The notes under the pieces: model-generated
What the model was told of the DNA's origin: nothing
What the model saw: the letters and a program-made list of their open reading frames with translations, nothing else
Database searches by the model: none
Assembly (NCBI GenBank): GCA_000306725.1
Contig: CP003083.1
Coordinates: 1-64,000 of the forward strand
Origin: Methanolobus psychrophilus R15
GTDB lineage: Archaea; Halobacteriota; Methanosarcinia; Methanosarcinales; Methanosarcinaceae
Reading direction: 5' to 3'
Length of the DNA stretch: 64,000 nucleotides
Part shown: one piece after another, positions 1 through 64,000 of the stretch
Layout of the letters: the number at the start of each line of letters is the position of its first letter
Numbering within the stretch: position 1 is the stretch's first letter
Made by a program: the position numbers and the translations under genes

Positions 1-489
1 CAAGCACCTCATCCTAATTTTCAAGCAAGTCAGAAAAGGTTTTTCCTGTATAAAACGTTCTCGTAATTGAAAATGTTTTCACACGAGGAATATTTTGATT
101 ACAGTTCGGTTATTGGTGTTGAATCCTTCAAGTAGTACTCAAAAAGTTCTTTTCCCCATTGAAGCGCACTTTCACTCGAACAAATAACTCGTTTATTATC
201 CGAAACACCTTGATGTGTCAATAATTTCAACATTATGCTATAGTCATTGATTGAAATAGATAAGAAGTCAAAACGATTTGGATATATACTTAAGTTAATG
301 TTTGAATTTTGGCTGAGGACCTTGAATTTTTCGGGATTGTCCTGCATGAGTTTTTCAGAAAGCTCTTTCGAGATGATTATGGATATATTCACTTTATTTG
401 CTATTAACTCGGAAAATGTTTGTTCAAAATGAGGAAATACAAATGAACTCATCGTGAATACAGATTCTGACATTTCAGCTTCTTCAGTA

Positions 490-493
490 AACT
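490..493. repeat. AACT target-site duplication (partner at 1633-1636)
   Basis: The four bases AACT occur immediately outside both ends of the IS5-type element. Removing one copy restores the reading frame of the interrupted regulator, which independently fixes the element's ends. Confidence 0.85.
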
Positions 494-1632
494 GAGGATT
501 TCGATAAACTAGACCCACATTAGACTAAAATATAAATATTAGATAAATAAATTAAGTATCATGGATGATTTGACTGATTTTGCTCTTAATGAAGAATATA
601 AACGCCTTCAATCCGTTGGAGACAAGCTTGCAGAAATAGAATCACTTATTGATTGGAAACCGTTTCGTCCAATTCTGGAATCAATGTACAAGAACAGAAC
701 AGCTTCAGGCGGCAGGCCTGAAGCTGATGTTATTGTGATGTTTAAAATGCTTGTTCTACAACAGTGGCATGGTCTTTCTGATGCTGAACTTGAAAGACAG
801 TGTATTGACAGAATATCCTTTAGGAAATTTCTGGGGTTTCCTGGATATGTTCCAGACAGTACAACTGTCTGGTCATTTAGAAAGAGAATTAGCGATAATG
901 GAAAAGAGAAAGAAATATGGGACGAGATGCAAAAACAGCTTAATGCTCTTGGATTGAAGATCAAAAAAGGGATGATCCAGGATGCCACATTCATCCACTC
1001 CAACCCTGGACATGCTAAAGCTGATGAACCTCGTGGAAAGGATGCTAAAACAGCTAGAAGCAAAGATGGAACCTGGGCAAAAAAAGGTGGCAAATCTCAT
1101 TTTGGCTACAAGCTTCATACAATTATTGATAAGGAATATGAACTGATCAGAAGATTTGAAACAACAACTGCATCAGTACATGATTCACAGGTAGATCTAT
1201 CTGAAGTGGGTGAAGTAGTCTACCGTGACAAAGGATACTTTGGAGCAGTTGCAAAGGGTTTTGCAGCAACAATGCAAAGAGCTGTAAGAGGACATCCATT
1301 AGGAATAGCGGAGATTCTCAGAAATGAGCGGATAAGTGTGCAGCGAGTTACATGTGAAAGAGTCTATGCAGTAGCAAAGGAAGTGTTCAAAGCAGGAAAA
1401 GTGCTTCTTACAACAGTAAAAAGAGTAAATGTGAAGATGTTGATGACAGCTTTTTCTTTTAATCTTCATCAATTGAGAACACTGAAAAGGAAGGGAACTG
1501 TCTAGGATAGCGTAAGCTATCCTAAAATTAAGGTGAAAAGGAACAAAAACATAAAAATCTTGGATGAAGTGGGACGAGTAACAACTTGGATTTATCCGAT
1601 ACTTAAAAAAAGAGGGGTTAATCTGAATCCTC
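494..1632 (+). mobile_element. Complete IS5-type insertion sequence, 1139 bp
   Basis: The ends are GAGGATT at 494 and AATCCTC at 1632, with imperfect terminal inverted repeats of about 16 bp (left reads GAGGATTTCGATAAAC; right, reversed, GAGGATTCAGATTAAC). It carries one transposase gene at 561-1505 followed by a short hairpin (GGATAGC/GCTATCC at 1506-1523) that probably terminates it. A truncated copy lies at 33601-34635. Exact excision restores the host gene. Confidence 0.88.
561..1505 (+). CDS. IS5-family DDE transposase
   Basis: A 314-residue transposase. The N-terminal part (about residues 20-90) is the IS5-type DUF772 domain, with SDAELERQC. The DDE domain follows, with MIQDATF (first Asp), the basic GKDAKTARSKDGTWAKKGGKSH-type stretch and YRDKGYFG (second Asp), then the C-terminal glutamate region. 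It is full length and open. It would catalyse cut-and-paste transposition of the 494-1632 element. The copy at 33727-34635 differs at a few residues, such as TT versus TN near the C-terminus, so the two copies are close but not identical. Confidence 0.92.
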   Translation: MDDLTDFALNEEYKRLQSVGDKLAEIESLIDWKPFRPILESMYKNRTASGGRPEADVIVMFKMLVLQQWHGLSDAELERQCIDRISFRKFLGFPGYVPDSTTVWSFRKRISDNGKEKEIWDEMQKQLNALGLKIKKGMIQDATFIHSNPGHAKADEPRGKDAKTARSKDGTWAKKGGKSHFGYKLHTIIDKEYELIRRFETTTASVHDSQVDLSEVGEVVYRDKGYFGAVAKGFAATMQRAVRGHPLGIAEILRNERISVQRVTCERVYAVAKEVFKAGKVLLTTVKRVNVKMLMTAFSFNLHQLRTLKRKGTV

Positions 1633-2063
1633 AACTGTTTGTCCTCCTCGAATATCTCGTGTAAACCAATCTTAATTAAGTTGCATGGACCCAACTCGCT
1701 TATTCTGTTGAATAAATGTGAAGGGATGAAATCAAGCTTATGTGTCCCCCAATAAGAAATGTCGATATCAAGAACATGGGTTATATCAATAAGAGGAATC
1801 ATTTCCGTCGTTATGAGCTTTCCAAGAGTTGTTAATTCATATGTATCTTTATCGTGGGTTACAAGATAATGCTCTTCCACTACTCTTATTTGAGGAAGTA
1901 ATGCCTGCCTGTTCGTATCGAGTGACTTGAGAAGATAATCCATTTCCTGAGGTTCGTCTTTCAATAATAAAAGAGTATTCTTTCTTTTCTCAGAGGCAAA
2001 TATGACATCAAGTAGAGGTTTCTTCATGAAGACACACCCTATCTCCCCAATATGTTTGGACAT

Positions 2064-2382
2064 TACTACATATCAACTTCAGGGTATTTATGTCATTCCC
2101 TAAATTGTTAACAGTGTTAACTAATCTGTTACAATTGATTTGGACAAGCAATTCATAAACAGCAATTTCATAAAATATCATTTAAAAAGGAAGTCCCATA
2201 TTTCCTAAGCAGACACCTTGCATGCTCTCCATGATGAACTATTATTGGTCATGCAAAATTTACGTAACTTACATCGCAAACTGACGGGTATTTTTTGGTT
2301 TATTCTACTTCAATAACCGATTATTGTTTCCTAATGCTTTAACTGTTATTCTCGTGAGAGATTGTAGAAGGGAAGGATAAAT
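2064..2382. other. Intergenic stretch, no gene seen
   Basis: An AT-rich spacer between the divergent regulator copy A and the small gene at 2383. It must hold promoters for both. I see no repeat, hairpin or open frame that stands out. Confidence 0.5.
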
Positions 2383-2790
2383 GTGTTAGGTGAAATGATA
2401 GGTGAATCTGAAGGTAAAACAACAAGCATCAGAATACTTCCATCCAAGGGAAATGAACCCACATATGAAGTTACAGAAGAGTTTAAGGGTAATCTCTTGG
2501 GTATTGAAATTTCGGATATGACAACATACAAGTATGTCATTAAGGAAGGAGGGATAATGTATGGCAAAGGACAAGGAGTCACTCTGACAAAGGAAGGAGA
2601 TGCGCTTACATACACAATTTCAGGAGTAGGAGGGTTCAAAGATAAAGGTCCTGCAGTCAGTTTTCGTGGAGCTTTATATTATCGGACATCATCTCCTAAA
2701 TTTTCTCGCCTCAATGGCATTGCTGTCATCTTTGAGTATGAAGCTGATGAAAATGGAAATTCACATGCTAAACAATGGGAATGGAAATAA
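2383..2790 (+). CDS. Conserved hypothetical small protein (EMIGES..GKTTSIRILP family)
   Basis: A 135-residue soluble protein, rich in Gly and beta-prone, with no signal peptide. It has the pattern GEMIGES-x-GKTTSIRILP near the N-terminus, YGKGQGVTLTKEG in the middle and a C-terminus ending EYEADENGN...KQWEWK. I recognise it as a widespread conserved hypothetical of archaea and some bacteria, but I know no function. The GTG at 2383 has GGAAGG 7 bases upstream; an ATG at 2395 is an alternative. Decayed relatives of its first third occur at 9560 and 11801, on either side of the GSDH gene, so the family was once multicopy in this region. Confidence 0.75.
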   Translation: MLGEMIGESEGKTTSIRILPSKGNEPTYEVTEEFKGNLLGIEISDMTTYKYVIKEGGIMYGKGQGVTLTKEGDALTYTISGVGGFKDKGPAVSFRGALYYRTSSPKFSRLNGIAVIFEYEADENGNSHAKQWEWK

Positions 2791-2907
2791 TCAATTCGAA
2801 ATCATCCGACAGCAACAGTTAATCTCTGATCAAAAAATAGAGACAATCGGGATGGTTGAGTTGAGACTTAAATGATATTGGGAAATATTTAGGTCTCGTA
2901 AGGAAAA

Positions 2908-2942
2908 AGGCGCTTTAAAGCGTGATGGTTTGACAGGCGCCT
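2908..2942 (-). terminator. Probable terminator of the LysE-family gene
   Basis: Read on the minus strand, AGGCGC pairs with GCGCCT across a 23-base loop and is followed by a run of T. It lies just past the stop of the minus-strand gene at 2966. Confidence 0.45.
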
Positions 2943-2965
2943 CTCCTTGTCTTTAATATATTGAC

Positions 2966-3637
2966 TTAATCTATTAAATCAATCAGAGCGGCAACTTCAT
3001 TGTGGCTTAGAATAAAAAAGAATCCTATGGTTATTAGAAAGCTGCCGCAGATGTAAAGCAGTCTCTGGTGAGTACGGCGTGACACAAGCTGCTTACCTCT
3101 GGCGAATGTTGAAGATACAGATACGAGGAACCCAAGGTCTGCCAGCCAGTGCCCGAGGATAAAGGCAAATACTGCAAGAACGCCTGCGAGATACTGCTGC
3201 ATGATGATTGCGGTGCCTGCTGTTAACCACCAGAAGAGAAAGGTGGGATTCAGTGCTGATGTGAGGATGCCTGCTGAGACGGGACCGCTGGAAATATCGA
3301 GCTTACCGGCGGCGGCATTAATGTCCATTGTCAGTGCCTCTTTTGCTTTGCGGATAATGATCATCCCGAAAAGCGCCATGGCTAAACCGCCTATTATAGC
3401 TATGTTCGATAGCATATCCTTTACAATGAGGGTGGATGCACCCATGATGATAAGCAGGATGAGAGTAGTTTCTACAATAGAGTGACCGCCAAAGACATAA
3501 AATCCGGTCTTCCATCCTTTTTTCAGAGATATGCTAACCGTTGCAAGCATCATGGGACCCGGCACAAGTGCGGCAGAGACACCTATAGTGAATCCGAGAA
3601 TGAAAGCCTGCGCCAAGTCTATTATATTCATCACCAT
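2966..3637 (-). CDS. LysE/RhtB-family amino-acid exporter
   Basis: A 223-residue integral membrane protein with about six hydrophobic segments, the usual size for the LysE/RhtB superfamily. The N-terminal segment carries the characteristic GVSAALVPGPMMLA motif (Pro-Gly-Pro), and a middle segment has ALNPTFLFWWLTAG. It would sit in the cytoplasmic membrane and export a small amino acid or related metabolite; the substrate cannot be read from sequence. Starts at 3637 or 3631 are both possible; GGTGACC precedes the former. It stands alone between regulator copies, so no pathway is suggested by its neighbours. Confidence 0.88.
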   Translation of the reverse strand: MVMNIIDLAQAFILGFTIGVSAALVPGPMMLATVSISLKKGWKTGFYVFGGHSIVETTLILLIIMGASTLIVKDMLSNIAIIGGLAMALFGMIIIRKAKEALTMDINAAAGKLDISSGPVSAGILTSALNPTFLFWWLTAGTAIIMQQYLAGVLAVFAFILGHWLADLGFLVSVSSTFARGKQLVSRRTHQRLLYICGSFLITIGFFFILSHNEVAALIDLID

Positions 3638-3716
3638 GAGAGGTCACCATGTTAAATATAAAATATAATATATATAGCAGAATCATTAAAAGGAAATGAA
3701 TTCTGAATAACTTATT

Positions 3717-4502
3717 TCAAATTACTGTAATCTGTGTTGAATTTTCCAGGTAGTACTCAAATAGTTCTCTTCCCCATTCTACTGCTGCAGGACTTATGCA
3801 TATCAATTGCTTGTAATCATATGTGCCTTCAGCAGTTAACAGTCTCAACGCAAGGCATGAATCATTTACTTTTAGTGAAAATAAATGCATCTTGTGGGGA
3901 TATAGGTATAGTGTAACTTGCTTATTATTCACGAGTTTTCTCAATTTATCAAAATTGTCTCTTGTAACTTTGCTATAAAAGCATGAATCAAAGATGAGTG
4001 ATAGATGAACTCCTTCATCAATCAAATCTTCAAATAAATTAAAAAAGGTTGGTTGGAGGCCAGCTGCTATCATCCTAAATGATTCTGAGTTTCTTGAAAT
4101 TTGATGGATCTCTCTATTGCACTCGAAGATGTCCACAGGACTGGGTTGAAATAAAGTGCAAGAATCAATTTCATACAGTTTTTTTAGTAAATGTGGAGGA
4201 GCAAAATCTAATCTCCGTTTGCACCAGTAACCATCAGCGAAATTCACAAACTTTTCCATGCACAAAAGAGGCTTCAATTTCTCAATAACCAGATTTCCTA
4301 GAAGAGTTAACCTATAAACATTATTTTCCTTGGTTACTAAATAGTATTTTTCTAGCAATTCTATGTTAAAAAGAAGTTCGTCTTTTGTGGTCTCTAGGGA
4401 TTTTCTAAGTTCATCACAGTCTTTTGGACCGTTATCTAAAAGCAAAAGTAAACGGCTAGAGTTTTCCGATGCAATCACTATTTGAAGTGATCTATCTCCC
4501 AT
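3717..4502 (-). CDS. FilR1/DUF1724 winged-helix transcriptional regulator (copy B)
   Basis: A 261-residue protein with an N-terminal winged helix (about residues 5-75, with LLLLDNGPKDCDELRKSLE), a short linker, and the FilR1 domain (about 125-258) ending EWGRELFEYYLENSTQI. It is the most diverged of the family members here: it lacks the ASEKRK motif (ASENSSR instead). The family binds DNA as metal-free ArsR-like dimers and, in Methanosarcina, includes the Msr regulators of methylotrophic methyltransferase genes. No such target is in the window. It is intact and transcribed away from LysE. Confidence 0.85.
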   Translation of the reverse strand: MGDRSLQIVIASENSSRLLLLLDNGPKDCDELRKSLETTKDELLFNIELLEKYYLVTKENNVYRLTLLGNLVIEKLKPLLCMEKFVNFADGYWCKRRLDFAPPHLLKKLYEIDSCTLFQPSPVDIFECNREIHQISRNSESFRMIAAGLQPTFFNLFEDLIDEGVHLSLIFDSCFYSKVTRDNFDKLRKLVNNKQVTLYLYPHKMHLFSLKVNDSCLALRLLTAEGTYDYKQLICISPAAVEWGRELFEYYLENSTQITVI

Positions 4503-4685
4503 TTAGCTTGCCTCCTTTTTATGAACGGTTTAGTAAAGAACATATTGACTAGAATATTTTCCAGTAGAAATAAGTTTTACAAATGTCGTTTCCCCATTCA
4601 ATGAAAATAAAGGTTCTTTTGTATTTATAGATTACCAATATAACATTAGTTTAATGGTATAATCTCAAAATTTACTTGCTCTAAA

Positions 4686-5444
4686 TTAAAAATCCCTTAA
4701 TGCAGTTGAATCTTCAAGGTAATATTCAAATATTTGCTTTCCCCATTCAAGGGAATCAAGGTCAGAACAGAGAATATGTTTATTGTCGTAATCTCCACTA
4801 TTTGTTAAAGGGCTCATCCTCAGGTAGTGATCATTAATTGCAAAGGACATGAAGTTCATCTCTTTTGAGTAAACAAATAAATGAAAGATGTCACTTTTTA
4901 TAATCTCTTGAAATTGATTCTTTGATTCACTACTAATATCTCTGGAGATTATGACATAGACGTTTACATTGTTTTTGATCAGTTCGGAGAACACGGCATT
5001 AAAAGACGGATGAAAATATGAGGTAACTATAAACAGGGATTTAGATGTTTTCGATGCCTCACAGAATATTTTAAAGTCTTCAAACATTTCAATAATAGGA
5101 GGATTTGTCATTTCACATTTCGCGACCTTGCTCATCAAATCAAAAAAGTGAGGTGGGATTTGATTTAAAATATGATCATTCTCTAGATCATAGTCAACGG
5201 TCTCTAATAAAGAACCTATTGTATCAACTATAAGTTTTCCTATAATTGTTAATTTGTAGACACTACCTAGTTGGCTGATAAGTTGATTGTCTTCCAATGC
5301 TTTAATCTGCAAAAGTAAGTCATGTCTACTGGTTTTGAATGAGTTAAGAATGGTTTCTCTTTCTTTGGGACCATCCTTTAATAGCAAAAGTACACTTTTT
5401 CTTTGTTCTGATGCAAGTATAATATCAAATAAAGAGTCCTTCAT
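4686..5444 (-). CDS. FilR1/DUF1724 winged-helix transcriptional regulator (copy C)
   Basis: A 252-residue regulator reading MKDSLFDIILASEQRKSVLLLL from the ATG at 5444. An in-frame TTG at 5462 is the only alternative, and the ATG aligns with copies A and D. The winged helix covers about residues 5-72. The FilR1 domain covers about 120-250 and ends EWGKQIFEYYLEDSTAL. It lies in the same orientation as copies B and D, with gaps of about 100-180 bp, so these are probably separate transcripts. Effector and target are unknown. Confidence 0.85.
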   Translation of the reverse strand: MKDSLFDIILASEQRKSVLLLLKDGPKERETILNSFKTSRHDLLLQIKALEDNQLISQLGSVYKLTIIGKLIVDTIGSLLETVDYDLENDHILNQIPPHFFDLMSKVAKCEMTNPPIIEMFEDFKIFCEASKTSKSLFIVTSYFHPSFNAVFSELIKNNVNVYVIISRDISSESKNQFQEIIKSDIFHLFVYSKEMNFMSFAINDHYLRMSPLTNSGDYDNKHILCSDLDSLEWGKQIFEYYLEDSTALRDF

Positions 5445-5543
5445 TGCCCATATTGTCCCCAATAATATTACGTATGGACCTGCTCCTACAAATACTAACT
5501 CACAATGAAAAGTAGATTGAAATTGTAGTACAGATAAAAATCA

Positions 5544-6338
5544 TCATTGATGTTCAATTTCAGTAATAAGAATGGAATCCTTTAGATAATACTCATAAAG
5601 TTCTTTTCCCCATTTGAGCGCATCCTCACTTGAACATATGATTCTCTTAGTGTCATAGCCACCCTCCAGTGTAAATGTTCTTAGCATAACTGCGTGGTCT
5701 GTAAGTGTGAATGACGTAAAAGGGAAATTAGAAGGGTATCTATATAGTTCTATATTTGGGTTTTGTGAAATATATTGTAAGTCCTCACTTTTTTCATGCA
5801 AAAGTTTTTGGTATAAATCATCTGATACGATGAACGATGCGTTCACATTTAATTCCGTCATCTCAGTGAATAATTTCTCAAAGTGAGGAAACATAAATGA
5901 AGTTACTGTGCATATAAACTTTGTCCTTTTAGCTTCCTCAACAAAGGTTTCATCTTCATCAAAGATTTCACTTATTTGAACAGTGACTGAAGTACATGAT
6001 TCTAATTCATTAATTCTTTTTAGTAAATGAGGTGGAATAAAATGAAGATCGTGGGATCCCCAGTACTCTATATTGTTGCTAAAAACATCAATATTCTTTA
6101 GAGCCAGTGCAATATCATCAACAATAAGTTTCCCAAGGTGTGTCAGGATGCAAGTATCCCTTTCGTTCGTTATCAAGTAATGATCTTCAAGTATCCTTAT
6201 TTGTGGCAGGAGAGCTTGTCTTGATGTATCTAAAGATTTAAGGAGATATTCCATATCTTTTGGTCCATTCTGCAGCAATAGGAGAACTTCCTTTCTCTTC
6301 TCTGATGCAAACATCACATGAAGTAATGGTTTCTTCAT
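5544..6338 (-). CDS. FilR1/DUF1724 winged-helix transcriptional regulator (copy D)
   Basis: A 264-residue intact regulator, the closest relative of the IS-interrupted copy A: MKKPLLHVMFASEKRKEVLLLL at the start and WGKELYEYYLKDSILITEI near the end. The winged helix covers about residues 5-72 and the FilR1 domain about 125-260, with TSFMFPHFEK where A has SSFVFPHFEQ. It served as the template that shows the exact joint in copy A. It may have taken over A's role, but that is inference. Confidence 0.87.
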   Translation of the reverse strand: MKKPLLHVMFASEKRKEVLLLLQNGPKDMEYLLKSLDTSRQALLPQIRILEDHYLITNERDTCILTHLGKLIVDDIALALKNIDVFSNNIEYWGSHDLHFIPPHLLKRINELESCTSVTVQISEIFDEDETFVEEAKRTKFICTVTSFMFPHFEKLFTEMTELNVNASFIVSDDLYQKLLHEKSEDLQYISQNPNIELYRYPSNFPFTSFTLTDHAVMLRTFTLEGGYDTKRIICSSEDALKWGKELYEYYLKDSILITEIEHQ

Positions 6339-6523
6339 ACTTCCACAGCCCCTTTATTAATTATGTGAGTAGTGATATTTAAGGTAAACCTCAAGATTTT
6401 CTACTGTTAGTCAGCAGGATATTTAGCTCGTAGAAATCCTTTTAATCAGAACTCATTAAAATACTTTCATGAATATCAAAAAAGTATATAGTATATGAGA
6501 ACAGGTTAAATGTAGGTGATAAA

Positions 6524-6580
6524 ATGACAGAGCCAGAAAAGGAAATTGAAAAGAACTATTCATACAATAAGCAACAACTA
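6524..6580 (+). pseudogene. 5' end of an unidentified gene, cut off by an IS630-type element
   Basis: An ATG at 6524, preceded by a good ribosome site (AGGTGAT, 4 bases upstream) and a TATA-like stretch near 6486-6495, opens a frame reading MTEPEKEIEKNYSYNKQQ. The frame runs straight into the IS630-type end at 6581 and stops. The rest of the gene is not on the other side of the element, so sequence was lost. The product is not recognisable from 18 residues. Confidence 0.55.
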
Positions 6581-7677
6581 TAGTCCCTAACTCAACAAAT
6601 CACACTTTTTATTTGTGCATTAAATGTTTCTATCCATTTTTTTGCAAACGATAATGAGCTCTCTATCCTCATAAATTCCATTTTGATAATATTCCTCAAA
6701 TGTTCTTTTGATTTGACAAATTTGACTGACACTTCTCTTTTGATTGTTTTCCAGACAAATTCTACTGGATTTAGATCAGGTGAATAAGGTGGTAGGAACA
6801 CAAGTGTTATTTTTAAATCTCTCGCTTTACTTATCGTTTTCTTTGCATGATGCGATCTTGCATTATCGAGAACAAGAATTATTCTTTTCCCTGGGTTTTG
6901 CTCTACAATTTTTTCCAGGAATTCACACACATCTTCTGTTTTTGAGCTTTTCATAAAATCAATGATACTGTTCCCGTTGATCGAATAAAACGCAAATGCA
7001 TTTGCTTTAACGTAATCCGTATTTTTTATTATCAACGGTTTTTTAAATGACCATAATCTTTGCGTGTTTGCTTTTGTTTGTGGTGAAGATTCATCCAGAA
7101 AACCTATGATATACTGCTCATCTTGACCAATATTTTTTGGAATTGCTTCGGTTAGTTTTTTTTAAGATCTCTTCAGCGTTTTTAGGTCTTCTGTAGTCAA
7201 GGGGATATGGCTTTGAGTGATACATGTTAAAACTGTGAAGTATAACTCCTACTTGTTTCTCTGAATATTCTACGCCATATTTTTCCTTTATTAACTTCCA
7301 GACTTCTCTTGTAGTCCAGTAATCCTTATTTTCCAACAAAGCTCTTAATTCCTTTTTTTGTTCATCAGTAAGTTTGGATTTCCTACCTCCGCCAAAATTT
7401 GGCATTAAGGCGGCATAGCCGCCTTTATTCCAACTTTCTTGCCAGCAATATCCTGTTTTCTTAGTCACTCCTACTTTAGTAGCAGCTTCTTCTACAGAAT
7501 CCCCTAAATATCTAAATTTAACAAAATAGAGCCTTTTCAACACTCTTGAATTGTTCTCGTGTGTGATCAAATCGTTAATCTCGTCGAGAATTACCTTTCG
7601 GTCAATCAGAATTTGTTCTTTCCCCGCCATAAGATAAGATAAACATTAATACGTGTAGTAAGTTGCGTTGAACACTA
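6581..7677 (-). mobile_element. IS630-type insertion sequence, about 1097 bp
   Basis: The element is bounded by TA dinucleotides (6579-6580 and 7678-7679), as expected for the IS630/Tc1 superfamily. Both ends begin TAGT inside the TA, and imperfect inverted repeats extend about 27 bp (shared AAC, CAAC and ACAC blocks). It carries a two-frame transposase. Partial copies occur at 34636-35466 and 12408-12526. The flanks do not belong to one gene: the right flank is regulator copy E and the left flank is a different, plus-strand gene. Confidence 0.82.
6592..7630 (-). CDS. IS630-family transposase in two overlapping frames
   Basis: Frame 1 (7630 to about 7118) encodes the helix-turn-helix part, about 155 residues, with the TNTDE-type motif region KLTDEQKKELRALL. 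Frame 2 (to 6592) encodes the DDE catalytic part with GFLDESS, VLDNARSHHAK and SPDLNPVEFVWK, which holds all three acidic residues. The frames meet at a run of eight A (minus strand, about 7150-7157). Reading past one A at the run (+1, equivalent to -2) changes frame and gives continuous EEILKKKLTEAIP. The same run is present in the copy at 34636-35466. That favours a programmed shift, as is known in IS630 elements, over a random mutation, but common ancestry of one broken copy is not excluded. Confidence 0.8.
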
Positions 7678-8109
7678 TAAATAGATGGAATTAGATTTCA
7701 TTGCACTTTCAACAAAATCTTTATTGATTTCAAACATCTCAATGACATTAGGTTTTAAAACCTTACATTTCTGAAGTTCGTTAATTCTTTCAAGGAGATG
7801 AGATGGAATGAAACCAAGGTTATGAGCCCCCCAATAATCAATATCCATATCCAAAACTTCAGTAGTGCTCACAAGCGGGGCCATTTCATTGACAATTAAT
7901 TTTCCAATAGTTGTCAGCTCATAGGTATCTTTACTATGGTTAACAAGATAATGTTCTTCAAGCATCCTTATCTGTGGAAGCAATGATTGTCTATTTGTCT
8001 TTAAGAGTCGAAGTAGATCTTCCATTTCTTTGGCTTCATCCTGTAATAACAGGAGAGTTTCCTTTCTCTTTTCGGACATAAAGAGAATATCAATTAACAT
8101 TTTTTTCAT
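7678..8109 (-). pseudogene. FilR1/DUF1724 regulator truncated by the IS630-type element (copy E)
   Basis: Starts MKKMLIDILFMSEKRKETLLLL at 8109 and follows the family for about 142 residues: the whole winged helix and the beginning of the FilR1 domain, to SAMKSNSIY. It then hits the element end and stops within it. The missing C-terminal half is not on the far side of the element. The DNA-binding domain is intact, so a short DNA-binding protein could still be made; without the FilR1 domain it would lack its effector part. Confidence 0.8.
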
Positions 8110-8600
8110 TTAACGCACTTCCTTCTAAATAAATACAAAATTGTTTAATCCAATCTACAGCATCCATTTGATAGATATTGCTATTTATACTAATTTTATT
8201 TCAAAGTGAATAATTAATGCACAGTTTTAACAAAACTAAATTTAATTTATTTTATGTCTCCAAGTCACCTTTTCGATGGGAACTCCAATGTAAAGATTAA
8301 ATACTATGCATAAGAAGTTGCTTTGCAACTTGAAGTTCCTTTCAATATGTTGTCAACGTCACTCACCAACTTCCTGTAAGCTTCCCTTGATTGCTGCACC
8401 TTGTTGAGATAATGAAGCTATAAAATGGGACAAGGAGGTCTGCATAATTTGCCCTCACCCCCCTCAAGACAAAAGTTTCAGCATCATCTTCTTGAACTTT
8501 TCCTTTACCAAGGTATCCAAGTTGTCTTTGGTTGCAACCGGCTGCTGCATAGCAAACATCCCGTTGGCCTTGAGGATTGCATCGTCCACATCGCGCCCCG
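8110..8600. other. Gene graveyard: short unrecognised coding scraps
   Basis: No intact gene. On the minus strand two short frames look like gene tails. One, about 8300-8415, reads KVQQSREAYRKLVSDVDNIL. The other, about 8466-8605, contains [20 protein letters not shown] and ends KKMMLKLLS-stop. I cannot assign either to a family. The rest is AT-rich. Confidence 0.35.
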
Positions 8601-8872
8601 ACAGGTGAAACACTTCGCATGATCAACGAAGGCGCTGCAATGATACGCACTAAAGGGGAAGAAGGGACTGGTGATGTCAGTAAGGCTGTAAAACACATGA
8701 AGGAGATAAAGGGCTATATACGGTCACTTGCCAGAATGACACATGAGGAACTAATCCTTGCAGCACGCGAGATAGAAGCTCCCATTGAGCTGGTAGTGGA
8801 AACTGCTTAACTGCAGAGACTTCCGGTTGTGAACTTTGCCGCAGGCAGAGTGGCTGCACCGCAGATGCAGTT
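8601..8872 (+). pseudogene. pdxS: pdxS fragment (pyridoxal 5'-phosphate synthase lyase subunit)
   Basis: The frame reads [23 protein letters not shown], then [13 protein letters not shown], then [15 protein letters not shown]. After an in-frame TAA at 8808 it continues [21 protein letters not shown]. These match the middle and rear of PdxS, whose family reads [13 protein letters not shown]...VRHM...APYELV...[26 protein letters not shown]. The N-terminal half, with the catalytic lysines, and the C-terminal end are missing. Stop and deletion show it is dead. PdxS normally makes PLP with PdxT; a working copy must be elsewhere. Confidence 0.8.
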
Positions 8873-8935
8873 GATTGGGGAAAAGAACTCTTTGAATATT
8901 GCCGTCAGCAATCTGCGTTGATTACCGATATCTGA
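8873..8935 (+). pseudogene. C-terminal scrap of a FilR1/DUF1724 regulator (copy F)
   Basis: Immediately after the pdxS fragment, in another frame, the sequence reads DWGKELFEYCRQQSALITDI-stop, the same C-terminal signature as copies A-E (WGKELFEYYLKDS-ITEL). It lies on the plus strand, opposite to the other copies. Nothing else of the gene is left nearby. Confidence 0.75.
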
Positions 8936-8947
8936 AAGGGTCTCATT

Positions 8948-9243
8948 TCAATCCGAGTGGATATCAAATAGGAAAGTGTTACCTTTCCCAAGGTTATTTT
9001 CCACCCAAATGTTACCACCGTGCAGCTCGACAAACCGCTTGGCCAAAGATAATCCAATCCTATGCCGCCATATTTTCTTGTTATTGAACCGTCTATCTGG
9101 ATGAAAGGGTCAAATATCTTATCGATATTCTCTTTAGCAATACCAATACCATTGTTGTGAACAGAAAATATAATTGTATTTTCTCTCTGCTCAGCTTCAA
9201 CTTTTACTGTGCTTTGAGCACCTGGAAGCTTAATGGAGTTTTA
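8948..9243 (-). pseudogene. Histidine-kinase ATPase-domain fragment
   Basis: On the minus strand the sequence reads TIIFSVHNNGIGIAKENIDKIF, then FIQIDGSITRKYGGIGL, then after a frameshift LAKRFVELHGGNIWVENN and GKGNTFLFDIHSD-stop. These are the G1, F and G2 boxes and the tail of a HATPase_c domain. The start of the kinase is missing and the frame is broken in the G2 box, so it is a relic. The pattern is close to the sensor kinase at 50274-52409 (YQVDGSSTRKYGGNGLGL). Confidence 0.8.
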
Positions 9244-9278
9244 TCCTTTTTAAATCACCAAGTAATTTTCAGGAGGAG

Positions 9279-9297
9279 ATAGGTTTTCTACAGAGCC
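9279..9297. repeat. Solo end of a GGCTCTGTAGAAA-type MITE
   Basis: Reversed, this reads GGCTCTGTAGAAAACCTAT, identical to the left ends of the elements at 29172 and 50125. No partner end is seen within 200 bp, so it is a decayed or truncated copy. Confidence 0.55.
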
Positions 9298-9303
9298 TAA
9301 ATG

Positions 9304-9559
9304 CGTTTAAGTTAAATAAGAATAAAACCCACTTTATAAATGTGGAGCAAGGAAATGCGCTACAGCGGGAAGTGGAGTACGCGAGAGACATTGATAATAA
9401 AGGTTCCTATATTGAAAGGTCTGGTAGTAAGGCGAATGACCCAGAAGAGTGGAAAGGATAGAGATTGCCTGAACTAAAAAAGATGGTGCCTCTTATTTTG
9501 CATTGTAGACAACACTGCCCCAAGACAAGAGAGTATGAAATAAACAGAAGGTATGGGCA
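9304..9559 (+). other. Unrecognised decayed reading frame
   Basis: From about 9318 a frame without a start reads HFINVEQGNALQREVEYARD and, after further sequence, DPEEWKG before a TAG, then continues RLPELKKMV. The codon pattern looks like old coding sequence but I cannot name the family. Confidence 0.25.
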
Positions 9560-9757
9560 ATGTATGAAGAAGTGATTAACGAATTTCAAGGAAAGGCCAT
9601 TAGCATGAGGATTGTCGAGCCTTTCGAAATTGGTCTGAAGCTCGAAGCGACGAGTCAGACAACCGTCCACTTACCTGGGACCGAGGCGGAAGGGCTGGGA
9701 ACCGGAATCGGCGATGGTTATTCAAGTATATCTGGTAAAGAGGTGATGAGGTCATGA
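9560..9757 (+). pseudogene. Remnant related to the small conserved protein at 2383
   Basis: The frame reads YEEVINEFQGKAISMRIVEP, followed by KLEATSQTT, which parallels GEMIGESEGKTTSIRILP and YEVTEEFKG of the 2383 gene. After about 45 residues similarity is lost and the frame runs 4 bases into the next gene. It could be read as an upstream ORF coupled to the GSDH gene, but a decayed paralogue fits better. Confidence 0.5.
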
Positions 9758-11754
9758 GATTGGAACTGCTCAAGGTAGGAGTGGTACTTCTTTTCTGTAT
9801 CACCCTCGCAATCACCCCTGTCCAGGCACAGCCTCAGACAGAAGACATTGAGATAAGAGATTTTGCCTTCCAGCCCGAAGCGATCACGATTGAACCCGGA
9901 ACAACCGTTGTCTGGACGAATTATGACACTGTCCAGCATACGGCCACCAGTACCGAGGATATCTTTGACTCCGGTCTCTTTGGAGAGGATGAAACATTCG
10001 AGCATACCTTTACGGAACCGGGCACTTACGAATACTTCTGCACAGTCCATCCGTTCATGGAGGGTGAAGTAGTCGTTTCGGAAGAAGAGCCCGGACAGGT
10101 TGAACCGGGCGTTGTGGTGACGGATCAGCCGATAGTTAACGATACGGTAACAGTCGATGAAGTGGTCAGCGACGGCCCCGGCTGGATCGTCATCCATGCC
10201 GACGAGGAAGATGCTCCAGGTCTGGTCATCGGCTACAGCCCTGTAGATGACGGAGTGAATGAGAACATCACTGTCGAGATCGAGAACGCGACCGAGATCC
10301 TCCATGCCATGCTGCATATCGATGCGGACGAGATTGGTGTCTATGAGTTTCCGGGCCCTGACATCCCGGCGGAAGTCGATGGGGAAGTGGTGAACGTGCC
10401 ATTCAACGTCACCGAGATTCCGATGGAGGAACAGGAGCAGGTGGGCCTTGATCTCGTTGCCGAGGGATTCACTGCACCGGTTGGGCTCACTTCACCCGAT
10501 GATGGAAGCGGGAGGCTCTTTGTGGTCGATCAGGCCGGCGAGATCAGGATCATTGATGCAAATGGCACCCTGCTTGAGGAGCCCTTCCTGAATCTCACGA
10601 ATCAGATCATCGAGCTGCGAGAGGATTTCGATGAGCGCGGGCTGCTTGGTCTTGCCTTCCACCCGAACTTCACCGAGAACGGCAGGTTCTTTGTCTACTA
10701 CAGCGCCCCGCTCAGAGAAGGGGCGCCGGAGGATTGGAACCACACCAGCCGGATATCAGAGTTCAATGTGTCGGAAGACGATGAGAACCGGGCGAATCCC
10801 GACTCCGAGCGGGTGATCTTGGAGGTCGACCAGCCCCAGTTCAACCATGACGCCGGTTCGATCGCCTTCGGCCCTGACGGCTACCTCTACATACCGCTCG
10901 GTGACGGCGGCGGTGGCAACGACGTCGGTGTAGGACATCCGCCGGAAGGCAACGGGCAGAACACAACCACGCTACTTGGAAGCATTCTGCGGATCGATAT
11001 CGACGGCGAGGAGCCCTACGGTATCCCGGAGGACAACCCATTTGTCGATGATGACGAGGTGCTGGACGAGATCTACGCCTACGGATTGCGCAATCCATGG
11101 CGCATGACGTTTGATGCGGGAGGGGAGAACCATCTGTTTGCTGCCGATGCCGGACAGGAATTCTGGGAGTCGGTGAACATCATCGAAGCTGGCGGCAACT
11201 ATGGCTGGAACCTTAAAGAGGGAAGCCATGCCTTCGACCCCGAGAACCCGCTCGATACTCCTGAAGAGGTGCCCGAAGTCGGTCTCCGCGGCGAGCCCTT
11301 GATCGACCCGATCATCGAGTATCCGAACGCGAAACAGTCCGATGGTCTCGGGCAGGTTGTTGTCGGCGGATATGTCTACCGCGGCAGTGCCATTCCGGAA
11401 TTCGAGGGGCGCTACATCTTCGCCGAATGGAACCGGGCGGATTCTCAAGGCGACGGTATAATCTTCATCGCGACGCCGCCAGAGGATAACGTCACAGAAG
11501 AGATGTGGGAGTTTACGGAACTAGGGGTGGCCCCCAACCAGACGATTGGCTCCTACATCCTGGCAATTGGACAGGACGCGGACCGTGAACTCTATGTCCT
11601 GACCACACAGAATCGCGGACCGACCGGAGAAACGGGCAGAGTTTACCGCCTCGCTCCGCCTCCCGAAGAATCCGAACCGTTCCAAGCACCTGGATTTGGC
11701 AAGTTTACGACTATGTTCGTCATTGCAACTGCATATGTCATAGGAAAAAGTTGA
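9754..11754 (+). CDS. Secreted cupredoxin - DUF7282-like - glucose/sorbosone dehydrogenase fusion protein
   Basis: A 666-residue extracytoplasmic protein. Residues 1-25 form a signal peptide. Residues 27-108 are a plastocyanin-like domain with a full type 1 copper site (His62, Cys96, His99, Met102). About 119-225 resembles DUF7282 of halophilic archaea (VVVTDQPIVNDTVTVDEV...GWIVIHADE). About 228-640 is a GSDH/PQQ-type beta-propeller (VAEGFTAPVGLTSPDDGSGRL, RGLLGLAFHPNF, GPDGYLYIPLGDGG, YGLRNPWRM, GNYGWN). The C-terminus PGFGKFTTMFVIATAYVIGKS-like tail recalls a PGF-CTERM anchor with a shortened basic end. It may oxidise a sugar or other alcohol at the cell surface and pass electrons to copper; substrate and cofactor are inference. 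ATG 9754 has AGAGGTGATGAG upstream. It is far more GC-rich and acidic than its neighbours, which suggests transfer. Confidence 0.87.
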   Translation: MRLELLKVGVVLLFCITLAITPVQAQPQTEDIEIRDFAFQPEAITIEPGTTVVWTNYDTVQHTATSTEDIFDSGLFGEDETFEHTFTEPGTYEYFCTVHPFMEGEVVVSEEEPGQVEPGVVVTDQPIVNDTVTVDEVVSDGPGWIVIHADEEDAPGLVIGYSPVDDGVNENITVEIENATEILHAMLHIDADEIGVYEFPGPDIPAEVDGEVVNVPFNVTEIPMEEQEQVGLDLVAEGFTAPVGLTSPDDGSGRLFVVDQAGEIRIIDANGTLLEEPFLNLTNQIIELREDFDERGLLGLAFHPNFTENGRFFVYYSAPLREGAPEDWNHTSRISEFNVSEDDENRANPDSERVILEVDQPQFNHDAGSIAFGPDGYLYIPLGDGGGGNDVGVGHPPEGNGQNTTTLLGSILRIDIDGEEPYGIPEDNPFVDDDEVLDEIYAYGLRNPWRMTFDAGGENHLFAADAGQEFWESVNIIEAGGNYGWNLKEGSHAFDPENPLDTPEEVPEVGLRGEPLIDPIIEYPNAKQSDGLGQVVVGGYVYRGSAIPEFEGRYIFAEWNRADSQGDGIIFIATPPEDNVTEEMWEFTELGVAPNQTIGSYILAIGQDADRELYVLTTQNRGPTGETGRVYRLAPPPEESEPFQAPGFGKFTTMFVIATAYVIGKS

Positions 11755-11800
11755 CTTGTAGGGAGTTGTAGGTGGAATATAAAGAAGAGTGGAGAATTAA

Positions 11801-11902
11801 TATGTGTTTAGAGGAAAGACCATTGGCATGAGAATAATCGAAATTCTCGAGAACGGCCTGAATTATGAGAACAATTGCCTTGAAAAGTGTTATTCCTCAT
11901 AA
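11801..11902 (+). pseudogene. Second remnant related to the small conserved protein at 2383
   Basis: A 33-codon frame reads YVFRGKTIGMRIIEILENGL and ends YSS-stop. It parallels the remnant before the GSDH gene (FQGKAISMRIVEPFEIGLKL) at both protein and DNA level. The two scraps flank the GSDH gene in direct orientation. Confidence 0.45.
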
Positions 11903-12133
11903 GGAGGAATGCATTTTATTATTTAACTTTGCAGGGTTAAACCGAATACCATGATCTCCAGGGTAAGGCCTTCTGTGGTCATTGTCACCGTGCCAGATCT
12001 CTGCAGGGATACCATCGGGGAAAGCATCACGTGTGTTGACCCCTGAAACTCGGATACTTATCCGTAGATGAATACATTTGCCACAAGTTAGGCTGATGAT
12101 AACCTCCTCCAGGGAAAGATCATCGATTATCAT
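11897..12133 (-). CDS. Small hypothetical protein, probably proviral
   Basis: A 78-residue frame starting MIIDDLSLEEVIISLTCGKCI, with GIPAEIWHGDNDHRRPYPGDHGI further on. It lies 6 bases after the head-protein fragment and on the same strand, as small genes do after SPP1 gp7-like genes in archaeal proviruses. No known domain is recognised. It may be intact, but its neighbours are broken. Confidence 0.45.
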   Translation of the reverse strand: MIIDDLSLEEVIISLTCGKCIHLRISIRVSGVNTRDAFPDGIPAEIWHGDNDHRRPYPGDHGIRFNPAKLNNKMHSSL

Positions 12134-12139
12134 TTGGGT

Positions 12140-12400
12140 TCACAGGCTTTCTTCTATCTCTTTGGTGATGGGGATTGGCATCAGACCACTGCGGCAATGG
12201 TGATGAAGTGGAGGACGATATAAGTCAACATCTCCATTTGACAGATCAAAAATAGTCCCATGTAAGGCCCTGAACTGATCTGTAGTCCTGTCATCAAGCT
12301 CTGCATCGAACTCAACATATTCCGCTCCACGCTGACGATACCGATACACAGTTGTGTTGGTGGCGACATCTGCAGTGAAAGTCTTGGCAACTTACAGCTT
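12140..12400 (-). pseudogene. Phage minor head protein fragment (SPP1 gp7 / Mu F-like C-terminus)
   Basis: The frame reads VYRYRQRGAEYVEFDAELDD, RTTDQFRALHGTIFDLSNGD and YRPPLHHHCRSGLMPI. This is the pattern of the gp7-like head morphogenesis domain: E-x-D...RT...C/R-ALHG...F...PP-H-x-CRS. Only the C-terminal part is present; upstream the sequence runs into an IS630-type remnant. The usual Cys before RALHG is replaced by Phe. It is a provirus relic. Confidence 0.65.
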
Positions 12401-12407
12401 TGTATCG

Positions 12408-12526
12408 TTCTCGTGTGATCAAATCGTTAATCTCGTCGAGAGTTACCCTTCGGTCAATCAGAATTTGTTCTTTCCCCGCCATAAGATAAGATAAACATTA
12501 ATACGTGTAGTAAGTTGCGTAACACT
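12408..12526 (-). mobile_element. Terminal remnant of the IS630-type element
   Basis: Nearly identical to the 5' end of the element at 6581-7677: the terminal repeat, the ribosome site and the first about 26 codons of the transposase, with a TG loss in GTGTGTGAT and a TG loss near the tip. The rest is deleted. Its inner edge abuts the phage head-protein scrap. Confidence 0.85.
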
Positions 12527-12591
12527 AGTACAGGACTACCAGATTGCTCCCACGAAGAATATTTGTCAACACCAGACTCTTAAGATAGTGT

Positions 12592-12622
12592 CCTCCTTCC
12601 GGCCTTGCGGACTGGAAGGAGG
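12592..12622 (-). terminator. Probable terminator of the membrane-protein gene
   Basis: CCTCCTTCC and GGAAGGAGG form a 9-bp stem around a 13-base loop, 22 bases past the stop of the minus-strand gene at 12644. Confidence 0.5.
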
Positions 12623-12643
12623 TCTATAGGTTACTATATCCTT

Positions 12644-13531
12644 TTACTCCACCGGTCCCAATTCAAGGTAATCAGGTCTTTTGGGGTCACGTACATCCCG
12701 ACCTGTTTTTCCCATGTACAGGAAAGTCCACCATAGCGTGAATACTGCGGGCAGTACAACAATACTTAGCACAGCGCTTACTACGCTCCATATGATTGAC
12801 AGGTATTCAAATGGTGTGAACAACATACCGATAACATTGGGTGTGACAGCCACCACAATGGTAATGAGCCACAGTATCGCTACAGCGGCTTTGTTGTTCA
12901 AAAAGAACCTATACCCGGCTTTAATAGCCTGGATCGGCCCGAGATTGTCAACGACAAGTGCATAATATGTTACTGCCAGTATGATACTTATTATAATGCT
13001 GTAAACGATCCAGAGCGCAAATCCGACACCAAGTGCTAACAGGCTTTGCATGATAGCATCAAGGTTTGTAAGATCACCTATCTGCAGAATGCCAGGTATA
13101 AGGAAAATAATGCCAGCCAGTATGATCAGATAGACCAGTACCTGTAATAGGAAATAGTTTAAAAAATGTGTCTTACCGGAATTAAACATCTCCTCATAGC
13201 TGGTTCTGCCATTAGCTGCCACATCTTTTGCCATTCCGATCGCACCGGCTGTAAAAAACGCCTGTATCAAAAGACTGATGATAAGCATTATCACAAGGCC
13301 CACTCCAAAAAGCATAATATAGGGAGCAAGCGCTGCAACTATATCACTCATGACGGGCTCAGCTATTATTGGATCTATCGATGGTACTACTGCTGTTATG
13401 AATAGGAATATATAAGATATCCAGATAATTCCCACAATAAGAACAGAAAGAATGAAAGGCAGCGATATCTTCAAATTCTTACTCCATGCTACTAACCCAC
13501 GACTCAATAATTCTTCTATAGTTATAGACAC
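12644..13531 (-). CDS. Multi-pass membrane protein of unknown function (DUF7847-like)
   Basis: A 295-residue protein with about six hydrophobic segments (near residues 25-50, 70-92, 125-150, 160-190, 215-235 and 245-270), an N-terminal amphipathic stretch MSITIEELLSRGLVAWSKN and a charged C-terminus (DPKRPDYLELGPVE). The layout resembles archaeal membrane proteins annotated as glycerophosphodiester-phosphodiesterase membrane-domain or DUF7847-like. I cannot assign a substrate. It has no obvious operon partners. Confidence 0.7.
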   Translation of the reverse strand: MSITIEELLSRGLVAWSKNLKISLPFILSVLIVGIIWISYIFLFITAVVPSIDPIIAEPVMSDIVAALAPYIMLFGVGLVIMLIISLLIQAFFTAGAIGMAKDVAANGRTSYEEMFNSGKTHFLNYFLLQVLVYLIILAGIIFLIPGILQIGDLTNLDAIMQSLLALGVGFALWIVYSIIISIILAVTYYALVVDNLGPIQAIKAGYRFFLNNKAAVAILWLITIVVAVTPNVIGMLFTPFEYLSIIWSVVSAVLSIVVLPAVFTLWWTFLYMGKTGRDVRDPKRPDYLELGPVE

Positions 13532-13539
13532 AATAATCC

Positions 13540-13700
13540 CCTTAACAATTGACTATATAGAAGTTTGCGATCATACTGTGAACTACTACCGGTTAAAACC
13601 GGTGGCTTCCTACTTCGTTCCCCTGACTTGTGCCAGTGAGTCCATAGGCTCTTCCCGCAGTTCCTGCGGTGTTTAAGTTACTCAATGCTATTTTCTTGAT
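13540..13700 (-). ncRNA. Candidate omega/reRNA at the TnpB 3' end
   Basis: IS200/IS605 elements are known to make a guide RNA from the tnpB 3' end and right end. Here the expected place has an ACCGGTT/AACCGGT hairpin at 13588-13603 overlapping the tnpB stop. The RNA boundary and guide are not readable without knowing the exact element end. Confidence 0.35.
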
Positions 13701-14852
13701 GTTGATAGATGCATTGATGTCTCTGTCATGCAATGTTTTACATGCTGGACATTTCCATTCCCTGATATCAAGAGTTAATTCCTTGAACTTGTATCCACAG
13801 ACATTACACAATTTAGAGGATGCATCGAACCTACCTATCTTCAGGATAGTCTTACCCAACCACTCTGCCTTGTAGATCAACTTGTCAACAAATCCAGACC
13901 AACCAACATCACTGATGCTTTGAGCTAAACAATGATTTCTAACCATTCCTTTCACATTCAGGTCTTCTAGCACAATGGCTTGACTTTCGCGAATTATCAT
14001 TGCTGAGACCTTATGCTGGAAATCGTTTCTCTGGTTAGCTATCAAATGATGATGTTTTGCTAATTTGACAATTGCTTTTTTCCTATTCTTTGAACCTTTT
14101 GGTTTTCTGGATACACTCCTCTGTAATTTGACGAGTTTTTTTAATGACCTTTTCAGGAACTTGGGATTTTCAATTTCTTCTCCTGTTGAGAGAACAGCAA
14201 AGGTCTTGATCCCGACATCAATTCCAACTGTTGTTTCCTCAGTAAATAATTCAGGTTCAGGATAAGGTGCATGGTCTTCAATAAGAATACTTACGTGATA
14301 TCTTCCAGCTGATGTCCTGGAAACAGTCAATGTTTTGAGAACCTTGAATTCTTTGTTCAATTTCTGGTCAAGGATAATTTCACCATTAACCTCCTTGGTT
14401 ACAAGGTTATTCTCAATGAATTCCTTGCTCAGAAAATCCCGATGAAGAATGATCTTCATCCAACCTATTTTTGGGAGATATATTTGAGAGGAAGTTAGGT
14501 TGATCTGATAGTTTTGAGGAATCTGAAATGAGAAATGTTTGTCTTTCTTACTTTTCCAGGTTGGATAGGAACCATTTCCTTCAAAGAAGTTCTTGAATCC
14601 CGTCAACAAATTCCGGTTGGCTTGTTGCAATGATTGAGAATTAATATCTTTTAACCAGGGAAACGTTTCCTTGAGGGAAATAAGATGGTTATTAAGATCT
14701 ATCTCCGTAACGTTTACTCTGAACTTTCCATACATCAGATTCTTGATCGAAAGAGAATGATTGCATACGAATCGAGCAGCTCCAAAATGTTGCTCTAACA
14801 AAGCTCTTTGTTCTCTGTTTGGATAGATTCGATATACATTACCCTTTTTCAT
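13593..14852 (-). CDS. tnpB: TnpB, RNA-guided nuclease of an IS200/IS605 element
   Basis: A 419-residue OrfB/TnpB protein. It has the N-terminal helix-turn-helix and WED-like region (about 1-200), then a RuvC-like domain with an apparently complete catalytic triad: Asp212 (VGIDVGIKTFAV), Glu296 (VLEDLNVKGM) and Asp378 (LHDRDINASINI). The zinc ribbon has Cys349, Cys352, Cys368 and Cys371. The tail NTAGTAGRAYGL is typical of the family and overlaps the right-end hairpin. No TnpA lies beside it, so it depends on a transposase in trans. All key residues are present, so it should be an active guided nuclease; that is inference. Confidence 0.92.
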   Translation of the reverse strand: MKKGNVYRIYPNREQRALLEQHFGAARFVCNHSLSIKNLMYGKFRVNVTEIDLNNHLISLKETFPWLKDINSQSLQQANRNLLTGFKNFFEGNGSYPTWKSKKDKHFSFQIPQNYQINLTSSQIYLPKIGWMKIILHRDFLSKEFIENNLVTKEVNGEIILDQKLNKEFKVLKTLTVSRTSAGRYHVSILIEDHAPYPEPELFTEETTVGIDVGIKTFAVLSTGEEIENPKFLKRSLKKLVKLQRSVSRKPKGSKNRKKAIVKLAKHHHLIANQRNDFQHKVSAMIIRESQAIVLEDLNVKGMVRNHCLAQSISDVGWSGFVDKLIYKAEWLGKTILKIGRFDASSKLCNVCGYKFKELTLDIREWKCPACKTLHDRDINASINIKKIALSNLNTAGTAGRAYGLTGTSQGNEVGSHRF

Positions 14853-14921
14853 TCAAACCACTTAATTGAGAATTAGTTAATTATGTACATGTTTGCATGG
14901 GATATATGCTTTTTTTGTTTG

Positions 14922-15200
14922 GGATGCAATTCATCCACCTGTTCCATTTCATAGAAATGGAACTCCCATCAAATCGAAGATTTAATGCGAGGTTAAAACC
15001 GGGGGTCTTCTTGCTTCACGCTGATAAATCAAGATGGGAATAATGTGGAATTGGAGACAGGGGCCTCCCAAGGGCATCAAAACTCCGCATGAGCCCTTCC
15101 CTTTTACGTATACACCACATGCGCAAAAACAGTCCGGATGCTGCATCTGCTTGACAGTAGGATCGAATGGCTTTGATCTGCCACTAGCCTTCATCTTTTC
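14922..15200. mobile_element. IS200/IS605-type end hairpins and second-element scrap
   Basis: Hairpins GGATG-caatt-CATCC (14922-14936) and GTTCCATTTC-ata-GAAATGGAAC (14941-14963) stand upstream of tnpB, where a left end is expected. About 30 bases on, GAGGTTAAAACCGGGGG (14989-15005) echoes the TnpB right-end hairpin. The minus-strand sequence to about 15200 looks like the 3' tail of a second, decayed TnpB-type element. Exact ends are uncertain. Confidence 0.4.
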
Positions 15201-15299
15201 TTTTTGAACATCACTGAGAGTACTCGTGGCACATTTTTGCTTTGTTTTTATCCGGACAAGTATGAGCTGTTTATCAGTAAATAACTTTAAATAATAAAA

Positions 15300-15322
15300 A
15301 GTATTAACTAATATTAATTACT
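15300..15322. promoter_or_regulatory. AT-rich inverted repeat, candidate Fur/PerR operator
   Basis: An imperfect palindrome running from AGTATTAA to TTAATTACT lies about 80 bases before the Fur coding region, just after a TATA-like AAATAATAAAAAG. Fur/PerR proteins bind 7-1-7 AT-rich palindromes and often autoregulate. The site is therefore a plausible operator for the Fur-peroxiredoxin unit. Confidence 0.4.
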
Positions 15323-15399
15323 AAAAAGGATTTGTTAAAAATAAGCACAACCGGCAAAGACAAACAGAGAAGGAAGGATCACAGACGGATACGGAAGGC

Positions 15400-15777
15400 A
15401 TCAAATACACTAATCAGCGGATAGAGATCCTGCAGTTCCTCAAGGAATTCGACGGGCATCCTACAGTTGATGATGTGTACGAAGGCGTGAGGAAAAAACT
15501 GACCACGATCAGCAAAGCCACTGTATACAGCAATCTGAGGTTCCTAGCTGAAAAGGGCCTTATAAAAGAAGTGAACATCAAGGGAGTTTCCAGGTTTGAG
15601 GCAAATCTTGTACCGCACCACCACATCATCTGTATTGGATGTGGTAAGATATCTGATTACGAATCAGAAGAACTGACAGATTACTCGCTGAAGATAGCAA
15701 GTGATATAGAAGACTTTGAAGTAGAGACCACAGATACGAACTTTTACGGATTCTGTAAAGAATGTATGGAGGAATAA
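15400..15777 (+). CDS. Fur-family metal-dependent repressor (PerR-like), no AUG at the expected start
   Basis: The family N-terminus is readable as KYTNQRIEILQFLKEFDGHP, VDDVYEGVRKKL, ISKATVYSNLRFLAEKGLI (recognition helix), EVNIKGVSRFEAN, then metal ligands HHHIICIGCGKI and a C-terminal FCKEC. So both CxxC pairs of a structural zinc site and the histidines of the regulatory site are present. The frame is open from 15325 but has no ATG, GTG or TTG before GTG 15475, which would remove the first DNA-binding helix. An AUC at 15400, just before KYTNQR, is the expected position. It lies immediately before the peroxiredoxin gene with a 1-base gap, so peroxide control of the island is likely. Confidence 0.8.
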   Translation: MKYTNQRIEILQFLKEFDGHPTVDDVYEGVRKKLTTISKATVYSNLRFLAEKGLIKEVNIKGVSRFEANLVPHHHIICIGCGKISDYESEELTDYSLKIASDIEDFEVETTDTNFYGFCKECMEE

Positions 15778-15778
15778 T

Positions 15779-16450
15779 ATGGACGAAATAGTAAAAATGC
15801 CGCTCATAGGCGATGATGCACCGACGTTTACAGCAAAGACGACCATGGGAGAGATCAATTTCCCCAAGGACTACAAAGGCAAATGGGTCATCCTTTTCAG
15901 CCACCCGGCAGACTTCACGCCTGTGTGTACTACGGAGTTCATGACATTTGCAAGCATGCAGGGGGATTTCAAAGCACTAAATTGTGAGCTCATCGGCCTG
16001 TCCATCGATAGCATCTACGCCCACATTGCATGGCTTCGTACCATCAAGGAAAAGATAGAGTATAAGGGGATGAAAAATGTAGAGGTGACTTTCCCTGTTA
16101 TCGAAGACCTCAAGATGACCGTTGCAAAGAAATTCGGCATGCTCCAGCCAGGCGCTTCCGACACCCAGGCTGTAAGGGCAGTGTTCTTCATTGATCCGAA
16201 AGCCAAGATCCGGGCCATACTCTACTACCCGCTCTCAAACGGAAGGAACATGGACGAGGTCATGAGACTGCTTACAGCCATGCAGAAGTCTGACGCAGAG
16301 GGTGTTGCAACACCGGCTAACTGGCAGCCAGGGGAAGATGTCATCATCCCGCCACCCGGATCATACGGAGTCGCAAAGGAGAGAGTGGAGGCCAAGGATG
16401 CAAACACATACTGCCTTGACTGGTTCATGTGCTTCAGGAAACAATCCTAA
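15779..16450 (+). CDS. Peroxiredoxin, archaeal Prx6 type
   Basis: A 223-residue thiol peroxidase reducing H2O2 and organic peroxides. The peroxidatic Cys50 sits in HPADFTPVCTTEF, and the C-terminal extension has Cys212 and Cys218 (YCLDWFMC), the arrangement of archaeal Prx6 enzymes. The Arg in QAVRAVFFIDP completes the active site. The ATG at 15779 follows the Fur stop directly, so the two genes are co-transcribed. Cytoplasmic; the reductant is probably a thioredoxin system. Confidence 0.93.
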   Translation: MDEIVKMPLIGDDAPTFTAKTTMGEINFPKDYKGKWVILFSHPADFTPVCTTEFMTFASMQGDFKALNCELIGLSIDSIYAHIAWLRTIKEKIEYKGMKNVEVTFPVIEDLKMTVAKKFGMLQPGASDTQAVRAVFFIDPKAKIRAILYYPLSNGRNMDEVMRLLTAMQKSDAEGVATPANWQPGEDVIIPPPGSYGVAKERVEAKDANTYCLDWFMCFRKQS

Positions 16451-16482
16451 ATACCGTATCATTGAAAAAACAGGTGGCAAAA

Positions 16483-16713
16483 ATGGGAACTAAAGGAATC
16501 CAATTACTCGAAAATCTCGGAGTAGACGTCAATGATCTGATAGAATCACTCAACAAAGTTCTTGCAGATGAATGGCTTGCATATTACCAGTACTGGGTAG
16601 GAGCGCAGGTCATCAAGAGCCCTATGAAGGAGGAGGCTGCAGCCGAACTTATACAGCATGCTGCTGATGAGCTCAGGCACGCGGACATGAAAAGTGATGC
16701 GACGTTCTTCTAG
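16483..16713 (+). pseudogene. Truncated ferritin-like (DpsA/bacterioferritin-type) gene
   Basis: Starts MGTKGIQLLENLGVDVNDL after AGGTGG and follows the ferritin-like fold through two helices (LADEWLAYYQYWVGAQV, EEAAAELIQHAADELRHADM), including the Glu and E/H-type metal ligands. After ADM the family reading ends abruptly in KSDATFF-stop at about residue 76, where a full protein has about 170 residues. No continuation is seen in other frames before katG. The four-helix ferroxidase site is therefore incomplete. It lies 32 bp after the peroxiredoxin gene and may be a relic of an iron-storage gene. Confidence 0.75.
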
Positions 16714-16757
16714 CAATCCTTCAAGTCCCCCATTGTCAACAAGATCAATCGATATAA

Positions 16758-18983
<2,226 letters not shown>

Positions 18984-19393
18984 TCGTAACATCGACTCCC
19001 TCCCATATAATGGCTGAGATCATTTGATCATAAGGTTCCCTTCAACATCGTGTGGGTAATCGAATCCACAGGGAACCTTTCCCTACTGCGAGCATTTAGA
19101 GCAAATGATCTATCAGCCTTTGCATTTTTTTTATATAACGCAATATACTCTTAGAAAATCCTATTTCCCTTCAGACAGAATAAGAGTTGCTTAGTATCTT
19201 TTTCAGGAAACATGCATTAACTTAGACAGGCTTCAAGTGGAATATTATTTTAAGACGCAGAATAGTCTCAGGGAGAAGCAGGTGGGAGAAACCGCAGAGC
19301 TTGTGATCGAGAAACTAAAGATGAAAAAGTTGGTGTAGAAGATTAGAATCAAATGCAAACTTATTTTAAAAACTCGAGCCCCTGTTACAGCAG
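18984..19393. other. Spacer with terminator and an unidentified coding scrap
   Basis: After the katG terminator, a plus-strand frame at about 19190-19338 without a start reads NLDRLQVEYYFKTQNSLREK and ends VIEKLKMKKLV-stop. It looks like a gene tail, but I do not recognise the family. Nothing else is seen. Confidence 0.3.
19032..19079 (+). terminator. Terminator after katG
   Basis: AAGGTTCCC and GGGAACCTT form the base of a hairpin. An inner TGTGG/CCACA pair strengthens it, and T-rich sequence follows. It lies 48 bases past the katG stop. Confidence 0.6.
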
Positions 19394-19897
19394 CTAGTTT
19401 ATTACATGGATATCTTTCAGATTATGAAGCATCTTGTGGAATTCCTCATGTTTGCCTTCGCCGATTTTCTCGATCTCTACAATCTGAAACGATTTTTGCA
19501 TCTCCTCTTGAACTTTCCCGGCAAGATGTTTATCTGCCAATGGAAAAAGGATATTGTCTTCTTTGTTGATATGCTGAGTCAAAAGTTCAATATAGTCTCT
19601 TGAGCTCTTGACTACCGTAGATAGAGCTTCAGAATCCATATTTGCCGAGACTGCTTTAGCTATCGTATCAACATCTCTTCTTCCATGTTCATGCTCTTCC
19701 AGAAGAGAATCTATGATTTCTGTTGAGCCGGGAACATTTGCCCTTCTCATTATAGGAAAAAGATGTTCTTCTTCTTTTGTGTGGTGGCATTTGTCGACAA
19801 AAACTTTCAAGAATTCAACCACGTTCTCAAGATGCTCATGTTCAATTTCCTTTCGGGATTCTATTTTCGTACACATCCCATCCATTATTTTAAGCAT
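19394..19897 (-). CDS. Hemerythrin-like HHE-domain protein, N-terminus out of frame by one G
   Basis: The open frame from ATG 19897 gives 167 residues with His/Glu ligands typical of HHE proteins (IEHEHLENVV, DKCHHTKEEEHLFP, LLEEHEHGRRD, LTQHINKEDNILFPLA). They bind a di-iron centre for O2, NO or iron handling. Family N-terminal sequence continues upstream as TKPTDDLKEEHHAVKL, which includes the first His ligand, but has no start in frame. An ATG at 19959 would start it if the following G run (19953-19957, minus strand) had six G instead of five. So either the gene is frameshifted or the base is a sequencing error. It stands near KatG and fits an oxygen- or NO-stress role. Confidence 0.85.
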   Translation of the reverse strand: MLKIMDGMCTKIESRKEIEHEHLENVVEFLKVFVDKCHHTKEEEHLFPIMRRANVPGSTEIIDSLLEEHEHGRRDVDTIAKAVSANMDSEALSTVVKSSRDYIELLTQHINKEDNILFPLADKHLAGKVQEEMQKSFQIVEIEKIGEGKHEEFHKMLHNLKDIHVIN

Positions 19898-19959
19898 CAG
19901 TTTTACTGCATGATGTTCTTCTTTTAAATCATCGGTTGGTTTCGTATAATTTCCCCCAT

Positions 19960-20228
19960 TATTTTCTTAATAATTTCTTCACTCAATTGCTTATTCTATT
20001 GAGATCATCTTCTATAAAGCCATGTGAGGTGCCAACACTTAATGCATCTCACATCTCAAGCTGACAAGGATTTCTGCTTTCATCCCTCCCAGCTCGGATG
20101 GATACGCTCATATCCATAATAGGCTGTCTAAATCATCATTTGAATAACACAGAAAGATTCCCCATAATTTAAAAATTATCACTTAATTATATGAACCTTA
20201 AGTCCGAATCATCTTGTGAGGCAGAGAG
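19960..20228. other. Leader region of the usp operon
   Basis: An intergenic region between the divergent hemerythrin and usp genes. It contains the 20136 repeat and AT-rich promoter-like sequence (CTTAATTATATGAACC near 20183-20198) ahead of the usp start. No gene is seen. Confidence 0.4.
20136..20153 (+). repeat. Direct repeat flanking the usp/DUF1538 locus, left copy
   Basis: TCATTTGAATAACACAGA recurs with one change at 23694-23711. A similar GGCT-start block precedes each copy. The two bracket the whole usp-DUF1538-PII-usp locus, 3558 bp apart. Confidence 0.5.
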
Positions 20229-20729
20229 ATGACCGCAAAAATAAAGAAAATACTGATAGCTACGGATGGCTCTGAGAACGTAAAGAATGCAGTTCACTGG
20301 GGCATAGGACTGGGAAAAGCGAACGGAGCTAATGTCACTGCTCTTTATGCTCTAACACCCACAGGATTCCGTCATTCAATGCGCGGTGATATGTGGGTTA
20401 AAGAATATTATAACTATTTGAGGGAAGAAGGAAAAAAAGCTATTGATTATGTAGTTGATATTGGTCTCCATGAAGAGGTAAAAGTGGACGCCATAATTAT
20501 CAAAGATAAAAAACCTGTAGATGCAATTATCGATTTCGCAGCAGAGAACGATATCGACCTTATTATAATGGGAACACAAGGAAAAACAGGGGTCGAACGT
20601 GCCTTACTTGGCAGTGTTGCAGAAAATGTTGTACGATACGCAAAAAAACCAGTGCTTGTCATTCCAAGTAGTGAAAGCAAAGAGGCTGCCCCCATCAAGG
20701 AGACCCCGTTTAATGCTGCAGGATTTTAA
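20229..20729 (+). CDS. Universal stress protein UspA family (first copy)
   Basis: A 166-residue Rossmann-like protein: KKILIATDGSENVKNAV at the N-terminus and the ATP-binding signature G-T-x-G-x9-G-S (MGTQGKTGVERALLGS) near 132-152. It is therefore of the ATP-binding class. The C-terminal tail (ESKEAAPIKETPFNAAGF) overlaps the next gene's start by 17 bases, which implies translational coupling to the DUF1538 gene. The 3' two thirds are inside the 649-bp tandem duplication. It is likely a regulatory partner of the membrane proteins that follow, but its role is unproved. Confidence 0.9.
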   Translation: MTAKIKKILIATDGSENVKNAVHWGIGLGKANGANVTALYALTPTGFRHSMRGDMWVKEYYNYLREEGKKAIDYVVDIGLHEEVKVDAIIIKDKKPVDAIIDFAAENDIDLIIMGTQGKTGVERALLGSVAENVVRYAKKPVLVIPSSESKEAAPIKETPFNAAGF

Positions 20730-21054
20730 AGAAACATTCAAGGAGGTAGTCCAGGCTGTATTGCCCTTGACAGCAGCTGTGCTCCTGATCATGGTGGTCA
20801 TTGGCCTTAATTCCGGTATGTTCCTCTCTTTCTTTACAGGGGCTATAATGGTTATAGCAGGCATGGTTTTTTTCCTCATGGGCGTCAAGCTGGGAATGTT
20901 GCCTATCGGAGAATCTATCGGCTCCGAACTTCCAAAGCACAATTCTTTGATCTTCATTGTGGGAGTCGCCTTTTTACTATCTTTCATGGCGACACTTGCA
21001 GAACCTGATGTAAGGGTGCTGAGCACAATGATCGATTCGGTGTCCGAGAATGGT
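20406..21054 (+). repeat. 649-bp tandem duplication, unit 1
   Basis: Bases 20406-21054 are repeated at 21055-21703 with two substitutions noticed by eye (A to G in the CTTTTTACT and GCACAATG stretches). The unit runs from within usp to within the DUF1538 gene. Both ends carry a short GAAT..TAT similarity, which suggests slippage or illegitimate recombination. The high identity indicates a recent event, or an assembly artefact. Confidence 0.9.
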
Positions 21055-21378
21055 TATTATAACTATTTGAGGGAAGAAGGAAAAAAAGCTATTGATTATG
21101 TAGTTGATATTGGTCTCCATGAAGAGGTAAAAGTGGACGCCATAATTATCAAAGATAAAAAACCTGTAGATGCAATTATCGATTTCGCAGCAGAGAACGA
21201 TATCGACCTTATTATAATGGGAACACAAGGAAAAACAGGGGTCGAACGTGCCTTACTTGGCAGTGTTGCAGAAAATGTTGTACGATACGCAAAAAAACCA
21301 GTGCTTGTCATTCCAAGTAGTGAAAGCAAAGAGGCTGCCCCCATCAAGGAGACCCCGTTTAATGCTGCAGGATTTTAA
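20713..21378 (+). CDS. Chimeric DUF1538 N-terminus - UspA C-terminus protein
   Basis: The ATG at 20713 (MLQDFKETFKEVVQAVLPL) opens a DUF1538 membrane protein with three hydrophobic segments to about residue 114 (MIDSVSENG). It then passes in frame into the usp copy (YYNYLREEGKKAIDYV) to give a 221-residue fusion. The product would tether the last two thirds of an UspA domain, including the G-T-x-G-x9-G-S ATP motif but lacking the first beta strand, to half a transporter. It arose at the duplication junction. Whether it folds or is expressed is unknown. Its 3' end overlaps the next start in the same 17-base way as the original pair. Confidence 0.85.
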   Translation: MLQDFKETFKEVVQAVLPLTAAVLLIMVVIGLNSGMFLSFFTGAIMVIAGMVFFLMGVKLGMLPIGESIGSELPKHNSLIFIVGVAFLLSFMATLAEPDVRVLSTMIDSVSENGYYNYLREEGKKAIDYVVDIGLHEEVKVDAIIIKDKKPVDAIIDFAAENDIDLIIMGTQGKTGVERALLGSVAENVVRYAKKPVLVIPSSESKEAAPIKETPFNAAGF

Positions 21379-21703
21379 AGAAACATTCAAGGAGGTAGTC
21401 CAGGCTGTATTGCCCTTGACAGCAGCTGTGCTCCTGATCATGGTGGTCATTGGCCTTAATTCCGGTATGTTCCTCTCTTTCTTTACAGGGGCTATAATGG
21501 TTATAGCAGGCATGGTTTTTTTCCTCATGGGCGTCAAGCTGGGAATGTTGCCTATCGGAGAATCTATCGGCTCCGAACTTCCAAAGCACAATTCTTTGAT
21601 CTTCATTGTGGGAGTCGCCTTTTTGCTATCTTTCATGGCGACACTTGCAGAACCTGATGTAAGGGTGCTGAGCACGATGATCGATTCGGTGTCCGAGAAT
21701 GGT
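21055..21703 (+). repeat. 649-bp tandem duplication, unit 2
   Basis: The second unit of the duplication described for 20406-21054. It restores a complete DUF1538 gene beginning at 21362. Confidence 0.9.
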
Positions 21704-22051
21704 ATTTCCCGTAACGTACTGATCCTGTCCATTGCTCTTGGGGTAGGTTTCTTTGTATCTGTTTCCATGCTCAGGATAGTCTATGGTGTACCGATAAAGT
21801 ACCTGCTGACAGTGGGTTATCTGATCGTTATTATGCTATCCTTTTTCACAAAACCTGAATATCTTGCGATAGCCTATGATGCAGGGGGTGTGACCACAGG
21901 TCCTATGACCGTGCCTGTGATCCTGGCACTGGGTATAGGTGTGGTATCAGTACTGGGGGAAAAGTCTGAGCTGTCCGAAGGCTTCGGCCTGATAGGCCTT
22001 GCTTCAATTGGCCCAATACTAAGCGTGATGCTCATGGGGGTGCTCGCTTGA
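21362..22051 (+). CDS. DUF1538 membrane protein, first subunit
   Basis: A 229-residue integral membrane protein with about six to seven segments. It has the family pattern GMLPIGESIGSELP, VAFLLSFMATLAEPDVRVL and, near the end, YDAGGVTTGPMTVPVI with an intramembrane Gly-rich loop, followed by ALGIGVV. DUF1538 proteins come as adjacent pairs or internal duplications and look like ion or metabolite transporters; the substrate is unknown. ATG 21362 lies within the duplicated usp 3' end. The stop TGA overlaps the TTG start of the second subunit. Confidence 0.88.
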   Translation: MLQDFKETFKEVVQAVLPLTAAVLLIMVVIGLNSGMFLSFFTGAIMVIAGMVFFLMGVKLGMLPIGESIGSELPKHNSLIFIVGVAFLLSFMATLAEPDVRVLSTMIDSVSENGISRNVLILSIALGVGFFVSVSMLRIVYGVPIKYLLTVGYLIVIMLSFFTKPEYLAIAYDAGGVTTGPMTVPVILALGIGVVSVLGEKSELSEGFGLIGLASIGPILSVMLMGVLA

Positions 22052-22773
22052 GTCATAGCCAAAGCTTGCTATCTATATCTGTTGAAGTTCTGCAGGCTTT
22101 GCTGCCTCTGATAGTATTTTTCATAATATTCCAGTTACTCTACCTTAAGTTTCCCTCTTCCCAGCTTGTAAAGCTCTTTCTGGGCATAGCGATGACAGCT
22201 CTTGGAATGATATTATTCCTATATGGTGTTTACAATGGCTTCCTTCCGATAGGAACAGAGATAGGCAGCTTTTTCGGAAAGATGGAGCATCAATGGCTTA
22301 TGATACCAGTTGGCTTCTTCCTTGGCTTCCTTGCCACCTTTGCAGAGCCTGCTGTAAGGGTACTATGCTACCAGATAGAGAAATCATCCAGTGGTTACAT
22401 AAGGTCAAAACTGATGCTTTATACGCTTTCTTTCAGCGTTGCGGTATTTGTTGCCATAGGAATGGCCAAACTGGTGTATGGGATTCCCTTCCTTTACATT
22501 ATTGTACCCGGCTATCTTCTTGCTATAGTGTTGATGTGGCTTTCGGATAAGGATTTCATAGCTATTGCCTTTGACGCGGGAGGAGTGGCTACAGGTCCCA
22601 TGGCCGTCACTTTCCTCATGTCGATGGCCGTTGGTGTGGCATCAGCCCAAGAGGGCAGAGATCCCGTAATTGATGGTTTTGGTATGATAGCACTCATAGC
22701 GCTGGCACCCATTATCTTTGTGATGCTCTTAGGCGTATATATGAGATATATTGGAGGTAAAAATAATGTCTGA
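22048..22773 (+). CDS. DUF1538 membrane protein, second subunit
   Basis: A 241-residue paralogue of the preceding subunit: NGFLPIGTEIGSFFG, FFLGFLATFAEPAVRVL and FDAGGVATGPMAVTFL align with the same motifs. Translation probably starts at TTG 22048 overlapping the previous TGA, so the two subunits are coupled and likely form a heterodimer. The stop overlaps the PII gene start by a few bases. The conserved AEP and DAGG-TGP motifs in both halves suggest an inverted or repeated transporter core. Confidence 0.87.
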   Translation: MSHSQSLLSISVEVLQALLPLIVFFIIFQLLYLKFPSSQLVKLFLGIAMTALGMILFLYGVYNGFLPIGTEIGSFFGKMEHQWLMIPVGFFLGFLATFAEPAVRVLCYQIEKSSSGYIRSKLMLYTLSFSVAVFVAIGMAKLVYGIPFLYIIVPGYLLAIVLMWLSDKDFIAIAFDAGGVATGPMAVTFLMSMAVGVASAQEGRDPVIDGFGMIALIALAPIIFVMLLGVYMRYIGGKNNV

Positions 22774-23143
22774 TGAAAATGATCTGGTCCTTATAGTAAC
22801 AATAGTAAAAAAAGGATGGGGTGACAAGGTTGTGAAAGCATCTAGGAAAGCAGGTGCCAAGGGAGGAACGATTATCTTTGGTCGCGGTACAGGAGTCCAT
22901 GAGAACAAGAGTCTTCTTGGAATGCTGATTGAACCGGAAAAAGAAGTTGTACTTACATTGGCTGAGTCTGCAAATACAGATGCCATTATAGAAAAGATCA
23001 ATGAAGACGTGAGTCTTAATAAACCGGGAACTGGACTAGGTTTCGTTATTTCTCTTGAAAAAGTGTTCGGTACAGCCCATGTGATCTGTGATTTGCATCA
23101 AAATTGTGAACTCCATGTACTGGAAGACGAAGATGATTCATAA
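22766..23143 (+). CDS. PII-family signalling protein linked to DUF1538
   Basis: A 125-residue ferredoxin-like-fold protein of the GlnB/PII type: DLVLIVTIVKKGWGDKVVKASRKAGA, IIFGRGTGVHENKSL in the T-loop position and IEPEKEVVLTLAE. The usual GlnB T-loop tyrosine motif is missing, so classic uridylylation is unlikely. ATG 22766 follows GGAGG and overlaps the DUF1538 stop, so the PII protein is made with the transporter. It probably gates it in response to a nucleotide or metabolite. The C-terminus is acidic (EDEDDS). Confidence 0.88.
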   Translation: MSDENDLVLIVTIVKKGWGDKVVKASRKAGAKGGTIIFGRGTGVHENKSLLGMLIEPEKEVVLTLAESANTDAIIEKINEDVSLNKPGTGLGFVISLEKVFGTAHVICDLHQNCELHVLEDEDDS

Positions 23144-23209
23144 GAATGATCTAATGCAAAATTTAAGAAACAAAATCTGATTGTTTAAAGTATGATCTGG
23201 AGGTATAAC

Positions 23210-23647
23210 ATGTGCACGGTAATCAGAAAGATAATGATAGCTACAGATGGTTCGGAAAACTCTATGAATGCCATAGATTGTGGTATTGGACTAGCAAAGG
23301 CAAACGGTGCCGAAGTTAAAGCCGTTCATGTCATTTCTCCTAGGAATACTCCAGTTATGCTTGGCGATATATGGTTAAAGGCATTGGATGAACAGTTGAA
23401 AAAAGAGGGTATTAAAGCCACCGAATATGTAGTAGCGGTAGGTAAAAGTCATGGAGTGCACGTGGAGCCTTTGGTGGTTAGTGCAAAGACCACTCGTGAT
23501 GGAATCATTGATTTTGCCAAAGAAAACAACATAGATCTCATAGTTATGGGAACTCTAGGAAGGACAGGATTCAGCCGCGTATTACTTGGAAGTGTTGCAG
23601 AAAGCGTAGTTCGATATTCTAAAAAAAGAGTGCTTGTTGTTCCATAA
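23210..23647 (+). CDS. Universal stress protein UspA family (second copy)
   Basis: A 145-residue UspA paralogue with KIMIATDGSENSMNAI and the ATP motif MGTLGRTGFSRVLLGS. The ATG at 23210 follows CTGGAGGTATAAC. It shares DGSEN, GIGLAKANGA and SVAE-VVRY with the first copy but lacks the long tail. It closes the DUF1538-PII locus, 66 bp after the PII gene, and probably belongs to the same transcript. Confidence 0.9.
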   Translation: MCTVIRKIMIATDGSENSMNAIDCGIGLAKANGAEVKAVHVISPRNTPVMLGDIWLKALDEQLKKEGIKATEYVVAVGKSHGVHVEPLVVSAKTTRDGIIDFAKENNIDLIVMGTLGRTGFSRVLLGSVAESVVRYSKKRVLVVP

Positions 23648-23677
23648 GCCATTATTTGCAGCTATAGTTGAGTATTT

Positions 23678-23711
23678 GGCTCTGTAAAAATCCTCATTTG
23701 AATAACATAGA
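23678..23711 (+). repeat. Direct repeat flanking the usp/DUF1538 locus, right copy, with MITE-like end
   Basis: Begins GGCTCTGTAAAAATCCTC, a variant of the MITE end at 29303 and 50255 (reversed), and continues TCATTTGAATAACATAGA, the match to 20136-20153. Confidence 0.5.
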
Positions 23712-23738
23712 CAACCTTGGCATACCTGCCAAGGTTGT
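23711..23738 (+). terminator. Terminator of the usp/DUF1538/PII unit
   Basis: A perfect 12-bp stem (ACAACCTTGGCA / TGCCAAGGTTGT) with a four-base loop, 64 bases past the usp stop. Confidence 0.65.
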
Positions 23739-23876
23739 GCACTATTAGCTTAATTTTAATCTCTTTTATCTGATTCCAGTATTTCCTGGACTTGATTTCT
23801 TCCTGAGCTCTACCTTCTTTCAAGAAAGATGCTTCTGAAAACAATATATAAATATAATTAGTCCTAAACTTACATT

Positions 23877-24827
23877 ATGCCAGGTATACCGAGATTATTG
23901 ATCTGTATCGGACGTTTCTCACTGCTTCACGTGATAATTTACAGTTTAGCTGCCTACATTTTTCTAAGCTTGCTAAACACATTCCCTGAATCCGGGAAAA
24001 CATCTCTCTATTTTTTCGAACCTTATAGATACCCTGACATCTTGGTAATAGTATCCCAATTAATTCGAGGAATGTTGCTAGCCATCATAATCTATCCCTT
24101 TTATGAAAGCATTGTGAAAGGTAAATATGGCCTGCTTATTCTCTTTGGAACTTTGTGGGGACTTGGATTACTAGCTTCAGTGGAGCCTACACCAGGGTCC
24201 ATAGAAGGAATGATTTATACACAGACCAGCGTCATCGAACATTTAATCGTACTTATTGCAGTGGCAATCCAATCACTGATATTTTGTATATTGTTCCTTT
24301 ATTGGGAAAGAAGTGGCAACGGTAGAGAATGTGTATATATGCAGGGCTTTCACCTAAAAGATGTACTAAAATGGAATTACATAAAACGTTTCACTCTAAT
24401 CCATATTATCACTTATTGGATTATTGGGATGACCTTCTACCAACTACAAGGATATGAGGAAGCCTTAGCTACCATGGATGCATTTGAACTATATCGTCCT
24501 TTGGAAAGTTTCTTTATGGTTGCGGTAGTATTCTTTGGACAGATAGTGCGCGGTATTATCCTTGCACTGCTGATATATCCTTTCTACTTAACCTTTAGAG
24601 AACAAAAGCATGGCTGGCTGCTATTATTTGGACTATTATGGTTCATCACTGGCATAGGATCAGTGTTCTTTACGCCAGAGTTGCTGGAATCAATAATTAC
24701 AGGAGAAGAACTTGGTGAATTACTGCGTGAACTAAGGGTAGGAGTTCCTGAAATCACCACACAGATGCTGTTATTTTCATGGTTGTTCAGCAAATATGAA
24801 AGAACTAAATCCGTGGACAGGGAATGA
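23877..24827 (+). CDS. Membrane protein with internal duplication, unknown function
   Basis: A 316-residue protein with about eight hydrophobic segments. The two halves are alike: FSLLHVIIYSLAAYIFL / FTLIHIITYWIIGMTFY near 14 and 171, and QLIRGMLLAIIIYPFYESI / QIVRGIILALLIYPFYLTF near 62 and 221, followed by GLLILFGTLWGLGLL / GWLLLFGLLWFITGI. So it arose by duplication of a unit of about 155 residues. No known family is recognised. No ribosome site stands out, and a leaderless start is possible. Confidence 0.75.
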   Translation: MPGIPRLLICIGRFSLLHVIIYSLAAYIFLSLLNTFPESGKTSLYFFEPYRYPDILVIVSQLIRGMLLAIIIYPFYESIVKGKYGLLILFGTLWGLGLLASVEPTPGSIEGMIYTQTSVIEHLIVLIAVAIQSLIFCILFLYWERSGNGRECVYMQGFHLKDVLKWNYIKRFTLIHIITYWIIGMTFYQLQGYEEALATMDAFELYRPLESFFMVAVVFFGQIVRGIILALLIYPFYLTFREQKHGWLLLFGLLWFITGIGSVFFTPELLESIITGEELGELLRELRVGVPEITTQMLLFSWLFSKYERTKSVDRE

Positions 24828-24905
24828 TGTGATTGTGGTGGATAATACTTACATGTAATATATTATAAAGCATACAATATTTGGCGGTGTGCAGCAGCCC
24901 CTCAT

Positions 24906-25040
24906 TCAAGTATTATTTGTTCGTTCAATCATGTCGTCAGGTGCCCAACTCATATGAAAGAGGTCCGGAGTTTGAATTTCCGCAGGTCCATCGTTATCTT
25001 CATTCCATGGCTGTAGATTCACGAAATTGCGGCAGTTCAA
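24906..25040 (-). CDS. Possible 44-residue protein directly after the hybrid kinase
   Basis: A TTG at 25040 touches the kinase stop codon, and the frame runs 44 codons (NFVNLQPWNEDNDGPAEI, then DLFHMSWAPDDMIERTNNT). The composition looks like protein rather than noise. No family is recognised. It may instead be the tail of a lost gene. Confidence 0.25.
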   Translation of the reverse strand: MNCRNFVNLQPWNEDNDGPAEIQTPDLFHMSWAPDDMIERTNNT

Positions 25041-28000
25041 TTAATGATGTGAACCCTTGCCAGCAAGGATGATATCATTCCATTTGCCTAGCAATTCCCC
25101 AAGTGTTTTCAATGTGATGGGTTTGGACATATAATCATCCATTCCAGCTTCAATGAATAGCTCCCTATCACCTTGCATTGCATGTGCGGTCAATGCAATT
25201 ATTGGTATGTTCTTATTTAGTACCTTGGAATCTGGACTCCTGATATGCTTTGTAGCTTCCAGACCATCCATCTCAGGCATTTGTACATCCATGAACACCA
25301 GATCATAAGGCATAATCTCCAGAGCTTTAATTGCTTCGATGCCATTGTTAACAGCATTGACATTGAAGCCATCTCTCATCAGCATCTCTTGAGCTACTTT
25401 TTGGCTGTATATATCGTCCTCGACCAGCAAGATGTTTAACATATGATTGCCACTTTGAAGCAAATCAGCCTGTTCTGATTTTTCTATCCACCCTGTTTGG
25501 GACTGTTTGTCAAGCCGTACGGTGAACCAAAACTCAGAACCCTTTCCAACTTCACTGGTCACGCCGATCTCGCCGCCCATCATTTCAGCCAATTGTTTGG
25601 ATATTGCCAGGCCCAGACCACTGCCACCGAATCTACGGGTATTAGAGGCGTCAGCCTGAGTGAACTTCTCAAATATCAGGTCAATCTTCTCTTCAGGAAT
25701 GCCAATACCTGTATCCGTTACTGCAAAGCGCAGCATTACGGTATCTACTTCCAGGTATTCTATTGAAACGTGGATTGTCACCTCTCCTTCCATAGTGAAT
25801 TTGATTGCATTCCCTGTAAGGTTGGTCAGAATCTGGGTCAAACGCCCCGGGTCTCCTTGAAGCAATAATGGGACATCTTCTTCTATGTTGCAGGACAGTT
25901 CCAACCCCTTGCTATGTGCACGCAGGCTCATGGTCTTTACTAATCCTTCTAGCAGAACCTGCAGGTCAAAGTCCAGTTTTTCCAGCTCAAGTTTACCCGC
26001 ATCTATCTTAGACAGGTCAAGCACGTCCTCTATAAGGTTAAGAAGTATTCCTCCACTTCTTTGTACAATTTCGGCATAGTGTCGTTGCACATCATTTATC
26101 TCGGTTTCCAGCAACAAATCCGTAAAACCGATTATCGCATTCATAGGTGTGCGAATCTCATGGCTCATGGTGGCAAGGAATTCAGACTTGGCTATGTTGG
26201 CAGCTTCTGCAGATTCTTTTGCCTCTAATAGCTCCCACTCCTTCTTCTTGAGTTCAGTGATATCATTATTGACTATTATAGCTCCCAACATTTCACCGTT
26301 ATCATTTAGAACTGGAGCCGTATAATTCAGTATGATTCTTCTCTTTTGATCAAATGCTTCAATTTCTATGAGTTCATCCTTTACTGTTATACCTTCTTTG
26401 ATAGTGTGAGCCAGTGCCCAGCCTTCTGGAAGTATCTCTTCTCCCGAGGGCAGTCTCCATGCCTTAAATACTCCATATTCTCCAGGAGAGACAAGGGGTT
26501 CAGCTCCCCATATACGCTTTCCCGCAGGATTCCCGCGCAGCAATTTTCCCTTATTATCGGCAAGCCACAGTCCAATTGGTAGAATATCGAATATCTTGTT
26601 TAGCAGTTTTTCACGTTGCTTTAATTCATCTTCTGCCTTCTTACGTTCAGTGATGTCCTGTAGCTGTTCTACTATAAAGAGAATCTCTCCATCTTCATCC
26701 AGTATTGGATTGCTTGTTGCCCTTATGTACTTATCAAACTCAGGTACGTATCTATCTGCAGTTTCAATCCTTTTGCTCTTCAGGGCTTTCTTTGTTTGAC
26801 AATTTTTGCATTCCTCTTCACGCCCAATTAGCTCATAACATTTCTTACCCGCCACTTCCTCTGGCGAGATGTTCAGTAATTCATAACCAGCTTTATTGTA
26901 GCGTATTATTGTTAGATCAGGGTTCTGAAAAGCTACAGCATCCTGTAATTGGTCAAGCATCGATTCCAGGATATTGGAAGTTTCGCTAAGGTCTTTCTCT
27001 GCTTTCTTTCGGTCTGTTATGTCCCATAAGATACCCTGAAGAAGGAATGGATCACCATTTTCATCACTTCTGACCCATGTTCTATCATCGACCCAATGTA
27101 TACTGCCTTTTTTATCGATAAGCCTATAATCCTGTCTGTATTCCGCTATACCTGCAGCCAGATTATCCTGAACCTCTTGGGTCACCCTTATTAGATCATC
27201 AGGATGAATAATATCAGCAAATAGGATACATCCGGATGTAAATTCATTTGCTTCGTAACCCAAAAGATTAAAGACATTTTCTGACACATACCTGACAGGC
27301 CAGTTATCTTTTATTTCCCATACAAAGGCACAAGCTGGCGAACGATTGAAGATAAAACTCAATTCCTCATACTTTTGGAAAGATTCCTTTAATTCTTCTT
27401 CTATGATCTTACGCTCTTCTTCCCTGCCAATTGCCGAAGCTATGAGCCCTAGGATTCTTTGATCATCCTCACTGAGATCTACATCATCCTGATAGACCAC
27501 ACATAACGAACCAACAGTCTCATTGCAACATATGACCGGATGGCCAATATAGGTCTTCAAGCCATATGATATCACGTTTGGATCTGTTTTAGCATAAGAT
27601 GTTTCATCCAGGTGATACACCACAAAAGGTTCCAGGATTCCTAATTTGATTACGTCATAGCAGACATGTCCTTCAGGGCTATCCTCAGATACGTAGTCTG
27701 GAGGTGTATGCCATTGACCAACTGAAAATAGCATATTCCCATTAAGTCGGTTGTATATTGCACAAGTACCGCCCAGGAGTTCACCACTAAGAGCTGCCAG
27801 AGCATTCATATTTTTTTCATAATCGGTACTGAGATTGATCAGGCAATCGTTAATCCTGGAGAGTCTTTCACCACTTATCCTCAGTGTGTCCACTGTTTTT
27901 TTGTGTTCTGTGATATCACGAACTATAGCTTGAAGAATAGTTTCGCCCTCGATATCGAGAGAGTTAAAGCTTACCTCTACATCGAAAGGGCTGCCATCAC

Positions 28001-28643
28001 TTTTTAAATGTTGCCATTCGAAAAATTGTGGCTCTTTTGAGCAGGCTGCTTTGATTTTTTGAAAAGCTTTTTCTTTTGAATTGCATCCATCCGGTTGTAA
28101 TGGTGGTGAAAGATCATATGGTTTTTTTTGTAAGATCATTTCGCGTGTATAGCCAAACATTTCTTCTGTTTTTGTGTTGCAATCTATAATTTTATCTCCA
28201 CGCATTAAGAAAATAGTATCATTGGCATTTTCAAATAGGGTTCTATATCGCAGTTCTGAAATTTTTGTTTGCTCTTCTGCCTGCTTTTGCTCTGTTCTAT
28301 CCTGTAAAATGGTGACGACGGTATCCTTATCTATCCTGTATACATCAATGATAAAATGTTTCTTTGAGAGTTCTATATATTGTTCAATGCGGTCAGGTTT
28401 ACCGGTATGTGCGACATTTACTAAATTTTCTAATACAGAAGTATCTGTAATGGACGGGATAACTTCAGTGATTTTACGTCCTACAATATCGACAACTTTT
28501 AATCCTATGTGTTTTGCAAAGGCTTCGTTTACCTCTAGGAAGACAGAGTCTACAGCTTTTCCCTGTTCATCCCGGATAACTCTATGGATTGCCATATCAA
28601 TAAGAACATTTTCAAAAGCATTAAGATACTTTTTATTACCCAT
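25041..28643 (-). CDS. Hybrid sensor histidine kinase with PAS and GAF domains and a receiver
   Basis: A 1200-residue cytoplasmic multi-domain kinase with no membrane segments. Order: PAS (about 1-110), PAS (130-245), GAF (265-415, with [12 protein letters not shown]-type cysteine-containing pocket region), three PAS (430-545, 555-665, 675-795), HisKA with His828 ([12 protein letters not shown]), HATPase_c (about 920-1045: [17 protein letters not shown]) and REC (about 1070-1190) with phosphoacceptor Asp1119 ([12 protein letters not shown]) and the KP pair. It would sense several cytoplasmic cues and autophosphorylate. No separate response regulator is next to it. The start at 28643 is supported by the PAS-like beginning. 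Confidence 0.92.
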
Positions 28644-29519
28644 CCTATTTATTCTCCTATTTATACAATCGATGGACTATTTTGAGCATGATGCAGAAGT
28701 ATGTTACAAGTAACCGATACTATAAATCTATGGCATTAAATTATATAAAAATTCATGCTTTGGTTTTTCTATGTTGAGATTGTCAAATCACAGAGTTGGT
28801 TCAGGTAATTATGATGAACTTTTGATTCACATTGAGTCCTATATTCACATTACCCTGGATTAACATTGATCTAGTACTTCCTCAGGCAGCGCTGTATGTC
28901 TGCCATGTTCCACTTTACCTTCTCTCCGCGTTCGTCAACTCTCTCCCTGTACTGGTACTCCTCACAGTCGTTCTCGCCTTTCCAATGTGGTGCAATAAAA
29001 GACCTTTGAAATTAACGTTTCAGGTAATGTTTTTTGTCACGCTCTACATGTAGCGGTTATATATTTAGGTGGTGCACTTAATGATAGTTGATATATTCAA
29101 ATCTCAACGAAAACCTTTGCAAGGGATTCACCCTTGACATAGATGGAGAATTGGTAAAGATATCCAAAAGGGGCTCTGTAGAAAACCTATTGAAATCAAT
29201 ATCATCTGGTTATTTTCGATCAAATCAATCAACGAGGGGATCTACTTTTCAAATAAACCTATGCTGCCATTTTACCCAGAATTTTGAGGATTTCTACAGA
29301 GCCGTTTTCTGTATTTCGATTCTCTTCTTGCATTCATTGGTAACCAAACATATCATTTTCGACGAAATCAACATCAATCAGCTGATAATAGCAAGCTGAG
29401 TAGTCACAAAGAAGGTTTTGATCCGATGCCATCATATTATTTATAGTATATAGATAATTATTATAATAAAGCGTACTCTACTATTGTGATAATGCACATC
29501 TAACATTTATTTAAATAAA
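28644..29519. other. Long intergenic stretch with a MITE and a coding scrap
   Basis: No intact gene. On the minus strand, about 28876-29010, a frame without a start reads FIAPHWKGENDCEEYQYRER and continues to VKWNMADIQRCLRKY-stop, which looks like an old gene tail of unknown family. A MITE-like element lies at 29172-29303. The last 100 bases are AT-rich and should hold the promoter of the protease gene. Confidence 0.45.
29172..29303 (+). mobile_element. MITE-like element A, 132 bp
   Basis: Terminal inverted repeats GGCTCTGTAGAAA-ACCT and (reversed) GGCTCTGTAGAAA-TCCTC bound a 132-bp unit without coding capacity. A 131-bp unit with the same ends is at 50125-50255. The first 27 bases and last about 20 are near-identical between the two; the centres differ. 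Confidence 0.7.
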
Positions 29520-32500
29520 ATGGTGGATCTATTGAAAACATATTCTTTTTGGAAACTAATTTCCATAGGCTTGATTATTTTTTGCATGTTTAGTACAATA
29601 TCTTTTGCTGCCTCTGGTACATATTATGTGGAAGAATTTAATCCTGAATTCAGTGCATATATGTCAACCCTTAAAGAGTATAGTACAGAAGGGTTTAATG
29701 TTGATCTGAACATGTATTCTGAATTAAACCGGGTAAATGCATTGGGAGAGATTCCCGCTCCTATTGATCATATTCACCTAACACCGCCCAAAAATTTAGA
29801 GATCAGTTTATTAGATATAGATCCATGTTTACCTGTGGCATTTGATCTACGAGACTTAAATTATGTTACACCTGTCAAAGACCAGGGTCCTGTGGGATCA
29901 TGTTGGGCATTCGCTTCGCAGGGTTCTCTCGAATCAAACCAACTTAGGGCAACTGGTATTGAATGGAATTTCTCTGAAAATCATATGAAAAACCTTTTAA
30001 ATAGCTGGGCAGGAAGTTCATATGAACATCATTTTGATGCTGAAGAAGGCGGTAATGCCTATATGGCAGCTGCTTATTATACCAGAGGAGATGGACCTGT
30101 TTTGGAAAGTGATGATCCCTACAATCATTCTTATCATCTATCGCCCAATGACATTGAAAAACAAATAACTGTCAACAACATATATTTTCTTCCTCTTAGA
30201 TCAGGCCCACTTGACAATAATGTTCTAAAGCAAACAATTTATGAACACGGTGCACTTTATACCAGTATTGCCTGGCTGGTTAATGCTAGCAATGAAGAAA
30301 GTCCGTATACCACATATTACAATCCCACATCAGATTATGATGGGGGGCATGCTGTTTTATTAGTCGGCTGGGATGACTCTTTTTCCATGGATAATTTTCC
30401 CGAATCATCAAGACCTCCTGGTGATGGAGCATTTTTAGCAAAAAATAGCTGGGGAACAAACTGGGGTGCAAATGAAGGTTATTTCTATATTTCATATTAC
30501 GCTTATTCTCTGGGAAACAGATCAAATGTCTTATTCCTGGAAGGGAATTCCGGGGATGTATATAAGAACATTTATCAATATGATATGTTAGGCAACACAC
30601 AAAATATAGGATATAATCAAACACATGCATGGGCATCTAATATTTTCAGATCCGATACAGATGAAGCTATTAAAGCTATTGGCTTTTATACAACTACGTC
30701 TAACACTAACTATAATATATCTATATATCTTGATCCTGAAGATCCTGCTGTATCACCGATAAGCAACAACATATGTCTGGATGGGCTAACGGGATCTAAA
30801 GAGTTTGCCGGATATCATACTGTTGAACTACCAGATCCGATCGTTATTCTGGAGAATATGAATTTTTCCATAGTTATAGAGTTTGAACATGATTCATATC
30901 AATATCTGATCCCAGTTGAGTCTCCAATAGCTAATTATTCAAGTCAGGCTACTTCTGGTCCTGGTGAAAGTTTCATTAGTCAGAACGGAACTGTGTGGGA
31001 GGATATAGGAAGTTCCCTTGGGAATGTTTGTATCAAAGCATTTACTGTGGATGGTCCGCGTGAAGTTTATGTGGGAGAAGATAAAGAATACGGAAATATA
31101 AGCGCTGCAATGGACGTTGCAAACAATGGCGATACGATCATTGTCAGTGATGGGATCTATACTGAAAACCTGTTGATTGACAAGGAGATCGTGATCCGTT
31201 CTGAAAATGGATCCGCAAAAACTATTATAGAGCCTGCCACAACTGCTGAGCCTGTATTCAATCTCACGGCAGATAACATCAGTATAAGTGGTTTTAACAT
31301 TACAAGTGGTAGTGCAGATGTAAATTATGGTATCTACGTCAGCTCGGTTTCAAGCTGTAATATTTCAAACAACCTGATATCCGGATTCTATATAGGTCTG
31401 CTCTTTTATGACTCTTGTGACAATGTTATAATGAACAACAGACTGAGCTCTAATTTAATGAATGTTTATTTTGGCGATTCAACAAAAAATATTTTTACCA
31501 ATAATACGCTGATATCATCTGATTTCAACTTTGGTGTTTATGGACCTGAATTAGATCATTTCATTCATTATATCGATGATAGTAACACTGTCAATGGGAA
31601 AACACTCTATTATTGGATTAACGTATCAGATGCTGAAATTCCCTATGATGCCGGGCAAGTATATGTTGTGAACTCTAGCAACGTCACTGTGAAAGACATT
31701 GAAGTATCACATGGTTTTGACGGTATAGCATTTGTATATACGGACAACTCTATGATAAAAAATGTTACAGCAATTTATAATGACTATGCTATCTCTCTTA
31801 TAAATTCCAGTTCCAATATTGTCGATGGCATCAGAACTGATGACAATTACCATGGAATATATGTCGAACATTCTGAACATAACACTTTTATTCATAATGT
31901 TATTAGTAACAGTAATTACGATGGTATTTTTGTCTATGGATCTAATTATAACAATTTTACCGGCAATACTGCTAATAACAATTGTATAGATCCGATATTT
32001 TGGACATGCTCAGGTATTTATCTTGAAGCATCTGACAATAACAGTTTGATCAGAAACATTGCTAACTTCAACTCTGAATCCGGAATTCATCTTAGAGGGT
32101 CTGATAATAACACTTTGATCCAAAATACTGTTAATTCTAATTCCTTGATGGGGATATACCTTTATGGGTCAGCTAACAACATATTGACAGAAAATATCGC
32201 TAATGAGAATATTTTCAGTAGTATTGTCCCGGCGGGGGTAACTCTTGACAGGAGCTCTTTTGAGAAAGACCCGGCAGAGATAAAAATTATTAAAAAACAT
32301 GATCCGGTTAAAAATGATGTGACTTTAAACAGCATTTCGATCAACGGTATAGATATATCACCCGGATCGGGTATTTCTTTAATTTCCAGTCCGGATAATA
32401 GCTTGACGGCAAATCAGGTGCTGAATAACACATATGAATTTGCTGCTATGGGATCTGAGAACGTTACAGTGAACGATCTGATATTTAGCTGTGACAATGC

Positions 32501-33575
32501 ATCTCTTAGCTTCTTAACTGATGCGTATACCCTCCGCCTGACAGGCAATGATTCACACGACACATCCCTGTTAGGAAAAACCAATGTAAATGGTTATATA
32601 GACTTGTTCCGCAGTGTCCCGGCACATCTGGATAACATGCCTGTTACATTTTCCTATGACGATTGCGGCATGAGCAGTGTAGGCGAATCATCTGTTAGCC
32701 TTTACAGGCTAAATGAAAGCGAGTGGGTGAAAGTTGCAAATACCGTGCTTAATATCAATGACAATTATGTTTCTGCAGCTATTAGTGCAGTTGACGCAAA
32801 TCCGGTGATAAATGATGCTGTCTTTGAAACTTATGAAGCTACCTTTTCCCTTTTCAAGGATTTGGAAAATTCTTTATCTGATTCTTTCGCCGTTAACTCT
32901 GGCAGTTCTGCTATGGCCAAAGAAAGAAGGGACGGGACCATAAGCTATTTGCCGGTAGGTAATGAAGGAGAGATAAAAGATGACTTTATTGTTAGCTCAT
33001 CATCGGGATCCACCACAATTACTCTCTATAAAGGAACAAAGGCCACAGATCCTTTAGGAGATCCTGTGGATAGGATAATCGTCACAACACCAGCATCCTT
33101 GCCTGAAGACGCCCCTGCGGAGCTTGTATGGTCCGGTATTTACTTAAGGTTTGGCCCATCTGGGACAAGGTTTAGTCAGGATATCATGGTAACTATTGAT
33201 TTTGACCAACATGACCTTGAAGGCAGATCCCCGGTCATCTACACCTATACATCCGATGATGGATGGGTGGCGCTGGAGACGACTGTGGACTGGGAAAATG
33301 GCAGGGCAACTGCAATGATAAGTCATTTTTCACTATATGCTCTGTTTGCAACCCTGACGGATGAAACAGATCATGTCATGGTGGAGGAAGCATCCCAAAG
33401 CTTAGAGAATATAGAAACTTCTGGTATGCAGTATGATGGTAGTCCGACAGAAGAGCCAACAAATAATGAAAGTAGTTTTGGCTATAGCTATATTTTTGGG
33501 GTTTTTGGTATAGGTATCATTCTGTTTATGGGAATAATACATCTAAAGAAACAAGAAGATGATGAAGGGCTCTGA
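29520..33575 (+). CDS. Secreted papain-like cysteine protease with beta-helix repeats and membrane anchor
   Basis: A 1351-residue surface protein. A signal peptide covers about 1-31. A C1A peptidase domain (about 105-345) has Gln122, Cys128 (GSCWAF), His277 (GGHAVLLVGW) and Asn309 (KNSWGTNWG). A lectin-like beta domain (about 350-510) follows, as is usual in archaeal and clostridial C1A proteins. Then come right-handed beta-helix NosD-type repeats (about 525-900; recurring N..L..N.A..N...GI.L). Next is a stretch with a VNGYIDLFR-like segment, then a ZU5-like domain (about 1145-1285) and a final hydrophobic helix (about 1325-1345) with a basic-acidic tail. It probably degrades proteins or processes surface-layer material outside the cell. 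There are many Asn-X-Ser/Thr sites. Confidence 0.9.
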   Translation: MVDLLKTYSFWKLISIGLIIFCMFSTISFAASGTYYVEEFNPEFSAYMSTLKEYSTEGFNVDLNMYSELNRVNALGEIPAPIDHIHLTPPKNLEISLLDIDPCLPVAFDLRDLNYVTPVKDQGPVGSCWAFASQGSLESNQLRATGIEWNFSENHMKNLLNSWAGSSYEHHFDAEEGGNAYMAAAYYTRGDGPVLESDDPYNHSYHLSPNDIEKQITVNNIYFLPLRSGPLDNNVLKQTIYEHGALYTSIAWLVNASNEESPYTTYYNPTSDYDGGHAVLLVGWDDSFSMDNFPESSRPPGDGAFLAKNSWGTNWGANEGYFYISYYAYSLGNRSNVLFLEGNSGDVYKNIYQYDMLGNTQNIGYNQTHAWASNIFRSDTDEAIKAIGFYTTTSNTNYNISIYLDPEDPAVSPISNNICLDGLTGSKEFAGYHTVELPDPIVILENMNFSIVIEFEHDSYQYLIPVESPIANYSSQATSGPGESFISQNGTVWEDIGSSLGNVCIKAFTVDGPREVYVGEDKEYGNISAAMDVANNGDTIIVSDGIYTENLLIDKEIVIRSENGSAKTIIEPATTAEPVFNLTADNISISGFNITSGSADVNYGIYVSSVSSCNISNNLISGFYIGLLFYDSCDNVIMNNRLSSNLMNVYFGDSTKNIFTNNTLISSDFNFGVYGPELDHFIHYIDDSNTVNGKTLYYWINVSDAEIPYDAGQVYVVNSSNVTVKDIEVSHGFDGIAFVYTDNSMIKNVTAIYNDYAISLINSSSNIVDGIRTDDNYHGIYVEHSEHNTFIHNVISNSNYDGIFVYGSNYNNFTGNTANNNCIDPIFWTCSGIYLEASDNNSLIRNIANFNSESGIHLRGSDNNTLIQNTVNSNSLMGIYLYGSANNILTENIANENIFSSIVPAGVTLDRSSFEKDPAEIKIIKKHDPVKNDVTLNSISINGIDISPGSGISLISSPDNSLTANQVLNNTYEFAAMGSENVTVNDLIFSCDNASLSFLTDAYTLRLTGNDSHDTSLLGKTNVNGYIDLFRSVPAHLDNMPVTFSYDDCGMSSVGESSVSLYRLNESEWVKVANTVLNINDNYVSAAISAVDANPVINDAVFETYEATFSLFKDLENSLSDSFAVNSGSSAMAKERRDGTISYLPVGNEGEIKDDFIVSSSSGSTTITLYKGTKATDPLGDPVDRIIVTTPASLPEDAPAELVWSGIYLRFGPSGTRFSQDIMVTIDFDQHDLEGRSPVIYTYTSDDGWVALETTVDWENGRATAMISHFSLYALFATLTDETDHVMVEEASQSLENIETSGMQYDGSPTEEPTNNESSFGYSYIFGVFGIGIILFMGIIHLKKQEDDEGL

Positions 33576-33600
33576 GTCCTTCAGCTCTTTTTAAAACAAG

Positions 33601-34635
33601 GAGGATTCAGATTAACCTCTCTTTTTTAAGTATCGGATAAATCTAAGTTGTTACTCGTCCCACTTCATCCAAGATTTTTATGTTTTTGTTCCTTTTCACC
33701 TTAATTTTAGGATAGCTTACGCTATCTTAGATAGTTCCCTTCCTTTTCAGTGTTCTCAATTGATGAAGATTAAAAGAAAAAGCTGTAATCAGCATTTTTA
33801 CATTCACCCTTTCCACATTTGTGACAAGCACTTTTCCTGCTTTGAACACTTCCTTTGCTACTGCATAGACTCTTTCACATGGAACTCGCTGTACACTTAT
33901 CCTTTCATTTCTGAGAACATCGTTTATTCCTAATGGATGTCCTCTTACCGCTCTTTGCATTGTTGCTGCAAAACCCTTTGCAACTGCTCCAAAGTATCCT
34001 TTGTCACGGTAGACTACTTCACCCACTTCAGATAGATCTACCTGTGAATCATGTACTGATGCAGTTGTTGTTTCAAATCTTCTGATCAGTTCATATTCCT
34101 TATCAATAATTGTATGAAGCTTGTAGCCAAAATGAGATTTGCCACCTTTTTTTGCCCAGGTTCCATCTTTGCTTCTAGCTGTTTTAGCATCCTTTCCACG
34201 AGGTTCATCAGCTTTAGCATGTCCAGGGTTGGAGTGGATGAATGTGGCATCCTGGATCATCCCTTTTTTGATCTTCAATCCAAGAGCATTAAGCTGTTTT
34301 TGCATCTCGTCCCATATTTCTTTCTCTTTTCCATTATCGCTAATTCTCTTTCTAAATGACCAGACAGTTGCACTGTCTGGAACATATCCAGGAAACCCCA
34401 GAAATTTCCTAAAGGATATTCTGTCAATACACTGTCTTTCAAGTTCAGCATCAGAAAGACCATGCCACTGTTGTAGAACAAGCATTTTAAACATCACAAT
34501 AACATCAGCTTCAGGCCTGCCGCCTGAAGCTGTTCTGTTCTTGTACATTGATTCCAGAATTGGACGAAACGGTTTCCAATCAATAAGTGATTCTATTTCT
34601 GCAAGCTTGTCTCCAACGGATTGAAGGCGTTTATA
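33601..34635 (-). mobile_element. Truncated IS5-type element, second copy
   Basis: Its right end (GAGGATTCAGATTAACC, 33601) matches the first copy. The element is cut at 34635, inside transposase codon about 14, where it joins IS630-type sequence directly. The left terminal repeat and transposase start are lost, so it is immobile alone. Confidence 0.9.
33727..34635 (-). pseudogene. IS5-family transposase lacking its N-terminus
   Basis: Residues from YKRLQSVGDK onward are present and open to the stop at 33727; only about the first 13 residues and the start codon are missing. All catalytic motifs remain. An internal ATG at 34548 could start a shortened 273-residue protein. Confidence 0.85.
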
Positions 34636-35466
34636 GCCTTAATGCCAAATTTTGGCGGAGGTAGGAAATCCAAACTTACTGATGAACAAAAAAAGGAATT
34701 AAGAGCTTTGTTGGAAAATAAGGATTACTGGACTACAAGAGAAGTCTGGAAGTTAATAAAGGAAAAATATGGCGTAGAATATTCAGAGAAACAAGTAGGA
34801 GTTATACTTCACAGTTTTAACATGTATCACTCAAAGCCATATCCCCTTGACTACAGAAGACCTAAAAACGCTGAAGAGATCTTAAAAAAAACTAACCGAA
34901 GCAATTCCAAAACATATTGGTCAAGATGAGCAGTATATCATAGGTTTTCTGGATGAATCTTCACCACAAACAAAAGCAAACACGCAAAGATTATGGTCAT
35001 TTAAAAAACCGTTGATAATAAAAAATACGGATTACGTTAAAGCAAATGCATTTGCGTTTTATTCGATCAACGGGAACAGTATCATTGATTTTATGAAAAG
35101 CTCAAAAACAGAAGATGTGTGTGAATTCCTGGAAAAAATTGTAGAGCAAAACCCAGGGAAAAGAATAATTCTTGTTCTCGATAATGCAAGATCGCATCAT
35201 GCAAAGAAAACGATAAGTAAAGCGAGAGATTTAAAAATAACACTTGTGTTCCTACCACCTTATTCACCTGATCTAAATCCAGTAGAATTTGTCTGGAAAA
35301 CAATCAAAAGAGAAGTGTCAGTCAAATTTGTCAGATCAAAAGAACATTTGAGGGATATTATCAAAATGGAATTTATGAGGGTAGAGAGCTCATTATCGTT
35401 TGCAAAAAAATGGATAGAAACATTTAATGCACAAATAAAAAGTGTGATTTGTTGAGTTAGGGACTA
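34636..35466 (+). mobile_element. Truncated IS630-type element, second copy
   Basis: From 34636 (GCCTTAATGCC) to the terminal repeat end at 35466, followed by TA. It lacks the first about 70 codons of the transposase and the left end. Frames 1 (to 34929) and 2 (to 35455) meet at the same eight-A run as in the first copy. Residue differences from copy 1 are few (VRSKEHLRD for VKSKEHLRN). Confidence 0.88.
34639..35455 (+). pseudogene. IS630-family transposase lacking its N-terminus
   Basis: Reads ALMPNFGGGRKSKLTDEQKK onward in frame 1, then after the A run the DDE part GFLDESS, VLDNARSHHAK and SPDLNPVEFVWK in frame 2. The helix-turn-helix start is deleted at the junction with the IS5 fragment. 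Confidence 0.85.
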
Positions 35467-36068
35467 TAGTAACTATTTTGCGGGAAACACATATCTACCG
35501 TATCACGGACTTCCCGGAGCCATGCCTCTCTTTGCTCCTGAGTGCTCCCGGCTATCGTCCTGAACATCCTGCGGCTGTAGTTCCTCACGCCGCAGAAATC
35601 AAAGATGCAGTCCCTCCATATCTTCTCGAGCGGGTCCCCGAAGACAGTGTTCTCCCTTTCCTCGAGAGTGTTGGAGGTATTGAACACGATAGCTGCTTTT
35701 GCCTTTAACAGACCTATCGGAAGGCCGGAGCCATCATCATTTTCATCGAACCTGTATGCCACCTTTTCCCGGAGTACCCGGTCCACCCAGCCCTTAAGGA
35801 TAGCCGGAGGCTGTCCCCACCAGTTCGGATGGATGATGATTATGCCATCGGCGTCCCTGATCTCTGAGCAGTGGGTCCGGACGAGTACATCCTCCGACCT
35901 GTCTGTGATAAGTTCCTCACCCCGGATAACAGGATCAAAATCCTCCATGTACAGATCATGGAAACGGACATCATGCCCGTTCTCATTTAGAGTATCAACT
36001 ACCGCAGATGCAATAGCGTGATTGAGGCTTTTATCATAGGGATGACCCAGTATAACAGAGATCTTCAT
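35457..36068 (-). CDS. Flavodoxin-fold NAD(P)H oxidoreductase (KefF/NQO family)
   Basis: A 203-residue FMN-binding protein starting MKISVILGHPYDKSLNHAI at 36068, with GGGTGGT upstream. The flavodoxin-like fold shows the active-site stretch DGIIIIHPNWWGQPPAILKG and WVDRVL, typical of the quinone reductase/general stress 14 family. It would use NAD(P)H to reduce quinones or similar electron acceptors in the cytoplasm. The last residues (NSYYSP-stop) are read from the IS630 terminal repeat, so the native C-terminus has been replaced or slightly extended. The enzyme core is intact. Confidence 0.87.
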   Translation of the reverse strand: MKISVILGHPYDKSLNHAIASAVVDTLNENGHDVRFHDLYMEDFDPVIRGEELITDRSEDVLVRTHCSEIRDADGIIIIHPNWWGQPPAILKGWVDRVLREKVAYRFDENDDGSGLPIGLLKAKAAIVFNTSNTLEERENTVFGDPLEKIWRDCIFDFCGVRNYSRRMFRTIAGSTQEQREAWLREVRDTVDMCFPQNSYYSP

Positions 36069-36139
36069 GACAGGACCACCCTGCAAAACCACAAACAGCC
36101 CGGGCGCTTACATATGAATGTCATGTGTGAACTGTCCTC

Positions 36140-36442
36140 TTACACCAGATAATCCATAACAGCCCGCTCTTCCCGGATTTTTGCCACAAATTCAGCAACT
36201 TTGAGATGGTCCGGATGGTCCTGGTAAACGGACAATGCCGCTTCGTCCCTGAACTCGGAGTAGAGCGCAATATCGTATGCAGCATCCGTAGGAGCTACGT
36301 TGGAAGCAACTTCCAGGAACTGTATCTCGGGGATCTTATCCTTCAGGGCTTCAAGCATCCCTTTCATTATAATTGCATTCTCGTCCCGGGTCTTTCCTTC
36401 TGCATGATCTTTGAGTTTCCACATAACGATATGTTTTAGCAT
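36140..36442 (-). CDS. Dabb family protein (stress-responsive alpha/beta-barrel)
   Basis: A 100-residue protein of the Dabb domain: MLKHIVMWKLKDHAEG at the start, EVASNVAPTDAAYDIALYSEF in the middle and YQDHPDHLKVAEFV near the end. Such proteins form dimeric ferredoxin-like barrels and include stress proteins and small monooxygenases; the substrate here is unknown. It is transcribed in the same direction as the flavodoxin-fold gene, 72 bp downstream, and the two may be co-expressed. Confidence 0.9.
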   Translation of the reverse strand: MLKHIVMWKLKDHAEGKTRDENAIIMKGMLEALKDKIPEIQFLEVASNVAPTDAAYDIALYSEFRDEAALSVYQDHPDHLKVAEFVAKIREERAVMDYLV

Positions 36443-36569
36443 GATATCTTCCTTTTCCGGGACAGTGCTTTAGTACCGCAGGTTTGTTTTGGCATCCCGG
36501 CATTCATCTTTGAACTGTAAGTGCAGTATATGTAAAAAAAGATATGCATCCACACCGATGAGCGAAACT

Positions 36570-36656
36570 CCGAGAGGATAAGAGAGACAAATAAGTAGAG
36601 GAGACAGGCAGGCAAGGGAGACAAACAAGTAGGGGAGACAAATAGATAGAAGGGAT
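36570..36656. repeat. Purine-rich imperfect tandem repeat
   Basis: Units like GGAGACAAATAAGTAG recur about four to five times with changes (GAGACAAATAAGTAGAG, GAGACAGGCAGGCAAG, GAGACAAACAAGTAGGG, GAGACAAATAGATAG). It is an A/G-rich strand in the gap between the Dabb and AbrB-PhoU genes. Confidence 0.65.
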
Positions 36657-36659
36657 TGA

Positions 36660-37625
36660 TCACAAATGTGATAGCTCGATGGATAGCCTCGCAATCTTTG
36701 ATATATGGTTCCTTATACTGCAATAACTGTCAAGCATCAGCTCCGTGCGGGAAATTGTCACCATGTCAGCACCTTCCCTGAAGGCTCCTATCACGGATTC
36801 CAACTCCATGCCCCTGTAGATTATATTGTTTGCAAGTTCGCTGTCAGCGAGTTTGAACGATTCGAACGCATCCCTGAACATATCCCGGAGTATCTGGCAC
36901 AATTCAGTCATCTGTGAAGAAAACTCCGGTGTGATGTTACCATTCTCAAAATGAGAGACTATCTTTGTGATATGGTTGCCTATGCGGTCGATATCCTCCG
37001 TAGCAAGCCTGTAGTAAAATGCCTGGGTAAGATTAAGATCATCCTTTACCGAGACATTCTTCACATTCATCTTCCCGATGTACATCCGCGATACCAGGAA
37101 ATAGGTGCGGTCGATCTCAATGCTCCTTGATGCCAGCTCCCTGCACAGCAAAGTTTCATTCTCTTCCAGTACCCTGGCAAGGTCATCGAACATCAGGAAC
37201 ACAAGAGAGAACATGCGTTTTGCAGCCTTCTCAATGGTGAAATCCTCCGTGTTCAGGAGGTTCTGGATGAGTATCCTGCTGCCTGATGACTCCACAATCT
37301 CAAATCCTATAAGCCGTTTGCAAAGGTTCTTGATCATATCTCTGGTCCCTGCTGTAATCTCCGTGCCATGCACCTCTATGATGTGGCAGTTGCCAAGCAC
37401 GTACAGGGCAGTAATATCACGTTCAAGGTCCTCGATGTTCCGGTCAGCACGGATCTTCCTGACCAGATGTTCTTCCTCGACATCCGGCGGCACAAGCAAC
37501 ACCGACCCATCCTCCTGGTAAGAGAATCCTACCTGTGTGCCCGCAGTCAGCCTGGAACTCGTAACCCATTTTTTAGGAAGCGTAACTATGAACGTGGATT
37601 TCCCCGTGACCTGTACCTTGCGCAT
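36660..37625 (-). CDS. AbrB-PhoU phosphate-response regulator
   Basis: A 321-residue protein with an N-terminal SpoVT/AbrB DNA-binding domain (MRKVQVTGKSTFIVTLPKKWV, residues 1-45) followed by two PhoU-like helical bundles (about 95-310, with the metal-binding-type acidic helices). This archaeal fusion is the usual phosphate uptake regulator. The start at 37625 has GGGGGTG before it; an ATG at 37682 is also in frame. It lies next to pstS on the same strand, with a hairpin between. No pstCAB is present in the window. Confidence 0.88.
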   Translation of the reverse strand: MRKVQVTGKSTFIVTLPKKWVTSSRLTAGTQVGFSYQEDGSVLLVPPDVEEEHLVRKIRADRNIEDLERDITALYVLGNCHIIEVHGTEITAGTRDMIKNLCKRLIGFEIVESSGSRILIQNLLNTEDFTIEKAAKRMFSLVFLMFDDLARVLEENETLLCRELASRSIEIDRTYFLVSRMYIGKMNVKNVSVKDDLNLTQAFYYRLATEDIDRIGNHITKIVSHFENGNITPEFSSQMTELCQILRDMFRDAFESFKLADSELANNIIYRGMELESVIGAFREGADMVTISRTELMLDSYCSIRNHISKIARLSIELSHL

Positions 37626-37743
37626 GTCCGTGACACCCCCTTTACGAAAGAGGCCGGCACAGGATGGAGTAGTATTCTTCATATTTTCTCCTCAATAAGT
37701 ATTGAAATGATTCCTTAATCCTTAAGCTTAAAAAAATAAAAAA

Positions 37744-37764
37744 TGAGCCGGAGATGCCGGCTCA
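37744..37764 (-). terminator. Terminator after pstS
   Basis: TGAGCCGG and CCGGCTCA form an 8-bp stem with a five-base loop, 19 bases past the pstS stop. Confidence 0.6.
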
Positions 37765-37782
37765 TATATTATCCATTCTTGC

Positions 37783-38919
37783 TTAATGGTAGTGAGGATC
37801 GTCTACATCCACCTTATTAATTTCCAGAAGGCTGTAGTATCCGGCATTAGAGTACAGTTCCATTGAAGAAGGCTGCTGTGCAAAGTTTATAAAGCGTGCT
37901 TCAGTAGAGCTTGGCCATCCATTGGTCACCATGTACATATCGTTGAGAAGTCCTGCTGGGTAAGCTGCAGCCTTCCCATTAAGAGCAGCTTTCACATGCT
38001 TTTGCATGTGAGGGATGTCGTCAACACAGTGCTGTTTCATATTGCATGAACCACCTACATCATCCTTTATAGCCAAGATGTGAATCTTGCCTGATTTCTT
38101 GCCTTCAAGAGCATACCTGTAATCTACAAAGCCGATTCCATAAGGATCATTTGTGATAGCCTCAAGCATTCCGGCATCACCGGTTACTGAAACTGCATTC
38201 TTACCTGCAATGAAATCACCGTTGCCATCTGCGATGAATTTAGAGAATATGTACTCAGGACCTGATCTGGACTCAGCTCTCTTGTAAACGGTGATAACTG
38301 TGCCAGAAGGAAGAGCAGTTGTTGTAATAGTTCCAGAAATGTTCAGGTGAGCACTTCCAATGTTTGTAACTTCTCCTGCAGTTGTTGATGATACTGAGTT
38401 ATAAATCGCCTTTATCTGAGAAGGAGTGAGCTGAGTTGTGTTCTGACCAACATTACCAGGATCGAAAGTTGTTATTTTCTCTCCAGCAATCAGCATTACG
38501 GCGCTGCCTCCTACCCATTGTGTGTGCAGGTCAGGGTACTTTTCCTTTTCATCATGGGTCAGTTCTCTGGAAAGCAGGCCTATATCAAGGACATCCATGC
38601 CTACTGCGGCGATACCAGCAGAGTCGCCTCCTTTCTGGACAGCTATCTGGGTGCCGGGGTGGCTTTTCTCAAAGCCGGATTTAAGGGATTCGGCTAAGGG
38701 GGCTACTGAGGTGCTTCCTCCGACCAGGATCCTGTTTGAGGCTCCTGCAGCTGCATCTTCTGCGCTTGTTTCACTGGAGACGTCGCTTGAGAATGAGCCT
38801 AAGATTGTTCCTACTGCTGCAGCACCGGCGATTGCAACGATTATGAGCACGAGGGTTGCAACGATGGGTGAGACCGCATGTTCGTTATCGAATAGTTTTC
38901 TGAATTTCATATGTACCAC
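37783..38919 (-). CDS. pstS: Phosphate-binding protein PstS with a type IV pilin-like N-terminus
   Basis: A 378-residue phosphate-binding protein. The PstS fold runs from ILVGGSTSVAPLAESL through GGDSAGIAAVGM, GSAVMLIAG and KRAESRSGPEYIFSKFI to the C-terminus. The N-terminus is unusual: FDNEHAVSPIVATLVLIIVAIAGAAAVG is the hydrophobic segment of archaeal pilins (DUF1628), not a normal Sec or lipoprotein signal. Residues 1-12 are basic and cut-site-like. It may be anchored in the membrane or assembled as a pilin-like subunit. It normally feeds PstCAB; those genes are not nearby. Phosphate-starvation control by the adjacent AbrB-PhoU gene is likely. Confidence 0.9.
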   Translation of the reverse strand: MVHMKFRKLFDNEHAVSPIVATLVLIIVAIAGAAAVGTILGSFSSDVSSETSAEDAAAGASNRILVGGSTSVAPLAESLKSGFEKSHPGTQIAVQKGGDSAGIAAVGMDVLDIGLLSRELTHDEKEKYPDLHTQWVGGSAVMLIAGEKITTFDPGNVGQNTTQLTPSQIKAIYNSVSSTTAGEVTNIGSAHLNISGTITTTALPSGTVITVYKRAESRSGPEYIFSKFIADGNGDFIAGKNAVSVTGDAGMLEAITNDPYGIGFVDYRYALEGKKSGKIHILAIKDDVGGSCNMKQHCVDDIPHMQKHVKAALNGKAAAYPAGLLNDMYMVTNGWPSSTEARFINFAQQPSSMELYSNAGYYSLLEINKVDVDDPHYH

Positions 38920-39355
38920 TTTGTATATAATCCAACTTCTTTGCGTATACCACCAATATTCAGATATTTACTATCTGTTCCTAAGATCAGGAGAACATAT
39001 AATAAATACAGATACTAAAGGTAGGCATGAAACAATACGTCTATGTAGAATATATAGTCTTTGGAAAGTAATGCAAACTGTTTGGAGTCAGTGCAACTTT
39101 ATAAAATAATATATAATTACTAATATAGAAGGTTATTGATGCTATTTTTAATATTACCAATTATTTGGTTTTATTTTGGGTACGTACCAAAAATTAATCA
39201 GGCTTCAGCTGGGGTGTCATTCTTTAAAATAGAAACTTCATCCGCACTATCCCTGAAGCTACATGGAATATGTGTAGGGCAGGCTATGCGCTATTATTAG
39301 GTTAAAAATATTAATCGACGTATCTATATATAAGAGCGAAACGTATTAGGCATCT
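38920..39355. other. Divergent promoter region, no gene seen
   Basis: AT-rich spacer between pstS (minus) and the MgtE pair (plus). Besides the TATA-like box at 39324 I see no repeat or RNA structure. Confidence 0.5.
39324..39332 (+). promoter_or_regulatory. TATA-like box of the MgtE-type operon
   Basis: CTATATATAAG, about 25 bases before the first start-proximal purines and 24-32 bases before the ATG at 39356. The transcript is therefore nearly leaderless. Confidence 0.45.
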
Positions 39356-39976
39356 ATGTCTTCCCATGCAGGTCATGAGGAAAATGATGATAATGAATTT
39401 GTCGAAGAATATCTTGGCGATTTTGCAAGTGTCAGGTCAATAGTACGCGAAGCTCTGCCCTTTCAGCTCATAGCGACATTCGGGGGAGTCACCTCAGGCA
39501 TTATCCTTTCAGGCATGACCGATGAACTGCAGATGATACCGGGACTTATAGTGATAGCTCCGGCAGTGCTTGGAATGAGAGGAAATATCTCCTCCACCCT
39601 GGGGTCCAGGCTTGGCAGTGCCATCCATATGGGCCTTATCACTAAAATAGAAAGGAATCCCGAACTTATCAACAACGTTTCAGGCTCGCTGCTCCTCAGT
39701 GCCATAATGTCCTTCATACTTGGCATAATGGGACACTACATCACCATCGCATTCGGGCTACAGAGCGCCGGCGCGCTGACACTCACACTCATAGCTGTAA
39801 TTGCGGGTGTTTCCTCGGGAATTATCCTGTCCTTTGTAGCAGTCCTTCTTGCACTGGGCATGTTCAGGTTTGGTTTCGACCCGGATAATGTGGTCACGCC
39901 TGCCATTGCCACTATAGGGGACATCGTTTCCATGCTGATGATATTCATAGCCGCAAGGGTGGTGCTTGCCCTGTGA
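39356..39976 (+). CDS. MgtE-type divalent-cation transporter half, subunit 1
   Basis: A 206-residue membrane protein with about five segments. The MgtE/SLC41 core motif reads PGLIVIAPAVLGMRGNISSTLGSRLGSAIHMG, with a second Gly-rich segment IAGVSSGIILSFVAVL and the conserved DPDNVVTPAIATIGD. The cytoplasmic N and CBS domains of bacterial MgtE are missing. The stop overlaps the second subunit's start by 4 bases, so a heteromer is expected. It probably moves Mg2+ or another divalent ion across the cytoplasmic membrane. Confidence 0.88.
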   Translation: MSSHAGHEENDDNEFVEEYLGDFASVRSIVREALPFQLIATFGGVTSGIILSGMTDELQMIPGLIVIAPAVLGMRGNISSTLGSRLGSAIHMGLITKIERNPELINNVSGSLLLSAIMSFILGIMGHYITIAFGLQSAGALTLTLIAVIAGVSSGIILSFVAVLLALGMFRFGFDPDNVVTPAIATIGDIVSMLMIFIAARVVLAL

Positions 39977-40530
39977 CATACTATACTGTGAGAGGGATAG
40001 TAGGGAGGAGCTTTCCCATAATCCTCTTCACTTCGATCATAGGCATACTCACCGGACAGCTGCTCAACCTGCGGATAGAGAACCTTATATCAATGCCGAT
40101 AATACTGCTTCTCATACCTGCACTTATTAAAATAGGCGGCGATACCGGAAGCATGCTGGGAGCACGCCTTTCATCAGCCCTGCACATGGGTCTTGGAGGT
40201 AACCTGCGCCATAGTCCGGTTGTACGCAATAGCGTTATTGCAGCCTTCATAGTAGGTGAGTGCGCTTTTGCCTTCCTGGCAGTGGTGGTATGGATGACCG
40301 GATCGGTACTTGGAATAGGAATGGGGCTTGGAAACCTGATCAAACTGTGCCTTATATCAGGCACCTTTGAACTCCTGATTGTGTTCTCGTCAACTGTTAC
40401 AATAGCCTTCGCATCACATCGTTTAGGTGCTGATCCTGACGATACTGTCATCCCCCTGATAGCCACGCTTGGAGACCTGATAGGAGTCATTGGCATATTC
40501 ATGACAATGCATCTACTAGGTTTTATCTAG
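39973..40530 (+). CDS. MgtE-type divalent-cation transporter half, subunit 2
   Basis: A 185-residue paralogue of subunit 1 starting at GTG 39973 in a GTGA overlap. It has the same core: PALIKIGGDTGSMLGARLSSALHMGL, then DPDDTVIPLIATLGDLIGVI. Together the two halves equal one SLC41-type transporter. The next gene follows after 53 bp and is likely its regulator. Confidence 0.88.
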   Translation: MTYYTVRGIVGRSFPIILFTSIIGILTGQLLNLRIENLISMPIILLLIPALIKIGGDTGSMLGARLSSALHMGLGGNLRHSPVVRNSVIAAFIVGECAFAFLAVVVWMTGSVLGIGMGLGNLIKLCLISGTFELLIVFSSTVTIAFASHRLGADPDDTVIPLIATLGDLIGVIGIFMTMHLLGFI

Positions 40531-40583
40531 CAATAAATTAAAAAGACATGACAAATATGAACAATTGAACCGGTAGAAAAATT

Positions 40584-41795
40584 ATGAGCCCTAAGGTAAT
40601 AAAGTATATCCCACGCAATCTCAAGGATCTTCTTATAGAGATGAAAAACACGTCTGAACTGATGGTGGACCTTGCTTATTCTGCAATGGTGTATGACGAT
40701 GAGGATATCGCGGAAGAGGTCATCAACCTTGAAGAGAAGCTGGACACACTCGACTATCACATGAAGATCGCTGCCATGTTAAGCGCAAGGCGGGTGGATG
40801 AGGCAGAGGAGATGTCAGGTGTGCTCCAAGTTGCACGTGCATCCGGGAATATCTCCAATGCTGCAGGCGACATTGCAAAGATAGTCCTGCTGGAAATGGG
40901 AATACCCATGGAACTGAAACTGGCACTTCGGGAAGCAGAGGAGACTATTGCAAGAGCGACTGTCAGCGAGGATTCACCCATTGCAGGCAGGACCCTTGAG
41001 GACATAGAACTCGACACAGAAACTGGCATGTGGATAATTGCCATCCGTCGCCAGGACAAGTGGATATACGATCCCAACCATGCCACCAGGGTACGAGAGG
41101 ATGACGTACTCTTTGCACGCGGACATGACGAAGGCGTACCCATCTTCATGGAGCTGGCTGCAAACCGCAAATATCTGCCAAGGGAAGTGCAGCATGAAAG
41201 GTTCCTCATAGACCTGGAGAGAGCAGTGGATATAATCGTTGAGATGAAGAACATGAGCGAGCTCTCGGTGGGACTTGCCTACTCTGCACTCCTGTTCGAC
41301 AACAAGGACATAGCTCTTGAGGTTAAAGCACTTGAGGGGGAACTTGATGCCATGAAGAATGAGCTCCAGCACTGGGTACTGGAAACAGCTAAACATGTCC
41401 CCGACGTTAATCAGCTAAGAGGCCTTCTGCATCTGGCCCATGCAACTGAATCAATATCCGATGCCGCATATATGATTGCGGATACAGTCCTGAGGGACAT
41501 TGACCTGCATCCGGTGATCACTCTTGCGATCAGGCAGTCTGACGAGGTAATTACAAAACTCGTTGTCCAGAGCTGTTCACCCATAGTCGGGAAGACGTTT
41601 GGCCAGCTCAAGCTTGAAACCGAAACAGGCATGTACATAATGGCCATCAAAAGAGGAGACAAATGGGTCTACCGTCCCAATAAGCGAACTCTTATACAGG
41701 GAGGCGACATACTTATTACACGGGGCTCCCGCACAGGAGAAGACGCATTATTTGAACTGTGCGCCTGTCCTTTTGAAAATGAGAAAGTGTCCTGA
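40584..41795 (+). CDS. Tandem PhoU - RCK_C protein, cation-transport regulator
   Basis: A 403-residue protein built from two repeats of about 200 residues. Each has a PhoU-like helical part (MKNTSELMVDLAYSAMVYDD / MKNMSELSVGLAYSALLFDN) and an RCK_C/TrkA_C domain (SPIAGRTLEDIELDTETGMWIIAIRR / SPIVGKTFGQLKLETETGMYIMAIKR). RCK_C domains bind small ligands to gate potassium and other cation transporters. Its place behind the MgtE pair points to regulation of that transporter. No membrane segments. Confidence 0.88.
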   Translation: MSPKVIKYIPRNLKDLLIEMKNTSELMVDLAYSAMVYDDEDIAEEVINLEEKLDTLDYHMKIAAMLSARRVDEAEEMSGVLQVARASGNISNAAGDIAKIVLLEMGIPMELKLALREAEETIARATVSEDSPIAGRTLEDIELDTETGMWIIAIRRQDKWIYDPNHATRVREDDVLFARGHDEGVPIFMELAANRKYLPREVQHERFLIDLERAVDIIVEMKNMSELSVGLAYSALLFDNKDIALEVKALEGELDAMKNELQHWVLETAKHVPDVNQLRGLLHLAHATESISDAAYMIADTVLRDIDLHPVITLAIRQSDEVITKLVVQSCSPIVGKTFGQLKLETETGMYIMAIKRGDKWVYRPNKRTLIQGGDILITRGSRTGEDALFELCACPFENEKVS

Positions 41796-41809
41796 TCCCG
41801 GATCAGGAC
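41789..41809. terminator. Bidirectional terminator between convergent genes
   Basis: GTCCTGATC-CCG-GATCAGGAC is a perfect 9-bp inverted repeat overlapping the stop of the PhoU-RCK_C gene, 10 bases before the rpiA stop; T-rich sequence follows on the plus strand. Confidence 0.65.
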
Positions 41810-41819
41810 CTTGTTCTCC

Positions 41820-42515
41820 TTAAGGCCTTATTACTTCTACAGAGCCGTCTTTCTTACCAATGTAGACTTCATCCACATTGATGAATATCCCGTGCTCAAC
41901 AACACCAGTGAGCTGGGACAGCGTCGCTGACAGTTGTTTCGGGTCACTGATGGTGCCAAAACTTGCGTCAATGACGAAGTTCCCGTTGTCCGTTATCACC
42001 GGACCATCCTTTCTTGCAGCCATGCGAAGCTCAGGCTTGCCACCCAGCTCCTTTATCTGCTTTGCTACCAGTCTCCTTGCATAGGGGAGAACTTCAATAG
42101 GTACGTAGTGTTCCAGTTTTTCACTTACCTTGGATTCGTCGGCAACTATCACGAAGCGTTTTGCAGACCTTGAAACGACCTTCTCACGAGTATGAGCGGC
42201 TCCACCGCCTTTTATTGTGAAAAGCGCTGCATCCACCTGGTCAGCGCCATCGATGGCAATATCCAGCACAGGATGCTCGGCAAGAGTTGTAAGAGTGATG
42301 CCTGCCTCTATCGCAAGCATCTCGGACTGGTAGGATGTAACCACCGCAATGATGTCCAGTCCTTCACTGACCCTCCTTCCGAGTTCTGCTATTGTGTAAG
42401 CTGTGGTGGAGCCTGTGCCCAGGCCCACGACCATCCCATCCTTTACCAGATCTGCGGCTGCGATGCCTGCAGCCTTCTTTCCGGGGTTTTCCCCACCAGT
42501 GTTCCTTTCCTTCAT
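41820..42515 (-). CDS. rpiA: Ribose-5-phosphate isomerase A
   Basis: A 231-residue enzyme that interconverts ribose 5-phosphate and ribulose 5-phosphate. Motifs are [12 protein letters not shown] (phosphate binding), IDGADQVD (catalytic Asp) and [13 protein letters not shown] (catalytic Lys/Glu region). The ATG at 42515 ([17 protein letters not shown]) is chosen: it follows the aspS stop by 16 bases and matches family length, whereas upstream starts would overlap aspS. It is co-transcribed with aspS. Confidence 0.94.
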
Positions 42516-42531
42516 GGATATCAGCCCGGGA

Positions 42532-43863
42532 TCACGGAGATAATCTTCGCCTGTCTCTGGGGAAGAGCACAACATCACGGATGTTCTCAACGCCCAGCAT
42601 CGTCATGACCAGCCGGTCACATCCGATACCCCATCCGCCATGAGGAGGCATACCATACCTGAAAGCCCTCAGGTAGAAGTCAAAACCTTCCGGATTAAGT
42701 CCCTGGGATTCGATACGCTCCCTGAGCTGCTGCGGGTCATGGATACGCTGTGCACCTGAAGACAGTTCCATTGTCCTGTGCATCATATCGAAGGACTTGG
42801 AGATCTCAGGCTTGTCTTCGTAAGGCTTTGCGTAGAAGGGTTTTACCTCGGTGGGCCAGTCTATGATGAAATAGTGTGACTGGCCTGTCTCTGTGAATAC
42901 ATGGTTACCAATTGTATGTTCAGACAGAGTGCTGAGGTCGTCGCCCCATTTCAGGGTCTCTTCGCCGTAAGAGTTGACAATGGTGAGAGCCTCATCATAT
43001 GTTATCTTCATGAAAGGAGTCTGCGGAACGTTCAGTTCAACCCCCAGAATCTCCAGTTGTTTTGAGCAGTTGCTGACGACCTGCTCATAAACGTAAGCGA
43101 CCATGTTTTCCAATATCTCCATAACGTCAAAATGATCGCAGAAGCTTGCCTCGATATCAATGGATGTTGCTTCGTTGAGGTGCCTGCGCGTATCATGCTC
43201 CTCAGCCCTGAAGATGGGGCCTATCTCAAACACCCTGTCCAGTCCGCCGGACATCAGCATCTGCTTGAAGAGTTGCGGGCTCTGGTTAAGGAAGGCCTCC
43301 CTGTCAAAGTAAGTGATCGGGAAGAGTGATGTCCCGCCTTCTGTTGCCGTTGCCACTACCTTGGGAGTAGATGTTTCCACAAAACCGTCTTCAGAGAGGA
43401 AGCCCCTGACAGCCTTCAGGACCTCGTGCCGTATAGTGAAGACCGCGGTGGTCCTTTCTCTTCTCAGGTCCATGAACCTTGAGTCCAGACGGGTATCCAG
43501 GTCAGCATCAACCTTTCCTGTAGTGTCCATTGGCAGAGGGGAATCCGCCTCGTTGAGCAGGGTTATCTTTTCAGGGATGATCTCGTAGCCATTCGGTGCC
43601 TTTGCTTCCGGCTTGACGGTACCCGTCACAGAAACAATGGACTCTCGCATAAGACTCCTTGCCGTATCCAGCAATCCCGGATCGGTCTTCTTCTTTACAA
43701 GTGTGATCTGGCCCCGTCCTTCACGGTCCCTTACCACAACAAAACAAATACCTCCGAGGTCGCGGACCTCGTGAACCCAGCCAGCGATAGAGACTTTCTT
43801 ATCAGCCATCTCCGCCGGGTCGATCTTAGATGTATAATGTGTTCTGAGATCTTTTAGTAACAT
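42532..43863 (-). CDS. aspS: Aspartyl-tRNA synthetase (archaeal type)
   Basis: A 443-residue class II synthetase. An N-terminal OB-fold anticodon-binding domain (about 18-105, [22 protein letters not shown]) is followed by the catalytic core with motif 2 ([19 protein letters not shown]) and motif 3 ([13 protein letters not shown]). The length and lack of the bacterial GAD insert mark it as the archaeal form. With GatD in the window, the host probably makes Gln-tRNA through the GatDE route; whether this AspRS is discriminating cannot be judged by eye. It heads the aspS-rpiA operon. Confidence 0.96.
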
Positions 43864-44025
43864 ACCTTCACCTGATCTGAAATATAAATACCTATAAGCA
43901 ATTCACTGTAAGCTATCTGCACATGTGAATATAAGCTGCATCAAATACTCTGGCACCAATAGTTATTACTTCGCTATAAACCTAATTATTACCGTACTTA
44001 CCCGTGTCCGGCCTGTCATCTGAAA

Positions 44026-45288
44026 CTAGCAGGATTCCACTATGCTCCTTCCGGATATCTCTCCTGCGATGCTCTTTGTCATAATATCGGCAATCACAGC
44101 CGGGTCGTCAGACTGTCCCAGGGCCCACATCAGCTTGACAAGCGCAACTTCCGCAAGCATATCCTCACCCTCTATGGCACCGGCCCTGAGCATGTCCCGT
44201 CCTGTATCATAGACCCTGTCGCACACCCTGCCATGAAGGCACTGAGATGTGATAACTACAGGTACGCCGGAACTGACAGCCTTCCCTATCTGCGGGATCC
44301 ACTCGGTTGAAACGTGTCCAAGGCCTGTTCCCTCGATAACGATCCCATGGTAACCCGCATCCACATAGTAGAAGAGTATATCCGGACTTGCACCGGGAGT
44401 GAACTTAACAAGCGCGCATTTGGGATCAATGGCCTCTCTAAGCTTCAATACCCGAGCTCCTCTTTTTGCATGTTCCCCGGATGTTGTCAGCTGCATGGCC
44501 TTGTAGTCCACATAGCCGATAGGCTTTCCATTAATTGACCGGAAGGCGTCCCTTCTTGAGGTGTGCATCTTCCGTACCTTCGTGCCGCGGTGAATAGCAC
44601 AGCTGCTGTCTGATTCTTCGCTGTGCATCACAACAGTGACTTCGGCGATGTCGCTAACAGCAACAAGTGCCGCGCATATTGCGTTCATTGCATTGTCACT
44701 GCTTGGCCTGTCTGCGCTGCGCTGTGAGCCTACAAAGACTATCGGAACAGGCGTCTCGATCATAAATGAGATCGCTGCAGCAGTATACATCATAGTGTCA
44801 GTACCATGGGCCACAATTACTCCGTCAGCACCTTTCTCTATCTCCCTTGCAATTTCCCGTGCGAGTTCCTGCCAGTATTCCGCCCTCATGTTCTCGGACA
44901 GGATATTGTATATGGCCTTGCCGCTGAAGTCGGCTATTGTCCTGAGTTCCGGCATGGCCCTGAGTATATCGTCTGCAGAGAAACTGGCTGTTACAGCGCC
45001 GGTCCTGTAATCTATCTTACTTGCAATGGTGCCGCCCGTTGACAGGATGGAGACCTTTGGCAAAGCCGGACCTTCTGCCGGAGGTTTCCCGGCAGTTACC
45101 GTAGAGGGAGTTTCCTTCAGCACCTTTTTTTCCAGGAGGGTGATTACTGCATTTTTGGGGTCTATGCCTGCATTATAACCGCTCTTCATTTTAAGGACGA
45201 TATGCTGAGTTGTGCCTGGCATGACTATGCCCTCGTACTCCACGTCGTCCTTTTTTACCTTTATCTTATCGCCTTCTTCGAATTCCAT
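44026..45288 (-). CDS. gatD: Glu-tRNA(Gln) amidotransferase subunit D
   Basis: A 420-residue archaeal GatD, the asparaginase-like subunit that frees ammonia from a Gln/Asn donor for GatE. An N-terminal SH3-like domain ([19 protein letters not shown]) is followed by the asparaginase fold with the two threonine motifs ([25 protein letters not shown]). The ATG at 45288 with AGGGGAT upstream is preferred over 45306. It lies 30 bp after argH on the same strand. gatE is not in the window. Confidence 0.94.
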
Positions 45289-45318
45289 GGTTATCCCCTG
45301 ATGCAAAGTTCTAAGATA

Positions 45319-46803
45319 TTATCTCCCGCTGCCTTCCATACATTTCTCGACTGTGTCGAAAAGCCCTTTCAGGGAGTTCTCGATGCCGTCGTTCAATTCC
45401 TTTATCCTGCAACGTACTTCTTCAAGCTCCCCGATGCGCAGGCTTATAGCTCTCTCAGTCTCATCCGGAGAGGGGCCGCCTATGATCCTGCGCCTCCTTA
45501 TATTAGATACAGGGTCAAGGGCGTCCTTTACCATCTCTTCGGTCAGGCCGCGCTCACTTAATCCTGTACCCAGGATGTTGCCTGCTACTGCGTTGACATC
45601 TTTTAGAGTCGGAATACCTGTATCGCGTGCAAGCACGCCCACGATCTGGTGTGCGGTCCGGAATGGAATACCGGTTGCTCTGACCATTGTGTCGGCAAGC
45701 TCGGTAGCCGTGGTGAATCCTGCCGTAGATTGTGCGGCCATGGCATCGGTGTTCACTTTCATTGAGCCGATAATGCCTGTCATTATCCTTACAGCACTTC
45801 TTGTGGCTTCCACCGAGCGCCACATATTAGGTGTAGCTTCCTGCAGGTCGCGATTATAACTTAAAGGAAGGGCCTTGCAGATGGTCAGTAATGCCATGAG
45901 CGAGCCTATGACCGTGCCGGCCTTCCCGCGGATGAGTTCGGCGGTGTCCGGGTTCTTCTTCTGGGGCATTATTGATGAAGTGGAAGAATAACTATCGTGC
46001 AGCTCAACGAACCCAAACTCCGGGGTTGACCATATCACAAGTTCTTCAGCCATCCTGCTGAGGTTTACCATTATGTTTGCACACGCAGATGCCGTTTCGA
46101 TGAGGAAATCACGGCTGCTTACGGCGTCCATGGAGTTTTCCAGGAGGCTCCCAAACCCAAGAAGCGAAGCTGTTCTCTCACGGTCAAGTTCAAAGCCTGT
46201 GGAAGCAAAGGCAGCCGCACCGAGAGGACTTTTGTTGACCCGTGTGAAAGCCTCTGTCACACGATCACTGTCCCTTGCTATCGCACCTGCATGGGCAAGC
46301 AGGTGATGGGCGAATGTTGTTGGCTGGGCATGCTGCAGGTGAGTAAAACCAGGCATCAGTGTCTCTGTGTGTACCGATGCCCTGTTAAGAAGGGCCAGGC
46401 GAAGCCCCGCAAGCTCCTCCATTAGAGAGAGCAATTCATCCCTTAGCCTTATACGGATACATGTTGCAACCTCATCGTTGCGGGAGCGACCCGAATGCAT
46501 CCTGCCTCCGGTTTCCTCGCCCACCATATCGATGAGCCGGGATTCAAGTGAGATATGGATGTCCTCATAAGAGTGGTCCAGCTTCTCAATACCATCCTCC
46601 TTTACCGCCAAGAGTCCCTTAAGGATCTTACTGCAATCATCTGCCTTGATTATGCCCTGCTCTTTCAGCATAACCGTATGAGCCAGGTCAACCAGTATAT
46701 CTGCTTCGAATATCCATTTATCAGCAGACATGGAGGAAGTAAAATTCAAAATATCTTCATCAGGACTGGAGGACAGACGTCCCCTGCGTAAAATATTGCT
46801 CAT
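45319..46803 (-). CDS. argH: Argininosuccinate lyase
   Basis: A 494-residue fumarase/aspartase-superfamily enzyme cleaving argininosuccinate to arginine and fumarate. Signature SSIMPQKKNPD (about 287-297), HSGRSRNDEVATC and GFTHLQHAQPTT are present, covering the three active-site regions of the tetramer. Full length. It leads the argH-gatD unit. Confidence 0.95.
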   Translation of the reverse strand: MSNILRRGRLSSSPDEDILNFTSSMSADKWIFEADILVDLAHTVMLKEQGIIKADDCSKILKGLLAVKEDGIEKLDHSYEDIHISLESRLIDMVGEETGGRMHSGRSRNDEVATCIRIRLRDELLSLMEELAGLRLALLNRASVHTETLMPGFTHLQHAQPTTFAHHLLAHAGAIARDSDRVTEAFTRVNKSPLGAAAFASTGFELDRERTASLLGFGSLLENSMDAVSSRDFLIETASACANIMVNLSRMAEELVIWSTPEFGFVELHDSYSSTSSIMPQKKNPDTAELIRGKAGTVIGSLMALLTICKALPLSYNRDLQEATPNMWRSVEATRSAVRIMTGIIGSMKVNTDAMAAQSTAGFTTATELADTMVRATGIPFRTAHQIVGVLARDTGIPTLKDVNAVAGNILGTGLSERGLTEEMVKDALDPVSNIRRRRIIGGPSPDETERAISLRIGELEEVRCRIKELNDGIENSLKGLFDTVEKCMEGSGR

Positions 46804-47022
46804 GTAAATCCTCAGTTAGCCTAAATATAATATTAGAAGTGACCTTAATTTTGTAGCGTGGTATGGCTTGAATACATAAATAAGAATCGGTTTTACTATT
46901 GCAGCCTTCCCGGATGTTTTTTTTTTAGCTAGGGATGATTTGACTCATCAATAAGGTTCTTGCCTATGTATATAGTTATATAAAGGAGCATAACCTTATG
47001 AAGTCTTCAAAAGCGAAAATGA

Positions 47023-47565
47023 GTGGATCCAATGATAAAATTAAAAGGGCATGAGATCGGTTTAATAGTTATTAAGGATGCCAGCAATAGAAGAGCTGTG
47101 CAATTTAAGAATAATATTATTACTATTTTGAGAAAGATCGGTGTTAACGAAAACGATATTGATATTCCTCTTGAACGCATGGCGATAAAAAAATCCAAAG
47201 CTTCTGCAACCTGGTGGATATCAAATCATCGAATGCATTACAGCCATAACATGCAGAGTAAATATGTAGAAAACCTGTATGTTCTATCCAAGGTAATTGA
47301 GATAGAGGCAAATCGGGTCATTTCAGAGGAAATCACGCTGTCAGATTTTATTTCGGAATTTAAAGAGGACTCAGATGTTTATGATAAACGCAAAGAAGCA
47401 CGAGAGTTTTTTGACTGTGACCATGATGAGACTGATTTTGGGATCATTGATAAAAAGTACAAGCTGATGTCAAAAGAACTGCACCCGGACATGCCAACCG
47501 GAGACACTGAAAAATTCAAGCAGCTCAATATTGCACATAAGATTCTGAAGAGAGAATTAACATAA
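47023..47565 (+). CDS. Protein with a C-terminal J domain, otherwise unknown
   Basis: A 180-residue protein. The last about 50 residues form a J domain (DKKYKLMSKELHPDMPTGDTEKFKQLNIAHKILKREL) with the HPD triad at 154-156, which would stimulate an Hsp70 (DnaK) ATPase. The first about 110 residues are an unrecognised alpha/beta region (GLIVIKDASNRRAVQF; WWISNHRMHYSH). J domains usually sit at the N-terminus of DnaJ; here it is C-terminal and without G/F or zinc regions. Either ATG at 47023 or the one three codons on could start it. Confidence 0.75.
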   Translation: MDPMIKLKGHEIGLIVIKDASNRRAVQFKNNIITILRKIGVNENDIDIPLERMAIKKSKASATWWISNHRMHYSHNMQSKYVENLYVLSKVIEIEANRVISEEITLSDFISEFKEDSDVYDKRKEAREFFDCDHDETDFGIIDKKYKLMSKELHPDMPTGDTEKFKQLNIAHKILKRELT

Positions 47566-47855
47566 GATCACTTCAGACCTCAGTTTCTCATTTTTTGATT
47601 TGCCAATATCATCTTCTTTCATCTTATTTTTAGCGCTAATTACGCATCTGCCATACATCTCTCATTTTTAAACACAGCCACTAAACACAGCTCCAAAGGA
47701 ATACAATGAACAGGGAATCATTATAGTGCCAGAGTGAAAAACCGGTTGGCAAATATTACAGACTTATTTATATATTAGATAATATTATATATTCAGTATG
47801 CATATATAACTTCAAGTTTTATACAAAAGTACATAATAATTAACCGAGGGTCAAA
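47566..47855. other. Spacer before cheW
   Basis: AT-rich, ending in tandem TATA-like stretches. No gene or repeat is seen. Confidence 0.4.
47801..47809 (+). promoter_or_regulatory. TATA-like box before cheW
   Basis: CATATATAA, 47-55 bases before the cheW ATG; a second AT-rich block (TATTAGATAATATTATATATTC) precedes it. Confidence 0.35.
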
Positions 47856-48329
47856 ATGGCAAACGGCTTACAACAATATCAGGAAAAGAGCACAAATGAT
47901 GTGCTTCAGCTTGTCGTCTTTAGTCTGGGTACAGAGGAGTTCAGCGTTGATATCATGAAAGTGCAGGAAATAATCAGGCTGCCTGAGATCACTCGCATTC
48001 CCAAATCTCCCGACTACATAAAAGGCGTTATTAATCTTCGTGGAAAGATAATCGTGGTAATGGACCTTGACAAACGGTTCGGGCTCCCTTCAAAAGAGAT
48101 TACTGAAGAATCCAGGATCATAGTTGCAGATGTAGAAGGAACTATTGTTGGAATGGTTGTCGATTCTGTAAGCGAGGTCATCCGGCTGCTTGCCTCAAGC
48201 GTAGACCCAACCCCCGATATAATAACCCACAGCATTAACGCCGAATATCTTAAAGGCGTGGGCAAACTGGATGACAGGCTGTTAATCCTGCTTAACCTGG
48301 AAAACATAATCAGTGAAACTGCCGCCTAA
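47856..48329 (+). CDS. cheW: CheW-like chemotaxis coupling protein
   Basis: A 157-residue single CheW domain: LVVFSLGTEEFSVDIMKVQEIIR, ITRIPKSPDYIKGVINLRGKII and DKRFGLP, then IVVDSVSEVIRL. It joins receptors to CheA. No cheA, receptor or other chemotaxis gene is near, so it stands alone or serves a distant cluster. ACCGAGG 7 bases before the ATG is a plausible ribosome site. Confidence 0.93.
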   Translation: MANGLQQYQEKSTNDVLQLVVFSLGTEEFSVDIMKVQEIIRLPEITRIPKSPDYIKGVINLRGKIIVVMDLDKRFGLPSKEITEESRIIVADVEGTIVGMVVDSVSEVIRLLASSVDPTPDIITHSINAEYLKGVGKLDDRLLILLNLENIISETAA

Positions 48330-48514
48330 AGGCCAGCCCTGCAGAGTTTTCCATTTTAGAACCCTAAGATCATGCCTAACAGATGATACACTAGTATCAA
48401 CTAATTAACAGTGCTGAGAGCTCGTGTAAATCGAACATGTCGTACCCGGCCCTCTCAAAAACTGTGCACCGGGATTTTTTATACTCAAGCAGATTTGTTT
48501 TTAAAGGTGATATA

Positions 48515-49378
48515 ATGAGAGTTTCGAAATTGATGATCATAGCATTCCTAATACTCATAGGCGTGATGATGCCGGGTTGTATGAATACAGAAGACCCGGG
48601 TAATGAAGGCCCGGACAATATTGTTGCTGACAGCTCCTTCAAAGAGTCAGGAGACAACAGGACAGGCCTTGCAAACAATGACATCCTTTATCAGGTATCC
48701 ACTATCAACGCCCTTCTTGAGGGCTTCTATGATGGCGATACCAGTCTGGAAACCCTTAAAAGCAGAGGAGATTTTGGAATCGGAACCTTTACGGGTCTTG
48801 ACGGGGAAATGATAGTTCTGGATGGAGAGATATACCAGGTTAAAGATGACGGGATTGCATACATGACCAATGATTCTATGACAACCCCTTTTGCTGCTGT
48901 CACTTTCTTCGAAGCCGATGAGACAGGGTTCATCAGTGAACCTATGGGCAAGGAGCAGGTGGAAAAATATCTCGAAGAACTGATGCCCAACAGGAATATA
49001 ATGTACGCTGTGAAGATCACAGGGACATTCGATTATATGAAAACACGCAGTGTTCCAAAGCAGACACAACCGTATCCCCGGCTGACAGAGGTTACAAAGA
49101 ACCAGCCTACTTTCGAGCTTACTGATGTAGAAGGAACAATTGTCGGTTTCTGGCTGCCTTCCTACATGAATGGAGTCAATGTGCCCGAATACCACCTGCA
49201 TTTCATAACAGACAGCAAAGATGCCGGAGGTCACATCCTGGAGTATAATATTATCGAGGGGACCGTGGAGATCGATAATACATACGATTTCTACCTCAGT
49301 TTGCCACAAAGCTCTGATCTTATGGACATTGACATGTCAAAAGATAACAATTCTGAACTTGAAATGGCTGAAAAGTAA
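48515..49378 (+). CDS. budA: Alpha-acetolactate decarboxylase, lipoprotein form
   Basis: A 287-residue protein. A lipoprotein signal (MMPGC, lipidated Cys22) is followed by a spacer of about 30 residues and then the BudA fold: YQVSTINALLEGFYDGD, LKSRGDFGIGTFTGLDGEMIVLDGEIYQV and the zinc ligands EYHLHFITD and GGHILEYN (H-x-H and a third His). The enzyme turns acetolactate into acetoin. Export of such an enzyme in a methanogen is odd, and acetolactate is normally a cytoplasmic intermediate of valine synthesis. The start at 48515 has AAGGTGATAT upstream. A stand-alone gene. Confidence 0.88.
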   Translation: MRVSKLMIIAFLILIGVMMPGCMNTEDPGNEGPDNIVADSSFKESGDNRTGLANNDILYQVSTINALLEGFYDGDTSLETLKSRGDFGIGTFTGLDGEMIVLDGEIYQVKDDGIAYMTNDSMTTPFAAVTFFEADETGFISEPMGKEQVEKYLEELMPNRNIMYAVKITGTFDYMKTRSVPKQTQPYPRLTEVTKNQPTFELTDVEGTIVGFWLPSYMNGVNVPEYHLHFITDSKDAGGHILEYNIIEGTVEIDNTYDFYLSLPQSSDLMDIDMSKDNNSELEMAEK

Positions 49379-49389
49379 AATAGAATAAC

Positions 49390-49787
49390 TATAGTAATTA
49401 ACCAAATATTTATTACTAATTAAGTATAACGAATGGTAATTCAGTTATTGATTTCAAGGAACATTCAACGAAAGAGGATGTATGTTCATTTCTATCAGCT
49501 GTCAAAAACAATAACATGGGAAAAAGAGCTGTGATCAGTCCCGACAATTTCAGATCATACCGAGCAAAAGATACCCTAATTTGCACAGGCAAATGATATC
49601 GAATTGGTCTATTTACCTTCATATTTACCAGACTTGAACCGTAATTTTGTGAAAGATCTTGACCATATGAAAAATCTGATTGCTGAGACGTTCAATGGTT
49701 GTTCATCAAAGATCAGCTTCGCAAGAAGATGGATCGAAAAGTTAATGGAAAATAAGTTAGAAAATATAAGTTATTAACTATAATTGA
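49390..49787 (+). mobile_element. Decayed IS630-type element of a second kind
   Basis: Inside, frames in pieces read KEDVCSFLSAVKNNNMGKRA-VISPDNFRSYRAKDTL, then NDIELVYLPSYLPDLN-like sequence, then KDLDHMKNLIAETFNGCSSK and FARRWIEKLMENKLENISY-stop. This is the IS630 DDE domain with frameshifts and a deletion. Outer sequence CTATAGTAATTAAC and its mirror TTATAGTTAATAAC give IS630-like ends. It is not the same element as at 6581. Confidence 0.7.
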
Positions 49788-49851
49788 TTAATGTGTAGCA
49801 TCATATTATTGCTTATAATATCGAAACATCTATTCTTGAGGGTTGGATGAA

Positions 49852-50022
49852 ATGAAAGAAGAACAAAAGAAAATTAGTTCAAAAATTAACCCTAAAGTGC
49901 GTGAGCAGATACTTCGTATGCGAGAAGATGAATTCAAACTAGAGAACATTATTGATTCAGTTGTGGAGCTGAAATTCTATGATGCCGCTAGCAAAAAAAT
50001 AAGAAAAGGCGGAAACAGGTAA
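49852..50022 (+). CDS. Small 56-residue charged protein
   Basis: ATG 49852 after GAGGGTTGG opens MKEEQKKISSKINPKVREQI, then LRMREDEFKLENIIDSVVEL, and ends KKIRKGGNR-stop. The helical, highly charged character and short length are those of small DNA-binding or antitoxin-like archaeal proteins. It is not recognised as a known family. It lies between the IS630 relic and a MITE. Confidence 0.5.
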   Translation: MKEEQKKISSKINPKVREQILRMREDEFKLENIIDSVVELKFYDAASKKIRKGGNR

Positions 50023-50124
50023 AATCAGAACTTTATTCATTCTCCACCTTCGGCAACATTTTTGCCACCAATAGCGATTCCACCATCATTGACTTTCAGA
50101 ATAAAGAAACAACTATTGAAAATC

Positions 50125-50255
50125 GGCTCTGTAGAAAACCTATTGAAATCACAATCGATAGCCAAAGTTCTGCAAAAATAATCACCATTCAAGGCGACAT
50201 AGTGAACTTTTATAAAGTTGCACAATTGCTTGAGTATCGAGGATTTCTACAGAGA
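50125..50255 (+). mobile_element. MITE-like element B, 131 bp
   Basis: Left end GGCTCTGTAGAAAACCTA and right end GGATTTCTACAGAG-A mirror element A at 29172. The last base pair of the right terminus is changed (GAC for GCC). Its centre shares only short words with element A. Confidence 0.7.
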
Positions 50256-50273
50256 CAAAATAAGAAATCATCT

Positions 50274-52409
50274 TTATGCCCCGACCTGTTCTTTTGGCAA
50301 CAGCACATGAACAGTAGTCCCAATTCCCTTTTCACTCTCAAGCCATATCCTGCCATGATGCGCTTCAACTATGAGTTTGGATACATAAAGCCCAAGTCCG
50401 TTCCCCCCATACTTACGGGTGGAAGAGCCGTCCACTTGATAAAAGCTGGTGAAAATATCCTTAACATTTTCCGGTGGTATCCCTATACCGGTATCCTGTA
50501 CTTCGATATGCACATCGTTGCCCTCTTCATAGGCAGACAAATTGACCTGGCCACCTTTGAGAATAAATTTCACTGCGTTGTCCATGAGCTTATTCATTAA
50601 CTGGATCAGGAAATTAACATCCCCCTCAATGAAAGGATGCAGCAGAGTAACATTCTTTGAAACCGTGACACCTTTTTGCCGGGCCTGGTCAGAATAGCTT
50701 TCAATTGCACGGTCTATAATAATCTCAAGCAGTGTAGTATCAATTGTATACTGTGCAGTCCCTGCAAGCACATTCCCCATATAGAGAAGAGAATCGATCA
50801 AAGATCCGAGACGCTCGGAATTGCGCACAATAGCATCGACACTTTTTCTTTGGTTTTCGTTCAACTCTCCAAACACTTCTTCATCAAGAAGGCTGCTATA
50901 TCCATATATGCTGTGAAGGGGGGTTTTGAGCTCATGACTGAGATTTGCAAGGAACTCACTTTTCATCCTGTCAAGAACTTTAAGCTCATCGTATGCCTTC
51001 TCAAGTTGCATGGAATGGATGCTCAGGATTTCTTCGTTCTGCCTGCGTTCAATAGCACTGCCAACGAGATTGGACATTATTCCCAGGACCTTTATATCTT
51101 CCTCGCTCCATGATCCTGTGTTCACTACATTATCCATCCCCACAAAGCCTGACATCGTCCCGCTCACATAAAGGGGTAATACTATCAACGAGCTTATATC
51201 CTGCATCTCAAGTATCTCTTTTTCATTATAAGCTTTGGGAGGCATGGAAGAAACATCGGTCACATGGATTATTTCTCCCTTATAGAGTTTATCCATCCAC
51301 CACGGGAACATGCTTACCGGCAGATCCCTCAGATTCTCTTTCTGCGGCTCTACACCTTCACTGCACCATTCATGAGTATTATCCATCACTTCATCTTTTA
51401 TCATAAAAAGATATACGCGGCTTGCACCGCAAAGGGTGCCTATATTCCCGAGACATTCCTCAATGGCAACGTCAATATCTGCCGGAGCCACCAGGACAGA
51501 TGACACATAAGAGATACTCATTTCCAGATTTAATTTCCGTCTGATAAGTTCGTTGGAAGCTTTCAGTTTTTGTGAGTATGCCTGCAACTCCTTTTCAGAC
51601 CTCTTCCTTTCAGAAATATCATGCAGGATGACCAGATCTGCAGGAGTGCCTTCATATTCGATGCTTGATGAAAGAACTTTCATCGGGATGGTGTTCCCGG
51701 TTTTTGATATAATGTCCAATTCATGATTCTGCTGGAACCCTATATCGCCTTCAATTTCCACATACATGTGATATGCATCGTTTTTTGATCCCGCAGAAAC
51801 AAAACCCATGAAATTTCTGCCGATCACTTCCTTTTTATCGTAACCAAGTATGTCAGCAAGTTTTGTATTCATGTATTTGATAACAAAATCCTGGATTATA
51901 ACGATCCCATCATTTCCATTTTCAAGGATCCTCACGTACTTCCTATCGTGGTCCTCAGGATTTGGCCTTAACTGCCCATCCTGTAAAGCATGATCGATGC
52001 AGCATATTATGTTGAAATGATCTTTTCCTTTTATTTCTGCGGGTATAATCTTCCATCTGGTCGGTATTCTTTTACCATTCCCTGTAATACATGTTTGCTC
52101 AAATCCTGCTGCTCTGCAGTCATAATTAAACAGTTCCGCACAGCTGATATTGGACCCAGCCTGCAGGTCTTTGAAAAACGGTGCTTCACATATGTTCTTT
52201 CCGAGAAGGTCTTCAGAGCCATAGTCAAGTATCTCGAGAACTGCCGGGTTGCAATAATCCATTTTCCGGTCCGCATCCAGAACTATGATACCCATTGGCA
52301 ACTGTTCTGCAACAGCAAAAAAACTCTCCCTGACAAGTGATCCTGAAGAAGGATCTGCAAAGAAAGAATGATCGGCTGTTTTTTCAGGGTTCTTGCAATA
52401 CATTTTCAC
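50274..52409 (-). CDS. PAS-PAS-GAF sensor histidine kinase
   Basis: A 711-residue soluble kinase. PAS domains cover about 30-145 and 155-275, GAF about 295-450, HisKA follows with His492 (SHELKTPLHSIYGY), and HATPase_c covers about 590-705 (DTGIGIPPENV, YGGNGLGLYVSKL). No membrane segments and no receiver. It would sense an intracellular signal. A dead relative of its ATPase domain is at 8948-9243. No response regulator adjoins it. Confidence 0.92.
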   Translation of the reverse strand: MKMYCKNPEKTADHSFFADPSSGSLVRESFFAVAEQLPMGIIVLDADRKMDYCNPAVLEILDYGSEDLLGKNICEAPFFKDLQAGSNISCAELFNYDCRAAGFEQTCITGNGKRIPTRWKIIPAEIKGKDHFNIICCIDHALQDGQLRPNPEDHDRKYVRILENGNDGIVIIQDFVIKYMNTKLADILGYDKKEVIGRNFMGFVSAGSKNDAYHMYVEIEGDIGFQQNHELDIISKTGNTIPMKVLSSSIEYEGTPADLVILHDISERKRSEKELQAYSQKLKASNELIRRKLNLEMSISYVSSVLVAPADIDVAIEECLGNIGTLCGASRVYLFMIKDEVMDNTHEWCSEGVEPQKENLRDLPVSMFPWWMDKLYKGEIIHVTDVSSMPPKAYNEKEILEMQDISSLIVLPLYVSGTMSGFVGMDNVVNTGSWSEEDIKVLGIMSNLVGSAIERRQNEEILSIHSMQLEKAYDELKVLDRMKSEFLANLSHELKTPLHSIYGYSSLLDEEVFGELNENQRKSVDAIVRNSERLGSLIDSLLYMGNVLAGTAQYTIDTTLLEIIIDRAIESYSDQARQKGVTVSKNVTLLHPFIEGDVNFLIQLMNKLMDNAVKFILKGGQVNLSAYEEGNDVHIEVQDTGIGIPPENVKDIFTSFYQVDGSSTRKYGGNGLGLYVSKLIVEAHHGRIWLESEKGIGTTVHVLLPKEQVGA

Positions 52410-52637
52410 CTAAATGGATTTTACATTTTTTATGCCTGGTTGCAGACAAACAGCATGAAATACTGGCAATTATCTTCTAAATTCCCGTAATGCCTTTCAT
52501 AAGTAAGTGGTATAATATAATATTTAATTATATATAATTTTAACATTTGAATTATGATTTGTATTATATAAGCTTTTTCACAGAAGTCCGAAGGAAGTCC
52601 GAAAAAAGCATCAAAATCAAAAGTAAATGAATAGAAC

Positions 52638-54071
52638 TCAGATCAAAATAAGATACATAGCACCTGAGATCAGAGCGCCTGCAAAGGTTGCAACGAAGTT
52701 GACACCACTATTGGAGAGCATTCCTTTATGCTGAAGAGTTGCACCAAGAATACTATCCACATTGGTCCCAAGGAACCCTCCGGCTGTTGTGATAAATATT
52801 ACCATGAACCAGCTCTCCATCGGAAGTACACCAAAGATGATGGCCAATATGCCGATGATAGCTGAACCCAGGATGGCCGCACCCTCACCAAGCACAGTCA
52901 CAGCGCCATCAACTCCGGCACATGTCGGTTTTAGAGTAGTGATCATTATTGGCTGGGAGCGGGCAGTCGTACCTATCTCACTGGCAAGAGTATCACCGGT
53001 GGCTGTTGCAACTGTTCCCAGATATGCAAAGATGAGAAACTCAGAATACTGCGGATATATCCCGTAAAGGACAGCGAGCACAAGGGCTGCCATGCTATTG
53101 CTGAAAACATTCTCATAGCTGCGTACACCATCCTTTGACTGTGCGATACCGATGGATTCCTTGTACTTGTACTTGTATTTGGTGAACCCGCCGCCAAGGA
53201 TAAAGAAAGTCAGGAGCAGGATGAACCAGGATATATCACTGAATACTATGATAAGCACGCCAAGCAATGAAGCACTGAAAAGTGCTGAAAGATCTGCTAT
53301 CTTTGCCCTGTAGGCCAGATATCCCAGCACAAGCGAGAACATAAGTGCCATGAACATCTCGTAGAGTGGTACCGAATACCCGAAAGAATGGAACAGCCAC
53401 ATCGTCATTCCCGCACCCAGGGGGACCGAAATGTTATCATCCACCTTCGAAGGGATAGATTCAAAAAGAGCACCAGTGATCGAACCAATGACCGCCAGGA
53501 AGAATACCAGATTCCTGCTGACATTCAGTTCCTCCCAGCCGGCGATCCAGGTTCCTGCAAGATACGCAAAGATTATACCTACTCCAAGCATGACAATACT
53601 GGATGGCAGAAAATGTTTTTCGCGTTTATCCCTGTTACGGGCGATAGTTCCATTAAGATGTCGTTTCTTGCGATGTCGGATGAATGAAGCCGCACTGCTG
53701 CCAAAAGTTGCTATCGCAATGGCACCTCCTATGACGTACAGGGGAAAATCAAGCGGGGTGAACTCCAGCAGCTGACTTATCAGGAGCATGATAAAGACAG
53801 ACAGAGCCAGGTTCCTTGCACTCCTTATCCCATCGTTCATGTCAATAAGCATTTTCCTTGAGCCCGGCTCAGGCTTGCGGTATAGTAACTTTGCAATGAC
53901 CGGATAGTCGGGGAAATATGCAAGGGACAAAAGTATCAGGAAATTAAACACTAAGAGCGTCAGGACATCAAAAAATGGGAAAGCAAATACCAGCATACCA
54001 AAAACAGCGCGGAGTATCTGGCGTCGGTATTCATGTTCCATCTTCTCCAGGCGTTCAAGAATGGTATGCAT
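52638..54071 (-). CDS. DUF92 membrane protein with an extra N-terminal membrane domain
   Basis: A 477-residue protein with about twelve membrane segments. The C-terminal half (about 225-477) is DUF92 (YKESIGIAQSKDGVRSYENVFSNSM, TGDTLASEIG, GVDGAVTVLGE, GTNVDSILGA). Plant VTE6, a phytyl-phosphate kinase, belongs to this family. The N-terminal half (about 15-200) also has multiple segments and could be the phytol/dolichol-kinase-like partner. So it may phosphorylate isoprenoid alcohols, for archaeal lipid recycling; that is inference. The ATG at 54071 (MHTILERLEKMEHEY) is preferred to 54152. Confidence 0.82.
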   Translation of the reverse strand: MHTILERLEKMEHEYRRQILRAVFGMLVFAFPFFDVLTLLVFNFLILLSLAYFPDYPVIAKLLYRKPEPGSRKMLIDMNDGIRSARNLALSVFIMLLISQLLEFTPLDFPLYVIGGAIAIATFGSSAASFIRHRKKRHLNGTIARNRDKREKHFLPSSIVMLGVGIIFAYLAGTWIAGWEELNVSRNLVFFLAVIGSITGALFESIPSKVDDNISVPLGAGMTMWLFHSFGYSVPLYEMFMALMFSLVLGYLAYRAKIADLSALFSASLLGVLIIVFSDISWFILLLTFFILGGGFTKYKYKYKESIGIAQSKDGVRSYENVFSNSMAALVLAVLYGIYPQYSEFLIFAYLGTVATATGDTLASEIGTTARSQPIMITTLKPTCAGVDGAVTVLGEGAAILGSAIIGILAIIFGVLPMESWFMVIFITTAGGFLGTNVDSILGATLQHKGMLSNSGVNFVATFAGALISGAMYLILI

Positions 54072-54152
54072 AGGAATCGTTCCGGTTCTAGTATGGATAC
54101 GGATAGTTAACCAAGATATAAAGCATTGATGATTATTTATGTATGTTAGCAT

Positions 54153-54416
54153 AGGGACATTATTTTATTTGTATATATATTTTAATAATTAAAAAACATT
54201 GGTTCCTTATAAAATCACCACAGATTACTCGCCAATGTCAAATGAATATATTAAAATAAGAGAAGAACTTAAGAAAACCGTTATCAAATGATAGTGCATC
54301 TACAGGAATTCACCTTAAGCCCGCCACCAGGAAACAGGAAGTGATCTTAAGTGAGACAACTGTATACACTGATGCGATCAAGTTCTCAGTTCTCAATTTC
54401 TCTGAAGTGATGATAT
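54153..54416. other. Divergent promoter region of DUF92 and the acyl-CoA ligase operon
   Basis: AT-rich. A 17-codon frame at 54235 is too short to credit. No clear operator is seen. Confidence 0.35.
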
Positions 54417-54971
54417 ATGCAGGAAAAAATAAAGGAAATTGCGTCCCGTGTCAGGGAACTCCGTGAGATTTGCGGCATTTCGGCAGATGAGATGGCTGCA
54501 TGTCTTGGTATATCTGCTGTCGTTTACAGAAAATACGAAAATGCTGAGGAGGATTTCCCGGCAAGCATTCTTTTTGAGATCGCTCAGCACCTCAATGTGG
54601 ATATGACCATACTGCTTACCGGAGAAGACCCGAAAATGCATGTATTCACAGTCACCCGAAAAGACAAAGGTGTGAGTGTCCAGAGGCGCAAGGATTACAA
54701 ATACCAGAGCATAGCTGCAAACTTCGTGCACAAGAAAGCAGAACCTTTAGTGGTAAAGGTCGACCCAAAGCCTGAAGGGACAAGACCATCGATGAACTCA
54801 CACCCTGGCCAGGAATTCGATTACGTGCTTGAAGGAACCTTAAAAGTGATCATCCATAACAATGAGATAATCCTTGAAGAAGGTGACTCTATTTTCTTTG
54901 ATTCCAACTATGCCCACGGGATGCAGGCTGTGGGAGGAAAGCCCGCAAAGTTCCTTGCAGTCATTCTATAA
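54417..54971 (+). CDS. XRE-family HTH - cupin transcriptional regulator
   Basis: A 184-residue regulator. The XRE helix-turn-helix (about 8-62, VRELREICGISADEMAACLGIS) is followed by a cupin-2 barrel (about 108-182: HPGQEFDYVLEGTLKVIIHNN, LEEGDSIFFDSNYAHGMQA). The cupin binds a small molecule, and its linker includes RPSMNSHPGQEF. It opens the acyl-CoA ligase operon (12-bp gap), and the pair XRE-cupin plus acyl-CoA ligase recurs in archaea and bacteria, so it likely responds to the acid or acyl-CoA used. Confidence 0.9.
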   Translation: MQEKIKEIASRVRELREICGISADEMAACLGISAVVYRKYENAEEDFPASILFEIAQHLNVDMTILLTGEDPKMHVFTVTRKDKGVSVQRRKDYKYQSIAANFVHKKAEPLVVKVDPKPEGTRPSMNSHPGQEFDYVLEGTLKVIIHNNEIILEEGDSIFFDSNYAHGMQAVGGKPAKFLAVIL

Positions 54972-54983
54972 AGCGGAGGTATC

Positions 54984-56654
54984 ATGTCTTCACTACTGGA
55001 AAAATACGTCTCGCGCAGCGAATTCGATTCATACGAGGATTTCAAGGAGAACTTCAGCATCAAAATTCCTGATAACTTCAATTTCGCATACGATGTGGTC
55101 GATGTTTACGCAAGGGAACAGCCAGATAAAAAAGCCCTTATCTGGTGCGATGACAATGGAGAAGAAAAAGGATTCTCTTTCGCGGACCTCGCCAACTACA
55201 GCAATAAAACAGCCAATATTCTCAAACGATATGGCATCAGAAAAGGCGACAGTGTAATGCTCATGCTCAAAAGCAGGTATGAGTTCTGGTTCTTCCTGCT
55301 GGCTCTGCACAGGATCGGTGCCATAGCTGTTCCTGCGACCCATATGCTAACTAAGAAGGATATTGTTTACAGGGTGGAGCGCGCCGGGATCAAAATGATA
55401 GTGGCTGCTCCGGACAAAGGGATACTGGATTGTGTGGACGATGCCTGCAATGAGATCAGCAATATCCTCAAAACCAGGATTGCAATTGGCCTGCAAAGAG
55501 ATGACTGGACCTCATTTGAGAAGGAACTGGAAACGGCCTCTGCTGACTTTACACGCCCGACTGGTGAAGAGGCTACTATTAATGAGGACATATTGCTGAA
55601 CTATTTCTCCTCAGGAACTACAGGCTTCCCCAAGATGGTGCAGCATAATTTCACATATCCTCTTGCACATATAATAACTGCCAGATACTGGCAGAATGTG
55701 ACAGACGGCGGCCTGCACTACACTGTAGCAGATTCAGGATGGGCAAAGTGCGTATGGGGTAAGATATATGGTCAGTGGATAGCAGGAAGTGCGGTCTTTG
55801 TATACGATTATGACAGGTTCACTGCCGAGAGGATGCTGGAGAACACAGTAAAGTATGGTGTGACGACATTCTGTGCACCGCCTACCATCTACCGCTTCCT
55901 TATCAGGGAGGACCTTAGCAAATATGATCTGGGCTGCCTGGATTACTGCGTGACTGCAGGAGAGCCGCTAAATCCCGAGGTTTACCAGAAGTTCCTGGAA
56001 ATAACGGGCCTTAAACTCATGGAAGGGTTCGGACAGACAGAGACCATCGTCACCCTCGCAACTTATCCCTGGGTCGAGCCAAAACCCGGTTCCATGGGTA
56101 AGCCATCCCCTGAGTACTCCATTGAACTGCTTAACGCCGAAGGCAAACCGTGTGAGGTTGGTGAGGAAGGAGAAATCGTGATCGACACCAGTTTTGGGAA
56201 GCCTCCTGGAATATTCATCGGTTACGGAGCTGACCCTGAGAAGACAAAGGATGTCTGGCACGACGGTTATTACCACACAGGGGACATGGCATGGAAGGAT
56301 GAGGACGGCTATTTCTGGTTCGTGGGAAGGGCTGACGACATCATCAAGACCTCAGGGTACAGGGTAGGACCTTTTGAAGTTGAGAGTGCCCTTATTGAGC
56401 ACCCTGCAGTACTCGAATGTGCTATTACAGGCGTCCCTGACCCGGTAAGAGGACAGGTCATCAAGGCAACCATTGTGCTCACGAGGGACTATACGACAAG
56501 CGAGGAACTGAAAAAAGAACTCCAGGACCATGTTAAGAGAGTCACTGCTCCGTACAAGTACCCCCGTGTGGTCGAGTTTGTGAAAGAACTGCCAAAGACT
56601 ATAAGCGGCAAGATCAGACGTGTGGAGATACGCGACCACGACAAACAAAAGTAA
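54984..56654 (+). CDS. AMP-forming acyl-CoA ligase (medium- or branched-chain)
   Basis: A 556-residue adenylate-forming ligase: ATP motif [13 protein letters not shown] (P-loop-like), [41 protein letters not shown] (the hinge-region motif) and, near the end, [10 protein letters not shown] with the catalytic Lys. It joins a carboxylic acid to CoA with ATP. Close to the 2-methylbutyrate-preferring MacsMa type of Methanosarcina, as I recall; a shared cluster with a 2-oxoacid ferredoxin oxidoreductase supports acyl-CoA supply to (or from) that enzyme. GGAGGT precedes the ATG. Confidence 0.9.
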
Positions 56655-56774
56655 TAACATCTCTGCTACCGCATTTGAACTATCCGGACAGGAAATTACA
56701 CATGCGTGCATAAGATTTATGTACTTCCAGTCCGGGTGAATATCATTTTTACATCCAAATGAGGTTATATCATC

Positions 56775-57020
56775 ATGTCAGATAATCAGGCAAAGAGAGA
56801 GCCTTATCCGGTACTTAACATTCTGGAATGCAAAGCATGCGGGCGCTGCATCGTGGCCTGTCCTAAAGGTGTTCTGCGAATGAGTGAAGGTCTTAATGAA
56901 AGAGGCTACCATTACGCAGAGTACACGGGAGAGGGATGCACAGGCTGTGCAAACTGCTATTACACGTGCCCTGAACCACTTGCAATAGAAATCCACATCC
57001 CTCTTAAGAGCAGTGAGTGA
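56775..57020 (+). CDS. korD: 2-oxoacid:ferredoxin oxidoreductase, delta (4Fe-4S) subunit
   Basis: An 81-residue dicluster ferredoxin with C-x2-C-x2-C-x3-C at Cys19/22/25/29 and C-x2-C-x2-C-x3-C at Cys55/58/61/65. It passes electrons between the TPP centre and ferredoxin. It lies 120 bp after the ligase and 16 bp before korA. It could equally be labelled vorD or iorD-like; the substrate is not settled. Confidence 0.85.
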
Positions 57021-57036
57021 ACAGAGGTGCTTCAAA

Positions 57037-58101
57037 ATGGCAACACAATTAGTAAAAGGCAACACAGCAGCTGTTATCGGTGCGCTGTACGCGGGCTGTG
57101 ACTGTTATTTCGGTTATCCGATCACCCCTGCAAGCGAGATACTGCAGGAGGCGTCAAAGTATTTCCCCCAGGTGGGAAGAAAGTTCGTACAGGCCGAATC
57201 AGAGGAAGCAGCCATCAATATGGTCTACGGTGCGGCATCTGCAGGCCACAGGGTGATGACAGCATCTTCAGGCCCGGGGCTGAGCCTGAAACAGGAAGGC
57301 ATTTCATATCTTGCGGGTTCCGAACTGCCATGCGTGATTATCGACATCATGAGAGCAGGGCCCGGACTTGGCAACATTGGCCCTGAACAGAGCGATTACA
57401 GCCAGGTGGTCAAGGGTGGAGGACACGGCAACTACAAGAACATAGTACTTGCTCCCAACTCCGTGCAGGAGATGTGCGATATGGTCATCACGGGATTTGA
57501 CCTGGCATTCAAGTACAGGAATCCAGTGTGCATCCTTGCTGACGGCGTGCTGGGACAGATGGTCGAATCCATCCAGTTCCCGGAAAAGGCTGTGCAGCCT
57601 GTAATAGATACTACATGGGCTGTCAGCGGGACCGCCGCCACAAGGGAGAATCTGGTGACTTCCATCTTTCTGGACTTTGACTTGCTTGAGCAATTCAACT
57701 ATAAGCTGCAGGAAAAATACGCCACTATAAAAGAACATGAGGTTGACTACGAAGATTACATGACCTCGGACGCTTCTATAATCCTCGTATCCTATGGCAT
57801 CAGCAGCCGTATATGCAGGTCTGCTGTTGACCAGGCAAGGAAAGAAGGTATAAAGGTAGGCCTGTTCAGACCAAGGACCCTGTCCCCCTTCCCGGAGAAG
57901 GAACTCAGGGCCATAGCAGACTCAAGAGAATGCACTTTTGTCTCGGTGGAGATGAGTAACGGGCAGATGCAGGAAGATGTCAGGCTTGCCATTGGATGCA
58001 CAAGACCTGTGGAACTTGTAAATCGCATGGGTGGGAACCTGATAACCCTTGACCAGGTTATGGACAGGCTCCGGGAAATATCCGCAAGGGAGGAATACTA
58101 A
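57037..58101 (+). CDS. korA: 2-oxoacid:ferredoxin oxidoreductase, alpha subunit
   Basis: A 354-residue alpha subunit: [29 protein letters not shown], then [39 protein letters not shown] and domain [19 protein letters not shown]. The start at 57037 (MATQLVKGN) has GAGGTG upstream; GTG 57013 would overlap korD. Pyruvate-type enzymes have a longer chain; this size fits 2-oxoglutarate or branched-chain keto-acid enzymes. Confidence 0.9.
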
Positions 58102-59537
58102 TGGCTGAGAAAATGGCTGAAAAGATTATAGGAAGGCCGGGCGGACTATACGCCGAGTTCCCGCGCAAGGGCGGGGCCGCTCCCACTGCAACCCACTACT
58201 GTCCAGGCTGTGGGCACGGGATAATTCACAAACTCATCGGTGAAGCACTTGCAGATCTTGGTATCCAGGACCGCACAGTCATGATAAGTCCTGTGGGTTG
58301 CGCTGTATTTGCATATTACTACTTTGACTGTGGCAACCTGCAGGTAGCACACGGCCGAGCCCCTGCTGTGGGCACAGGAGTTTCCAGGGCAGAGGACAAC
58401 GCAGTGGTCATAGCATATCAGGGAGACGGTGACCTCGCCTCGATTGGCCTCAACGAGACCATCCAGGCTGCTAACAGGGGTGAGAAGATGGCTATATTCT
58501 TTGTCAACAATACCGTTTACGGGATGACAGGCGGCCAGATGGCGCCCACCACCCTTATAGGGGAAAAGACCATCACCTGTCCTGATGGAAGAGATCCGCG
58601 GTTCGCAGGATATCCATTACACATGTGTGAGATCCTCAATAATCTCAAGGCTCCGGTATTTATTGAAAGGGTTTCCATCTCGGATATCTCCCATATCAGG
58701 AAAGCACGCAAGGCGGTCAGGAAAGCTCTTGAGATACAGCGGGATGGTAAAGGCTATGCTTTTGTGGAAGTGCTGTCCACATGCCCTACAAACCTGAGGC
58801 AGGATTCCGAGCAAAGCACAAGGTTCGTCAATGAGGAAATGGAAAAAGAATTCCCTCTGGGCAATTTCAGGGACCTCTCGGCAGAAACACAACCTCTTCT
58901 CAGAGGAGAGAGCGATTTCTCCAGGGCTTCCATTGACAAGCTCTTCAACCTTGAGACTGAATCATCTCCTGATGCTGTGCATGATCCCACTTTTAAGGAA
59001 GTGCATGTAAAAGCCGCAGGTTTCGGAGGACAGGGAGTGCTGAGCATGGGACTTACCCTTGCACATGCGGGCTGCAATGCACAGCGCTTTGTTTCCTGGT
59101 ATCCTTCCTACGGCCCTGAGCAAAGAGGAGGCACTTCAAACTGCTCCGTTGTAATATCAGGTGAATCCATCGGCTCCCCTGTAGTTTACTCTCCGGATGT
59201 GCTTGTGGCCATGAACCGCCCATCACTTGAAAAATTCGCAGGCGATGTAAAGGAAGGAGGCATCATATTATATGATTCCACTATTGGTGCATGCGATATC
59301 CCTGCAGATGTCAGGGGAATAGCTGTGCCTGCTATGAAGATCGCAGGTGAAACAGGTTCAGAGAAGGCTGCAAACACTGTAATGCTCGGAGTCATGCTCT
59401 ATCTCGGGGTGACCGGTCTTTCACGGGAGAACTTCAGGGAAGCCATCGCTGAGACCTTCTCGGGGAAACAAAAGCTGATATCGCTGAACCTGAACGTGCT
59501 TGAAGCTGCAGTTGCATGGGCAAGGGAGAATGTCTGA
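58101..59537 (+). CDS. korB: 2-oxoacid:ferredoxin oxidoreductase, fused beta-gamma subunits
   Basis: A 478-residue fusion. Residues about 20-270 are the beta subunit with [20 protein letters not shown] and the TPP-binding GDGD ([20 protein letters not shown]...NN). Residues about 295-478 are the gamma subunit ([40 protein letters not shown]). The two are separate genes in most archaea. It starts on the last base of korA. The complex converts a 2-oxoacid plus CoA to acyl-CoA, CO2 and reduced ferredoxin, or the reverse to fix CO2 onto the acyl-CoA made by the ligase. Confidence 0.92.
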
Positions 59538-59638
59538 TTATTACACTCACAGGCATGTTTAGAATGCCTGCCACCTTTTTTCCATTTTGCAGAACTTTTT
59601 ATAGCCGTAGCTACATATCTAAAATGGGAGCGGTAGAA

Positions 59639-60034
59639 ATGGATATTGATAGTGCTGTTATTGAGGCAACTGACGCAGACTGGAACGAAATGCTTGAGAA
59701 TCAGGAAAAACCAATGGTGGTTATGTTCTACCTCCCGGAGTGCGCTTATTGCAGAGAGATAGAGCCATATTTCAGGGAATATGCCAAAGAGTTCAGGAAA
59801 TCCTCTACATTTGTAATGATGAACGGAATGCTGGCCTCCAGGACCGCTATGAGATACGGGATCAGAGGAGTCCCTACATTCAAATTCTTCTGCGGTGGCC
59901 AGGCGATAAAAGAGGAAGTGGGTATGATCTATCCTTCTATCCTGAGGAGATCTATCGAGGATCTGATAGGTCACGGAAATGAGTGTGCGTTGCACACCAC
60001 ACCCCTGCCGGACGAAGTTTCACCCTATGAATGA
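59639..60034 (+). CDS. Thioredoxin-family protein
   Basis: A 131-residue thioredoxin fold with a CAYC active site (Cys35, Cys38; FYLPECAYCREIEPYF) and the cis-proline loop RGVPTFKFF. The ATG at 59639 with GGGAGCGGT upstream is chosen; an ATG at 59624 is in frame. CAYC is unlike the CGPC of housekeeping thioredoxins, so it may serve a specific partner. Last gene of the ligase/KOR group, 101 bp after korB. Confidence 0.88.
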   Translation: MDIDSAVIEATDADWNEMLENQEKPMVVMFYLPECAYCREIEPYFREYAKEFRKSSTFVMMNGMLASRTAMRYGIRGVPTFKFFCGGQAIKEEVGMIYPSILRRSIEDLIGHGNECALHTTPLPDEVSPYE

Positions 60035-60076
60035 AAGGGCTACCTGAGTAATCTCATTGCATCTTTTTCCCTTAAT

Positions 60077-60628
60077 CTAGAACTTTACTGCCGGAACCTT
60101 ATATTCTTCAGGCGGTATCTGGAAAAGCTCCTTCTTCCCAAATCCGGCGATACCTGCAATTATGTTGGTTGGGATCGACTGTATAGTTGTGTTGTATTTC
60201 ATGACAGTATCATTATAGAACTGTCTTGAGTATGTGATCCGGTCCTCGGTGTCTGCAAGGTCTTTTTGCAGTTGTATGAAATTCTGGTTTGCCTGTAGTT
60301 GCGGATAAGCTTCAGCTACTGCAAACAGGGACTTCAGCGTCGAAGCAAGCATATTGGATGCATCCGCAGTTTCATTTGCCCCCTGTGCCTCCATTACTGT
60401 AGATCTGGCCTTTGTCACATTCTCAAACACTGCCCGCTCGTGTTGTGCGTAACCTTTGACAGTTTCCACTAGATTGGGAATAAGGTCATTGCGTCTTTTT
60501 AACTGGACCTCTATCTGGGCCCAGGTGTTCTCAACCCGGTTCCTTAGTTTGATCAGGTTGTTGTACACTGCAACAAAAATGATACCTATAATAATTACCG
60601 CTACTATTGCCAGGATCTCCAATACCAT
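60077..60628 (-). CDS. LemA family protein
   Basis: A 183-residue protein with a membrane helix at about 2-24 and a helical bundle ([39 protein letters not shown], with the family's conserved [13 protein letters not shown]). It ends in [12 protein letters not shown]. LemA proteins are membrane-anchored, of unknown function, and are often next to DUF2207 proteins as here. Confidence 0.93.
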
Positions 60629-60712
60629 GAAATTACCTCCTTCACTGACTTCCCATTAATCTCTACTTCTTCTCATTAATCTTCATTGACATCCGATACT
60701 CCCGAAGGCGCA

Positions 60713-62530
60713 TTATCTCGCTCCTCCACCCCCACCGCCAAAACCTCCCCCTGCTCCACCGACTCCTGAGCTCCCGCCCGGGGAACTGCCCGGAGTGGAT
60801 GCCTGGTAAGCGCTCCTGAATCCTGAAATGAACACCATGTTGTGGTGTACCGGATAGAAGCGGCTTCCTGAGAGTTGTTCCGACGGGATAATGAGGGACA
60901 TATTATCAAGCGCCTTCTCGGCCACACCCAGTGCCACCGCATAGACCATGTAGTGATCCCATATCTTTATTGATTCGGGAGGGTGCTCTTTCAGCGCAGA
61001 GAAATCTGTCAGGTACTTCCTGAAGTTATCCCACCGTTTGTGAAAAAGCCTGCCTTCGGGAGTCCACTGGCCCATGGTTCGCTCGCTGACACCCACAATG
61101 ATAAGCATAACTATTGCAATAACTCCGGCGGCCATGACCAGGATAATGAAATTCTTCATCACAGGGAACTCATTAGTGGGAAACAGGAAAGCTACGAACC
61201 ATATGCTCAAAAATGCTATGATTATGACAGCAATGCTGAAAACGGCCATGTACTTATTACCTTTGGATTCAAAGAGCTTATCAACTTTAGCATGGTTTGT
61301 TACCTTGTCATTCCATCTGTTCAGGAAATGGTAGAACGCCGTGCCTTTTCCAAGCTCTTTTTTCAGATCACTCCACAGCACCTTGCCTTCGGAGGCATAT
61401 GAACTTAGCAGATCGAATACATCCTTTTCATAGTTCAGAAGTTTTTTCTTATCTGCACTCATATTGATTTCGATTAAAACGTCCTCTTTCTCACGTGATA
61501 TCAAACCAAGGTGTTTTTTTGTGGACGTAGTATCTTTCAGACGCAGATATTCCCTGTCCACAAGATCCATGACCGTAGCAGTGAATCCCTCGATAGTCGG
61601 AATGCCTATCTTGCCTCTCATGATAGCATTGACCACAGCTGGCTTTGAATCAGTAGGCAGTTCCCTTTCATACAATCCATAATAATCAATATCAGGCTCT
61701 CTTCCATATTTATGATATATGTAGAAAGGGAACAAAAGGACGAGCAGCACATAAAGAGCAGCCATGTAGAAAAGATATACTGACATGGCTGCTTTTCTAT
61801 CATATGCTCTTTCTACAGCTAGTATTTCTTCCAGGCCATCCTGGTTCTGGATGGAAACAAAAGTCGGGTTTGGAGATTGTAATCTTGGGAACACTGCTCT
61901 GATCTCATACCAGCTTCCGGAAGGTATCTCATCAGATTCTGCAACTATGGTGTTACCTTCGAGATACGATGACCTTGTGTAATGATCAGGATAGATCCAG
62001 TAAAGGATGTTGTCTTCTTGTGATCCGGCAGGAAGGGTAACTGTTACAGTAAACCCGTTCAGGCTCTTCTCCCATTCATCTCCCCACAGCTGGTAATGAA
62101 GTTCAGACACATCATTGTAGACCTTGACCCCGCGGTAATAATCATAGGACACGACAAAGGTGATCTGTTCAGGTGTCGGCTGTGGCAATGAGCCTACAAG
62201 TTCGTAACCACCGGAAACAGGCACGACCCGGAAGTCGCACTGGCCCCCAATGCAGTATCCTGTTATGTTCTCAACAGAACCACCAGGAGGAGGATATACC
62301 GTCCTGAATACTTCATAATAGATGCCGTCAAAAGAGTATGTGATGGATTCTTCCACATGTGTAATGCCATCAGCATCTACGGTTATGTTCGCAGTTGCAT
62401 GGTCCAGTGTATAATCCCTTGCAGATACGCATGACGTAAGTAGCATCAGCACCACAATGATCAGAAAGGACCTGCGAATGATAGAGCTGGAATCAATTCC
62501 TTTAAGCATATTATATAACATTTTGCACAA
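60713..62530 (-). CDS. DUF2207 membrane protein
   Basis: A 605-residue protein. A signal/anchor helix covers about 15-38, a beta-rich DUF2207 outer domain about 40-230 (YTLDHATANITVDADG...IEESITYSF-type), a membrane segment about 245-270, a linker with ERELPTDSKPAVVNAIMRGKIG, two further segments near 425-480, and a C-terminus of Gly repeats (GGGFGGGGGG). The partner of LemA, 84 bp away on the same strand. Function unknown. The start may be at 62530 or a few codons later. Confidence 0.88.
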   Translation of the reverse strand: MCKMLYNMLKGIDSSSIIRRSFLIIVVLMLLTSCVSARDYTLDHATANITVDADGITHVEESITYSFDGIYYEVFRTVYPPPGGSVENITGYCIGGQCDFRVVPVSGGYELVGSLPQPTPEQITFVVSYDYYRGVKVYNDVSELHYQLWGDEWEKSLNGFTVTVTLPAGSQEDNILYWIYPDHYTRSSYLEGNTIVAESDEIPSGSWYEIRAVFPRLQSPNPTFVSIQNQDGLEEILAVERAYDRKAAMSVYLFYMAALYVLLVLLFPFYIYHKYGREPDIDYYGLYERELPTDSKPAVVNAIMRGKIGIPTIEGFTATVMDLVDREYLRLKDTTSTKKHLGLISREKEDVLIEINMSADKKKLLNYEKDVFDLLSSYASEGKVLWSDLKKELGKGTAFYHFLNRWNDKVTNHAKVDKLFESKGNKYMAVFSIAVIIIAFLSIWFVAFLFPTNEFPVMKNFIILVMAAGVIAIVMLIIVGVSERTMGQWTPEGRLFHKRWDNFRKYLTDFSALKEHPPESIKIWDHYMVYAVALGVAEKALDNMSLIIPSEQLSGSRFYPVHHNMVFISGFRSAYQASTPGSSPGGSSGVGGAGGGFGGGGGGAR

Positions 62531-62790
62531 GTATCTACAACTCCGGAATTATATATGCAGTGAGAAGTTTTTAAACTTTTGTGCAAGTAATAAGTCTCTG
62601 GAAATTCGATCTAAACTTTAGTCACATCAGTCATCCAGACAAAATCATTTCCTTATCCTATACAACAGCACTTAAGTATAGTTATCTAATACAATGTAGT
62701 TATATATGATAATACAATATAATTAAATAATATATTAATAAAACAATATAATTGATATTTTAGTATTGTTTTTCATCTGGATGTGATACT
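62531..62790. other. Divergent AT-rich promoter region
   Basis: Very AT-rich with repeated ATATAATT-like words (62690-62760), suiting TATA boxes for both neighbours. No gene is seen. Confidence 0.4.
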
Positions 62791-63624
62791 ATAGCAGAAA
62801 CTAACTTTTATAACAATATAACCGTTCTTGACAGTGTTGACAAGGGAAACTTCAAAGCTGAGATACTCCAGTACAATTCTTTAACTGGAAGTAAGGACCC
62901 AGATCTCGCAAAGAATCTATATTATGTTCATAAGTCCGGCATGTCCCTTAAACAGGTAAAGGTCACATTGAATGATGGTGGCGTCATAGTCGAGCCCGGT
63001 GCTCTTCATTTTCATAAGGGAAACATTGTGTGTGATGCTAATATAGGAGGTCTGGGCGGCTTTGCAAAAAAGATGATAAAAAAGCAGCTTACTAATGAAG
63101 CTGCTTTTAACCCTCTCTACAGAGGAGTGGGTGAGATATTCATGGAACCAAGCTTCAGCCACTTCCTTATAGTGACTCTGAAAAATGGTTCTATCATTGT
63201 CGATAAGGGCATTTTCTACTGCTCAGAATCAACCCTGGAGGTTAGTGTTGCAAGCCAAAAGAACATAAGTGCAGGATTGTTCGGTAATGAAGGGTGGTTC
63301 CAGACAAAGATCAGTGGTACAGGCACATGTATTCTGGAAAGCCCCGTTCCAATTTCTGAAATACTGAAGTATAACCTTGATAATGAAAGACTTCAGGTTG
63401 ATGGAAATTTTGCTATTTTAAGGTCAGATTCCGTAAAATTCAGTGTTGAAAGTTCAGGTAAAGGCCTTGCAGGCAAACTAACCGCTGGAGAAGGCCTCCT
63501 GCAAACATTTGAAGGAACCGGAGCCGTGTGGCTTGCACCTACCCAACCTATTTACAAATCTATTTCTGCTGGTGGCGTTTCTTCTATGGCGGTTGCAACA
63601 TATAACAGGAACAATTCAACATAA
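62791..63624 (+). CDS. AIM24-family protein, expected start codon AUA
   Basis: Family sequence begins AETNFYNNITVLDSVDKGNFKAEILQYNSLTG at 62794, but the codon before is ATA (62791). It is preceded by GGATGTGAT, a close match to the GGAGGTGAT site. The first in-frame ATG is at 62941 and would cut off about 50 conserved residues. The body (KSGMSLKQVKVTLNDGGVIVEPGALHFHKGNI...GEGLLQTFEGTGAVWLAPT) is a beta-prism fold like AIM24/TerD-neighbour proteins; its function in archaea is unknown. So ATA initiation or a mutated start. Confidence 0.82.
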   Translation: MAETNFYNNITVLDSVDKGNFKAEILQYNSLTGSKDPDLAKNLYYVHKSGMSLKQVKVTLNDGGVIVEPGALHFHKGNIVCDANIGGLGGFAKKMIKKQLTNEAAFNPLYRGVGEIFMEPSFSHFLIVTLKNGSIIVDKGIFYCSESTLEVSVASQKNISAGLFGNEGWFQTKISGTGTCILESPVPISEILKYNLDNERLQVDGNFAILRSDSVKFSVESSGKGLAGKLTAGEGLLQTFEGTGAVWLAPTQPIYKSISAGGVSSMAVATYNRNNST

Positions 63625-63735
63625 TGGGGTTTTTAGACCCCATATTAATTTACTATATTCAAGCAATAGGTCAAAATCACACCACTTCAAAAACCGGTAA
63701 ACTTGATAAGGGAACATATCGTATCCATTTTGTCC

Positions 63736-64000
63736 ATGAAACACGATCACAAACAGCAGGGACCTGGATTCCAGCCCCTTCTCACTCCCCCGGAAAAAAT
63801 GCACGCTTCATCAGACTACTGCTTTGCTTTCAAAGAGCGCAAGATACTGCTCTTCTGCAATAACGGTGTTTGCAAATTGCCTTCAGTGAACGAACTCAGA
63901 GAGCTGGGCACTGAAATTATAAGAGAGCAGTACATCGGCGAGTTCGGTGATATATCATGTTTTACGGCTGAGATTGATAACAGCTTCAGGCATGATGAAG
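63736..64000 (+). CDS. NudC-like NAD(+) diphosphatase, 5' part only
   Basis: ATG 63736 opens MKHDHKQQGPGFQPLLTPPE, then ASSDYCFAFKERKILLFCNN, CKLPSVNELRELGTEIIREQ, YIGEFGDISCFTAEID. This matches the N-terminal NUDIX-like domain of NADH pyrophosphatases (a short beta domain before the zinc ribbon and NUDIX box). The frame runs off the window, so the catalytic part is unseen. It would split NAD(H) or decap NAD-RNA. Confidence 0.65.
   Translation, partial: MKHDHKQQGPGFQPLLTPPEKMHASSDYCFAFKERKILLFCNNGVCKLPSVNELRELGTEIIREQYIGEFGDISCFTAEIDNSFRHDE

Follow-up and report, generated by a model that had tools for sequence, protein, structure and literature searches.

The first 64 kb of the Methanolobus psychrophilus R15 genome (a single contig of 3,072,769 bp, CP003083.1), hereafter the window, harbours a gene predicted to join a blue copper domain to a sugar dehydrogenase-type propeller. 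This raises the question of how a strictly anaerobic methanogen acquired such a gene, and of what the encoded protein may do at the cell surface.

Domain organisation and export

The open reading frame at positions 9754-11754 of the forward strand, on which all parts of the gene described below lie, starts with ATG and is intact over 666 codons. It encodes a predicted secreted cupredoxin - DUF7282 - GSDH protein of 666 aa, with a signal peptide (residues 1-25; 9754-9828) whose cleavage after VQA was judged by eye and which forms a helix at residues 2-19 in the structural model. The signal peptide is followed by a cupredoxin domain (residues 31-108; 9844-10077), a DUF7282 domain (residues 120-219; 10111-10410), and a GSDH-type six-bladed propeller (residues 226-636; 10429-11661). 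The union of these three domains in one protein, proposed in a sequence-only reading of this locus, was borne out by hmmscan against Pfam, in which all matches were above the cut-offs: GSDH (1.8e-38, residues 241-560), DUF7282 (1.4e-16, residues 120-219), Copper-bind PF00127 (3.3e-11), and Cupredoxin_1 PF13473 (2.9e-9), the last two covering residues 31-108 at best. The protein also possesses twelve N-glycosylation sequons.

At the C-terminus, a PGF at residue 646, a hydrophobic stretch and a GKS tail form a degenerate archaeosortase-type signal (11689-11751). The PGF-like tail of the sequence-only reading is visible as a pattern, but the PGF-CTERM models do not detect it in this protein. The orthologue in genome G274 carries a C-terminal PGF-CTERM motif above the Pfam cut-off. 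An archaeosortase gene, which the same reading had proposed to look for, is present in the R15 genome in the form of archaeosortase A. The surface redox module proposed earlier is supported.

The cupredoxin domain contains the complete His-Cys-His-Met ligand set of blue (type 1) copper proteins. The ligands are H62, C96, H99 and M102, exactly the positions named beforehand, and sit in an amicyanin-like CTVHPFM loop. Among the NCBIfam cupredoxin models, amicyanin (TIGR02657) scored best, with 49.2 bits against a cut-off of 110.2 and hence below equivalog level; the halocyanin model (TIGR03102) also missed its cut-off (35.7 against 93.8 bits). A complete type 1 site joined to such a propeller had been considered unusual for a strict anaerobe. 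For the copper site this argument is weaker than it appeared, since a second cupredoxin with the full ligand set is encoded in the same genome at 281302-281616 (G000; L003 1777-2196). Its neighbour is a His-Cys-His cupredoxin without the Met.

The full-length structural model has low confidence over the N-terminal 225 residues, and a separate model of residues 27-224 reached a pLDDT of only 63, so that the fold matches of this part are weak. They include, for the cupredoxin domain, the Nitrosopumilus purple cupredoxin 5fc9 (Z 8.0, 72 aligned residues, 38% identity) and plastocyanins. For DUF7282, the same low-confidence model matched the biofilm protein 7c7u (Z 9.3, rmsd 2.6, 85 aligned residues) and the large adhesion protein repeat 6xi3 (Z 8.0). 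The DUF7282 profile also matched 6xi3, with an E-value of 1.5e-4 that is the sum of four weak repeats. Judging from these models and profiles, DUF7282 is probably an Ig-like adhesin module or spacer.

Putative active site of the propeller

The GSDH profile PF07995 matched the propeller with 133.1 bits against a gathering score of 25, although the alignment reached only position 279 of the 332 in the model. AlphaFold2 predicted a six-bladed propeller, in which most blocks score over 80 pLDDT. The closest solved structure by fold is the human Hedgehog-interacting protein, HHIP (Z 43.7, 2.4 A, 349 residues), followed by soluble aldose sugar dehydrogenase, Asd (Z ~39), and sGDH (Z ~35). Among solved structures, HHIP also has the most similar sequence (E 4e-42).

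The mechanism of sGDH requires His144 together with Arg228/Asn229, the latter two lying around the PQQ ketones (PMC6881810). The counterpart of the catalytic base His144 is H365 (10846-10848), which is kept in 67 of 67 homologues, and the counterparts of Arg228-Asn229 are R446-N447 (11089-11094), kept in 67/67 and 66/67 homologues, respectively. An Asd-type paralogue in the same genome has the catalytic His and the Arg-Asn too. The arginine pair that binds the PQQ carboxylates in Asd and sGDH (RxR; Arg406/Arg408) is absent, its site (S600-L603; 11551-11562) holding S600 and L603 instead, and the second arginine is retained in 22 of the 67 homologues. Judged by eye, the place of Lys377 may be taken by R561, which belongs to a conserved WNR. 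The search for pqqC gave no match in eight genomes; the positive control matched nowhere, and the result is thus not evidence of absence. PQQ synthesis was likewise not found in Methanosarcina barkeri (PMC6315138).

The loss of the RxR pair and the closeness to HHIP, which is reported to lack several PQQ-binding residues (PMC4133262), have to be weighed against the conserved His, Arg and Asn. The AA12 enzyme of Coprinopsis, CcPDH, also misses several canonical PQQ residues, and is nevertheless PQQ-dependent (PMC4133262). On this balance a dehydrogenase is favoured, for which PQQ is one possible cofactor.

Composition and phylogenetic origin

With a GC content of 56.2%, a GC3 of 65.2%, and a net charge of -0.153 per residue, the gene ranks first in both GC and GC3 and is the most acidic of the 43 ORFs of at least 150 aa in the window, whose medians are 45.3%, 48.9%, and -0.020. 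The earlier remark that its base composition and acidity differ from those of its neighbours is thus correct. The GSDH region is GC-richer than its own locus in nearly every methanogen checked, however, including the Methanoculleus, Methanoperedens-like, Methanotrichaceae, and G392 loci. The composition is therefore partly a property of the propeller, and was rejected as sole proof of transfer.

The distribution of the gene is patchy. An intact copy was found in one of the 27 species of the genus, namely in R15, and a frameshifted C-terminal remnant in two frames in one further species (G003). Orthologues of like GC and synteny in most methylotrophic methanogens would speak against a foreign origin; the gene is instead absent from most of them. 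The nearest propellers in the phylum are those of G331 (80% over the GSDH query), G274 (72%), and Methanoculleus (67-72%), and the family of G331 and G274 fits Methanocorpusculaceae, genus Methanocalculus. The G274 protein has the same order of cupredoxin, DUF7282, GSDH and PGF-CTERM (66% over 650 aa), whereas the G331 copy lost residues 40-212 through a 520-bp deletion with frameshift.

In a tree of 67 propellers (support given as pairs), the window protein groups with G331 (100/99) inside a clade of Methanocalculus-like and Methanoculleus sequences (100/100), among the Methanomicrobiales. Ten sequences taken as haloarchaeal form a separate clade (100/100) at about 50% identity, with the window protein outside it. 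The naming of families f14, f19, f24, f25 and f37 as haloarchaea, of f20 g56 as Methanocalculus, and of f5 g25 as Methanoperedens-like was inferred from GC, composition, and kinship rank. A haloarchaeal source, suggested earlier from the resemblance to that group, is rejected on this topology, in which Methanocalculus-like and Methanoculleus sequences stand closest to the window protein. The foreign origin as such stands, given the rarity in the genus, the nested tree position, and the sequence junctions described below. Comparison of the sequences supports horizontal transfer into Methanolobus from the Methanomicrobiales side, probably from a Methanocalculus-like donor, the direction following from the nesting in the tree and the patchy presence in the genus. 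No matches were found in viral contigs.

Codon-level comparison with G274 indicates purifying selection (dN 0.25, dS 1.57, dN/dS ~0.16), which puts the gene well beyond a chance finding. This signal, as well as the intact ligands and catalytic residues, may mostly reflect selection before the transfer.

Insertion site and gene neighbourhood

Sequence common to other Methanolobus genomes stops at 9297, just before the DNA similarity to G331, which extends from 9333 (420 bp ahead of the start codon) to 11697. At the downstream edge, the match to the G003 remnant reaches as far as 11778, and a repeat of R15's own genome starts at 11852. The minimal imported segment accordingly spans 9333-11778 on the forward strand, which makes it a cassette of about 2.45 kb, set in surroundings rich in IS elements. 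An IS630-type element lies upstream (6592-7677, reverse strand), and a 128-bp fragment of the same element, 94% identical to 7546-7677, lies downstream (12400-12527). A 51-bp direct repeat flanks the gene (9589-9639 and 11812-11862, 75% identical), and a similar leader is found upstream of the G331 copy. No Rfam family matched an RNA element upstream of the gene.

The sequence on the upstream side is pieced together from remnants of genes. A conserved stretch of about 265 bp (8604-8868) reads as a pdxS fragment, recognised by eye, and 8942-9242 resembles the PAS-kinase region of a related genome. Several paralogues of a FilR1-like (PF08350) regulator, intact and broken, are present among IS elements at 99-8109.

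No conserved gene neighbours were found among the homologous loci examined (Methanocalculus-like, Methanoculleus). In R15, a peroxide-defence cluster (15475-19897) comprising genes for a Fur-like regulator, an AhpC-type peroxiredoxin, a ferritin-like protein, KatG and a hemerythrin is located 4-8 kb downstream. An IS605 transposase gene and a membrane protein gene at 12644 lie in between, and there is no shared operon. The peroxide-defence genes suggest exposure to oxidants. The katG gene (16785-18983) is the second GC-richest of the 43 ORFs, and may also have been acquired. Further downstream, a tandem duplication of 649 bp (20406-21703, 99.7% identical) covers a UspA-like ORF together with the first part of an ORF for a membrane protein; it is either a recent event or an assembly artefact. 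The window also contains a 1200-aa ORF of the PAS - HisKA - REC kinase type (25041-28643). An internal start site was mapped in R15 at position 26,651 within Mpsy_0031, a kinase of this type (PMC5378194).

Recurrence of cupredoxin-GSDH fusions

The fusion had been regarded as unusual for an anaerobe. This claim has to be softened, because among the loci examined, to which the following counts refer, such fusions are common in the Methanotrichaceae and Methanoperedens-like homologues. The cupredoxin is N-terminal to GSDH in a Desulfobacterales contig as well as in twelve out of fifteen loci of Methanotrichaceae-like and four out of five of Methanoperedens-like type. It is C-terminal in an Anaerolineae contig, in a second copy of a Methanoculleus, and in an f17 genome, where two cupredoxins are present. 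Such opposite orders are expected if both domains work together. Fusion with DUF7282 was detected only in the window protein and G274 of this set. In G392 (L124 7505-10929), three adjacent genes encoding GSDH, cupredoxin-fasciclin and fasciclin-DUF7282 correspond to the window protein in split form.

The Methanoperedens-like G073 copy runs on into CxxCH (heme-c) motifs of the cytochrome c type. Two giant Methanoperedens-like ORFs (L116 7217-11845, 1542 aa; L117 4872-10694, 1940 aa) combine cupredoxin-GSDH with CHRD, Ig-like, and heme-c modules.

No description of this recurrence across methane-cycle archaea was found in the literature searched. GSDH fusions as such are already known, and the surprise lies more in the recurrence than in the presence of the gene in one methanogen. 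A broader and speculative reading, which we consider rather doubtful, is that cupredoxin-GSDH fusions are recurrent, mobile extracellular redox enzymes of methanogens and methane-oxidising archaea, in which scavenged PQQ or a novel quinone cofactor would serve to couple the oxidation of carbinols at the surface to an export of electrons through copper. If true, this would constitute a cytochrome-free electron port in archaea.

Proposed function and alternatives

We propose that the gene, gained by horizontal transfer, encodes a dehydrogenase of the GSDH propeller superfamily that is secreted, retained at the surface, and equipped with its own outlet for electrons, a reading for which belief and doubt are evenly balanced. 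The propeller would bind Ca2+ and a quinone cofactor, either a PQQ-related compound or PQQ itself, the latter taken from neighbouring organisms, and would oxidise extracellular carbinols such as a sugar or an alcohol. Electrons would then hop singly to the copper domain of amicyanin type, and from there to a high-potential external acceptor, such as a copper protein, a cytochrome, Fe(III), humics, or an oxidant at an oxic edge. DUF7282 would be a spacer resembling adhesins or a module for binding to surfaces. Cupredoxin potentials have been argued to be too high for methanophenazine (PMC6315138). Outward electron flow is therefore likelier than inward flow, and for the same reason the benefit to the methanogen is not obvious.

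A competing explanation, which we judge unlikely though still deserving serious weight, is that the propeller, like HHIP, serves in binding or adhesion instead of catalysis, anchoring the copper carrier with DUF7282 to polysaccharide, partner cells or mineral, and that redox activity belongs to the cupredoxin alone. The kinship with HHIP in sequence and fold, the lost PQQ-carboxylate arginines, the likeness of DUF7282 to biofilm-adhesin repeats, and the fasciclin domains in the G392 cluster all agree with it. In HHIP, however, the Arg-Asn of this clade is replaced by His-Asp, and H365, R446 and N447 are conserved almost without exception among the 67 homologues; AA12 enzymes, moreover, work without several of the canonical PQQ residues. 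That the gene is a useless recent acquisition heading for decay appears improbable. Its degenerate tail, the surrounding IS elements, the G003 remnant and the deletion and frameshift in G331 would fit such a passenger, but the 666-codon frame is intact, the dN/dS to G274 is low, and copper ligands and catalytic residues are in place, even if these may mostly date from before the transfer. Very improbable, in our view, is a role in copper or oxidant defence, by surface binding of Cu and removal of reducing sugars or radicals during exposure to oxygen, in alliance with the downstream peroxide-defence genes. R15 withstands 0.8 mM paraquat (PMC7961418), and those genes are close at hand, but the intervening genes, the lack of a shared operon, and the lack of conserved neighbours in the homologous loci examined argue against it.

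The proposed dehydrogenase bears on a wider question. Cupredoxins and PQQ-domain proteins stood out in transcriptomes of methanogens that take electrons from partners, with cofactor and function unexplained (PMC6315138). Archaea in which an electron exchange with the surroundings is suspected repeatedly carry fusions of this kind. Both parts occurring in one polypeptide, in opposite orders by lineage and passed between methanogen orders, the question becomes testable with a single recombinant protein.

Comparison with known systems

Amicyanin and methylamine dehydrogenase pair a cupredoxin with a quinoprotein from which it accepts electrons, as is proposed for the window protein. The amicyanin ligand loop is CTPHPFM, compared with CTVHPFM in the window protein, and the two partners are separate proteins, the enzyme carrying TTQ, whereas in the window protein the cupredoxin is fused to the GSDH propeller. 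Asd and sGDH (GSDH, PF07995; 3a9g, 2ism, 3das, 1cq1) share the six-bladed propeller, the catalytic His and the Arg-Asn (Z 34-39, 21-26% identity), but the window protein lacks their RxR pair and possesses the fused cupredoxin and DUF7282. HHIP, with His-Asp in place of Arg446-Asn447, differs in being an animal ligand-binding protein and no enzyme.

Cupredoxin and PQQ-domain proteins are up-regulated in M. barkeri during DIET (PMC6315138). Similar to the window protein, they are putative methanogen surface redox proteins without a known cofactor source, but they are encoded by separate genes rather than in one polypeptide. The pyranose dehydrogenase CcPDH (AA8-AA12-CBM1; 6jt5), a PQQ domain fused to cytochrome b (PMC6881789), combines, like the enzyme proposed here, an extracellular propeller dehydrogenase with a one-electron carrier and a surface-binding module, and has a non-canonical PQQ site, as the window propeller would; its carrier, however, is a cytochrome b instead of a cupredoxin, and its propeller is 15% identical (Z 28).
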